Below are positions 1-64,000 of a stretch of 64,000 bases of DNA, piece by piece. The position numbers and the translations under genes are program-made. Where the stretch lies: assembly GCF_964340395.1 (NCBI RefSeq), contig NC_135553.1, positions 13,716,501-13,780,500 on the forward strand, read 5' to 3'. Numbering within the stretch: the first letter of the stretch is position 1; each line of letters opens with the position of its first letter. The notes under the pieces are model-generated. The model was not told the origin of the DNA. It made no database searches and was given only the letters and a program-made list of their open reading frames with translations. Source of the DNA: Glandiceps talaboti (taxonomy: Eukaryota > Hemichordata > Enteropneusta > Spengelidae).

Positions 1-14
1 CTGCTTTATTAAAG

Positions 15-415
15 AAAAGGTCACTGGAGACGTTTAACCCTTCTGGTCAAATGGTTGAACTCGATCAGGTAAGATAACCATATAGCCACCCCTACTTAAA
101 GACCAGAAACTGTTTACACTACACAATAATCACTATGGTGAGTTCGCATGTTGTGTATTAATGTCATCAATACAAGGGTACTTAATCCTCGAGAGGTAAA
201 ATTATCCAGAGTTGGATGTCCGTGTTATACAGGTCAAAAAGAAATTGCAGCGCGTTTGTGTCTATTTAATGACATCTATTTTGAATATAATATGATGAAT
301 TTGTACTCTTCTGTCTTCATAGATTGGCGAGTTGTCGGCGTTCCTGTGTTCACCTGCAGCTGACCAGATGACCGGATCGGTTTATTATATAGATGCGGGG
401 TTCACTGCGCAGTAA
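15..415 (+). CDS. SDR copy A, last two exons only (3-hydroxybutyrate dehydrogenase-like)
   Basis: This is the 3' end of a gene whose other exons lie left of the window. Exon 7 is 15-68, with acceptor AAAG before it and donor GTAAGA after it. Exon 8 is 323-415 and ends in TAA. The two exons encode the C-terminal part of a classical short-chain dehydrogenase, read as IGELSAFLCSPAADQMTG then YYIDAG. In the family this segment closes over the substrate and leads into the conserved IDAG/VDGG end. Both exon lengths (54 and 93 nt) and phases equal those of copies B, C and D, so it belongs to the same tandem array. No frame break is visible in what is present. Whether the whole gene is intact cannot be judged here. 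Confidence 0.85.
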
Positions 416-1100
416 AGTATCGCAGAGCTGCGCAATTCAAAACATGGTGATCAGTCTGTTATTCGAGTATGAAGGCTCAATTTCCCCCAAAACAATTATT
501 TGTATACTGTATTGTACCTTACTTGTGGGATTTAGAAAGATTATTTTCCATACCGTATTTGTTTATTGAGGGTCTCATGGTAAGACCGGTTTAATCCCAG
601 ATGCAAACTGAAAGCATCTCATAAGGCTTTAATTCTTGTTGACTAAGAAGAGAACCAGCGTTTCTCTAGTGACAGTACAAATCGTTGTATTATATATGAT
701 TATATGATTTTATTTCACAAACCATGCCTTGATGTAGCTAGAGTATTTCAATCATGGTGTATACGTACATAAAAATATCCGTACATGAAGATATAAATAA
801 TCACCAAAGCATATATGTACCTGATTTAAACTGAATGCCTTCCGTAAGGGCAAAGTTTTGGGATTCTCGTTCCTCCAGACAATTTTTGGAATACAACAGA
901 ACATATGCAATAAGTTACATGTTCTCATTGATTGCTGCTTGCCCCTTGCTGTAACAATCTCCAGGCCAACCAGAACATGTAATGTGAAGCTTTATAGAAC
1001 GTTGTAGCATAGCATTCACCGTGGAAAGAGTTTTAAAGGCCAAAAAAAAGAATTGTTTCTGGTCAGCACGCATCACTTAAATACCCCCCCCCCCCCCACC
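416..1100. other. Intergenic spacer after copy A
   Basis: No coding region is seen. The first 400 bases align by eye with the sequence following the stops of copies B, C and D, so they are the duplicated 3' flank. A short repeat relic interrupts it at about 838-985, and a run of 14 C lies near 1,085-1,098. Confidence 0.6.
838..985 (-). mobile_element. Fragment of the CTTCCGTAAGG short TIR element
   Basis: The stretch begins with CTTCCGTAAGGGCAAAG and continues as a close reverse-complement match to the right end of the element at 57,733-58,550. Only about 150 bases are left, without a second terminus, so it is a truncated copy. Confidence 0.6.
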
Positions 1101-1109
1101 GAGTCAATT

Positions 1110-2640
1110 TTCTTTTCATGTTTTTCCATCCAATTCAGTCTGTAGATGAAAGGGAAAACAAAAAAGTAACTCTCCCTACATTAATTGCCACTTCAATGAA
1201 GACAACTGAAGACAGCCCTGCACCAATGGCGAAGCCGGGTGCATCTGTGACTAAGATAAAGGAATCGGATTTGTTAGGTAAAGTCAATACTGTTTTAGGT
1301 GTTGCATGTTTAATGGTATCAAATGCATGCTGCAGTTCGTCTCACCAGTTGAAGGATTTTTCTCAATAACTTGGTACAGAGGCCTAGCTAATTTAGGGGA
1401 AATGACCAGTGCACTGCTGCATGTATAGAGTCTTCCTCTAACTTCATCATTATTCAACAGTAGTGCGTCCTAAAAGGACTAGTGTTTTGGAAAAGATCAC
1501 ATTTTCGTAGATTTAATTTAGTTTTGTCTTGTTAGTCTATCAAAGACAGTTCTTAGATTGTGTGATTGATCTTCAAATTAGTTTTCAGAACAAGTATGTC
1601 ATCAATAAATACTAGCATTGTGTTCCAGGTTAGCTTTCTAAATACCAAGTTAATCACCCACTGCCATCTCCTTTTCGAATGAGAACTGGAGCAGCAGCCC
1701 AATCAGAAGCAAATGGCCCAAGAACACCTACATCTAGCATTTTCTTTAAGTAAGTCTTCTCTTCATTTGTAAAGTGAATAGGGGTTCTCTTTGCCCGTTG
1801 TTTAATTGGACGTATTCATGTCGTGTTCAATTATTAAGTCACCAAGATCATAATTATTCAGTTTTCGCAAACACATTTTGTTATTGAAAAAGGAGTTCTC
1901 TCACTTGTGTAATGTCATGTTCATTTAAATTGACACTGAATCTTTCGGATAAATCAATTAAGTATGCAGGTAGGTTATCGCTATCCATTACCTAATGATG
2001 TTTCAAATTGTCCTTAGCCCTGTCCACATCCCCTGGGGAGCTTGAAGTGTCAATGGCAGTTTGACTCGTCGTACTTACATTACGTTAGTCCCCAACAGTA
2101 CTGTTGACATTGTCATTGCAGTTGACTCAGTGGCTTGGGATATAACTTTGCCATTTCTAAGAATTACAGGATAATTTGTTGGGTTGAGTTACCATGGTTA
2201 CCTTAGTGACTTTGAGAGGCCCCCCTCAGACTGGTTAGTCATTTGCAATTTCTGAACTTCTATCTGAAGTATACTTTCAAAAGTATCTAAGTTAGCCCTA
2301 TTCGATTTTGGAAAATCTAATCCTAACAACGTGTGATCTGAAATTGGGGCAACATAGACTTGCTGTTGATATTGTAACTCCCACTCCCAATCTAAAGCCA
2401 ATCGGACCCACTAAGAAACATTTCTCTTCTATTCCGCGTCCTGTAGTTGCATTAATGATAGGCTTAACAGAGAGGGGGTAGCATTAAATTGGTCGTAGAA
2501 TTTCTCTGAAATTATAGTCACCTCTGAGGCAGTATCAATCACTACCCGAGTTCCCTACCCTTCAGCCGTGACAGGTACTCTAATCAAATTGGTTACGTAT
2601 TAATCTTTTGCTTTGCTTTTGAACCACAGTGGAAATACAT
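1110..2640 (-). mobile_element. Decayed Ty3/Gypsy-type LTR retrotransposon pol remnant
   Basis: Read on the minus strand, the stretch carries pol domains in the usual order, with frame breaks and deletions. A retropepsin-like segment has the motif VIDTASEVTIIS, with the catalytic D-T-[GA]-[AS] written as DTAS at about 2,525-2,536. The start of reverse transcriptase follows (PIHFTNEEKTYLKKMLDVGV, about 1,790-1,690). The RT active-site motif FIDDILV lies at about 1,590-1,610, and an RNase H start with TDAPGFAIGAGLS at about 1,210-1,260. The part of RT between the first and third segments is missing, and stops fall between the blocks. No LTRs or integrase were recognised. It sits in the spacer between SDR copies A and B and is non-functional. 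Confidence 0.75.
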
Positions 2641-2689
2641 CTTTTGACTTTATCGTGTATATGACACCCCTTCCTACTGCATTGTCCAA

Positions 2690-3150
2690 AAGGTCAACTG
2701 ATAAAATAGCAAGGTTTACGACTTTGGACTTAGGTCAACTGTAGTACACAGAGACGTAAATAAGCTCTGTATATCCAAATCATTTTCACTTCGTCACGCG
2801 TAGATTAAGGTCAAATGTATCTCATGAGACGCATGAGTTCGTTAACGGTATTGCGAAGCCTGTCAGTGACCAGCAGAACGGTGAGTTCGAAGGTAAGCAC
2901 TTCACGAATGACATATATTTGCAATATGTTGAGGTTGTTACATATATATAGTCCAAAGCTATAAGCCAACATATAATGGGGTGAGACAGGTACAAACCTA
3001 TGAGAGGGTAAGGAAGTGGCTTATAACGACAACGTGATGCACATCAATCCACATATGTAATTGAAAGTGACGCACATCAATCCATGTATGAGTGAAAACA
3101 TTTGACATCAGTTACTCGTTGATACAATTTAGGACATAGTACACTTGGTG
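2690..3150. repeat. Duplicated SDR 5' flank, with a broken copy of the minus-strand ORF
   Basis: This block matches the flanks at about 12,400-12,780 and 53,010-53,400, each just upstream of an SDR first exon. On the minus strand it carries the same small hydrophobic ORF that is open in those flanks, but here a TAG stop and a small length change interrupt it and it ends early with TGA. It is therefore a decayed member of the set. Confidence 0.6.
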
Positions 3151-3353
3151 ATAGCTAAAAAAACTGATGATAGACTTCAAGGCATTATTATATTCTTTGT
3201 GGCTGGAGAGATCAAGCTGGGCGTCATCATTTCCTAAACATATATTGTCATGAGCAACGATCATGCCATCAGATAGTTATATGTATGTTACACACATCTG
3301 CATACATGTTTACCACCGTTGAGACATGAACATCTTTATTGACATCCAAACAG

Positions 3354-6300
3354 ACGGGCGATGTATCCCGAATTCACAACGGCAAGGTTGCCTTAGTCAC
3401 CGGTTCAAGTGACACTGGAGGCATTGGCTTCGCTATAGCTAGGAGTCTGGCAAAGAGGGGATGTAGTATTATCCTAAGTGGTGGTCGAGACAGCGATAAA
3501 GTGGAATCTCTTAGGAAAGAATTAGAAGGGTAAGTGGAATTTGTAGGCAAGTATTTTGGAGGTTGACTGTAATGTAGTACATATATGTGGTTTACCTAGG
3601 TGTGTTATATTACAACTGAATGAAGGGGTATGGGTCAGATCTTACCATTCCCTCTGCAATATACTTTTGTTTCACATGGAGAGTTACACACTTTATCATG
3701 ATTACTGAAACATGTTTAATCAAAACCAGTAACCTTGAGGTATGTAGCATAACAGTTAGGAAAACTAATGGAATGCTTCAATCAGGTACTTTTTGGATGC
3801 ACTCAACAAGTACCAATTACCTCAAAATCGTATAAAAAACACACATGCCCAAACCTGTAATTGTTATATATGGAATTGCGCTCCTCTATGGCGAAAATCG
3901 ATATCTATATTATACAAGATGAGTTTTATGGAAATATTCCAAATTTAGATAAAAACCGTGTACCAAGTTGTTCCATGTCCTTGTAACACGGAGAAGTATG
4001 CTAACTGTATTGTCCAATAAAATGAAGTATATTTCAAAAGTGGGACGTAACTTAGTATTCGTTCAGAAACAGCAAGTTAGCTGCATGCCTAACTTCCTCC
4101 ATTTTGATGGAGTAGATTCACGATTCTTGCATTGGATTTAAAAAAAGAAATTGAAAAGAGATAGATATGCATGCTAAAAAATATTTATTTTTAGAATCCT
4201 TTCCTTCAACATGTCTTCTCAGACAATATGAAGTTCCAATTCATTACATCAAAGCTGATTTGAACGTTCTTGCTGCAATCAATACACTATACGACGACGT
4301 CAAACATATATATGCTGAAGGGTTGGACATACTTGTCAATAATGCAGGTAAATTAGTACACCACTTTTAATATGTAATACATAGACATATTTAAAGACGC
4401 TGACAAATCTTAAAGGGCCATGATACAGTCCAATGTTCACAAATTTCTTATCAGTGGATTTATGAGGATTACATACATGTAGGTCATTTTTTAAGGACCA
4501 ACGTCGTTCTTTTGCTGTATCAAACAACCTTTTTCGCACGTAGGTTAAAATCCTAATCCAAAGTGTGTCTTTAAGTACAGGGCATGAATACTTGAAATCA
4601 TGTGGAGAATAATGATGTCATCGTGAATGTGTGATGTACCGTAATCATCTGCTTTTGTTTACATAAATTATGCTCTTTTTATACGTGTATCTTTTTTTCC
4701 CAAATGTGACTGAAACAATATCTCGATTTCTCCCTCCTTATATAATTTAATTGTATGGTTGACAAAAAAGTGGAATATTTATGAATGATAGATAGATGAT
4801 TTAGAACAAAAGAAAAACAAAATTCAGACAGGTTATCTCGTTCCTAATTATCAGGTATTCTTGGTATTCATCCAACGGAAGAGTTCCCACTGGAAACCTG
4901 GGAAAGAGACCTTCGAGTTAATCTGACTGCTCCTTTCTATCTCACTAAACTATGTTTACCAGATATGAAACGTAAAGGTGGGAGTCATTTGCATACAGTC
5001 GTCCAATCACACGTCATTTATGTCATTTGCTGTCACCGTTGTGTGGGATGTAAAAAACCTAATAGTGCCTAACTGCAAACGTACTCTTTCTGGTTTGGCA
5101 GTAATATAATTCCTCATATATAGCTTTTTTAAAGACAGAAATAAGTAGTTAATGAAAGCGAGCAATACCCATGAAAGAAAATATATAAAAGCACCTCTCC
5201 ACCCTTCATGTAACCTTTGCATAGTACAGAAATAAAAATAACTCTTTGATAATATGAGGGCAATTACAGTTAATCAATATTCATTTCAACATGTTTGATT
5301 TTATATGTAGGGTGGGGAAGAATACTAAACATGAGTTCGGGTTGTGGATCAATGGCAAGTGTTCAATATGCTTCGTATTGTTCAACCAAACATGGAATAA
5401 ATGGTCTAACAAAGGTTTGTTATTCTAAAGTCTAATTTAATGATATACAAACTATGTGTAGCCGTTAATTACAACATAAATATAGACGCATGAGTTTACC
5501 CATTTGTATTGCGGTTAGTTATCTCTCTTTATGTGACATGGATATGTCACTTTATTGTTCTGTTTTGTTTTTTGTTTTGTTTGTTTGTTTGTTTGTTTGT
5601 TTGTTTGTTTGTTTGTTTGTTTGTTTATGGGGGATTGTGCATGCATATAGCAGTAACAATTATTGATGATACTAATTTCGACTTACAATTTATTTAAGAA
5701 ATGTCCAGCCAACTTAATATGCATCTGCAAGGCAAATATCCTGTGAATGGTTTGATATCGAGATAAAATTAACAAAATTCTTTTGTGTGCCGACCAGAAT
5801 TTCATAGAATAATAGACTCTCATTACCCGGCTATGGGGGCACAAGTATACGTCTATTACCCTCAGGGCTGTTATGTTGCAACAATTTCCCGAGGCTGGAA
5901 GCTAAAAGGAAAACAGTTGCTACATATATATTACGAGGGGTATAATTGTGCTCGAATAAGGCCTGGAAATTATTGTTTTATAACGCATCATATTAACAGA
6001 CACACATTCTTTTCATAGGCACGGCAAATCGCTAGTCGGATAGACTTCTGTGCTACATGAATATTGTCCAAGTCCCGTAAAATAGAACATGGATAATGCC
6101 CACTCTAGTGTCATTAGTGTCACTTCCTCATGTACGTACAGAACACTGTACTGAGACAGTGAGAGAGTGAGAATGTAGTGTAGGTGTGTTACAAAACACA
6201 TGCTCACTGATCATGTTCGTGCAACATCATACGTCAGTTTTCCTCGTGCCTGTGGGTTACCCCAACACAGACTGTTTCCCTCGAGGCTTAGTAATAGCAC

Positions 6301-8617
6301 AGAAAGTAATACTGGGTTGAGAGTACAAAAGTAGGGGTTGAACTTGACAATAGTAGTTTCACTTAAATGCTCAATCTTACGAGTTTTATTTAATTTTATA
6401 TTTTGTACTCCAACAATGACAAGTGTGTTTCAACAACGAGGGTCTCTTCACAAATATATAACTACTTCATTTTACTAATATCTTATTTCCGTGAGATAGA
6501 TATATATTTGTTATAATTTCCTCTCACAGGTGACTGCATTAGAAACCCTTGGCAGTGGAGTGACTTGTAACTCCATAGCTCCTGCTATGGCGGATACTGT
6601 ATGTGAGTAATAGTAGCGCATACAGTGAGGGCAAATTGCAACTTTGCGTGATTGCAGAGCCATCATATAACATAGCCTTTACAATAATGAAACGAGTTGT
6701 AGCGTCATGGGTATTTCAAAATGAATGGACATAGAGTAAAAGTATACATTATTTGTAATATTTACAATATTTTCTGTGTTGTCATACACACAATATTTCG
6801 TGCTATGTATTTATATCTTGTTTTCAACAAGGAAAATCCATGCATGTGCATTTGAGGCGTCAACAAACATTAATACCAAACTAAGCATTACCACTTCTTT
6901 TTTTTTAGAATTTCATGTGTTATTTACTCATTTGAATCACTGATTCAGAAATGTGTTTATTTACCAGTTGCAGTAATCGTAAGATCTGCTGCATAGCAGT
7001 TAGCTTTAGAAGTAAACCAAATATCTGAATGGATATTATACTTCGTTGAGTACACCAAAAAGTGGCATTGACGTCGGGATCGTGATAAAAAGTACTCATG
7101 CCTAACCCTGTCAATGCTATAGACATTTAAACACTTTTGCACGTAAACACCATTCTATATAAGTTGTATATAAATCTTTAAAGCTGTAATGTTAATAGAC
7201 AAAATGATTACACGCGACTTGTCTTAACGTAGTGACTTATTGTTTGGAAGCTGGGGAACAATCCTCTTTTTCCGAAAACCAATTATTTTAATGCATCTTT
7301 TAATGTGTATGAACTAACTTTGGTTTATTTATATTTTGATAGTGGTTCGAGAAATGATCGAAACTAAGGCTAAAAAATGGGGCGTATCTTTTGAAGAAGC
7401 AAAGGTAGCAACTATTAAAATAACTTCATGTTACTAATAGATTGTGATGAAGAGACTTGTAGCATGGCATATTTTGAAGAAATGTTCATACTTTGACTGT
7501 GTAATATTAGAAGTTGCTCCACTTGGATGATAACACCACATATGCACCCAATGGAGATGCATAACGATCAAGTTCAAGGTCAACACGTGTTCAAATTACT
7601 ATTTCACAATATTAACTGAGTTTTTAAACAACTAGCCCACTACATTCCTCATTTCTATGCTTTACCATCACATTTGTTTTGGTCAGTGCCAGGAAGAGAA
7701 CATGAGAATGGGATTTTGGTGCGACAAGAAGTGTATTCCCTTAATAAACGCTCTATGGTGATTCAAAAGAGTCCAGCTAGACTGCTTGTCACACGATTGT
7801 CGTAAAATTAATTATAAAGTAGACAAATTATGATGGAAAGTTAACACATTTCCCATCACAATTACCACTGATTATTGTCTGTGAATTCGTCATACATTTA
7901 TGTATAAAAACGTATTGTTAGAAAATGTATAACGTTTACATAAATTTCAAACAATTCCTTATAAACCAGAAATGCCTATTTATTGTTCCTTTCCACTGTG
8001 ATGATTTGTCATAGTTAAAGATTAAATACCACGTTTTCTCTAGCCATTAATTATTGGTACCTTTTTTGACTTCTCTTCTTAATTCAAGAAAAAGTCCCTG
8101 GAGATGTATAACCCTTCTGGTCAAATGGTTGGACTCGATCAGGTAAGATAACCCTTGAATGGGAGTTTGTTTTGCAGCTGAAAAGTAACATTGACAACGC
8201 GTCTTATGTCAAACCCTATGGAGGTCACTTTAGCGTAAAATAGTAATCTTCTTTATCACAGGTTCGTATTTAATAGTACAACATGTTCTTGTAGTAGTCA
8301 CTTCTGGTTAAGAAGCAGAAACTGTGTTCACTACACAGTAATCAATATGATCAGTCTGCATGTTGTGTGTCAAGGTTAATTAATACTTGAGAGGCAAAAC
8401 TGTCCGGAGGTGGGTGTCCGTGATGTACTGTCAAAAAGAAATTGCAGCGTTTGTGTCTATTTATTGACATCTATTGTGAATATAATATGATGAATTTTTG
8501 CTGTCCTGTCTTCTGCTTTCACAGATTGGCGAGTTGTCAGCGTTCCTGTGTTCACCTGCAGCTGACCAGATGACCGGTTCGGTTTATTCTATAGATGCGG
8601 GGTTAAGTGCGCGGTAA
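3354..8617 (+). CDS. SDR copy B, short-chain dehydrogenase/reductase (3-hydroxybutyrate dehydrogenase-like)
   Basis: Eight exons: 3354-3529, 4223-4347, 4855-4977, 5311-5414, 6530-6602, 7343-7404, 8089-8142, 8525-8617 (TAA). All have GT-AG borders and together read 810 nt in one frame. The 269 residues show the classical SDR signature: glycine-rich loop TGSSDTGGIG, acidic ADLN, LDILVNNAG, VNLTAPFYLTK, catalytic Ser in MSSGCGS, YCSTK (Tyr and Lys), NSIAPA and a C-terminal IDAG. Such enzymes are NAD(P)-dependent oxidoreductases. The tail (PSGQMVGLDQIGELSAFLCS) is closest to bacterial-type 3-hydroxybutyrate dehydrogenases, but the substrate is not proven. The first exon lacks a Met, so a 5' coding exon is missing from this model. 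No frame break is seen. The glycine loop is two residues longer than TGxxxGxG. Confidence 0.88.
5561..5627. repeat. (TTTG)n microsatellite in copy B intron 4
   Basis: About 65 bases of nearly perfect TTTG units lie just after exon 4. Copy C has only a short relic at the matching place (about 16,190-16,216), so the tract has expanded in B. Confidence 0.9.
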
Positions 8618-9545
8618 AGTATCATAGAGGTGTGCAATGAGAATCATGGTGAATAGCCTGTTATTCGAGTATGAAAAACCAATTGTCGAGAACCAATCAT
8701 TTGCATGCTGTATTGTACCTTACTTGAGGGATTTAGAAAGACTATTTTTCAAACTATATTTTCTTTATTGAAGGTCACTTGGTGAGGCTGGTTTAAACCA
8801 GATACAAACCGAATGCCTCTCCTAAGATTTTAATTCATTTTGACTTGGTAGAGAACAATTTTTTCTCTAGTGACCGTAGAGGTCGTTGTAGTAGATGATT
8901 TTTTCACAAACTGTTCCAGAAAATAATGCCTTGATGTAGCTATGTATTTCAATCAAGGCGAACTTGTATTAGGATGTATGAAACAATCCTCAAAGCATAG
9001 ATGCATAAGTGTAAAACATTAATTATTGCAAATGATGCGTGTAATTGTTATAAATGTTTTGAGACTTCAAAGGCTATCCATTCCACGTATAATAAATGCT
9101 CGAAAAATGCTGATAAGACTCAATATTCTACATGCAATTCCTCTCAAATGTAAAACAAAGCATTCTTTTTTCAAAGGTGAACCCTGAGACACTGAGAAAA
9201 CAATATTAAGTAAACGATGTATAACAAAAACAAACATTGATTACTTGATTCAGATATAAAAGCAATGACAGTGATGTTTTCTCAGAACAGAGAATATACA
9301 TACAGAGTCACTGATCATCAACTTCCCACTCACTGTAGTATTCAAGTATTTTACTCATGAAAGTGTAATGCTGAGAGCGTGCATGTTAGGGAAAAGGAAC
9401 AGTATATAGACTACAGGAACTATAACAAAAGTGAGTTCCCTGCCTTTCAACTGTGAAAGGTAGACTAAACAAATTGATTGCATATTAAATTTTAATTTGC
9501 TTTTGGACCACAGTGAAAATAACTCTTTCGACTTAACCGTGTATA
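8618..9545. other. Spacer after copy B
   Basis: Apart from the poly(A) signal, nothing coding is seen. The sequence is the duplicated 3' flank shared with copies C and D, and it runs up to the tail of the CR1-like LINE. Confidence 0.6.
9091..9096 (+). promoter_or_regulatory. Putative polyadenylation signal of SDR copy B
   Basis: AATAAA in the context AATAAATGCT lies about 475 bases after the stop codon. The same hexamer in the same context follows copies C (20,933) and D (61,380) at a similar distance. That supports it as the conserved 3' end signal. Confidence 0.5.
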
Positions 9546-9582
9546 TCGTATCGTATCGTATCATATCATATCATATCATATC
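9546..9582. repeat. Pentanucleotide (TATCR)n tail of the CR1-like LINE
   Basis: Seven or so units of TATCG then TATCA lie at the 3' end of the minus-strand LINE. Simple-repeat tails of this sort are typical of CR1/L2-like elements. Confidence 0.75.
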
Positions 9583-12365
9583 AAATTACAGCTAAAACAG
9601 GCTAATAACCTATGAGCTGATCGGTGTCAAATTGTCCAGAAACAATCACCAAAACATTTAACAAAGTGTGTGTGTAAATTATTCATGGTCCGATTGTCCA
9701 TCACAAAGTCCATGTTTGTTTGCAGAGTTCAACATAGTAATTACTTTTAGAGTACAATACAAGGTACAGTACTAGTAGCAGTGAATGACCTCTGGTGACA
9801 CTTTGTATATGTCGGGCTATGTAGGAGATACTGGTTAACATTATATTTTTCATTTAGATATTTCCACATTTCAATCACATCCCCTCTTTTTCTCCTATAC
9901 AACATACTTGGGATTTCCAGATGTACTAGCCGGTCCTCATAACTTAAGTCACTTAGTTCTCCAAGTTGCTTGGTGGCTCTCCTTGAAACTTTTTCAATTA
10001 AGTTAGTATCTTTAGTAAACCGAGGTGATAAAACAAGATTGGCATATTCCAAATAGGGACGTACAGGTACAATAAATAATCTTTTCAGAGAGTCATTTTT
10101 CAAGATGGGTGTAAGATGTTCTTATCAATCCAAGAATCTGGTTTTGCCTTGTTGACCTATTTTTTCAATGTACTTTGTAAATTTCAGTTCTGTATCAACG
10201 TTTACTCCAAGATCCTACTCAAGTTCATTGGTTTGTAGTGGCATTTGTAAATTGCTGCTATACATTGCGTTCGGGGTGTAGTATTGTTATGACCAAGATG
10301 CATGACTTTGCATTTCGTAGCATTGAACTTCAGCCACTTGTTAGACCAGTTTGTCAAATTATCAATACCATTCTGCAACTTAGCACGTCACCTGGGGTTG
10401 GTACTGATGTATACATTTTGATGTCATCACCAAACATTAAACAGAAACTATTGATAACAGAGTGAGGTAAGTCATTAATAAAAGAAATGAACATAATCTG
10501 ACCGAGGACACTTCCCTGAGGGATACCACTTATTACTGATGCCCAGACCAATAGTGTTCCATTCAAAGAAGCTCTCTGGCGACGATTAGATAAACAGTTC
10601 TGTATCCATGAAAGTGCGTAACCATCAATGCCATACGCCTTGAGTTTGGTAACTAATCTCACATGGGGAACAATGTCAAATGGTTTTGCAAAGTCAAGAT
10701 ACACAATATCAGTTGAGGTGTTGGTATTAGAAGCTTGACTCTAGTGGTCAAGTGCAGCTAATAAATTTGAAGTACATGAACGACCACAAACAAAACCATG
10801 TTGATGTACTGAAAGCAAATTGTTGGTGTCCATATTCTTGATAATGTTTTCATGGGTGAGTTTTTCCATAAGCTTATAAATGACACTCTTATGACGAACT
10901 GGTCTGTAGTTGCTGGCCTCATATTTCCGACCTTTCTTAAAAACGGGAGTCACGTGTGCCTCCCTCCAGGCTTGTCAGTGAACCACTAAAATGATCTGCG
11001 GGGAACACAAATTACTCCAGCCAACTCCCCGGGAATCCTGGGATGTAGAGCATCAGGGCCAGCTGACTTACACTTAAGTTGTAACATACAGTTCCTTGGA
11101 TATACCCTCTTTGCTGAAAAAATATACCAGTCAATGTGGATAGCACTGGGCGGGGTGGGAAACATTGGATAGTGGAGATATCTTAATTGGTGAAAACGCT
11201 GCTTATGAAATTGTTCAGTATTTAGGCTTTCTCATGATCATAAGTAACCATTCCATCATCGGTCTTTAAATCACTGATACTATCACGTGCTGTAATTGAC
11301 TGTTTTCATCCTTGTAGAATGAGTTTGGGTTGACTTTTGTTTCTTTTGCTATATTTGTCTCTTAAAGTCCCTTATTGCTCTTCGCATGTCCATGTAGCTT
11401 TACGTTGGTTCCTTGCCATGGTGTAGAGTCTATCTCTTCCCTTGACTGTATATATTAAATGTTTTATGTTTTTCTTTCTCCTTGGTGTTATCAATACTGT
11501 TAAACTGCACTGACTTCCTATGGTTGGATGATGCTGTATACGTAGATTTGGGAATGTAGGAATCAATAGTATTGTTCCATTTTGTCCATAAAAGTATGCC
11601 ATGCTTCATCTGTATCATTGCCATTAATAACTTCCTCCCATGGAAGTTGTTCTAGATGCTGACGCATTGCATAATAATGTCCTTTATCACACATAAAATT
11701 ACCATATCTTCTTGTTGCATTGGATGGATAACATTTCAAGGAAAATTTGATGATTACATGATGGCTCTTACCCAATGGTGAAATAAATTCAAGGCTATTT
11801 ACCATATCATCTTCATTGGTAAGGACTAAGTCCAGTATATTTGGTTGAGTGTTTGGTCTGAAATGTGTGAGTTCTTTCACATGCTGGTCGATAATGCAGT
11901 CTCTTGCTCTTTCAAGTAATAGTGATACGTTAGTGTTGGAGCCTGGTTGTACAGTACAATCATTCCAATTTATTCCTGGAGTGTTGAAATCACCAACAAT
12001 CATGACATGAGTAGCAGACGTTGATGAAAATATTCTAACAAGTTGTTTTCAGATCTAGAGTTACTATTGGGAGAATGGTAAACACAACTTGATAAGAAAA
12101 GCCAGTGATGAAGCATACATCAACAGTATCTGTTTTGATACGCTGAGATGTTATGACGCCTGACTCTGCTTCTGCGTTACACTCAGAGCAATACCTATGT
12201 ATAATCGATTCCTCTTTACTGATGATTGCAGACGTTTCTTCAGACAGACGTGAGCAGTCAATACATACCCATTTTTCACACTTTTCGCATTCTATTAGTC
12301 AAGTATCAGGGTGGTTAGACTCTTTATTGCAAATAAAAGCGTTAGATAAAGCCATATAAAGCGTT
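9546..12365 (-). mobile_element. Decayed CR1-like non-LTR retrotransposon (LINE)
   Basis: On the minus strand, from its 5' end, the element shows four parts. First is a PHD-type zinc finger (CEKCEKWVCIDC then a distal YCSEC, about 12,300-12,170), as found in ORF1 of CR1/L2-like LINEs. Second is an endonuclease region (VGDFNTPGINWND and LDLVLTNEDD, 12,003-11,563). Third is reverse transcriptase (SNYRPV, QHGF, SGIPQGSVLG and FGDD in place of FADD, 10,953-10,354). Fourth is the CR1-type C-terminus (VRPYLEYANLVLSPRFTKD, YRRKRGD, 10,103-9,747). Several frameshifts and an apparent deletion between the PHD finger and the endonuclease make it inactive. The 3' tail is a TATCA/TATCG pentanucleotide run (about 9,546-9,582). 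The equivalent spacer of copy B lacks it (empty site near 2,660). Confidence 0.8.
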
Positions 12366-12525
12366 TGACTCTTTATATGGCGTCCCTCCCTACTGCATTG
12401 TGCAAAAGGTCAACTGATTAAATTACGAGATTATGCGCGTTCTGATTGAGGCCATAAGTAGGACATACATACATATATACAAACATACATAAGCTCTGCA
12501 TATCCACTTCGTCAAGCTTTCTTGA

Positions 12526-12759
12526 TTAAGTCAAAATGTATCTCATGAGGCGTATAAGCTCGTTAATGGTATTGCGAAGCCTGTCCGTGACAAACAGGAC
12601 GGTTAGTTCGAAGGTAAGTACTTCACGAATGACACATATTTGCAATATGTCGAGGTTGCTACCAATACATAGACCAAAGCTATAAGCCAAATAGAAACAA
12701 ACCGACGAGAGGGTAAGGAAGTGACTTATTGCGACAACGTGATGGACATCAATCCACAT
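12526..12759 (-). CDS. Conserved small hydrophobic ORF upstream of SDR copy C, function unknown
   Basis: This is a 77-codon open frame on the minus strand. A close relative is open at 53,149-53,439 (96 codons) and a broken one lies at about 2,815-3,110, each in the duplicated flank of an SDR gene. The product would have hydrophobic stretches (SHFLTLSSVCFYLAYSFG and CVIREVLTFELTVLFVTDRL) and a C-terminal amphipathic segment (LRNTINELIRLMRYILT). The pattern recalls a late transmembrane segment of gustatory-receptor-like proteins, but this is only an impression. It could be one exon of a divergent gene, or an ORF kept by recent duplication alone. Two of three copies are open. Confidence 0.3.
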   Translation of the reverse strand: MWIDVHHVVAISHFLTLSSVCFYLAYSFGLCIGSNLDILQICVIREVLTFELTVLFVTDRLRNTINELIRLMRYILT

Positions 12760-12956
12760 ATGTAAGACACAATTCGGGACATAGTACCCTTGTTGATAGC
12801 TACCAAACTGACGCTAGACGTCAACGCATTTTACATTCATTGTGGCTGGAGAGTTCACGAGGTGCGTCACTTCCTGTATAATACATTGTCACAAGCAACG
12901 AATATGCCATGTTCACCATCGTTGTGGTATTGTTATCTTTATTGACATCTCAACAG

Positions 12957-15212
12957 ACGGACGATTTATCTCGCATTCATTATGGCAAAGTAGCCTTAAT
13001 CACCGGTTCAAGTGACACTGGGGGCATTGGCTTCGCTATAGCTAGGAGTCTGGCAAAGAGGGGATGTAGTATTATCCTAAGTGGTAGTCGAGACAGCGAT
13101 AAAGTGGAATCTCTTAGGAAAGAATTAGAAGGGTAAGTGGATTTGTAGGCAAGTATTTTGGAGGTTGACTGTAATGTAGTACATGTATGTGGTTTACCGA
13201 GGTGTGTTATATTGCAACTAAATGAAGGGGTATGGGTCAGATCTTACCATTTTTCTCTGCAATATACTTTTGTTTCACATGGAGAGCTACACACTTTATC
13301 ATAATTACTGAAACATGTGTAATCAAAACCAGTAACATTGAGGTCTGTAGCATAACGTTTAGGAAAACTAATGGAATGCTTCAATCAGGTACTTTTTGGA
13401 TGCACTCAACAAGTACCACTTACCTCAAGATCGTAGAAAAAACACACATGCCCAAACCTGTAATTGTTATATATGGAAGGTGTATTGCGCTCCTCTGTGG
13501 CAAAAAGCGATATCTATAATATACAAGATGAGTTTTAAGGAAATATTCCAAATCTAGATAAAACCGTGTAACACATTGGTCCATGTCCCTGTAACGAGAA
13601 GTATGCTAACATTATTGACCAAAATAATTAAGTATATTTCAAAAGTGGGACGTATCTTAGTATTCGTTCAGAAAGAGCAAGCTAGCTGCATGCCTAACTT
13701 TCTCTATTTTGATAGAGTCGATTCACAACTCTTGCATTGAATTTAAAAAGAAATTGAAAAGAGATAGATATGCATTCTAAAGAATATTTTCTTAGAATCC
13801 TTTCCTTCAACATGTCTTCTCAGACAATATGAAGTTCCAGCTCATTACATCAAAGCTGATTTGAACGTTCTTGCTGCAATCAATACACTATACGACAACG
13901 TCAAGCATATATATGCTGAAGGATTGGACATACTTGTCAATAATGCAGGTAAATTATTACACCACTTTTAATACGTAACACAGACATATTTAAAGACTCT
14001 GACAAATCTTAAAGGCCCATTATACAGTCCAATTTTCAGAAATATCTTATCAGTGGAGTTATGAGGATTACATAGATTTAGGTCATTAGTTAAGGACCAA
14101 CGTCGTTCTTTTGCTGTATTAAACAACCTTTTCCGCACGTAGGTTAAGATCCTAATCCAAAGTGCGCCTTTAAGTGCAGACCATGAATTCTTGAAATCAT
14201 GGGGAGAATAATGATGTCATCGTGAATGTGTGATGTACCGTAATCATCTGCTTTTGTTTACATAAATTATGCTCTTTTTATACATATATCTTTTCCCCCC
14301 AAATGTGACTGAAACAATATCTCGATTTCTCCCTCCTTAAATAATTTAACTGCATGGTTGACAAAAATGGAATATTTATGAATGATATATGGATGATTTT
14401 GAACACAAAGAAAACATAATAAATTCAGAGAGGTTATCTCGTTCCTAATTATCAGGTATTCTTGGTGTTCATGCAATGGAAGAGTTCCCACTGGAAACCT
14501 GGGAAAGAGACCTTCGAGTTAATCTGACTGCTCCATTCTATCTCACTAAACTATGTTTACCAGATATGAAACGTAAAGGTAGGAGTCATTTGCATACAGT
14601 CGTCCAATCACTTTTCATTTATGTCACTTCTGGTTATATGATGCAGTCTCTCACAACCATACATGCATCTCTCCCCAGCCCTCACATTATCTGTGTGTTG
14701 TTTGATAACTATCTTGAACTGTTTATTGAAGTGTAAAATTCCATGTGTTTCGCCGTACAAACAGAGCATAGTTTTAGAACAACAGTTGCAAATGTTGCTA
14801 CTTTAGAGAGAAATCGTAAACTAGGGCGATGTGTTGGAATGGAATGATACGTACAACTACCATTCGATCAGGAGCAGAGAAACAATATACACTATCGACT
14901 TATCTGCTTTCTGCCATCCTGCCTCGAACTTTACAACCTGTTGGTACGGTCGTTATATTATCTCTGGACGTAGCCAAATGATATCTGGACATACCTCTAA
15001 GTACAGATGCATGCAAACCAAAATTTCGTAGAATTGTACTTTATAAAGCATTTTACAATTTCAATTGTACTTTGCAAAGCATTTTACAATTTCAATTACC
15101 AGATCTTGTGTCGGATTCGTAGTACACAGTCATGTTTGACAACTACTTTACGTCGTGTAAAATGTTGAAATCTGAAAATTTTGACCGAGTTGTCAAACAT
15201 GTGTAATGTCGC

Positions 15213-15291
<79 letters not shown>

Positions 15292-18200
15292 TGCAGTCCT
15301 TACTGTTTTGCCTTTGTTAGTTCAAAGGAAGAGGATTTTCATCGTCGTTGGGAACATAATTAAATGTTATAAACCTGATACCCCTGTCAATCGTTCTGCA
15401 GTAAGTACTTGGTAGATCTTGGATTGCTTCGAATATTCGCTTTGCATTGTAGTCTAAAACATTTATATATCACCAGTACACCTTTTAAGCAATTATATAT
15501 CCACGATTTGGTCGACGCACTGTCCGTCTCAATTCAAAACTGCTCCCAATTTCTCAGTATAAAGTTACTCAACAAGTAAATTTGAATCAATCGTGTTTAA
15601 TTCGTAACAAAGACCGTTGTGTGGGATGTAAAAAACCTAATGGCGCCTAACTGCAAACGTACTCTTTCTGGTTTGGTAGTGAATAAATATAGTTCTTCAT
15701 ACATAGGACCACTTTAGGAATGTGCATCTTTTTAAAGAAAGAAGTCGGTAGTTAATGAAAGCGAGCGATACCCATACAAGAAGAGATATAAACGCACCTC
15801 CAGACCTTTCAAGTAACCTTTACGTACTACAGAAAGGTGGCACAGTCACAGTCTAAACTACAGACATCGATCGTCTAAGACTCAAAATAATTATTTGATA
15901 ATATGGGAGCAATTACAGTTAATCAATATTTATTTCAACATGTTTGCATTTATATATAGGGTGGGGAAGAATACTCAACATGAGTTCGGTGTGTGGTTCA
16001 ATGGCAACTCTTCAATATGCTTCGTATTGTTCAACCAAACATGGAATAAATGGTCTAACAAAGGTTTGTTATTCTAAGTCTAGTATAATTTAATGACGTA
16101 CACATCATTTATAGTCATTAATTAGTGAGTTTACCACAACGTGTTGAATTTAGTTAACGCACTTTATGTGCCATGGGTATGTGACGTTATTGTTTTGTTT
16201 TGGTTTGGTTTGTTTATAGGGGTGTGTGCATGAATATAGCAGTAACAGTTATTGATGATGCTAATTTCGATCATGAATTGTCCACAACAAGTGCTACAAG
16301 TCGTGATTTTCTAGTAGCCAACTTCTGCAACTTTAGGCAAAACTCCTGTTAATAGTTTGATATCGGGATATACAAAATTCTTTTGTGTGCCGACCAGAAT
16401 TCGATTTAAATAATAATACATGCCAGCGAGGGCAATATCACAATTTAGTGCATGCACAAGGGTTGGCACTCTTTACCAAAATTTTGGTAAAAAGTGCCAG
16501 CCCGAGGACAGGCACTAATTGTGATATTGTCCGAGCGCATGTGTTATTAATTTTATTACACTGTACACTTGGTCCAGTCATTCACATAGCTACTCTTCAT
16601 TCATCATCACTCGTATTCGATAGAAGAAACTATTCTCTTTGATGATGCATTTCGAAATTGAACTTACATATAAGCATCTAATATGGACGTGGCCTGCATT
16701 ATTTGTAGGAGATCGAGTGTCCCCACAGCTAATCTGTAATTATATTTATTAACATTTCTGCAAGAAATAAGCTTTTGTATCTCCCTTTGTCACCTCCTTT
16801 TGTCACCTAGTTACTTTGTCACCTCAAACGCGGAACACTGGAAAACATGTGCATAAGTGAAGCGCAACAGTCGAAATAACTTCAGCGCGCAATAGTGCCG
16901 GGCATTAGTCTTTGCATGCGTGGGCAATAGTCTATTTAAAGAAGATCATGTGATTCGATTCTGACCAATGACAGCTTGTGTAAGAATGTCGAGGTGTAAT
17001 AACGAATAATCTACACTTACTCCCAGGGTATGAGAGCATCAGTAGACATCTATTACCCTCAGGGCTGTTATGTAGCAACAATTTCCCGGGGCTGGAAGTT
17101 AAGGGAAACAGTTGTTACATATATATAGTGAGGGGTATACTAATGCTCGAATAAGGCCTGGAAATAATTGTTTTATAATACATCATATTCACAGGAATAT
17201 ATTATTTTCATAGGCACAGCAAATCGCAAATCGCCGATAGACTTCTGTGCGTTGTCAAAGGCCCATAACATAGAACATGGATAGTGCCCACTCCATGCAA
17301 AATGAGGTCACTATGGCTCATTGTAACACACCTACCACACTGACTTTCTTTGTTCCGATTCACGAATACGTGGTCATGTGGAATGTAGAGTTTTTGCCCT
17401 GTTGACTGCCAATGACGTTTGCTGGTCAATACTTCTAGCGCTGTTGCCTGTTTGGCCAGCAGCACTAGCAGCTGTTGACTGATGATGCCATGTACGTGCA
17501 TGCGTATATGCTTTCAAATCAAACGAACGTGGCGTCTTCTTAATGTTGGTTCATGTTTTCTTTTACAAATTTCTGAAGCCAAACTTGCCATCCTTGTGCC
17601 AGAAAAGGATTGGGAATAAACACAATTGCGAATTCGTAATTATTAAAGAACTTCTGTTTTCCATGTTCCTGTGTTGTTTTCTGAACTATTGTAACTGTCG
17701 TCTTGTGTTAACCGTACGTGCAGAACACTGTACTGAGAGAGTGAGAATGTAGTATAGGTGTGTTACAAAACACATGTTCACTGATCATGTTCGTGCAACA
17801 TACGTCAGTTTCCCTCGTGCCTGTGGGTCAACCCAACACAGACATTTTCCTTTGAGGCTTCGCCCTCAAAAGTTTGTGTTTGGGTGACCTACAAACTGAC
17901 GTGTGCTGGTGTCCTCGCCATCAGTCAACATGTGTATACTAAACCATACCATGTGAGAGGCGATCTAAGCCAAGCACTGAAGGTTGCCTGAAAACGATGT
18001 GTTATACTACCGGATAGGAATAGCACAGAAAGTAATAGAGTCGAGGGTACAGAATGGCAAAAGTACCGTTTGAAAATATTAGTTTCACTTAAATGCTTCA
18101 TCTTACCTCTTTTAACAAATGATAATATTTTTGTAGTAATTTGACATTTTTTCTCCGACAATAACAATTGTATTTCAACAACGAGCGTCAGTTCACAAAA

Positions 18201-20446
18201 TATAACTACTTCATCCCATTTTACTAATATCTTCTTTCCATGAGATAGACATATATTTCTTTTCTTCCCACAGGTGGCTGCACTTGAAACCCTTGGCAGT
18301 GGAGTGACTTGTAATTCCATAGCTCCTGCTTTGGCAGAAACTGCAAGTGAGTAATAGTAGCGCCCTCGGATCGGTGAAGGCAAATTGCAACTTGAATGAT
18401 TTAGAGAGGCATCACATAACATAGCCTTTACAATTATGGAACTAGTTTAGCATCATGGATAATTGAAAATGAATGGAAATAGAGTATAAGTGTACATTAT
18501 TTGTAATATTTCCAACCTTCATCCAAAAAATATTTCATCCAATGTATTTATAGGTTTATGTTCAACAAGGAAAATCCATGAATGTGCATCTTAGGCGTCA
18601 GCAAACATTGACAATACCAAAATACGCTTTACCACTTTTAGTATAGTGTAGTTTAGAATTTCGTGTGTTATTTACTTATTTGACTCACTGATTCAGAAAT
18701 ATGTTTATTTACCAGCTGCAGCAATCGTTTTATAGCAGTTGTCTTTAGAAGTAAACCAAATATTTGAATGGATAATATACTTTTTGGTGGGTACATCCAA
18801 AAACGTGGAGATATGATCGTTGTATACATGACTAACCCTGGCAATGCTCTATAGATATTTAAAGACTCTCAAGTGCAAAAATCAACATAACCACCATTCT
18901 ATATCAGAAGTTTTTTAATGTTTAAAGTTGTAATGCCAATGGACAAAATGATTAGACGCGACTTGTCTTAACTCAGTGACTTATTGTTTGGAAGCAGGGG
19001 ACAATCATCCAATTATTTTAATGCATCTTCTTATTTATATGAACTAACTTTGGTTTATTTAATTTTTTGATAGTGGTTCGAGAAGTGATCAAAACAAGGG
19101 CTGCAAAATGGGGTGTATCTTTAGAAGAAGCAAAGGTAGCAACTATTAAAATAACTTCATATAAATAGATTGTGTTGTAGAGACTTTTATCATGGCATAT
19201 TTTGAAGAAATATTGATACGTTGACTGTGTGTTACGTAATAGTATAGATTGCTCCCCTTGGATGATAACACCACATATGTCCAAATGGAGATGCATAAAG
19301 GTCAAGTCAAGGTAAACATGTGTTCAAATTACTATTTCACAATATTGACTGAGTTTTTAAACCACTAGAACACTACATTCCTCATTTCTATTTGTTTTGG
19401 TCAGTGCCAGGAAGAGAACGTAAGAATGGGATTTTGGAGCAACAATGAGTGTATTCCCTTAATAAACTCCCAATGGTGATTCAAAAGAGTCCAGCTAGAC
19501 TGCCTGTCACACGATTGTCATGAAATTAAAGTAGACAAATTATGATGGAAAGTTAACACATTTCCCATCACAATTACCACTGATTATTGTCTGCGAATTC
19601 ATCATTCACTTATGTATAAAAAGATATTGGTAAAAATGTATAACGTTTACAAGAAGACATCATAAATTTCAAAAAATTACTTATAAAACAGAAATGCCTA
19701 TTTAATTGTTCCTTTTCACTGTGTCTGTGATGATCTGTGATAGTTTCTTATTTGATGTTTCACGAAACTTGAGAAGATAGAAACGATCAGGGTATTCAAT
19801 ATAAAATAAGCTGAAGAATGGTATTCAATGTTTAAAGATTAGACATGACATTAAATTTGTGTTCTAACCATTACGTATTAAAAGGTACCTATTTTTTTCT
19901 CTTTTTTATTCAAGAAAAGGACACTGGCGACGTTTAACCCTTCTGATCAACTGATTGAACTTGATCAGGTAAGATAACCCTCTTGTGGAGTTGCCTTACA
20001 GCTGAAATGTAACAATGAAAACTGTACGCGTCAAATGTCAAATCCCATGGAGATCACTTTAGCATAAAACAGTTCCCTTCTTTTCCACAGGTTCCTATTT
20101 AGCACAACATTTGTTTTGTAGTATTCACTTCCGGTTAAGAGGCAGAAACTGTGTTCACTACACAACAATCAATATAGTGAGTTTGCATGTTGTGTATTAA
20201 TGTCACCAAGAGTACTTTATACTTGAAAGGTAAAGTTCTCCAGGGTTGGGTGTCCATGATGTACCGATCAAAAAGAAATTGCAGTGTTTGTGTCTATTAA
20301 ATGGCATCTTTGTGAATATAATATGATGAATTTGTACTCTCCTGTCTTCACAGATTGGCGAGATGTCAGCGTTTCTCTGTTCACCTGCAGCTGACCAGAT
20401 GACCGGTTCGGTTTATTATATAAATGCGGGGTTAGGTACGCAGTGA
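12957..20446 (+). CDS. SDR copy C, short-chain dehydrogenase/reductase (3-hydroxybutyrate dehydrogenase-like)
   Basis: Eight exons: 12957-13132, 13824-13948, 14456-14578, 15960-16063, 18274-18346, 19074-19135, 19915-19968, 20354-20446 (TGA). Lengths and phases equal copy B, every border is GT-AG, and the 269-residue frame is open. Core motifs are kept: TGSSDTGGIG, LDILVNNAG, NLTAPFYLTK, MSSVCGS and YCSTK. Differences from B cluster late: ALAET for AMADT, a more basic exon 6 (VIKTRAAKWG), LATFNPSDQLIELDQ, and INAG in place of IDAG. Altered substrate contacts or relaxed constraint are both possible. An in-frame ATG at 12,909 opens a signal-like MFTIVVVLLSLL, but copies B and D do not share it and B has a stop there, so I treat that stretch as intron. 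The true start exon was not found. Confidence 0.85.
15216..15289. repeat. (CA)n microsatellite in copy C intron 3
   Basis: About 74 bases of uninterrupted CA dinucleotide. The open frames across it on both strands are repeat translations, not genes. Confidence 0.95.
16419..16541. repeat. Foldback (hairpin) element in copy C intron 4
   Basis: Two arms of about 60 bases are imperfect reverse complements meeting at ACCAAAATTTTGGT. The outer ends are CATGCCAGCGAGGGCAATAT and the reverse complement of a similar sequence. It looks like a small foldback MITE. The same intron of copy B lacks it. Confidence 0.75.
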
Positions 20447-20932
20447 ATTATCGTAGAGCTCCACAATGAGAAACATGGTGACCAGTCTAGTCTGTTATTA
20501 GAGTATGAAGAACCGATTATTTGTGTCCTGTATTGAACCTTACTTGAGGGATTTGGAAAGATTATTTTCATACTGTATTTTGTTTATTGAGGGTCTCATG
20601 AGGAGACTGGCTTAAACCAGATACAAACTGAATTTCTCACATTAAGGCTTTAATTCTTGTTGACTAAGTACAGAATCAGTGTTTCTCTAATGACTTTACA
20701 AATCGTTGTACTAGGTGATTTTCGTTCACAAACTGGTTCACAAAATCATGCCTTGATCGATGTAGCTAGAGTATTGCAATTATGGCGAACTTGTGTTATG
20801 ATGTATGAAACAATCCCCCAAAGCATAGATGCATCAGTGTAAAATATTAATCATTGGAATTGCGTGTGAATGTTATAACGATTTTAAAAACTTCAAAAGC
20901 TATCCAATCCACGTGTATGCAAATGCATCCAT

Positions 20933-20938
20933 AATAAA
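20933..20938 (+). promoter_or_regulatory. Putative polyadenylation signal of SDR copy C
   Basis: AATAAA in the context AATAAATGCT, about 490 bases after the stop, at the place conserved in copies B and D. Confidence 0.5.
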
Positions 20939-21262
20939 TGCTAGAAAAATAATGATAAGACTCAATATTGTACTACTTTAAAAGGTAAAACAAAGTAAAA
21001 GAGGGTGAACCCTGAGATATTGAGAAAATAATATTAAGAAAATGATGTATGACAAAAACAAATATTGATTACTTGAGTCAGATACAAAGTTAACGCATGA
21101 CTGTGATGTTTTCTCAGAACATACATACATAGTCACTAACCACCAACTTCCCACTCACTGTAGTGTTCAAGTCTTTTACTCATGAAAGTGTAATGCTGAG
21201 AACGTGCATGTTAGGGGAAAAGAAACAGTATATAGACTACAGGAACTACAACAAAAGTGAGT

Positions 21263-21385
21263 TCAAATTACAGCTAAAACAGGCTAATAGCCTATGAGCT
21301 GATCGATGTCAAATTGTCCAAAACAATCACCAAAACATGTAACAAAGTGTGTGTGTGTGTGTGTGTGTGTGCGTGTGTGTGTTTT
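21263..21385 (-). mobile_element. CR1-like LINE 3' end fragment plus (GT)n
   Basis: About 95 bases match the 3'-most part of the LINE at 9,583-9,680 (AAATTACAGCTAAAACAGG onwards), followed by a GT-rich microsatellite at 21,347-21,381. Only the LINE terminus is present, so it is a heavily 5'-truncated copy. Confidence 0.55.
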
Positions 21386-21657
21386 ATCAAATGTCAATCC
21401 ATTACCCCTCGAAACCACCACCGCTGTAAAGCCACAAAATGTTGTGAAGCCACGCACTCGGGCTTCACACTTTTGGCCCTCCTAATACGCTTAAAAAGGC
21501 ATAAAAAATGCCTAGAAATGTTCTCAGCGATGGTCCTACTTTTTTGTCAAAAATATAATATGTGCGAAAATCGGCGTGAGTGTTCGCAAAAGTCACCAGG
21601 AAAGCACGCACTCATGTTCTAGGCACATAGCGCCACCAAGAGTTGAAATCGTTCATG

Positions 21658-21795
21658 TGCGCATGCGCGTATCTCTGTATCTAGTGAGTGAACTCGTGTA
21701 AGTTTGCTGTTCACTTATGCATGAGTACTTCCAGCTCCAGGGAGCATTCACTGCCTCATGGCAAGTCCTGTCGTTGGAGTTTCCTTTTTCTGAAG
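21658..21795 (+). promoter_or_regulatory. Candidate promoter and untranslated first exon of the SET-recombinase gene
   Basis: TGCGCATGCGCG at 21,658-21,669 fits the palindromic NRF1 consensus, a frequent element of TATA-less animal promoters. About 125 bases on, CTGAAG followed by GTTAGT (exon end 21,795) could be the donor of a 5' untranslated exon. The first coding exon at 27,554 begins only 13 bases before its ATG, so an upstream exon must exist somewhere. A rival candidate is a segment ending CACAAG with donor GTAAGC at about 27,262. The assignment is inference from position. Confidence 0.25.
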
Positions 21796-23828
21796 GTTAG
21801 TACATCCACCATTCATACTTTGCTAATAATGACTATCATTTAAGACCATTATTTCAGAGTTTCAAATTGAATTGGCGACACTATTATTATGTGTGACTGT
21901 CCCGTCACAGTGAGCAAACTCGATTGAATATGGCCGCTCATATGATATACATCTTTGTGCTGTAGACGTTTTTGAATTCATATATTTTTGTCCAAATTTT
22001 CAGCAGTTAGTATTGTCAAACCTTTCATCAAAGGATGGGTGCATTCATCTGCTTGAATGTGTGTTTTTTTATCTAAAAGTAGTCGCTCATGTTCGAGACA
22101 GGGGTGATCTACAAGGGCTGTAAAAATTTAGTTGATGGCAACAGTCTGAAAAACGAAAGCACAGAAGCCAAGAGTACTGAAAAACGAAAAGTCACAAATG
22201 AATGAAAATATTGACCCTGTTTATGTGGACAGCTCAGAATTTAAACTTTACCATGGGTTATTACAGAGATATTAATTATGTTCTTGTACATGTATATTTG
22301 CCATGTTTAATAGTATTGTTACAATAAAAATGGCGCAAGTTCACATGGCGGAAGTTCACCATTTGTAATTTTATAAACTTACAGATAGTTACGTAGTCGC
22401 TACTCAGCTCAGTCCCGCTATTCGCTAACTCAAAGGTCAAATGTTCACGTGTTTAATATTACCTCAAATAAGGAAGCATTAGGATTTTGGTTCGATATAC
22501 ACACTGGCCCGCTATCCCGAGTCTAGTAACTTTCTGTAAGGACCAGTAAAACTTACTAAAATGCCCATTGGCATTGCATGTATATCCTACATACGGGATA
22601 GTGACTTTTCAATATTAGGGAGCTCAGCATTCAAAATGGTGGCGATACGGATTCACGGTCACGGTAAGGTAAAATTCATTCGATTTTTAATTTGCTATTG
22701 TAACCAACTCTGATTGTCTATTCCGAGTATTCGCGATAAAATTATCAGTTTGGAAACGGGGTAGATTTTATATGAGTTCGTGCCATAACAGCTTATGTTG
22801 TGTAGTTTTCGAAAAGCACGCCCTGTGGGAAAGTCGCCCAACAGGCGATCTCGCATGATTTCGTATTTATGTACAGTGCGTAGTCTTTCTAAACAGTAAT
22901 TTTCAGATCAGTTGGTATCTAAACTACGTTTCTGAGTTATTTATTTGGTAGGTTATAAAGCTCCCTTTATAAAATCACTGTACAAATTGGACGTAAGCGT
23001 TCGTCCGGTCACGTTCAACTGAACTGACTATAGTGAAGCTCAATCATAACAATGGTTGCTGTCAAAATCGATGACGTGATCGTGTTTTCGGTGCGTCGAA
23101 TTTCAAATCACATTAGTTTGAGGGTCCAATACTTCTTTTATTTTGTGTCAGTGAGTTTATTCAGCAAGAACACAACGTGTTCTATGTTTTTGCTGTGATG
23201 ATCGTAATTTTTACCGGGTACAGCCTACATTGAAGCCATGTGGCACTGCTAACAGTAACAATAACACGATTCCGTTCTGTGTTGCGAGGTCGTGTTTTTG
23301 GGAACATTTCTAAATACACGAAACCAGTTATTGAATGTGTAGTGGATATTGATATTCAGTTTGAAAAAATCAAAATCCTGAACTTTATTTTACGATTGGT
23401 TTTGTCATTTCTTAGTAGTTATAGGGCCAACTGTATCACGTTTAACGTTTAATATGTCAACCCGGAAGTACATAGACATGAAAATAGACTACGTGTAATT
23501 AGTAACGAAATTTTACTCTAACTGCTGGTAACCTTCAGATGTATTTATTTTTATGTTGTGAATACATTCTAGTAAGCCCTAAGGATGACACTATAGAGAC
23601 TTGCTGTATGGGAAAGTAATTTTTTGTCCTTAAAAATGCAAGTCAGACTAATGTGTACCAGAATGTTATATTTAAGCTAGAAATAAGACCACATGATCAT
23701 ATCTTATTACCCTTCATCCCCACCCCACCCCCCAAAAAAAAAAAAAATTAAGACAAACTACATAAAGAAAGCCAAAATAGAAGCAGCCCCAAAACATAAA
23801 AAAGCAAACAAAATTACAGTAAGGAGCT

Positions 23829-24003
23829 GATGATGCACAAACAACTACAAAGAAATAGACAGTACAACTGGAACACAGGGTTTGAAATAAATATGGCGTT
23901 TGGAAAAGTGAATTAGAAGTAGAGCAAAAGCTAAGAGAGATGAAGAGCCAAAGTGAACAATTGAAAGCACTGAAAGACGGGACCACCAATTCTTTTGCAG
24001 GAC
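23829..24003 (+). pseudogene. Possible fossil coding fragment with coiled-coil character
   Basis: Two adjacent frames read like protein: MHKQLQRNRQYNWNTGFEI, then, after a frame change near 23,900, SELEVEQKLREMKSQSEQLK. The second part is a heptad-like, strongly charged helix. The frame shift and flanking stops suggest a degraded exon or retrocopy. I do not recognise the family. Confidence 0.2.
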
Positions 24004-24874
24004 TATGTTATCAATTTTACTAGTCCTGTGGGATAGTGTTTTTTTTACTCCAGTGTCAAACCCAGCATGATATGAATTCCTATTCTGATTTAATTTTGGG
24101 AATCTCTAAAAAGATGACAAATTAATTTCAAAAATTATATTCACATACACTGGCATGTGCTTCCTGTGAAACTTTGCTTTCAACGATCAACCTCATGGTA
24201 TGTTTTCATAAACATAATCATCTTTAAGACAATAAATTTCGAAAGGATTGACTAGTATCTGTTTTCCAGCAAGTTAATTTGGTGAAATACCAGCTTTATT
24301 CATAAAATTCAGTTCAGAAAAGCTTATTGAACTTTACTATTCTCAACAGATTGTTTCTGTCAATGATGTCATCATTGATGAATGAAATGTACTCAATTCT
24401 ACCAACATTTCTTGACAACATTTTTTGCTGAGGGTCAGACAAATAAATTAAAATATGATTAAAAGTAATTGTGTCTGCAGCAGAACTGAATTGCCCCAGA
24501 AATTACTGGCCAGCAAGATGAGGGCTTTGATTTCCCACAGTCCTGCTCTCTTTGAAAACCTGCTTATAGACAGCCACTGCTAAAATTTACACAAATGGTG
24601 TTATCAAGACCATTATGTTATAAAGTGTGATTAGGTGTGTAGCTATGGTGTGATGCCCAGTTTGGTCACAGATATGTATACGACTAATAATTGACCTACT
24701 AATAGGTAAATTCTTAAGTGGTAATCAGGTGCATGGGCATGATGTACTTGATGCAAAGGGAGTTTTAAATGGATGGCGTGTGTACTGGATGTTGAACTAA
24801 TTACTACACTAAATTTCTTTTATTGTCAATGAGACCTTTGTTGAAGCTCAAAGTTGCTATAGACCCATGCAGTA

Positions 24875-24941
24875 ACTTGATGGGCTTGTCAAAATTCATT
24901 ACAACTGCCAGTTGTAATGAATTTTGACAAGCCCATCAAGT
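24875..24941. repeat. Perfect 67-bp palindrome (33-nt arms, 1-nt centre)
   Basis: The arms are exact reverse complements around a single C at 24,908. The left arm starts ACTTGATGGGCTTGTC and the right arm ends with its complement. It could extrude as a cruciform or be transcribed as a hairpin. Confidence 0.9.
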
Positions 24942-25122
24942 GTGATTGACATTACCCCAGTAAGAGAATGATGTGTAGTTAAAAGTCACTATCTATGGAC
25001 AGTTGGTGTCATTTGTTGGGGATGCTTGTGACAAATATTTTGTTACCTGTATTACATCACAACCAAAGCAGTTTGTGAAGAAGACAGGCCACCTGTTTGA
25101 CTTCTCTCATTACATACATTAA

Positions 25123-26075
25123 TTAGTCCCCGTCAGATGAAGTCCGGACGGGGACTTATGGGTTGGGTTCCGTCCGTCTATCCATCCGTCCATCCGTCCG
25201 TCCGCCCGCAGCTGTTTCTTGGAGATGCTTGGACCAATTTTTATCAAACTAGGTACAGGGGCAACATACAAATGTACTATGGCATACATATGCACGTCAA
25301 TTTGTTTTATGATACAATCCAATATGGCCACCTAGCAGCCATTTTGTTTGCGAATTGTCCCTGTCCAAAGCCATAACAGACATGCGTGAACAGATCTCAT
25401 TCAAAGTTGCTATTAGGACAGTGTTTTATGACATACATGTGCATATTCATTGATGTCATGATACAATCCATTATAATATACCTAGTGATAATGCTGTGCC
25501 ATGATACGCTATAGCCCTCATGGCCAGGCAATATGTGTTCAATATGGCTGCCTGGCAGCCATTTTGTTAGCAAATTTCCATGTCCAAATCCATAACTCAG
25601 ACATGCTTGAATAGATCTCATTCAAAGTTGGTATTAGGACAGTGTTCTATGACTTACATGTGCATATTCATTTTTGTTGTGATACGATCCAATATGGCCG
25701 CCTAGCAGCCATTTTGTTTGCGAATTTTCAATGTCCAAAGCCATAACTCAGACATGCTTGAACAGATCTCGTTCAAAGTCGGTATTAGGAAAGTGTTCTA
25801 TGACATAGTGATACATTTGCATATTCATTGTTGTCATGATACAATCCAATATGGCTGTCTGCCAGCTATTTTGTTTTCGAATTTTCCATGTCCAAAGCCA
25901 TAACTCAGACTTGCTTGAATATATCTCATTCAAAGTTGGTATTAGCACAGTGTTCTATGACATACATGTGCATATCCATTTTCGTCGTGATACAATCCGA
26001 TATGGCTGCCTAGCATTTTTGTTGGCGCAGTTTTCATGTCCAAAGCCATAACCCAGACATGCTTGAACAGAGTAG
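25123..26075 (+). mobile_element. GTCCCCGTC tandem-repeat element, left block
   Basis: The block begins TTAGTCCCCGTC, and its first 30 bases form a hairpin (GTCCCCGTC paired with GACGGGGAC). A (CCGT/CCAT)n run at about 25,165-25,205 follows, then about five degenerate monomers of roughly 160 bp, each with AATATGGCNGCCTAGCAGCC and a CATAACTCAGACATGCTTGA core. A homologous block in reverse orientation ends at 30,338 with GGGGACTAA. The monomers give overlapping short open frames that are not genes. A non-autonomous Helentron-like or TIR element are both possible. Confidence 0.7.
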
Positions 26076-26754
26076 TGATATCAAAAACAACCATATGAGG
26101 CCAAACAACATTAACCAGGTTTGAAAATGACAACATAAACTGCCAGTTCCTTAAAACCCAATCATAGCTGGGTCTATGTCATTTTCAATGACTTGTTTGT
26201 ATTTTTGCCTTGAGTTGTTAGTGTGTAGGGAATAACGGTTTATTTGTAGAACAGTGACTCAGAGGTACTTCACCATGTAACTTTGTACCGATCAATCAGT
26301 GTGTGTGTGTGTGTGTGTGCGCGCGCTCTGTCAATGTATATCAGTTTTGAAGTGATCACTGGTAGAAGAGCTACTGAGACTATATATCTGCTGCTCTTAT
26401 TTTATGACTTCTTTTAACTATTACTACAGATGATACCTTTGTATAGAGAATTACACTGTGTGTGTGTTGTGTGTGTAAAAGTAAGACCATCTGCTCTACT
26501 TCCTTCATGTTGCTTAATTTTCTAAAGGGTACGTGTGTGTATCGATTTTCAGTATAGACTTCAGAAGAGAGACCAGCTGCCACACATACATGTAGATTTA
26601 TCCTTCTTTCAGTTGTTTAATAGCGTGCATAGAGAATAACAGGATAAGTGTAGAAGAAACCGTCTGCTGTTCTTATTTCATGTCTTCTGTTTGCTGTTGA
26701 GTTCTTACAGTTTGTAAATTTCTATAAAGAATTAGTTTGTATGTGTCACTTTGT

Positions 26755-26810
26755 TTGTATGTATGTATGTATGTATGTATGTATGTATGTATATGTATAT
26801 GTATATGTGT
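26755..26810. repeat. (TATG)n microsatellite
   Basis: A run of TATG units grading into TATATG. A nearby GT tract lies at about 26,300-26,330. Confidence 0.85.
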
Positions 26811-27553
26811 GCGTGTGTTTAGAAGGCCATCTATTCTTTTGATCTCATGTTTCTATTTTGCTTTTGAGTTTTAAGTGTTTGTATAGAATAAGTGTGCAAG
26901 TATACAAGAGAGACCATCTGCTGTACTTATTTCATAACATCTTATGTACTATTGATAAATACAGTTTATTTTCAGAATTGCAGTAATACCATCTATTATA
27001 ATTACTTCAAAAACAGCCTTGTGATCCCAATTTGGAATTTACATTTTAGTGAGTGGTTATTCAATGTCATCTCCCTGTATTCCTTTTGATAGGTCGGATA
27101 GCTCATCCTGTCATTTATTTGGATTTGGATGAAAGTTTGGCCACAGATACTTTACATAATTTATGTAATTCATTTCCTGGAGAAAATTGAAGCTGCAGTA
27201 GTATCATTAAGAGAATACTATCAATTTACAAATTACAGACTCTGAGGCTAAAGGTACACAAGGTAAGCATAATAATGGACCAGTGGGTTTTATGACATGT
27301 GCATTGTCTCTGGAACATAAATTCTTTTGTTTTACATGTACATTGTGTACATGCATGTAATGTGCCTTCAAGTGCAATGTTTTGAATATAGATCTTGTAT
27401 TAATTATATTTTACGTAAATTCCTTGCATAGTTGCACCAGTTAAGTCATCTTTATGGAAAACCTGCTGATGGTAGAAAGTTGTTGACTCATTCATTTTGT
27501 GTTATATTTTGTAGCCTTACTGTTCAAACTTTTTTACATCCTTTTGTCTATAG

Positions 27554-30500
27554 ATTTAGAAAAAATATGTCACGCAGTAGACGTGTTTCAAGACAGCCAG
27601 AGTATAAGAGGTATATAAGGGAAAAGAAGGATAAGCCCCATGTTGCAAAACAGTTCATCTGTGATTACAAAGGTGAGGAAATCTTAGTTGAAAACATAGA
27701 TTGAAGTTTCTTTTTGCACATGTGTACCTGCCTGGCAAATAATGTAGTCTTAGAACTTACTGTACAAATACTGTAGGTCAGAGTGCAGAGGGTTTTTTTC
27801 CACAAGCAAAGTTATAAAGTTTAGATAATGAAAGTAGCAAAAAGTGCAACATAACTGTTATATAATGTCATTCTCATACTTCATACTTCATACTTAGGCA
27901 CAAAAGTAACTCCTAATCATGTGTGTTGACACCTACTAACTACACATTCATGTATGTATACAACTATCCCCTTTCCTTTTTCCCATTTGTTATTGATAAG
28001 AAAAAATATATTCAATAGAAGAATATTGCTATAAAATGTACTTGTATCAAGACAAGTTTATTTGATGCAGTAAATATCCAGTACACGATGAAGATTGCAA
28101 ACTAAGAAATGATATCCTTTGACTTTTGTTAAGTGTCTTACGATGTATCCAACATAGCTTACAACTAGCTGGTGTTGAGTAAAAAAAATGCAGTCATAAA
28201 GAAAACCATGTGTACCTACTTAGTGTATAACACTTACTTTTTTTCTAGGACATGGAGTATTTGCAACAGAACCTATTTCAAGAGGAGACTTTGTCTTAGA
28301 ATATCGCGGAAAGCTTATAACAAGTTTTGAAGCAGATCATTTAGTGTCTGAATTTCATCAGAAAGAGTACTATATGTTTCATCTACGCCACAATGAGAAA
28401 AGTTTGTGGTAAGTGTTTTTTTAATGTTTTTGTCTTCACAGTCCTGTTTTGGTATAGAGATGAGATTGCAGGAAAAGCCATCTCATTGAAACTACTGCAG
28501 TTAAAAGATTGTACGAATATACCGTTCCACTTCCAACTATTCAACAAGACATTGTAAATGACATAGGTGTTTTGGGTGGATTGATAGTGATAGAGGTGTG
28601 GCAAGGGGAATTGAGTGGGGGTATGGCTGGCATTGTAGTTCTTATGTTTGTAGAGTTTTGTGTAGAGTGGTAGGCTGAATAGATAGAATATTATATAGCA
28701 TACAGATAGCATACATATTTTGTTGCGGACATTTTGTTACAATTTTGTCCATGTTCAAAGGCATTTACAAACATTCAGGAGTGGATCCTATTCAAAGTAG
28801 TATAAAGACAATGGTCAAAAACATAAATATGCATGTTTATATGCCATGGTAACAACATCAATCAAAAGCAGAGATGAATTGAACCACGCGAAAATAATGT
28901 ATATTGTGTGTGGCTTACCCTTATGTGCAATGGATTATTCCATGATGTACAATCAGCTGTTTTGGTCACGTGAGCAAGCTTCTTGCTAAGCAGCAGCCAT
29001 ATGGTTGCCTACTTGACCGAACAAGCCATCCCTACCTTCACCCAACCTTTCAAACTGTTAAAGTTCTCCTTTGTGTTGATCCCTCACTGTTACCTTAGTT
29101 TTCTGCCCACAAATGCATATTGATTGACTTAAAAGACAATGAACTCTAAAAATGACTTGTAGAAAAGAACAATATAGCTGACCATTAATTACAACAACGA
29201 CAAGTACTCGACTATCGAAGTGTGAGCTGACCACAGTGTATTGCTATCTCATGTATATCTGCATTACGGTAATGTGTGAATTTACATGGCAAACACATTG
29301 CTTGTAGAGTTTGGACTTGCTTTCTTCAACATCGTCAAAAAAGAACATCAGCCTCATATACCTTTCCATAAAGAGTTGACGTTGTGTCCGATCATTAGTT
29401 TTCTGTTCAATTTCACTCTGAAAACACGATTAGTTGTAGTTTGACATCATACATCATATGACAATCAAGACAAGCATTTTACAAAATGGCAGTTAATGAC
29501 GTCACAAACTATCGTGAGGTGTTGGACACTTAACAGTGTAAGGTATAACAAGTCTCATGTATCACAAGATTTGTCCTGACACAATGCATACTGTATGTAA
29601 ATGCAATTTTAGAATAGAATACATGTGAAGCCACAGTACAAACATGAAAAATATAAATTTTGGCAAAAAAAAAGCTTACAAAGTACATGGCAGCTCCATA
29701 AATTATGCACTTTATTTGCTGTCAGCTAGACTGATAGTACATGTATGTATGCAGTAGTGTGTTGTCCTTGTAGTGAGTTTAAGACAAACCGGTCGAGCCA
29801 TGTCTGAGAAGCGGCTCCAGACAGTCAAACAGTTAATCAGTTAAAATGGCCACTGTCGGTCATATTGGATTGTATCACAAAATAAATTGATGTGCATATG
29901 TATGCCATAGTCAGTTTTCCTTGTAATGAGTTTCGAAAAAATCGCTCCAATCATGTCTGAGAAACTCTGGAAAGCAAAACAAACAAATGACCAAATGGCC
30001 GTATGTCAGCCATATTGGAATGTATCACAAAACAAATTGATGTGCATATGTATGCCATAGTTTGAAACAAATTGGCACAGTCATGTCTGAGAAATGGCTC
30101 CGGACATACTCCAGACAGACAAATATAATTGTGACAAAATGGCAGCCTGTTGGACATATTTGATCATATCACAAAATTAATTAACATGCATATGCACACC
30201 ATACTTTGTTGTCATTGTACCAAGTTTGAGACAAATCAGTCCAGCCATGTCTGAGAAATGGGTGCGGGTGAACAAACGCACACACAAACGGAACCCAATC
30301 CACAAGTCCCCGTTCTAGACTTGTCCGATGGGGACTAATAATGATGCCCATTGGTGATCTCAGCTCCAGCAGGCATGCAGTCACATGTCAACCTTGGAAT
30401 CTCTCAATGAGCATTGGAAGGTTTGGTGACAATCATGAAAACAAAAATATTGCAAGTTATTGTTTTGCTTAAGATTCACCCTTAAAAAGTCATACTATTT

Positions 30501-33500
30501 TTCTACTTTTCCATGGCTATACAGTATACTTTTAACAAAATCATTCAAAAGCATAAACTTTGATGTTTTTCATAATTTGCAGTGTTGATGCTTCTGAAGA
30601 TGATGGATCTCTTGGACGATTTATAAATGATGACCATCATAACCCCAACTGCAAAGCAAAAAAAGTTCTTTTCAACTGCCAGCCTCACATATGTTTCTTT
30701 GCTCTTCGAAATATCGAAAAAGGTGGAGAAATAACATACAATTATGATGGAGATAACTTATATTGGCGTGAACAGGTAAAAGACACATTTATGAAATTTT
30801 TATCCCAGGTTTCCATTCCATTTCATTTATCATAATTATTGTTTGTGTGTGCAGAAATGACAGTTCATGTTGATTCAACAAGTGACAGGCATATTATGAA
30901 TTAATACTATGTTGTATTTGTGAGGCCATAACTGTTCATTATCAGACAACAAAGTGTCAGATTATTGTAAACAATTATATAGCAGGTGTCACAAAGATAT
31001 TCATTTTGTGTTGAAAAAAATAGAATAAACAAATAATAATACTTTTGATTGTATGTAATTATGATAGCAATATTTAATGTCCCAAATTTATACATGGGTT
31101 TTAGAGACATTCAGCAAGCAGAACTTGTGCAGTGTTTGACCTCATATTGCTGTCCTATAATAAGTCTCTAGGTGTAAATATTCATATGCATAGTAGGACA
31201 TGTGTATGATGAGGGGAGACATTACATGTAAACACAGAAAGTGAAAAGTAAATGCATTAAAAAAATTGCTATGTTTTGATCAACATAAATGGTTATTGAA
31301 TGTTGATTTATGTTGCTTAGGTCATATATGTTATACTGATACTGGCAAAATAAGACGTGTCAATATTAGGCAGCATCTAGTTCTTTCTATACAGTCTTAT
31401 GTATAACACTTGGTACTTCATTGCTTTTTTCAGGCTTCCTATCATTGCAGAAAATGTAACCCATTTGAAGGTGATCAGGTTAGTTATAGAAATAGAGCGT
31501 TTTGACTCAAAATCTGTACCACTCTCTATCCTTTCAATTTTTGATGAACCTGAGCATGGAAAGCTAAAAATGATTGCTGTAAGCCTGAACATTTAATTTT
31601 TTGTGCAAAATTTCAGTTAACTGTGTCATACATTGTAAGCATGTAAATTACATGTGTACATAACTATGCATACATGTAGATGAATTGTTACACCAACTCA
31701 AATAAAAGAATTATTTCTTGTCAGTGGATCTTCCCCAATGATAAAATGCACATTTTTGTAAATATTATTATTATCATTATTATTAGTAGTGGTATCATTA
31801 TAATTTGATATTTTCAAATGAAGCTGGTCATTGCTACTTTGTGCGAACAATGACTGAGTGTACATTTCTCTAAGAATGATTTTTTATCTCCCAAGCTTTG
31901 ATTGGAATTATTTGGATTGTGACTGTCATTATCTTTTCCTGTGTTCACTTCTAACCAAAACCATATATTCCTACTGGCACACTGATCATATGAATCTATT
32001 GAGGAGTACTTGATATAATCATTGTACTGATGTTATCTCAACAGATTGACAATCAAGACTCGGCACCATCAGCCATGTCATCACAACGCCAACAGGATTT
32101 GAACACAGCTCAAGCAGTCAAGTCATTTAAACAGAACACAGACTCAGTTCTAACAGCAATGTCATCTCAACTGAGAAAGAATTCAGACTCTGTTCAAACA
32201 CCTGAATCATCTCAACAGAATAGCAATCCAGACTCATCTACAACAGCCATGCCATACCAACAGAATTTGAACACAGCTCATCAACAGGCAGCCATGTCAT
32301 CTCAACAGGACTCAAACACAGCCCAAGCAGCCATCCCATCTCAACAGAATTTTAACACAGTTCCAACAACCATGTCATCTCAACAGAATTTGAACACAGC
32401 TCCAACAACCGTGTCATCTCAACAGAATTTGGACACTGTTCCAACAACCATGTCATCTCAACAGAATTTGGACACTGTTCCAACAACCATGTCATCTCAA
32501 CAGAATTTGAACACTGTTCCAACAGCTATATCATCTCAACAGAATTTGGACACTGTTCCAACAGCTATATCATCTCAACAGAATTTGGACACTGTTCCAA
32601 CAGCCATGTCATCTCAACAGAATTTGAACACTGTTACAACAGCCATATCATCTCAACAGAATTTGAACACTGTAGACTCAACAGTCACATCATCTCAACA
32701 GAGTCAAAATACAGACTTTGCTCAAGCAGCCATGCCATCTCAACAGAATTTGAATACAGACTCGGCTCACACAGCCATAACATCTCAACAGAGTTTGAAC
32801 ACAGTTCCAACAACCTTGTCATCTCAACAGAACTTGAACACAGTTCCAACAACCATGTCATACCAACAGATTATGAACACTGCTGAGACAGTCATGCCAT
32901 CTCAACAGAAAAAGACACCGGACTCAATTTTTACAGCAGCTGTATCATCTCAACAGAACAAAAATCCAGACTTATCAACAATAGCCATGTCATACAAACA
33001 AAATTTGAACATAACTCAGACGGTCATGTCATCTCAACAGGAATCAAACATAGCTCAATCAGCCACGTCATGTCAGCAGAATTTGAACACTGTTCCAGCA
33101 ACCATCCCATCTAAACAGAATTTAAATACATACTCAGCTCAAACGTCCATATCATCTCAAGAGAGGTTGAACTCAGACTCTGCTCTAACGCCCATATCAT
33201 CTCAACAGAATTGGAACATACCTGCAACAACCAATATATTGTCATCTCAACAGAATTTGATTTTGAACAGAGGCATAGCGCAAACAGCCATACCATCTCA
33301 ACAGAATTCTACATTGAACACAGATAGAACTGCAACAGTGATGTCATCTCAACAGAATTTGAACACAGCTCCAACAACCATGTCATCTCAACAGAATTTG
33401 GACACTGTTCCAACAACCATGTCATCTCAACAGAATTTGAACACTGTTCCAACAGCTATATCATCTCAACAGAATTTGAACACTGTTCCAACAGCCATAT

Positions 33501-36500
33501 CATCTCAACAGAATTTGGACACTGTTCCAACAGCTATATCATCTCAACAGAATTTGGACACTGTTCCAACAGCCATGTCATCTCAAAAGAATTTGAACAC
33601 TGTTCCAACAGCCATATCATCTCAACAGAATTTGAACACTGTAGACTCAACAGTCACATCATCTCAACAGAGTCAAAATACAGACTTTGCTCAAGCAGCC
33701 ATGCCATCTCAACAGAATTTGAATACAGACTCAGCTCACACAGCCATAACATCTCAACAGAGTTTGAACACAGTTCCAACAACCTTGTCATCTCAACAGA
33801 ACTTGAACACAGTTCCAACAACCATGTCATACCAACAGATTATGAACACTGCTGAGACAGTCATGCCATCTCAACAGAAAAAGACACCGGACTCAATTTT
33901 TACAGCAGCTGTATCATCTCAACAGAACAAAAATCCAGACTTATCAACAATAGCCATGTCATACAAACAAAATTTGAACATAACTCAGACAGTCATGTCA
34001 TCTCAACAGGAATCAAACATAGCTCAATCAGCCACGTCATGTCAGCAGAATTTGAACACTGTTCCAGCAACCATCCCATCTAAACAGAATTTAAATACAG
34101 ACTCAGCTCAAACGTCCATATCATCTCAAGAGAGGTTGAACTCAGACTCTGCTCTAACGCCCATATCATCTCAACAGAATTGGAACATACCTGCAACAAC
34201 CAATATATTGTCATCTCAACAGAATTTGATTTTGAACAGAGGCATAGCGCAAACAGCCATACCATCTCAACAGAATTCTACATTGAACACAGACAGAACT
34301 GCAACAGTGATGTCTTATCAACAGAAATTGAACACAGATCAGACTTTGTCCTCAAAACAGAATTCAATCTTGAACAGAGACTCAGCTCCTCCAACAGCCA
34401 TGTTTTCTGAACAGAATTTGAACACAGCTGCAACAGCCATGTCATATCAACAGAAGTTGAAGAGAGTTCTAACAGCCATTTCCTCTCAACAGACTGAGAA
34501 TCCAAACTCAACTATTACAGCAATGTCGTCTCCACAGAACAAGAATCCAGACTCGAATGCCATCTCATCTAAAAAAAACAAGAATCCAGACTCGACTCAA
34601 ACAGCCATATCATCTCAACAGAATTTGAACACAGTCTCAGCAGTAACAGCCAAGTCATCTCAACAGAGTGAGAATCCAGACTCTGCTTTATGTCAACATA
34701 AGAATCTCAGCTTGACCCAGTCAGGAATTCCGCTGGGGTGGAATAGGACTCCTTTCTCAACATTGCCAGCCAAACGCTCTCTGACATTCAGTAGATCTCA
34801 GAATGTTGCCATTGTTTCCCCCAGTAAGAAGCGTCATCGTAGTGAGGTATGTATGCTAGAACTAATTTGCTATATTGTGTTCATCATATTGATTTGTTCA
34901 AAACAGATATTTGGTCATGCTAACTCTGCAAAGTATATTTCTCAATACCCATTCTGACAGAATGAATACACACCTTACTTTTTCTTGAAGTAATAAGACT
35001 GTAAGCACTGATTAATTAATATGTTAACCTTATCAGTTGTCAAAATACTAGATTATAGTAATTGTTGATACAAAAAATGAGCAATTAAGTCACAATTTTG
35101 TTACATGCAACCAACTTTTTTTTTTAAAGCCAAAGGTATTCGATGTGGATACTGCATTGGATTCCAGTGATGAGGATGTTGTCATGGATTCTAGTAATGA
35201 GGATGTTGTCATGGATTCTTGTAATGAGGATTCTGAAAATCAAAGCGATCAGGTAAGTTGGGATCTACATTATAGCTACAGTGCAAATCAGGACAGTGTA
35301 GATTTTCAGTGTTCAACACAGACAGATTTCTTGACATAAAGGTGTAACAACATTATTGGTGTGTGAAATGGGGTGATAGCAGGCAAGTCAATTTCATATG
35401 GGTACATGTTGGCACAGTATTTTGATGTAATAAGTAGTCAGACATTACATGTTATTGTTTCTTTGATTGAAAAGGTAATCAAAAAATGATATTCATTCCA
35501 GAAGATGAAAACAATTCTGTTTTTTAAAAATCAGAGGGGTTGTAGATATACTTGAAAGTTTTGCCATGAAATAATCATTATGATTGGATATCAAATTGAT
35601 TCAATTAGATACCAGTATTTTATCACCGCACCTTAATACCTTTTCTAATGTATCTGTCAGTCAAGAAAACTGTCCGATTTGAACACTGAAATTCCATGCT
35701 GTTTTGACTTGCACTCGCTGTATTAGACTAAAGTCCAATTGAACAAGGCCATGGATAACTGTGATGTTACATGTACCCAAGATGACCTAAACTGATAGCC
35801 ATTTTGTTTCCATTGCACGTGATCAGTGATTGAAAAATCAGAAAAGATGTAAATTCTTGACAAAGCATCATAATTGTTTCAGGTTTCCCAAATCATACAT
35901 CTGTTGTATGTGATACAATTTTTATCGTATGAGTAGTTTATTAAAAGCTTTTTAATGCACCAGAGAGGACATCAAGTGAACAGTAGTGACAGATTCGCCA
36001 TATGATAAGTGTAGTGGAGGTATTTCTGTCAATTTATGTATGCCCTGACATTCACCAACTTGCAAAAACATAAAACAATCCATTACTGTAAGCTCCCATG
36101 TTTCTTATTTTGCATAGGGACCATACTCTTTCAATTCTTTGAAGAATACAGAAGACAGTGAAGCTGCAGAGTCCAGTTGTTCTGAGTATGTTCCCAGTGC
36201 TGACCCTGAAAGTGACAGTGATGATGATTCTGACTGTGATCACCTTAGTGTAGAATTGAATACAAGTGAGTGTCAAAATAGTGATACCAGAAGTCAACCA
36301 ATGGACAAACCAAGACCTAAGCCTGGTACTGATCATGACTTTAATCACAGTAGTGAAGAATTGAATGTGACTGAGGGCCAAAATAATGATGGCAGTTGCC
36401 AACCAGTGGACAAAAAAGAAGCTGAGCCTGGATTCATCTCAAGTCAAAGTGAAGTAGGTCAGTCTGAGACAGGAATCTCAGTAAAGTGTGTTTCACGTAA

Positions 36501-39500
36501 TGCACAAGGCAAAAGAATACAGAACAAAGTCAATTACTGCTACTACTGTGATAAAAAACAAACTCATATAGCTCGACATTTAAAGTTAATGCACAAAGAG
36601 GAGAAGGAAGTAGCTGCAGCTCTGGCTTATCCGAAATATTCAAAAGAACGGAAGAGATCGTTTAGTCTAATTGTGAATAAAGGGAACAAAGCACACAATA
36701 TGGAAGTATTAACGAAGAACTCTGGAACTATTGTAACAAGAAGGCAACCATCAAAACAACGCACAGCTAAGAGTTACCTGTTCTGTGTACACTGTGGAGG
36801 AATGTTTTTCAAGGACACACTGTGGCGTCACGTACAAACATGTTCGTTCAGGAAAAGCAGTAGTGATGCAATAAAAGGTCGTCAAATACAAGCGAGTGCA
36901 TGGCAACTAATGCCCATGCCAAAGAATGTTTCACATGAGTTTTGGAAAGTTCTGTCAGATATGAAGAAAGACGAAGTCACTTCTGCGATCATGGCTGACC
37001 CACTAATCATAAAGTTTGGAGAGAAGCTATTCAAGAAGCATGGACGGCGGCAGTTGGAAAGTGGTAAAGTTATATATGACACTGCAAAGAATGACTACAT
37101 CAAACAGCGATTGCGAGAATGTGGCCGATTGGTTGTAGCAGGAAGAAGTTTAGGTCTAAAGATGATGGAAGATTTCATTTCTCCAGAGAACTTTCCGACA
37201 GTAATAAAGACAGTGAGAGCTCTTGGTAGATTTAATGGAGTGAGCTATGAAGTCCCCTCATTGGCATTGAAGACTGGCTACAACCTTCTTTCCCTCTCTG
37301 AGATTGAAATGTACTGTGCAATAATGGAAAACTGTGATGAGAGAATTAAAAAGGTATGTAGAAGTTAATGTTTTGTTCAGGGCTTATCAATAATATTCAA
37401 AGCCAACTGCAAATAATGTAATTGTAACAGTTACTGTAAAATACTCTAACACAGTGAATGTAGTAACAAATTATCCTGTTGTCTCAAAACCAATTATATA
37501 GGTTCACTCACTTGGCACCTAGATAGATCTTGTTTAATACATCTTTGACAACAAGAGGGTAGCGTAACACTCTCTCTACAGTTGTCAGTGGTTTTCTGTT
37601 CAACATCAATCAACAGAGAAAGGTACATTAGGTACCCACTGTGGTTGTCACTTCTCCCACACACGGCTACATCAAACCCTGAGTGGGGTACTGTACGTAC
37701 TCCCATTATTTTTGTATGGCGGGTCCGATGCCCGAGTTGAAAACATCTACCAATGCAAACTCAAAAAAGTAGACACATTTTTAGGGATTTCTAGTCAAAA
37801 TCAAACCTATATTTTAAGGTTTCTCTATGTTGAGGGGGTTTTCAGGTGAAATGTCAACCAATTTTAGGAAAGTGGCCCATCTGGGTGGCACATATCCGTA
37901 CAACTTCCCAAGGGCTAACACCAACAATTGTTTGTTTGACAAGTTCATTATGAATATTTACTCATATTTTACAGGCTGAGCGTTTCCAGCAAATCTATAG
38001 ATCAGAATGGAATGCTGAAATTTCTGCTGCTGCTCTTACTACACTCAAAGAAGCAAGATGGAATAAAACTGCAGTGCTGCCATCTTCTGAAGATGTACAG
38101 AAAATCACAGACTACTTATCTAAAGAGATGACACACTATAAAGACAACCTTTCTGGGGCACATATAGATGGATTCACAAAGGAAATGTGGGGAAAGTTGT
38201 GTCAGGTGACATTGACTTCTGTTATCATATTTAACAGGAGACGGAGCGGAGAAGTGTCAAGACTTCTTCTTGAAACATTCATAAATAGAGATGATTCACC
38301 ACCAAATGCAGATGTCCTAGCTTCTCTAAGTACCACAGAGCAAGAACTATTGAAATACTTCACAAGAATCGTAACTAGAGGCAAAAAGGGCGGCAAGGTT
38401 CCAATTCTGCTATCACCCAACACATATGAGGTTATGGAATTGCTGGTGAAGACCCGACAAAGTGCTGGCTTAGAAGGGAATCCGTATTTTTTCGCTAATC
38501 CCAATGGAGCAAGAAGATTATACTACAGGGGCACCGATACTCTCAGAGCATGTGCAGTGCAGGCCAATGTGTCAAATCCTGAAAGCTTACAGTCCACACG
38601 TATGCGAAAGCATGTGGCTACAATGTGTCAGATCCTGAACTTGAAAAATAATGATTTAGCAAACCTTGCCCAATATATGGGGCATGACATCAGGGTACAC
38701 AGTAATTTTTATAGACAACAAGAAAGTGCCGTACAAGCTGCACAGATAAGTAAGGTGTTGCTGGCTATGGAAAGTGGAACTATTGCCAAATATAGAGGGA
38801 GAAGTCTGGAAGAAATAGATATAATTCCAGAAGGTTAGTACCCTACATTTGAGCTTTACCTACAGTCACAGTAGTAATCTGAAAATCATTCATCAAATAG
38901 ATTTTGCTGCCAACGGACACTTGAATGGACAAAAGCATAGCAATACAAAAATAAAACATCCCCTTCACTGATCTACCACAGGCAACTGACAACGTACGAA
39001 GTATTTCAACTGTGTGTCCGCTAGACGTTCTGTCTCACGAGCTTCTACAACACATGTATTACAGAGTACGCATTCATCCTTATAACATGTATGTAGGCGT
39101 CTACATGATACGCCATGTTCCAACGTATTCAGACGAAATGTATAGAGGTACCATCAAATTACCAGTACTTTAATTACCCTTTAAATATACTATTACAATC
39201 ACTGAATTTTTTTTACAGTTGAAATACTTTGTACGTTGTCAGTTGCCTGTGGTAGATGGGGGAGGGGGAAACAGAATAAAAACGTACGATGGGCATGGTT
39301 TGGAATGACGCACGCGAGGACGGGAAACAAAACCTTTTTTTGGCCTAAGTTTAAATTTTGAAAATAAGAGTATGCACCAAATTTTATGTAAAGAAGAAAT
39401 AAAATAGTATAATAAGTATTTCTCTTCATTTTCTTACATTGTACTAACCATCATACCTATCTGGGTGTCAATTGGTCTATTTAAGGCTTTATGATTTTGT

Positions 39501-41702
39501 CATTAAAGTTTAACCAAAGAAAATGATAATGACGACTGTATCAGAAAAAAGGAAAAAAATTTACTGCATCTAAATGTATGTGTGTACAGGCCCCTACCAG
39601 GGAACCCCCAAGCAGGTGCCCAAACCTGATGTATGTACACTTCACAATCACAATGTTTTATTTAAGGTCAGCTGCCTGGGAACACAGGCAAATTCATAGG
39701 GAACTGCGGTAACATTAGTGATGAAAAATTGAAGTGTCAATTGGACAAAATGACAGGGGAACCCCGGTAACATTTACCTACTTACCACCCTTAAATAAAA
39801 CACTGCGTGACTTCTCTCTCAATTTCTTTGTGTCATGATGAGGACCTCACTCAAGCTTGTTTGCTCCAACAGAAGTTACTGGACTCCTTTCTGATGAGGA
39901 AGACTCATGTGATAGTGATTGTGATGATTCAAAAAAAGAAGTGGACCCTAATCCAGATTGTGATGATTCAAAAAAAGAAGTGGACCCTAATCCAGGTAAG
40001 TTAATTGTCCACCTGTACTTTAAAAAAAATAATGCTCTCCTCTATGCTACATCGGAAAAGGACATGTTTAAAACAGTTGTTAAATGAAAACAGTAGCACA
40101 TCTAAAAATTGTCTGTGCTGCTGAGAAGTCAGAATTTTTAAGAACATACAAAGTGTCATCAGTCTTGTCATTAAATACTTGTATTTCTAAATATGTTTTT
40201 GTTTTTTAATGATATGAGATCCTTGTAAATGCCTACAAGTAATAATTGTTTCTTGAAGACACACTTGTACATTAATGACCCTTTGGGGTGGTGTGGTGCA
40301 TTTTTTGTCTTTTGTTGTGATTCAGTTTGTTTCAGGTTCTGGAGTATCAATCCAAGCTGTATAGAAATATTTACTATGAATCATTTGGGAAATCACAAGA
40401 TAAAATTTAACATATATATATGTGATAGCTATAATGTGTGGTATACAGCAAGAATAGTTGGTTGGCAGCTCTTTTCTTTTGAATTCAAAAATTCTTGTCT
40501 TTGCTAACAGTGATTTTGAGTTGCATAATTTGTGAACATACCATCTTTACTGCATAGGCTTGATATTTTACACAGTGACTATAATTTTTTCATTAGCCTC
40601 CAGTGAGGGAATACAAAGAATAAGTATACATAATCAGACAAGTCAACCAGAGATTAGAGAAAATTGTGGACCTAAGAAGGGGTCATCTACAGGACCTAAA
40701 AATAGATCAACCACAGGTAAGTGTAAAATAAGTGCTAAACTGTCATAGAATGACTGGTTGTGATGGCTTCTGTCAATATCTGTTCCCAAGGAGGAAATAA
40801 GTTAGTCACCCAGAATGAATCAGACTGTTTTCCTCCAGTCAAATGAAATTGCATTCATTTCAAGTTACTTGCAGCCCGTTCGGGAACAGGTTGCTGTTGC
40901 TGGTCAATGTGTGTTTTATAATACACTACAGTGTACTTTATTGTTCCGGTACTAATGTCAGATCAATCCCTAAATGTCTTGATAGACAGTATCAAATGCT
41001 AAGCAAGGATCTTCGAGCATAAAAACTGACAATGCATGAGAAGGGGTCTGATGGATTACTTGCATTGCAGGATATGGAGTACTGTCACACCCCACGCACA
41101 TGTGGACGTACATATGCTAACAAATTGTTAGTGTCACACTTTCTTTCAAGCAGTTGTGGGCTGACATAGTATTTGGATGCAACATGAGTATGAAAAGACT
41201 AGAGTTTTGTTGCTTAATTGCTCATTTGTATATTTATCAATGCGCGTAAATCCAGAAAGAATAGGAAAGTTTGCTTTGATGGAACTTGAAACAAACATTG
41301 ATCATACAGCAATATGATAGTTCCAAAAGTTATTAAGTGCTACAGTGTCTTGTAATTGCTCATTTACATCATTAACAATGTCAGCTGAATGTTCTTCCTT
41401 GATGTCAAGGATGACAGTGAAAGTATATTGCTGAAAATTGGTCTTTTTTCTTTGTACATGTAGTTGGGACAAAGTCTAAAGTTGTTGGACGAAGAGTGCC
41501 ATGGACAAGGGCTGAAGAAGAAGCCATTGACAGGAATTTCATGTCTCACATTCAAAAGAGGAAAGCTGTAACAAAGTCTGAAGCTGAAAAATGCCTATTG
41601 AAGGAGAAAGTGTTGTGCAACAGGGACTGGAAATTAATAAAATGGCATGTTCAAACCAGAGCAATAGCATATGAAAAAAAAGGCACCAAACAACAAATGT
41701 AA
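27554..41702 (+). CDS. SET methyltransferase - repeat - zinc finger - tyrosine recombinase - Myb-like fusion gene
   Basis: Eleven exons join in one frame: 27554-27672 (ATG at 27567), 28249-28408, 30583-30775, 31434-31478, 32045-34846, 35130-35252, 36118-37353, 37975-38833, 39873-39995, 40597-40716, 41464-41702 (TAA). All introns are GT-AG with matching phases, and the coding sum is 6,006 nt (2,001 aa). The domain order is basic N-terminus, KMT5A-like SET (about 36-153), CxxC exon (154-168), about 62 SSQQ-type repeats (169 to about 1,075), acidic repeats, C2H2 and C2HC motifs (1284-1302, 1366-1385), tyrosine-recombinase fold (about 1560-1830), acidic repeats, and a Myb/SANT-like tail (from about 1935). 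The parts suggest a chromatin or DNA-binding nuclear protein. Whether it methylates or recombines is unknown. One risk is that two neighbouring genes have been joined, though the continuous phases argue against that. Confidence 0.75.
27567..30775 (+). CDS. SET-domain exons 1-3 (KMT5A/SETD8-like)
   Basis: Exon 1 gives a basic start (MSRSRRVSRQPEYKRYIREK), as in the segment before the KMT5A SET domain. Exon 2 opens with GHGVFATEPISRGDF then LEYRGKLI, matching the KMT5A G-x-G-V and SRGDFVVEYHGDLI region. Exon 3 has VDASEDDGSLGRFINDD and NPNC (residues 90-112), the cofactor-binding NHSxxPNC region, and EITYNYDG (138-145) with the catalytic tyrosine pair. KMT5A is the histone H4 Lys20 monomethyltransferase, so lysine methylation is the family role. 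The usual NH of NHS is ND here (104-105), which may affect cofactor binding. Exon-intron junctions fall inside the SET core in phases 1, 2 and 0. Confidence 0.85.
28690..30338 (-). mobile_element. GTCCCCGTC tandem-repeat element, right block in inverted orientation
   Basis: The last 50 bases (about 30,289-30,338) are the reverse complement of the left block start, ending GGGGACTAA. Inside, monomers of roughly 160 bp run in reverse orientation at about 29,760-30,280 (with GTCTGAGAAATGG), and one degenerate monomer in forward orientation lies at about 28,690-28,860. TAA follows this terminus and TAA precedes the left one at 25,120-25,122. The block sits in intron 2 of the SET-recombinase gene. 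Confidence 0.65.
31434..31478 (+). CDS. 45-nt micro-exon 4 of the SET-recombinase gene (CxxC)
   Basis: The exon encodes ASYHCRKCNPFEGDQ, in phase 0 at both ends, with acceptor TTTTTTCAG and donor GTTAGT. A CxxC directly after a SET domain recalls a post-SET zinc ligand, but the canonical CxCxxxxC is absent. Being phase 0 on both sides, it could be skipped without a frame change. Confidence 0.55.
32045..34846 (+). CDS. Giant repeat exon 5 of the SET-recombinase gene (SSQQ repeats)
   Basis: This 2,802-nt exon is open throughout (934 codons) and consists of about 62 units with consensus NLNTVPTAMSSQQ (39 nt), plus longer variants with added NTDSA. It is rich in Ser, Gln, Asn and Thr, so it probably forms a disordered linker between the SET and recombinase parts. 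A 969-bp in-frame block is duplicated (32,371-33,339 and 33,340-34,308) with only a few differences. The exon's own splice acceptor, ATGTTATCTCAACAG, is a copy of the repeat consensus ATGTCATCTCAACAG. A repeat-free basic end (SPSKKRHRSE) looks like a nuclear localisation signal. Donor GTATGT. Confidence 0.8.
35130..35252 (+). CDS. Acidic repeat exon 6 of the SET-recombinase gene
   Basis: Forty-one codons, phase 0 at both ends, with a tandem acidic repeat DSSDEDVVM, DSSNEDVVM, DSCNED. The acceptor follows a long T tract and the donor is GTAAGT. Acidic Ser/Asp repeats of this kind are typical of casein-kinase-2-like sites in nuclear proteins. No fold is expected. Confidence 0.65.
36118..37353 (+). 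CDS. Zinc-finger exon 7 of the SET-recombinase gene
   Basis: There are 412 codons in phase 0. The first 110 are acidic and Ser-rich. Two metal-binding motifs follow: C1284-x2-C1287 with H1297 and H1302 (CYYCDKKQTHIARHLKLMH), and C1366-x2-C1369 with H1381 and C1385 (CVHCGGMFFKDTLWRHVQTC). Between them lies a conserved-looking block KYSKERKRSFSLIVNKGNKA. The rest (HEFWKVLSDMKKDEVTSAI, FGEKLFKKHG, VIKTVRALGRFNG) reads as the helical N-terminal core-binding part that precedes a tyrosine-recombinase catalytic domain. C2H2 or C2HC modules with this spacing are expected to bind DNA. Confidence 0.75.
37975..38833 (+). CDS. Tyrosine-recombinase catalytic exon 8 of the SET-recombinase gene
   Basis: Phase 0 start, phase 1 end, 286 codons. 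Box I Arg lies in FNRRRSGEVSRL (1643-1645), the beta-hairpin Lys in TRGKKGGKVPILLS (about 1692-1696), box II Arg in TRMRKHVAT (R1766), the GH in LAQYMGHD (H1792), and the nucleophile position Tyr in VHSNFYR (Y1801). Gly-His to Tyr spacing equals that of phage integrases (GHxxxxTxxxY). The first His of HxxR is Thr here. Tyrosine recombinases cut and rejoin DNA through a 3'-phosphotyrosine. Eukaryotic relatives include Crypton elements and their domesticated descendants. Retention of R-K-R-H-Y suggests real constraint, but activity is not shown. Confidence 0.8.
39873..40716 (+). CDS. Acidic and linker exons 9 and 10 of the SET-recombinase gene
   Basis: Exon 9 (39873-39995) and exon 10 (40597-40716) are both phase 1 on each side. 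Exon 9 holds a perfect 39-nt tandem duplication (39,917-39,955 and 39,956-39,994) encoding DCDDSKKEVDPNP twice. Exon 10 encodes a polar, Gly/Lys/Ser-rich linker (GPKKGSSTGPKNRSTTG). The equal phases mean either can be skipped without a shift. Confidence 0.6.
41464..41702 (+). CDS. C-terminal Myb/SANT-like exon 11 of the SET-recombinase gene
   Basis: Seventy-nine codons ending in TAA at 41,700-41,702. After a basic lead (SKVVGRRVPWTRAEEEAIDR) comes a three-helix-like pattern with spaced tryptophans (PWTRAEEEAI, NRDWKLIKWHV), similar to Myb/SANT or homeodomain-like DNA-binding folds. Related multi-copy fish and invertebrate proteins that pair such a tail with the recombinase-like domain are familiar to me only from memory. 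No clear poly(A) signal was located downstream. Confidence 0.65.
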
Positions 41703-42740
41703 TGTATGGTTTTGCTATTGATCAGAATTGTCTGGTTTATCTCCTATCTAGGCAGTGATCAAATTGTGACTTTTAACTGATTCGTGATTAGTCAACCCTC
41801 ATGTGATAACCAATATTGCACATAGCTCACAGTAGATGACAGTGACAGTGAGGTATGTCTAATTATTTAATGCTTCACATGACCTTGTTTGTTCATGTAA
41901 AATAACACTGTCAAGTAACTATGTAGGTTAAACTGTGTGGTATACTATAAGCCATTTTCTACTGAAATTTGAAATTTTCATTCTCCAACACAACAACTTT
42001 TAAAAGCTGTACCTGAAGCATTCATCCAGTCTAACTAAGGTATTCACCAGCAGACTGAAGGAATTGACATAAACAAACAGCAGGTGTTAACATGTTAGAA
42101 ACACCACCACTCACTGGCTTAGTGAGTGAGTCCCATGTACATGTATGTGAAATGGTCCCCATCTCTGTTCAAAGTAGGCCTGTAAGCCCGTGGTTTCACA
42201 GTCAGAAGTGGTCACCAGATTGATATACTATGTATGTCCACAGTAAATTTGACATATATGTCTAGACACTTCGGATGTACTAGTAATGTGCTTGGCAATC
42301 TGTACGTGTTCTAAAAACCTCACTTTCAGTGATCTTTCCATCTCCCCGATTCAGTCTTGATCACACTGACTATCACTACCGCCCCCACATTTAATGCGAT
42401 ATGTTGGACCCTTCAGATCCTTTTTGTCTGTCTTGTCCTTTCGTTTTACTAACAATTGCTTGCATGATCATCTAAACAAAGATGGGAGCCATTTCAGTCT
42501 TTCCCATGCATCGGACCACTGTCACAGTGTTAATATCACTCACTTAACCCAGTGAGTGGTTATGTTTCTAAACATGGTAAGTAACACCTTTTGTTCTTAG
42601 CTTAGCTAATTCATGTCAATTTTTTTCAGTCTGCTGATGAAGTTGATTAGTTAGAGGATGAAAGCTTCAGGTGTAGCTTTCAAAAGTTGTGTTTGAGATT
42701 GAAAAGTTCAATCCCTGCTGGAGGAAGTCTTGGATAATGT
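41703..42740. other. Spacer after the SET-recombinase gene
   Basis: This holds the 3' untranslated region and flank. No further gene is seen. Confidence 0.5.
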
Positions 42741-42744
42741 AAAT

Positions 42745-42960
42745 GACACATATATTGGGTTCTGTCCATCTGTTCCTGCATGTGAGCATCTGAAGTCATA
42801 TTTTTTTGACAAGACTGAGTTTATTTCTGGCAAACTTGGCACGAGTATAACATACATGCTTGTTTATTTCTTTTGTGACACATGTTCTAATATGGCTGCT
42901 CGGTGGCCATTTTGTTTGTGCTTTTCATGCCCTACATCATACTATAGTGCACAATGTGTG
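42745..42960 (+). repeat. Isolated monomer of the GTCCCCGTC repeat family
   Basis: It resembles the monomers at 25.2-26.1 kb (GGTTCTGTCCATCTGT, then AATATGGCTGCTCGGTGGCC and CATTTTGTTTG) but without the GTCCCC terminus. Confidence 0.55.
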
Positions 42961-43240
42961 GAAATTAAGTATTCTTATGTAGAGTGCATTCAGTAGCATC
43001 ATTGTCTGATATAATTTAAGTTATAATATACCTAGTGATAATGCTGTGCCATGATTCGCTAGAATCAGTCACATGATAGGAAAATAGAATGACTATTTCC
43101 CTAGGGAAATAGTTCCATCAACTATTACATGGTCATGTGACCACCGCACATTCACAGCAGGTCAAAATGGCAGCTTCGAACGATGTCGTCTGCCAACCTC
43201 AAGAAAAGAGGGCAAGATTTTCATGAGGTATATTATAAAA

Positions 43241-43428
43241 CACATATTGCCTGGCCTATATTTGGGCTATAGCACCTGTTTATTACCCCTTCGTGACTGT
43301 GAGTTACCAGAATTACATGCTATTTCCCTTGGCTTCGGCCTCGGGGAAATAGCATGTGATTCTGGTAACTCACAGTCCCTCAGGTGTAATAAACGAGTGC
43401 TATAGCCCACATGGCCAGGCAATATGTG
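43241..43428. repeat. 188-bp foldback palindrome with arms of about 87 nt
   Basis: The left arm starts CACATATTGCCTGGCC and the right arm ends GGCCAGGCAATATGTG. The arms pair over most of their length, with a loop around TTGGCTTCGGCCTC. Sequence just outside (CCTAGTGATAATGCTGTGCC at 43,031) also occurs inside the repeat block at about 25,471, there without the palindrome, which suggests a MITE-like insertion. Confidence 0.75.
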
Positions 43429-43989
43429 TTCACTATAATGAGCTATTTTGTGTGGAGAATATTCATATTTTGAGAGCTGTTAACTCCAAAACTTTGATGC
43501 TATTAAAGCATGTAGATACCTCATGCAAAGAAAGAGGTTAAATTGGCAAAGAAAATAATAAAATCCAGAAAAGTGCTTGTAAGTCTTTGCCTGCTTCAAA
43601 ATAGCGATCATCTTGGTTGCATAAACTTTGTTGGGGTTGGGATGTCTTTAGGTCTTGATTCCTATAACTAAATATCAAAATACAGAAAGTCATTTTACTC
43701 ATCTTTCCACCTGTGTAATAATTGTGTAAAGGTTGTGTAAAGGTGGTAAGTATGGACAGAATGTCATCTTTGGCCTTTTTTGCCTCCAGTCAAATCTTCC
43801 CTAGGTGATGTGGCAGGTCAAAGGTGATACTTTGTTTCATGCTACCCCTAGACAAAGGTGGTAGTAATCATGTGGGTCACAAGTGTGGTGATGGAAGGGT
43901 AAAGATGTGTAAATTATAAGACTTGCAGTGTAGTGTATGCATGATTTCTGCAGTGTAATTGGCATTAATATTACTATTGTTTTCATTTA

Positions 43990-44430
43990 ATGAAAATTGA
44001 TGCTTCTCTGGTAGTTGGTGAGTTAGGAGTTTGATAATTCTCTGCTGTATTTCATAAATTGGTGTTAACTTTGGAATCAGAGTTTGTTAAGAAGCTGGGG
44101 TTTTTTTTGTTGCTTCTCTCAGACTGGTAGTTGGTGAGTTAGGAGTTTGATAATTCTCTGTTGTACCTCATAAATAGGTGTTAACTTTGGAATCAGAGTT
44201 TTGTTAAGAAGCTGTTTTTATGGCCTTTCTCAGAGTGGTAGTTGCTGAGTTAGGAGTTTGACTGTTGTACTTCATAAATAGGTGTTAACTTTGGAATCAG
44301 AGTTTTGTTAAGAAGCTGTTTTTATGGCCTTTCTCAGAGTGGTAGTTGCTGAGTTAGGAGTTTGACTGTTGTACTTCATAAATAGGTGTTAACTTTGGAA
44401 TCAAAGTTTGTTAAGAAGCTGTTTTTTTTA
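43990..44430. repeat. Tandem repeat, about four units of 103-115 bp
   Basis: Units start GGTAGTTGGTGAGTTAGGAG at about 44,010, 44,126, 44,238 and 44,340. The last two are nearly identical. No coding content is seen. Confidence 0.85.
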
Positions 44431-45225
44431 AAGATAGCCTTTGGTCTGATAGGGCAGGACTGATTCAATGCAAAATATGACCTAGTGAAGTAACTATGTA
44501 TTAAGTTCCACCAACTGTGGTTGCCGACAATCATGTGTGCATATAAGTTTCTTGTTAACTAGATGCCACCAGGTGTGGTATAGTACTGACATTTTAAAAC
44601 AATGGCATTGCCATGGAAATTTACCACACAATTTAATTTTCATATGAGCATTTTCCAATCACAATTAGTCAATTTTCAATGTAATTGAAATGTCTGACCA
44701 TCAAGCCTTTGTGTTGTGTTACACTAGCAATAAATGCCATCGGAACTGGCTTTGATTCTAGGCTACATATTCTTGTAATTACTCACTTATCACACCAACT
44801 GATTTCAAAATCTCAACCTTTTGCTGACAAAGCAATATTAACGTGTGCTGTAAGGTTTTGATTTTTGGCGCCTGTTTTTGAAAGACAGCTAACATGAGCT
44901 AGAGCAACTAGGATAGTTCATCAAAACATTTTATTCAAAGTTGAAGGCTTTTTGACATTGAGTTTTCCAAGTTCATGTTTTTCCTCTTCATATGCAAGTT
45001 TGACTTGACAGTTTGAAGGAAATTGTTTTTCTGAGAAATGACTTTCTTACCCAATATCAAAATAACATGGGTTCTTAGCATGGCATATTTGTAACTTTGT
45101 TGGCTTTGATGTTTGTAAAAAAGAGTTTGTGCACTCTCCTCAGTCGCACGTTCTACCATGTTACAGTGTTACTTTGTAAATGATCCTACTTATTCAAAGT
45201 GTTGTTTTTCTTTTTCATAATTGTG

Positions 45226-48200
45226 AAGTCGAAGTCAAAGGTCTGTCATGTTGCCATATTACTAAGAGTGTGTGGATGGCCTTATTTGTCACTTAAATTA
45301 TCACACTCCAGGGCCTTCCATTGTACCATGGTACCAAGGGTGTGTAAATGGTCCTGCTTTTCTGTTGAAAATACACACACCAGGGTATTACTTTGTAGCT
45401 TGTATTGTGTACATGATTTGACTTATTTGTGTCTTCTATTTAAAATTACAGCAGAAATTGAATCTCTCATCTGTGGCCTGAGCTTTGGTGACTTTGTGGT
45501 GACCATAGTATAAGGAACTTGAATGGATACTAGGCTACATACTAACTTGTTTGCTAACCTATCACAGTCTTATTTCATAAGCACAATACTTTAAACTCAC
45601 TTTCCTAAATATAACAACAATGGAATAATTTTGATTCATGTTCCTCTTCCTGGAAAAATGTTTTAATGCAGGTAGTAGCTAGTCACTAACTGGACAAATC
45701 TCTGTTGTACAGGAAAGAGTTTGACCTTTGTAAACAGAATTTTTTTGTTATTAAGTTTTTTTCAAAGTAAATTTGTTAGTCACATAAGGCACAATAATTT
45801 TTGGCAGATGGGGGGGAGGGGGGCAGGTTTATTTAATACAAATGCATCATGTAACCTACTTTAGACTCCATGTGAGTTCTGCCAACTATGGTCACTACAC
45901 CGTCACCTGGGCTCAATGCATTGTCATACATAAATTTAGCTGTGACCATGGGCTAGTGTATCGATCGACCACATTCTGAAAATAATGCATGGCTTTCCTT
46001 GGAAATGTACCATTTAATTCATTTTTTTGGTTGCTGTTCAAAGCTGCATAGCCTGTAGTTGACCTATTGTCTGTTTACATTCTGGGACTTCCTAATTTTC
46101 CACTTCAGAACACAATAATGTCTCCCTCTCTACCAAACTCCCATGAGTGTTTAAATGACCCCATGTTAAACTTTAAAAAATACATTTTACCAAAATACTA
46201 TGAATGTGTAAATGTTCAACTTTCCTCATAAGTACACACTACAAACTCCTTTCATTGTGCCATATTATTACTATGATTGTATAAATGGCCAACTTTCAAT
46301 GTATAAATGGACAGTCAAAGGTCTGTCATGTTGCCATATTACTAAGAGTGTGTAGATGGCCTTATTTGTCACTTAAATTATCACACTCCAGGGCCTTCCA
46401 TTGTACCATGGTACAAAGGGTGTGTAAATGGCCCTGCTTTTCTTTTGAAAATACACACACCAGGGTATTACTTTGTAGCTTGTATTGTGTACATGATTTG
46501 ACTTATTTGTGTCTTCTATTTAAAATTACAGCAGAAATTGAATCTCTCATCTGTGGCCTGAGCTTTGGTGACTTTGTGGTGACCATAGTATAAGGAACTT
46601 GAATGGATACTAGGCTATATACTAACTTGTTTGCTAACCTATCACAGTCTTATTTCATAAGCACAATACTTTAAACTCACTTTCCTAAATATAACAACAA
46701 TGGAATAATTTTGATTCATGTTCCTCTTCCTGGAAAAATGTTTTAATGCAGGTAGTAGCTAGTCACTAACTGGACAAATCTCTGTTGTACAGGAAAGAGT
46801 TTGACCTTTGTAAGCAGAATTTTTTTGTTATTAAGTTTTTTCAAAGTAAATTTGTTAGTCACATAAGGCACAATAATTTTTGGCAGATGGGGGGGGGGAG
46901 GGGGGCAGAGTTATTTATACAAATGCAACATGTAACCTACTTTAGACTCCATGTGAGTTCTGCCAACTATGGTCACTACACCGTCACCTGGGCTCAATGC
47001 ATGGTCATACATAAATTTAGCTGTGACCATGGGCTAGTGTATCGATCGACCACATTCTGAAAATAATGCATGGCTTTCCTTGGAAATGTACCATTTAATT
47101 CATTTTTTTGGTTGCTGTTCAAAGCTGCATAGCCTGTAGTTGACCTCTTGTCTGTTTACATTCTGGGACTTCCTAATTTTCCACTTCAGAACACAATAAT
47201 GTCTCCCTCTCTACCAAATTACCATAAGTGTTTAAATGACCCCATGTTAAACTTTAAAAAATACATTTTACCAAAATACTATGAATGTGTTAATGTTCAA
47301 CTTTCCTCATAAGTACACACTACAAACTCCTTTCATTGTGCCATATTATTACTATGATTGTATAAATGGCCAACTTTCAATGTATAAATGGACAGTCAAA
47401 GGTCTGTCATGTTGCCATATTACTAAGAGTGTGTAGATGGCCTTATTTGTCACTTAAATTATCACACTCCAGGGCCTTCCATTGTACCATGGTACCAAGG
47501 GTGTGTAAATGGTCCTGCTTTTCTGTTGAAAATACACACACCAAAGTATTACTTTGTAGCTTGTAATGTGTACACAATTTGACTTGTGTCTTCTATTTAA
47601 AATTACAGCAGAAATTGAATCTCTCATCTGTGGCCTGAGCTTTGGTGACTTTGTGGTGACCATAGTATAAGGAACTTGAATGGATACTAGGCTACATACT
47701 AACTTGTTTGCTAACCTATCACAGTCTTATTTCATAAGCACAATACTTTAAACTCACTTTCCTAAATATAACAACAATGGAATAATTTTGATTCATGTTC
47801 CTCTTCGTGGAAAAATGTTTTAATGCAGATAGTAGCTAGTCACTAACTGGACAAATCTCTGTTGTACAGGAAAGAGTTTGACCTTTGTAAGCAGAATTTT
47901 TTTGTTATTAAGTTTTTTTCAAAGTAAATTTGTTAGTCACATAAGGCACAATAATTTTTGGCAGATGGGGGGGAGGGGGGCAGGTTTATTTAATACAAAT
48001 GCATCATGTAACCTACTTTAGACTCCATGTGAGTTCTGCCAACTATGGTCACTACACCGTCACCTGGGCTCAATGCATTGTCATACATAAATTTAGCTGT
48101 GACCATGGGCTAGTGTATCGATCGACCACATTCTGAAAATAATGCATGGCTTTCCTTGGAAATGTACCATTTAATTCATTTTCTCCATTGCCCAAACAAA

Positions 48201-50290
48201 AATACTCAGTACCTGAACAATAATTGAAATCTCTGACTAACCCTGAAGCTTTGGAGTATGTGGAGTGATAATATAAGTGGACCTGGCATTCTGGGCCACC
48301 TACTCACTTTTTGTTCACCTATCACACCATTTTATTTAAAAAGTTCAACCTTCACTGAGTACCATGGTGGAACTGTATTTGTTATTGTTCATTTGAAGTC
48401 AGTTTTTCACATTTTTTGAAATATAAATAAACTGAACAAGGCTTGGGTATACTTTATGTAAACATCATGTTCAAAGTTTAAGTTGAAACTTTTCTTACTT
48501 CATTTTTTCTCTTCATGTGCAAGTTTTACTTGCCAGATCATCTAAGAAACCCTTTTAAGTAGAAGTCTTTATTCCAAAACCAAATAATGTTGGTCCACAA
48601 CATAGCAAAGTTCTAACTTTTGGTTTTGATGTTTCAAATAAAAGTATATGTTCAGTATATTGTTTCTGTGTCTGTTGTAATATCCCCCTAAAGTCTAATA
48701 TCTAGCAAGACCACATATATGAAGTGCTGTCAAATGTGAGAACAATATATTGAGTCATCAGTCATCTTACAATTGTGTATTGGTTGCTGTTCAAAGCTGC
48801 ATAGCTTGTAGTTAACCTCTTGTCTGTTTACATTCTGGGACTTCTTAGTTTTCCACTTCAGAACACAATAATGTCTCCCTCTCTACCAAACTCCCATGAG
48901 TGTTTAAATGACCCCATGTTAAACTTTAAAAAATACATTTTACCAAAATACTATGAATGTGTAAATGTTCAACTTTCCTCATAAGTACACACTACAAACT
49001 CCTTTCATTGTGCCATATTATTACTATGATTGTATAAATGGCCAACTTTCAATGTATAAATGGACAGTCAAAGGTCTGTCATGTTGCCATATTACTAAGA
49101 GTGTGTAGATGGCCTTATTTGTCACTTAAATTATCACACTCCAGGGCCTTCCATTGTACCATGATACCAAGGGTGTGTAAATGGTCCTGCTTTTCTGTTG
49201 AAAATACACACACCAAAGTATTACTTTGTAGCTTGTATTGTGTACATGATTTGACTTATTTGTGTCTTCTATTTAAAATACAGCAGAAATTGAATCTCTC
49301 ATCTGTGGCCTGAGCTTTGGTGTCTTTGTGGTGACCATAGTATAAGGAACTTGAATGGATTCTAGGCTACTTGTTTGCTAACCTATCTCAGTCTTATCTC
49401 AAAAGCACAATACTTTAAACTCACTTTCCTAAATATAACAACAATGGAATAATTTTGATTCATGTTCCTCTTCCTGGAAAAATGCGTCAATGCAGGTAGT
49501 AGCTAGTCACTAACTGGACAAATCTGTAATGTACAGGAAAGAGTGTGACCTTTGTAAGCAGAATTTTTTATGTTATTCATTTTTTTATAAAGTAAATTTG
49601 TTAGTGAGATAAGGCACAACAATTTTTTGGCAGATGGGGGTGGGCCAGAGTTATTTATACAAATGCATCATGTAACCTACTTTAGACTCCATGTGAGTTC
49701 TGCCAACTATGGTCACTACACTGTCACCAGGACTCACTGCATGGTCATACATAAATTTAGCTGTGACCATGGGCTAGTGTATCAATCGACCACATTCTGA
49801 AAATAATGCATGGCACTACCTTGGAAATGTATCATTTAATTCATTTTCTCCATTGTCCAATCAAAAATACTTGGTACTTGAACATGTGAAGTGATAATGT
49901 AAGTGGACCTGGCATTCTGGGCCACATACTTACTTCTTTGTTCACCTGTCACACCATTTTATTTAAAATGTTCAACCTTGACTCAGACTGCAAAATTTTG
50001 GTGTGCTGGAACTGTATTTCTTATTGTCCATTTGAAGTCAGTTTTTCACATTTTTTGAAAAATAAATAAACTGAACAAGGATTGGGTATACTTTATGTAA
50101 ACATCATGTTCAAAATTTGTTTCACTTCATGCACACAATTTACTTGCCAGATCATCTAAGAAACCCTTTTAAGTAGAAGTCTTTATTCCAAAACAAAATA
50201 ATGTTGGTCCACAACATAGCAAAGTTCTAACTGTTGGTTTTGATGTTTCAATTAAAAATATATGATCAGTGTATTTTTCTGTGTCTGGTG
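45226..50290. repeat. Higher-order tandem repeat, about 1.08 kb units
   Basis: The landmark GTCTGTCATGTTGCC occurs at 45,241, 46,321, 47,402 and 49,074. The first three spacings are about 1,080 bp. The last is about 1,670 because an extra 0.6 kb segment (about 48,183-48,780, repeated at about 49,850-50,290) is included. Each unit contains degenerate submonomers of about 72 bp (ending with CACACTCC or CACACACC). Open frames of up to 102 codons starting MANFQCING recur at the same place in units but are shortened or shifted in others, so they are repeat translations. Confidence 0.85.
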
Positions 50291-51090
50291 TAATATCTGT
50301 GTCTGGTGTCATATCAGCCCATGACTTCAGAATTCAGAGCACTATACAAAAACCTATTTGTAATCACATTGTCCCTTTGTGAAGACCAGTTACAACAAGG
50401 GGTGTTCAAATTTGCCATATTGTTTTACCTTGTCTTTATTGGCCAATAAAATCATTGTCAAATAAAGGTAAAAGTTTGATTTTACACACCAGAATATGAC
50501 TACAATCGTGTTTCAAGAAGTCTACTAATAACATGCTAACAACCTAGTAAACTTTAAACTGGTTTTGAAGTTTTCAAGAGTTTTTGGTATCTTTTCCTCT
50601 GTCTACTCTGCATTCTAAAAAGGAAGAAAGCATATGAAATTATGTCAAATACCAGATTATTACAGTAGGTTGTCAGTTTTCTGACAATTTTGCAGTTGCT
50701 GTTGTGTAAAGATACAACGGAAAATACAGGGATACTTAATTTACCTTTTAAAAATGCATAAAGGTCCTATTTTATACTTTACTTCCATGAGTATGTAAAT
50801 GGCCCTACTTCCCACTTAAAAGTACACACTCGGTCCAAGGTCCTACTTTTAAGCTTATGCCCAGTAAATGCTTCACACCCAATGGCTCCATAAACCACGT
50901 CAGCCTGGGAAGGCTTCACAAGTTCACATGCCTACAGAAAGCTCAATAATGGTTGTTTCTTTAAACTGCGATGATTTTTGTATAGTCTGCTAGGGGAAGA
51001 ATATACGATATCATGTTCATGGATTTAGCATCACAACAAACTAGGGGTCTCATAACACACACCCGTACTGAAGGCCTCATTTGTAATAAA
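50291..51090. other. Spacer between the 1.08 kb repeat and SDR copy D flank
   Basis: No gene is recognised. It includes a short piece similar to the submonomers (about 50,740-50,850). Confidence 0.5.
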
Positions 51091-51096
51091 ACACAC

Positions 51097-51098
<2 letters not shown>

Positions 51099-51134
<36 letters not shown>
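51099..51134. repeat. (TG)n microsatellite
   Basis: About 36 bases of TG. It occupies the same position relative to the LINE as a shorter TG tract at about 9,668. Confidence 0.9.
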
Positions 51135-51139
<5 letters not shown>

Positions 51140-52756
51140 AATTCATGGTCCGATTGTCCATCACAAAGTCCATGTTTGTTTGCAGAGTTCAACATAGTAA
51201 TTACTTGTAGAGTACAATACAAGGTACAGTACTAGTAGCAGTGAATGACCTCTGGGGACACTTTGTAGGCCGCGATGTAGGAGATACTGGTTAACATTAT
51301 ATTTTTCATTTAGATATTTCCACACTTCAATCATATCCCCTCTTTTTCTCCTATATAACATACTTGGGGTTGCATAACTTAAGTCACGCAGTTCTCTAAG
51401 TTTCTTGGTGGCTCTCCCTAGAACATTTTCAATTAAGTTAGTATCTTTAGTAAACCGAGTTTTATCATAAGCTTACAAATGACACTGGTAAGACTAACTG
51501 GTCTGTAGTTGCCGGCCTCAGATTTGGACCTTTCTTAAAAATGGGAGTCACGTGCGCCTCCCTCCAGGCTGTGGGAACTTGTTGGATGTCAGTGAATCAT
51601 TAAAATGATCTGCTGGGGAACACAAATTACTCCAGCCAATTCTCGGGAATCCTAATGGTGCAATAACTTCAAGGCTATTTACCATATCATCTTCATTGGT
51701 AAGGACTAAGTTCAGTATATTTGGTTGAGTATTTGGTCTGAAATGTGTGAGTTCTTTCACATGCTGGTAGAGAAAGCAGTCCCTTGCTGTTTCAAGTAAT
51801 AGTGATGCATTAGTGTTGGAGCCTGGTTGTACAGTACAATCATTCCAATTTATTCCTGGAGTGTTGAAATCACCAACAATCATGCGTTGATGAACATATT
51901 CTATTAAGTGATGATCGCAGCTGTGCATTGTTTTCAGATCTAGAGTTACTATTGGGAGAGCGGTAAACACAACTTAATAAGAAGAGCCAGTGATGAAGCA
52001 TACATCAACAGTATCTGTTTTGATAAGCTGAGATGTTATGATTGGTGTTCTTCTCGATAGCCAATTGACGATGGAGCGGCATGTGACATCCACATGCAAG
52101 AGTGCATACTTTCATTTACGAAATATAGCTCGCATTTGTAAATTTCTTCCACGTTTGTCACTTGAAAGGCTCATTCATGCTTTCATTTTTTCTAAGTTAG
52201 ACTATTGTAATGTACTGTTTCTTGGGCTTCCTTTGTGTTTACTACGGAAACTACAGCTCGTTCAAAATAGCGCGGCTCGCCTATTGTCTGGCTGCCGCAA
52301 GCATGATCATATATCTCCTGTTCTAAGATCACTTCACTGGCTCCCAATCGAGTGTAGAATTGAATTCAAAGTTTTACTACTGGTTTTTAAGGCACTTCAT
52401 GGTCTTGCTCCTATGTACATTGTTGATCTTTTAACACCCAGAGATAATACGCGTCGTCTGCGTTCTTCAGATTCGGGCTTGCTCGAGGTTCCGTTTACGA
52501 GGTCATCTTTCGTCTACAAACGGGCCTTCAGCCATGTTGCTCCGCGGCTATGGAACGACTTACCGACTGGGATTAGAATGTGTAATACCGTTGACTGTTT
52601 TAAGAAAAGTTTAAAAACGCATCTCTTCCGCAAAGCTTTTAATTAAATGTCTTTTAAGATGTATCAAGTATTGTTTTAATGTCAAGCGCTTTTTCTTTTT
52701 TTTAACTTTGTGAACCGTTTAGAGCATTTTATGGATTTACGGTATAGAAAAATAAA

Positions 52757-52795
<39 letters not shown>

Positions 52796-52994
52796 GACGC
52801 CTGACACTAGTGCTTCTGCGTTACACTCGGAGCAATACCAATGTATCATCGATTCCTCTTTACTGATGCTTGCTTACGTTTCTTCAGACAGACGTGAGCA
52901 GTCAATACATACACATTTTTCGCATTCTACTAGTCTAGTATCAGGGTGGTTAGACTCTTTATTGCAAACAAAAGAGTTAGATAAAGTCATATAG
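51135..52994 (-). mobile_element. Second copy of the decayed CR1-like LINE, internally deleted and split
   Basis: It aligns with 9,680-12,360. The C-terminal RT part (YRRKRGDMIEVWKYLNEKYN) is present. Most of the RT core is deleted (the join near 51,467 corresponds to about 10,020-10,866 of the other copy). The endonuclease segment (VGDFNTPGINWND) lies at about 51,890-51,660, and the PHD finger at about 52,990-52,800. An L2-like LINE at 52,041-52,796 is inserted between endonuclease and PHD. The shared position shows that the CR1 insertion predates the duplication that gave copies C and D. Confidence 0.75.
52041..52796 (+). mobile_element. 5'-truncated L2/CR1-group LINE 3' end, nested in the CR1-like LINE
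   Basis: The open frame 52,038-52,646 encodes the C-terminal part of a LINE ORF2 (LLDSQLTMERHV, LDYCNVLFLGLP, LQLVQNSAARLL, LRSLHWLPIECRIEFK, FSHVAPRLWNDLP), ending with TAA, a short 3' UTR and an (ATT)n tail (about 52,757-52,795). TTATG flanks it on both sides (52,036-52,040 and 52,792-52,796). The uninterrupted site is visible at 12,151-12,155. The intact frame and long clean tail indicate a recent insertion. Confidence 0.85.
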
Positions 52995-53148
52995 CGTTAA
53001 ACTCTATATATGGCGTCCTTCCCTACCTCATTGTGTACAAGGTCAATTTGCAAGGATATTCTAATTTCTAAGACTTCGGATTGAGCTCAACAGTAGGACA
53101 TACAGACATAAATAAGCTCTGCATATCCACTTCGTCAAACTTTCTAGA

Positions 53149-53439
53149 TTAAGTCAAAATGTATCTCATGAGACGTATAAGCTCGTTAACGCTATTGCGA
53201 AGCCTGTCCGCGAGCAACAGAACGGTTAGTTCGAAGGTAAGCACTTCACGAATGACACATATTTGCAATATGTCGAGGTTACTACCCATACACAGACCAA
53301 AGCTATAAGCCAAATAGAAATGGGTGAGACGAACCGATGAGAGGGTAAGGAAGTGACTTATAGTGACAAAGGGGCGCACATCAATCCACATATGTAAGAC
53401 AGAGTGGAAACATTTGACATCAGTTAAGCGCTGACACAA
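53149..53439 (-). CDS. Conserved small hydrophobic ORF upstream of SDR copy D, function unknown
   Basis: Ninety-six open codons on the minus strand. The last 77 or so correspond to the ORF at 12,526-12,759, with a small insertion (SSVRLTHFYLAYSFG against SSVCFYLAYSFG) that keeps the frame, and mostly conservative changes (LLLADRLRNSVNELI against LFVTDRLRNTINELI). That pattern is mildly suggestive of selection, but no splice sites, promoter or known family were identified. Confidence 0.3.
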   Translation of the reverse strand: MCQRLTDVKCFHSVLHMWIDVRPFVTISHFLTLSSVRLTHFYLAYSFGLCMGSNLDILQICVIREVLTFELTVLLLADRLRNSVNELIRLMRYILT

Positions 53440-54488
53440 TTCGGGACATAGAACCCTTGTTGATAGCTACCAAACTGACGCTAGACGTCAACGCATTGTT
53501 ACATTCATTGTGGTAGGAGAGGTCACGAGGTGCGTCACTTCATATATAATACATTGTCACAAGCAACGAATATGCCATAAGACAGTTATATATCTATTAC
53601 ACACGTCGTTGTGGCATGGTTATCTTTATTGACATCTCAACAGACGGGCGATTTATCTCGCATTCATTATGGCAAAGTTGCCTTAGTCACCGGTTCAAGT
53701 GACACTGGAGGTATTGGCTTCGCTATAGCAAGGAGCCTGGCAAAGAGAGGATGCAGTATCATCCTAAGTGGTGGTCGAGACAGCGATAAAGTGGTGTCTC
53801 TTAGGAAAGAATTGGAAGGGTAAGTGGAATTTGTCGGTAAGTATTTTGGACGTTGACTGTGTGATGCAATACATGTAATATATATGTTTTACCTTGGTGT
53901 GTTACTCTAAGTATATTACAACTAAGTTAAGGGGCGTGGGTCAGATCCGCAATATAAACTAATGGAATGCTTCAATCAGGTACTTTTTGGATGCACTCAA
54001 CAAGTACCAATTACCTCAAGATCGTAGAAAAAACACACATGCCCAAACCTGTAATTGATATATATGGAATTGCGCGATATCTATTATATTATACAAGATG
54101 AGGTTTATGGAAATATTCCAAATTTAGATAAAAACCGTGTACCAAGTTGGTCCATGTCCCTGTAACGGGGAGAAGTATGCTAACTTTATTGTCTAAAAGA
54201 ATTATATACGTATATTTGAAAAGTGGGACGTAGGTTAGTATTCATTCAGAAAGAACAAGTTAGCTGCATGCCTAACTTTCATTTTGATAGAGTTGATTCA
54301 CGATTCTTACATTGAATTTAAAAGCGATAGATATGCATGCTAATTTTTTTAAGCATCCTTTCCTCCAACATGTCTTTTCAGACAATATGAAGTTTCAGCT
54401 CATTACATCAGAGCCGATTTGAACGTTCTTGCTGCAATCAATACACTATACGACGACGTCAAACATATATATGCTGAAGGGTTGGACA

Positions 54489-56382
54489 CAGTGTGTGAAC
54501 TTAAGGGAAAATGACTACTGGTCATAAGGACCGACATGTAGCAAATGCTGCTGGTCCTTAAGGAAAACTGCTGGTCCATACTCAATGCAGTTCACGTTCA
54601 CGACCTATATTTATATACCCTCCATTTACAGATTAAATGATTTTGAACTTTAATATGATACAACATATCTTTAGATATACTAAAGTAAAAGAGAGTACAA
54701 CGAATTGTTCACTATCCACTATTATTTTATAAAATTTCCACTCACAGAGTCAACAAATAACTTGGAAGTAAATTTTGATTCACTACCAAGAAATATTTGA
54801 CTCTATGAGTAGAGATTTTCATTTGTAACTATGAATCCAGAGACTATGAATAGTCATTCTCGCATAATCTGATCCTATAGACTAAAGTGGTCTGAGACTG
54901 AATGTATTCATTACACCATAGAAATACATATCCATAGATTGTAGATAATATGGGTGAATGAATCATTAAATATACATTATCTGCAATCTCTAAGAGATCA
55001 CAGTCCTCTCCTTCCTCTCTGTACGATTCACTAAATTCTGAATCACATAATCCAAAGTCAGATTCATCGTCTGTGGCAACAGCTGATGTAGCTTTCCAAC
55101 TCTTAGCGAACGTAGACGCACAAATTCATCATGGCAGAAATAAAAGTTTTGTCGCATAACTATCCCTCTTGAAAACTTTGTATTCACTTTATTTAAATTT
55201 CCATCCACAAAAGTGACATGGAGCGGTTTCGTCTTCCTTCAAATATGTACTGAAGCCCCCCCCCCCCCATAAAGCCCTACCCGTATACCCTACCGTGGTG
55301 TATTGATTATCGTCTCTGACTCGACTGTTTGTGTAAGAAATCTGACCATGATGAAGAGAACTATGGCTAAACATGTCTTACAATGCAAGTTTTTTTTGAC
55401 GTGGGAGCGTGATATGGTAACTGTACTGTAGTGTGTCATCCACTATATGTACCCGTGTTTGGCACGATGCAGTAATTTTCCAGATACAACAATGGCAACA
55501 AAAATGCAACATTTCTAAGTTTATACGTTGATTACAACATGACAGGACATACATTAGCATATGAATCAAATTGAAAGCAATCAGACTACGCATTTTTTTT
55601 ACTGTTTTACAAAAAAACTATAATCGTACTGAAGATATTTTACGAAGTGTACCTGCCTTCTTTATTAGTTAAAACGCCATTTTCAGAGTAGTTTATATGT
55701 TTTCCGTCAGTTTGTTTTGATCATGGCCACATACATGGGGAACTCCGGTAAATTGATCGGGAAACCCGCTAACATTTACCGGCTTTAATACCAGCCTTTC
55801 AAAAATAGTGTCTGTTTAAATTCGTCTTCTTCTTCGGAAGTTCATTGCTGCCTTCTAAATATCGCCACATACTTTATAAATACAACGTGGAACTGTCTCA
55901 AACACGTTAAAAGTTTCATACACTTTAATAGAACAGTAAACTTTACAACAATTAATATATCATGGCGGGAAAAGACGCATGCGCTGAATGCGTAAAATGG
56001 GTCTGAATGTCTAAGACGTTCTGATTAGTCAAGACACAAATAATTGGAGAAATTCGGTCAATCATGTGTTTGCTAACATAATTTCATAAAGTAAATGCTG
56101 TATGCTACGTCATATGTAGACATATCAACATTGACAACAACACGTAGCGAGCTAGCTCTGTGTCGCTTAACTTGAACGAGATGATGTCGAGAGTAAAATA
56201 GGTAACACAAGATCAGATTCGTGTAGGTGAAATTGGATATATCTTTGAATAAATGTTATTATTTACTCCAAATTTCAGTCGGTCATAAGGACCGATACGT
56301 TGTTGTAATTCTGAAAAACTGTCGGTCCGAACGGAAATCTGTTGGTCTCGGGCCGAAGGACCGGCGTTAATTTCGCACGCTG
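54489..56382. mobile_element. Non-autonomous hAT-type DNA transposon inside SDR copy D exon 2
   Basis: The termini are CAGTGTGTGAA and, as reverse complement of the right end, CAGCGTGCGAA. An 8-bp target duplication GTTGGACA flanks it (54,481-54,488 and 56,383-56,390). Removing the element and one duplicate restores the 125-nt exon length seen in B and C. CAG-type ends with 8-bp duplications are typical of hAT elements. Subterminal GGTCATAAGGACCGA motifs occur near both ends (about 54,519 and 56,281), as expected for transposase binding. No transposase frame is present in the 1.9 kb. Confidence 0.85.
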
Positions 56383-57732
56383 GTTGGACATACTTGTCAA
56401 TAATGCAGGTAAATTATTACACCACTTTTAATATGTAACACAGACATATTTAAAGACTCTGACAAATCTTAAAGGCCCATTATACAGTCCAATGTTCATA
56501 AATATCTTATCAGTGGAGTTATGAAGATTACATACATGTATTCGTTCAGGACCATTATTTTTCTGTTGCTCTACAAAACAACTTTCTTTCGTAATCCAAG
56601 TGCACCTGTAAGTGCAGGGCATGAATTTTTGAAATCACGGGGAGAATAATGACGTCATCGTGTGTGACGTACCATAATCATCCACTTTTCTTTTTTACTT
56701 ATATTTACATGTGCTCCTTTTAAACGTGTATTTCTTTTTCCTCCAAATGTGACTAAAACAATATCTCGATTTCTCCCTCCTTATATAATTTAATTGCATG
56801 GTTGACAAAAATGAAATATCTATGAATGATAGAAGGATGCTTTTGAACAAAAAGAAAACATAATAAATTCAGAGAGGTTATCTCGTTCCTAATTATCAGG
56901 TATTCTTAGTATTCATCTAATGGAAGAGTTCCCACTGGAAACCTGGGAAAGAGACCTTCGAGTTAATCTGACTGCTCCATTCTATCTCACTAAACTATGT
57001 TTACCAGATATGAAACGTAAAGGTAGGAGTCATTTGCATACAGTCGTCCAATCACTTTTCATTTATGTCACTTCTAATTATGAATTGCAGTGTCTCAAAG
57101 TCATGCATGCATCTTTCTATCCCTAGCCCTCTTATTATCTGTGTGTTGTTTGATAACTATCTTGAACTGTTTATAACTCTTATAATAAACAACTCTTTGA
57201 TAATATGAGGGCAATTACAGTTAATAAATATTCATTTCAACATGTTTGCATTTATATATATATGGTGGGGAAGAATACTAAACATGAGTTCGTGTTGTGG
57301 ATCAATGGCAAGTGTTCAATATGCTTCGTATTGTTCAACCAAACATGGAATAAATGGTCTAACAAAGGTTTGTTATTCTAAAGTCTAATTTAATGACATA
57401 CAAACCATGTGTAGCCATCAATTACAACATAAATACAGACGCATGAGTTTACCCCTTTGTATATGTCACTTCGTCATGTACGTACGGAACACTTTACTGA
57501 GACAGTGAGAGAGTGAGAAATACATGTTGACTGATCGTGTCCGTGCAACATCATATGTCAGTTTTCCTCGTGTCTGTGGGTTACCCCAGCACAGACTGTC
57601 CCTCGAGGCTTAGGAATAGCACAGAAAGTAATACTGGGAGTAGAGAGAGTACAGAATTACAAAATTAGGTGTTGAACGTGAAAATAGTAGTTTTGTTTAA
57701 ATGCTCAATCTTACGAGTTTCATTCAATTTTT

Positions 57733-57790
57733 TCTTCCGTAAGGAAGAGATATATTTATGGGTGGAAATCTGTGTGTCTGTGTGTCTGTG

Positions 57791-57821
<31 letters not shown>

Positions 57822-58550
57822 GTCATCGTTTTCTCCATAATGGCGTGCTCAATTCAAACGAGATTTTGAAGACGTATTCCGTAGGTTAATGGCAAGACTT
57901 GATTAGGTTTCGGTAAAAATCCCGTGAATATTAATGAGCAATTTACATAATTAATGATTTTCGGTAATTAGGCTATATCTGAAGAATGCACGCTTCAAAT
58001 TCATTATAACTTGGTACACACATTTGTGATACCAAAGTGCACCTGTCCTGAAACTATTACTAATGTAGCTTTTAGTTTTAATAAGTTATTGGCATATTTT
58101 CGATTGGCCACAAAAAAGAAAAAAATAGTTTCTCGTCAGGAAATGTTGCTTAAAGTGGTGCGACGTTATCACCATTTTCTAAAACACGACTGGCTCAATT
58201 CAAACGAAATTTATTACATGTGTTTTGTAGGGTAGTGGCAAGAACTGATTAAATTTTGGTGAACATCCCAAGAATATTAACGAGAATTTTACATAATTAA
58301 TGCTTTTCGGTAATTAGGCTATATCTCAAGAACGCACGCTTCAAATTCAATATAATTTGATACATGCATTTGCGATACCAAAGCGCACTTGTCCTGAAAA
58401 TGTTACAGTACATGTTGAGGTTGGCCAGGAGATCACTAACAGCAATGAGCAAATAGCAATCAGTGAGAAAAAATAACTTATTACATATGTTCTGTATTCC
58501 AACAATTGTCTGTAGGAACGACAATCTCAAAACTTTGCCCTTACGGAAGA
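57733..58550. mobile_element. Short TIR element in SDR copy D intron 4
   Basis: Perfect 12-bp inverted termini TCTTCCGTAAGG are flanked by a 10-base direct repeat (CATTCAATTT and CATTCAGTTT, one mismatch). Copy B intron 4 has the empty site (about 6,390). Inside are a TCTG/TGTC microsatellite (about 57,775-57,825) and two direct repeats about 347 bp apart, with GGTAATTAGGCTATATCT. No transposase. Nine- to ten-base duplications suggest a Mutator-like origin. Confidence 0.7.
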
Positions 58551-61379
58551 CATTCAGTTTACATCTCGTATATTTTGTACTCCAACAATGACAAGTGTGT
58601 TTCAACAACGAGGGTCTCTAACACAAACATAATTTTACTAATATCTTATTTCCGTGAGATAGACATACATTTGTTATAATTTCCTCTCACAGGTGACTGC
58701 ATTAGAAACCCTTGGCAGTGGGGTGACTTGTAACTCCATAGCTCCTGCTATGGCAGATACTGTATGTGAGTAATAGTAGCGCTTACAGTGAGGGCAAAAT
58801 GCAATCACACAGAGCCATCATATAACATAGCCTTTACAATTATGAAACGAGTTGTAGCGTCATGGATATTTCAAAATGAATGGAAATAGGGTATAATTAT
58901 ACATTATTTGTAATATTTACAACAGTTACCTTTTCTGTGTTGTCATACAAACAACATTCGTCCAATGTATTTATAGCTTGTGTTCAATCAACAAGGAATA
59001 TCCATGAATGTGCATCTTAGGTGTCAACAAACAATAATACTAAACTACGCTTTACCACTTTTAGTATAGTGTAGTTTAGAATTCCGTGTGTTATTCACTT
59101 ATTCGACCCACTGATTCAGAATTGTGTTTATTTACCAGCTGCAGCAATCGTAAGATCTGTTGCATAGCAGTTAGCTTTAGAAGTAAACCAAATATCTGAA
59201 TGGATAATATACTTCGTTGAGTACACCAAAAAGTGGCATTGAAGTCGGAATCGTAATAAAAAGTACTCATGCCTAACCCTATCAATGCTATATAGACATT
59301 TAAACACTATTACATGTAAACACCATTCAATATAAGTTGTATATATATAAATATTTAAAGCTGTAATGTTAATAGACAAAATGATTACACTAGACTTGTC
59401 TTAACGTAGTGGAAGCAGGAGGAAATTGCCTTTTTCCGAAAACCAATTATTTTAATGCATCTTTTAATGTGTATGAACTAACTTTGGTTTATTTATTTTT
59501 TTGGTAGTGGTTCGAGAAATGATCGAAACTAAGGCTGAAACATGGGGCGTATCTTTAGAAGAAGCAAAGGTAGCAACTATTAAAATAACTTCATGTAACT
59601 AATAGTGTTGAAGAGACTTTTAGCATATTCTGAAGAAATGCTCGTACTTTGACTGTATGTAATAGTATAGATTGCTCCCCTTGGATGATAACACCATATA
59701 TGTACCCAATGGAGATGCATAAAGGCCAAGGTCAAGGTCAACGTGTTCAAATTACTGTTTCGCATTATTGAATGAGTTTTTAAACCACTAGCCCACTACA
59801 TTCCTCATTTCTATGCAATACCATCGCGTTTGTTTTGGTCAGTGCCAGAAAGAGAATGTAAGAATAGGATTTTGGTGCGACAAAAAGAAAAGTGTATTCC
59901 TTTGTAAACACCAATGGTGATTCAAAATTCAAAAGAGTCCAGCTAGACTGCCTGTCACACGATTGTCATGAAATTAAAGTAGACAAATTATGATGGAAAG
60001 TTAACACATTTCCCATAACAATTACCACTGATTATGTTCTATGAACTCATCATTCATTCATTCATGTATGTATAACAACGTATTGGTAGAAAGTGTATAA
60101 CGTTTACAGAGAGACATCGTACATGTCAAAGAATTACTTATAAACCAGAAATGCCTATTTAATTGTTCCTTTCCACTGTGATAATCTGCCATAGTCTCTT
60201 TTTTGATGTTTCACGAAGCTTGAGAAGTTAGAAACAATCAGGGTATTCAATATAAAATAAGCTGAAGAATGGCATTCAATGTTTAAAGATTAAATACCAC
60301 GTTTATTCTAGCCATTAATTATTACAAGGTACCTGTTTTTACTTCTCTTCTTTATTCAAGAAAAAGTCCCTGGAGACGTATAACCCTTCTGGTCAACTGG
60401 TTGGACTCGATCAGGTAAGATAACCCTTCCATGGGAGTTTGTTTTACACCTGGAAAGTACCATTGACAACGCGTCTTGTGCCAAACCCCATGGAGGTCAC
60501 GTTGGCGTAAAATAGTACTCTTCTTTATCACAGGTTCGTATTTAGCACAACATTTTATTGTAGTCACTTCTGGTTCAGAAGCAGAAATTGTGTACACTAC
60601 ACAATAATCAATATGGTCAGTCTGCATGTTGTGTATGAATGTCATCAATACAAGGTTAATTAATACTTGAGAGGCAAAACTGTCCGGAGGTGACGTGGGT
60701 GTCCGTGATGTACTGTCAAAACGAAATTGCAGCGTTTGTGTCTATCTAATGACATCTATTGTGAATATAATATGATGAAGTTTTGCTGTCCTGTCTTGTA
60801 CTTTCGCAGATTGGCGAGTTGTCAACGTTCCTGTGTTCACCTGCAGCTGACCAGACAACCGGTTCGGTTTATGTTATAGATGCGGGGTTAAGTGCGCGGT
60901 AAAGTATCGTAGAGGTGTGGTAATGAGAATCATTGTGAATTGTCTGTTATTCGAGTATGAAGGACCGATTGTCTATCTAGTACCAATCATTTGTATACTG
61001 TATTGTACCTTACTTGAAGGAATTAGAAAGATTTTTTTCATACTGCATTTTGTTTATTGAAGGTCACTTGGTGGGACTGGTTTAAACCAGATACAAACTG
61101 AATGCCTCTCATAAGGTTTTATTTCATTTTGACTTAGTAGAGAACACGTATTTCTCTAGTGACCGTAGAAGTCGTTGTGGTAGATGATTGTTTCACAAAC
61201 TGTTCCAGAAAATCATGCCTTGATGTAGCATTAGTATTTCAATCAAGGCGAACGTGTATTATAAGATGTATGAAACAATCCACAAAGCATAGATGCATAA
61301 GTGTAAAACATTAATTATTGCAAATGCGTGTAATTGTTATAAAGGTTTTGAGACTTCAAAGGCTATCCATTCCACGTAC

Positions 61380-61385
61380 AATAAA
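61380..61385 (+). promoter_or_regulatory. Putative polyadenylation signal of SDR copy D
   Basis: AATAAA in the context AATAAATGCT, about 480 bases after the stop, as in copies B and C. Confidence 0.45.
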
Positions 61386-61399
61386 TGCTAGAAAAATGC

Positions 61400-62745
61400 T
61401 GATAAGACTCAATATTCTACATGCAATTCCTCTCAAATGGAATACAAAGTATTTTATTTTAAAAGTGGAACCCTGAGATACTGAGAAAACAATGTTAGGA
61501 AAACGATGTATGACAAAAACAAATATTGATTGCTTGAGTCAGGTCTAAAAGCATGTAAGAGAATATGCATACAAAGTCACTGACCATCAACTTCCCACTC
61601 ACCGTAGTTTTCAAGTCTTTTACTCATGAAAGTGTAATGCTGAGAGCGTGTGCACATTAGTTAGACAATAAACCAAGGGGAAAAGGAACGTATATAGACT
61701 ACAGACATGAACACATTTTGGCACACGTAATTAGCCTGGGACTAGCCTAGCTTGTAAGTGCACGGATCTTGTCCATAATCTAATCAGCTCTTGTTTTAAC
61801 CAATTTGAAAACAAAAGTGTCTAACACATTTGGTCTATTTATCTTGTATGCACGTCAGACCGACGGGCATACACACGCACACAATTCTATATCCACTTCA
61901 TTACCTCTCCTTACGAAAGGTAAACACACAACTCGATGTCTAAGGTATATGTTGACATAACATTAAACAATTGAGAACTCGACTAAATTTGATTCATTAT
62001 TTCGCCTATTGTACAGTGCAGTGGTGTGGGGCATTATTGTGGAAGTAAGCAAAAGTTGGGGGATTTAAACCTCTTGAAACAGTTGCCTCGGTGTTACCTG
62101 GGCAAAAGTTTTGAATTTACAAGCTGTGTGAACAACAAGAGCATCTTTTTTGTTTTACTTGGGGTTATTTAAATTCACACGACATACGACCATACAAAGT
62201 ATTCAACATTCTTGAAACAATCCACAGCCAAAATGTTTTGAGCGAGTTTTATTACGTTTAAGTATACCTTCACTAATAATTAACCAAGAACCCATTATCG
62301 ATAACCAATAGCGTAAATATTAATAATCAAACAGCGTAAAATGGCATGTATATATATATATATATATATATATTCAAAATGTTAGAAATGTAACATTATC
62401 CTTTTGAAAAAGAAATCCACCTGTCAACGAATTTTTAATTTAACATGAAGGCAAATTTTCCAATGCTTTATCTGAGATAAATTGTACATATATCGTAAAT
62501 CAAAATTGACACAATTAATTGTTACAGTAAAATATACCGCCACCGTATATGGATCAAACTTGTCAAATGTGCAAATGATATTATAATCATAAATCATTAT
62601 AATTTTTCAAGCTGGACGTCAAATTAAAGCATTTTGCAGAGTGACAACACAATTGATGATGTCATCGTTAAATGGCGTCGTTAGGTTCCAGTATTCGTCA
62701 TAATCCATTGCGTATCATATCCAGTTAGTGTGTCCTGTCCAGTTA
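61400..62745. other. Spacer after SDR copy D
   Basis: The duplicated 3' flank ends near 61,710. Beyond it the sequence appears single-copy. A (TA)n microsatellite lies at about 62,346-62,373. No gene is recognised. Confidence 0.5.
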
Positions 62746-62746
62746 G

Positions 62747-63507
62747 TTAGCCTTGACAACTGTAAATGAAAAAAGAGAAGAGTTACACAGTAATATCAGA
62801 ATTCTAATTAGAGTTGCACAATTGTAGAGTTACAAGTATAGTTTTTGTAGTTGATTAACTATGACATATTGTCGTTGTTGCAGCCTAACAATATTTCTTT
62901 CATACCGCCCATTCATGTTAGTGTTCACCGGCTCTGTTTTATACAACCACGCAGAAACTAGTAAGAAAGTACACATTCTACACTTACAGATAACAAGTTA
63001 ATGAACTGCAACTAGATGCAGACACGTGGGCGCCAATGTGTTGACGTCTACATTTGATGTCTGCATGGTGGTGCATCAGTTCATTAGACAAAATAGCACA
63101 AGAAAATGTCTTCAAACTTGATATCTTAAAGTGTGACATGTACAGTTTCTTAGTGGCTTCTGAGTGGTTGCATCATCAGAGCCAGTGAACACTAACATGA
63201 AATGAGTAGTTCGAAGAGCATCGCAAGCAACAATTGCATTTTCGAGTTTTTGTATGATTTTACATTATCAATTTTGAAAGTCAGTCACACCCTCAAAGTA
63301 TTTCATTGCATGATAAGAGATATGTCACTACGTGTCGATACCTTTTCCCCACAATATAAGTGTCCAGATTGTCTTTGTCGAATAGAATGGTAACTTAATT
63401 ACGTACTTGTTTGATTTCTTCAAGGGACCATGAGTGATGAAAGTACTGGTAGAGTCACCGTCATCAGACAGGTCAGAGATTTCTCTACGTTTACGTTCCT
63501 GACAGCC
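62747..63507 (-). CDS. Possible last two exons of a minus-strand gene entering from the right edge
   Basis: On the minus strand an acceptor (TTATTTACAG) precedes an open 101-nt exon, 63,407-63,507, reading GCQERKRREISDLSDDGDST then SFITHGPLKKSNK-like sequence, followed by donor GTACGT. A second acceptor (CATTTACAG) at 62,760 leads to a short exon that meets a stop four codons on (62,747). The family is unknown. The charged REISDLSDDGDS stretch looks coding. Upstream are three further copies of the acceptor and exon start (see the tandem repeat at 63,464-63,680). Confidence 0.25.
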
Positions 63508-63680
63508 CTGTAAATAAATAAATCAGACAGGTCAGAAATTTCTCTATGGTTACGTTTCTCACAGCCCTGTAAACAAATCAGACAGGTCAGAGATTGCTCT
63601 ACGGTTACGTTTCCCACAGCCCTGAAAATAAATCAGACAGGTACGGTCAGAGATTGCCCTGATACAGCCCTGGAAGAAAA
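63464..63680. repeat. Tandem repeat, about four units of 54-59 bp, each with a splice-acceptor-like site
   Basis: TCAGACAGGTCAGA recurs at about 63,464, 63,523, 63,578 and 63,632. On the minus strand each unit reads TTTACAG then GGCTGT and CGTAA, that is, the 3' splice site and exon start of the candidate minus-strand exon. Only the lowest-coordinate unit continues into a longer open exon. Confidence 0.75.
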
Positions 63681-64000
63681 TCGCAATAACAAGTGTAGGC
63701 TGTGTGCACATGCTCATAATGCTGATAATTCCATTGTGTTCAGCGAGGCGAAGTTAAACAGAGATTTCCATGAAACCTATTGGTTAAGACATATTTTATT
63801 TGCTTATCAAAATTACTGGAAATGTTACTTTTTCGTGTTTTTAGTCATCTTTACTCCAATCTCATTGGCAAAATGTGTCAATACAGGAATGGCATTTATC
63901 GGATTTAACATTCATTTATTATTGTATGGGTTTAATTGCTCACTGCTTGGCGTGAAAGCCGCCAAAAATTGGCTAGGTTGACAGAAAATCACTTGTCGCA

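Follow-up and report, generated by a model that had tools for sequence, protein, structure and literature searches.

DNA transposons that encode a tyrosine recombinase (YR) are a known kind of mobile element, among which the Cryptons come closest to the locus described here. As set out in the accessible text of PMC3212892, Cryptons have been proposed to excise as circles by crossover between short direct repeats, and animal Cryptons carry neither a C-terminal domain nor terminal repeats; Crypton genes that became domesticated have lost the YR Tyr and the second Arg (PMC3212892). The element reported here lies in a 64-kb stretch of the Glandiceps talaboti genome (the window, by which we mean this whole stretch). 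As far as the available descriptions reach, it resembles Cryptons (CryptonA/CryptonI) in that a probable YR is encoded, no reverse transcriptase appears in its ORF lists, non-autonomous derivatives exist, short direct repeats occur at the ends and a circular intermediate is proposed. Within the same descriptions, it departs from Cryptons by a SET domain in the YR gene, a size of ~30 kb, a conserved C-terminal tail, an 11-bp terminal inverted repeat and a TG-tract target. It is referred to as Crypton-like rather than as a Crypton.

A second point of reference is primate SETMAR, in the accessible text a host gene that joins SET to a captured DDE transposase of the Mariner type (PMC8616336). The window gene likewise appears to link a SET methyltransferase domain to a DNA-transposition enzyme, but compared with SETMAR as it is described there, the partner is of the YR type, the putative fusion gene sits inside the multi-copy element itself, and no DDE transposase family was found among the Pfam matches of the window protein. 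To our knowledge, fusions of transposition enzymes with chromatin enzymes are rare, SETMAR being the well-known case that involves SET. The fungal Starships, in the accounts available, are also large DNA elements moved by a YR; unlike them, the window element shows no cargo genes and has SET instead, and Pfam searches up to E=1 yielded no DUF3435-type captain recombinase. Finally, among proteins of solved structure the SET part is closest to KMT5A/SETD8, from which it differs in having NDD for NHS, in being apparently joined to a recombinase and in being present in multiple copies on a mobile element.

Compared with known YR transposons, the new traits are a recombinase gene that includes a SET domain, the large size of the element, TG tracts as target and an inverted repeat at the termini. 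No description of an element combining SET/KMT5A with a Crypton or YR was found in a literature search that went mostly by titles and opening lines of abstracts and covered little of the subscription journals and repeat-database reports, so that an earlier description is possible.

A multi-copy element with shared ends

In genome searches, the SET match of exon 3 recurs at near-equal score twice on contig C11 and once on C8, and ~30 kb around these matches, exons and introns alike, are almost the same as in the window. Homology to the three other copies stops at the borders of a 29.7-kb element (Table 1), and the flanks differ between copies. The left-end 419 bp are found at 16 genome places (15 full-length and one 51-bp match beside a masked stretch), as are the right-end 421 bp in the 590-Mb genome, and left and right ends pair on the same strand to give 16 elements. 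Four of these are full copies, located on three contigs and 29.7-31.6 kb long; the other twelve are shorter (15.6-22.6 kb). Among the best candidates scored in the genome searches, no SET or YR match fell into the 12 shorter elements. A match to exon 11 or a remnant of it, on the other hand, is present in 16/16 elements, with three further, weaker matches elsewhere in the genome. In all full copies and in four shorter ones, the match has 96-100% identity and an open frame; in the remaining eight it has 81-83% identity and one internal stop. The one short element of the 12 that was read (on C14) retains 0.9 kb on the left, what remains of exon 11, the 1.08-kb array and the sequence of the right end, which marks it as an internally deleted derivative. 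As the 1.08-kb array is kept there, it may be needed in cis.

Three tandem arrays lie within the window element, at 25540-26071 (~157-bp units), 44042-44426 (104 bp) and 45233-49847 (1.08 kb). Apart from ORFs that overlap the exons of the gene model, the element contains no ORF longer than 117 aa, small ORFs being judged by length alone, and no reverse transcriptase by ORF lists. It has one evident gene, running from SET to tail and most likely producing a single protein.

The first-pass annotation had offered two readings of the locus: domestication of a Crypton-like gene, or a mobile element that brings a chromatin modifier of its own. The second is supported by the 16 elements having their ends in common, by the four near-identical copies, by their differing flanks and by the deletion derivative. 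We consider it likely that positions 21382-51099 of the window are a young, probably still mobile, Crypton-like YR DNA transposon with a chromatin-writer domain in its recombinase gene.

Gene model and coding state

When the gene model was rebuilt from the sequence, it gave 11 exons within 27567-41702 on the forward strand, with GT-AG at 10/10 internal junctions, compatible phases and a joined frame of 2,001 residues plus one terminal stop. The rebuild reproduced the eleven phase-matched exons annotated earlier, down to the identical residue number. From N- to C-terminus, the domain order is KMT5A-like SET, repeat linker, zinc-finger-like motifs, very diverged YR and conserved tail. The model is unlikely to be a product of chance, as the identical 11-exon frame is open in 4/4 full genomic copies.

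Table 1. Features of the window element and exons of its probable SET-YR gene
Feature	Position	Strand	Basis or remark
Whole mobile element	21382..51099	+	flanked by (GT)n ~21347-21381 and (TG)n 51100-51133
Left inner end TTTTATCAAATG	21382..21393	+	with flanking GTGTG, one inverted-repeat arm
Exon 1 (start codon)	27567..27672	+	rebuilt model, full-copy frames
Exon 2, SET first half	28249..28408	+	rebuilt model, Pfam, full-copy frames
Exon 3, SET second half (RFINDDHHNPNC, EITYNY)	30583..30775	+	rebuilt model, Pfam, structure and genome matches
Exon 4, short Cys-containing stretch beyond SET	31434..31478	+	rebuilt model
Exon 5, repeat linker, 39-nt units	32045..34846	+	rebuilt model, full-copy frames
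Exon 6, acidic linker	35130..35252	+	rebuilt model
Exon 7, two zinc-finger-like motifs and helical part preceding the putative YR catalytic domain	36118..37353	+	rebuilt model, sequence comparison
Exon 8, putative YR catalytic domain (NRRRSGE, GKKGG, STRMRKH, GHD, Y)	37975..38833	+	profile comparisons
Exon 9, linker	39873..39995	+	rebuilt model
Exon 10, linker	40597..40716	+	rebuilt model
Exon 11, conserved tail (W-x2-AEE..NR-W-x2-IK type) and stop codon	41464..41702	+	present in 16/16 elements
Non-coding tandem array, ~1.08-kb units, copy number variable	45233..49847	+	also in the derivative read (C14)
Right inner end AATAAAACACACGTA	51085..51099	+	other arm of the 11-bp inverted repeat

Across the four full copies, the whole frame is open over 2001, 2026, 2038 and 2015 aa. 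Exon 5, which is composed of 39-nt repeat units and bears out the long repeat linker annotated previously, differs in length from that of the window by 75, 111 and 45 nt, each a multiple of three, a regularity partly explained by the 39-nt repeat unit itself. The exons minus exon 5 (~3.3 kb) show 0-1 pairwise indels, the single one being 3 nt long in copy c8, compared with 6-25 pairwise indels in 9.1-9.6 kb of non-coding sequence. Substitutions between full copies amount to 0.06-0.80% in the exons minus exon 5 and 0.32-0.84% outside, and comparison of copy c8 with the window over exons 6-11 yields 9 synonymous and 13 nonsynonymous codon changes. By themselves, the copy-to-copy substitutions give no sign of purifying selection.

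Not all domain labels of the first-pass annotation held equally well. The zinc fingers are visible in exon 7 as two C/H motifs, and sequence comparison shows them again in two related families, but Pfam gives these zinc-finger-like motifs no score. The tail of exon 11 had been called Myb-like; as it matches no Pfam family at E up to 10, Myb/SANT included, that label is unproven.

The probable recombinase domain

For exon 8, the annotation had proposed a phage-integrase-type catalytic domain. In a single-sequence Pfam search, the region matches PF00589 at E=0.025, weaker than the curated cut-off, and among six related YR-like domains only that of the window reaches this family at E up to 1. A genome-wide profile search with PF00589 returned 143 places, the window gene not being among them. 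PDB searches with the YR region gave no YR match, only a chance lipid-transfer protein (E=0.83), and a search of PHROGs gave nothing beyond one chance-level match.

Profile-profile comparison was more informative. Aligned by hhalign, the six YR-like domains of the host genome (alignment A2) match seven known YRs, namely XerC, XerD, FimB, FimE, IntS, lambda Int and Cre (alignment A3), at E=3.4e-4 and a probability of 38%; the comparison scores 36.1, a value that none of 60 column shuffles (highest 20.7) and not the reversed alignment (13.5) attains. In register with the known YRs are the second Arg box, the Gly-His and the Tyr. The same register places a Thr of the window YR at the first His of the HxxR box, and the His of the Gly-His box is present. 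The first Arg (in NRRRxGE) lies outside the local hhalign alignment; this residue, R90, is identical in 6/6 genome domains. A catalytic Tyr is found in 5/6 of the YR-like domains, L040 having Phe. With regard to the R-H-R-Y set, both Arg and the Tyr are present in the window domain, and a Thr is aligned to the first His. The proposed assignment is thus upheld as to homology by the profile-profile comparison, even though single-sequence support is weak and Thr replaces the first His, and exon 8 can be read as a probable diverged YR whose activity is unproven.

Searches of viral_contigs with A2 and with A4 produced no confirmed relative. A hit of A4 in genome_contigs, covering 35 residues inside an apparently bacterial PAS/GGDEF-type protein (domain names assigned by eye), was taken as chance.

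The SET domain and its pairing with recombinases

Residues 36-143 of the window protein constitute a SET domain (PF00856, E=1.1e-22 in Pfam), to which KMT5A/SETD8 are the closest solved structures in a PDB search (E=1.8e-19). Alignment to KMT5A structures indicates that the SET core is retained, with N-D-D at the N-H-S position; full SET length and the C-terminal Y-x-Y motif are retained too. The NHS motif is typical of active SET domains and important for them. The KMT5A-like SET domain of the first-pass annotation is accordingly confirmed by overall similarity of the window copy, in Pfam and in structures, but not at this motif, where NDD replaces NHS.

SET-YR pairing is not confined to the window family. 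A search with exon 8 gave 35 YR matches in the genome, which merge into 29 loci, and at 16/29 of these a same-strand SET match lies no more than 25 kb upstream, against ~0.04 expected by chance; SET in any other arrangement near the YR was seen at 0/29 loci. The 16 SET-YR loci form three families, the window family with 4, family 2 with 9 and family 3 with 3 members, with YR identities to the window family of 42% for family 2 and 36-37% for family 3. Members of one family share a common origin, so the independent evidence consists of three families and not of 16 loci.

When the SET exon of family 2 is searched by itself, an H3K4 methyltransferase (E=3.4e-7) ranks slightly ahead of KMT5A (E=3.6e-6). 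NDD is found in the SET domain of family 2 as well; family 3 has NHS. The family 2 copy that was read (C9, L035:3533-5695) additionally contains protein kinase exons between the SET and YR exons on the same strand, with PF00069 at E=6.7e-12 in the first of three ORFs and at 0.0007 and 0.0017 in the others, suggesting that elements of family 2 may encode a pair of enzymes for signalling or chromatin modification. In family 3, the SET matches are divided over two stretches, as in the window gene, and an exon 11-like exon is also present in one copy, past an assembly gap.

The other 13/29 YR loci lack a SET match, and some of them are fragments. Two, at C6:14606380 and C8:19792097 (L039, L043), hold YR copies that are almost the same, have long open frames and show no nearby SET match; they may represent a related family that lacks SET or whose SET is too diverged to see. 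A different SET exon, whose 108-aa open frame reads NHG at the motif (L044:1242-1565), occurs at 14 places (34.9-35.8 bits), 0/14 of them within 25 kb of a YR match, and perhaps belongs to another SET-bearing mobile family.

Alternative explanations

A domesticated host gene or a segmental duplication would account for an open, intron-rich gene, for the length of the copies and for the finding of only 16 elements. Yet the ends are exact and shared, the flanks differ, TG tracts occur at all ends read, and the internally deleted copy has identical ends, which makes this explanation very improbable, and both the domesticated gene and the plain segmental duplication were rejected because of the shared ends, the TG flanks and the deletion derivative. 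For domestication in particular, which the first-pass annotation had raised, the window locus speaks to the contrary: the gene is multi-copy together with the surrounding 30 kb, and the Tyr and second Arg are kept. Within a mobile element, SET and YR could still belong to two unfused genes, a SET gene of exons 1-4 and a YR gene starting at or before exon 5. An in-frame ATG at 32030, just upstream of the exon 5 acceptor, and an AATAAA at 31701 in intron 4 would fit this arrangement, the hexamer being not rare in AT-rich DNA. Against it, the donor of exon 4 is in phase with the acceptor of exon 5 and the joined frame is open in 4/4 full copies, although the latter is limited evidence as the four copies are close relatives. 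We judge two genes to be unlikely and, given the element, a single SET-YR protein to be probable, with exon 4 presumably joined to exon 5 and transcription presumably running across that junction.

A separate issue is whether the SET part is an enzyme. It may instead be a degenerate or non-enzymatic passenger, i.e. a module that binds histones or acts as a scaffold but lacks methyltransferase activity, and NDD in place of the usual NHS in both the window copy and family 2 would agree with this. Family 3, however, has NHS, the Y-x-Y motif and the complete SET length are kept, and SET has been kept across three families whose YRs are 35-42% identical. A passenger role is a possibility of some weight, albeit less likely than not. 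Methyltransferase activity of the SET part, including a possible H4K20 monomethylation, and its role in the element are accordingly put forward here as suggestions drawn from sequence.

TG tracts and proposed movement

All of the ends read (10/10; 5/16 left and 5/16 right) abut a (TG)n tract, one tract being common to two elements. At the window, (TG)n at both ends amounts to short direct repeats that are indistinguishable from repeats of the target. The 64-kb window contains four tracts of at least 8 TG/CA units, two of which are the element junctions; the 10-kb flank stretch L031 contains six such tracts, showing that local TG/CA tract density varies. The left end of family 3 does not lie in a TG tract, and TG targeting is therefore not general.

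When the ends of the window element are joined, ATAAAACACAC..GTGTGTTTTAT forms an inverted repeat with two perfectly matching 11-bp arms on either side of a TG core, part of the repeat being TG repeat itself; with the TG parts fixed, an inverted repeat of this length was reached by a fraction of 0.0006 of 20,000 random pairs. YRs typically recognise 11-13 bp inverted repeats around a 6-8 bp segment, according to the accessible text of PMC3212892. The predicted junction is present in the genome, where the right end of the C8 copy runs through (TG)n directly into the left end of a second element. This head-to-tail pair (C8:11537791-11586718), with one (TG)n tract between its members, shows the predicted recombination junction as it occurs in nature, and its arrangement would be expected if one element had integrated at the TG junction of another.

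Movement of the Crypton-like transposon may be envisaged as follows. The YR would cross over inside the TG repeats of both ends and release a circle, whose junction would be the inverted repeat around the TG core, and the circle would then insert into a genomic TG tract. Copies without a YR would borrow the enzyme from others. The SET part, for which the indications are weaker, might be tethered to the DNA by the DNA-binding half of the protein, act on chromatin in cis and mark or open donor and target sites; if it is inactive, it might serve as a scaffold. It is with considerable reserve that we propose a YR transposon lineage with an active, DNA-tethered lysine methyltransferase that writes chromatin at donor and target sites to permit or time transposition, the target sites being TG tracts in the case of the window family. 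On this view, the host genome would harbour at least three families of such elements.

Concluding remarks

Many KMT5A-like gene models exist in fish and invertebrate annotations, which may serve as a lead. The locus calls for caution with such annotations, as multi-copy KMT5A-like gene models may be transposons. It also suggests a recombinase directed to TG repeats and, beyond this, that the element may bring its own tool for coping with packaged DNA. Whether an element alters chromatin in aid of its own movement can be tested directly here, since the open copies are almost the same, the target is defined and a crossover site is predicted.
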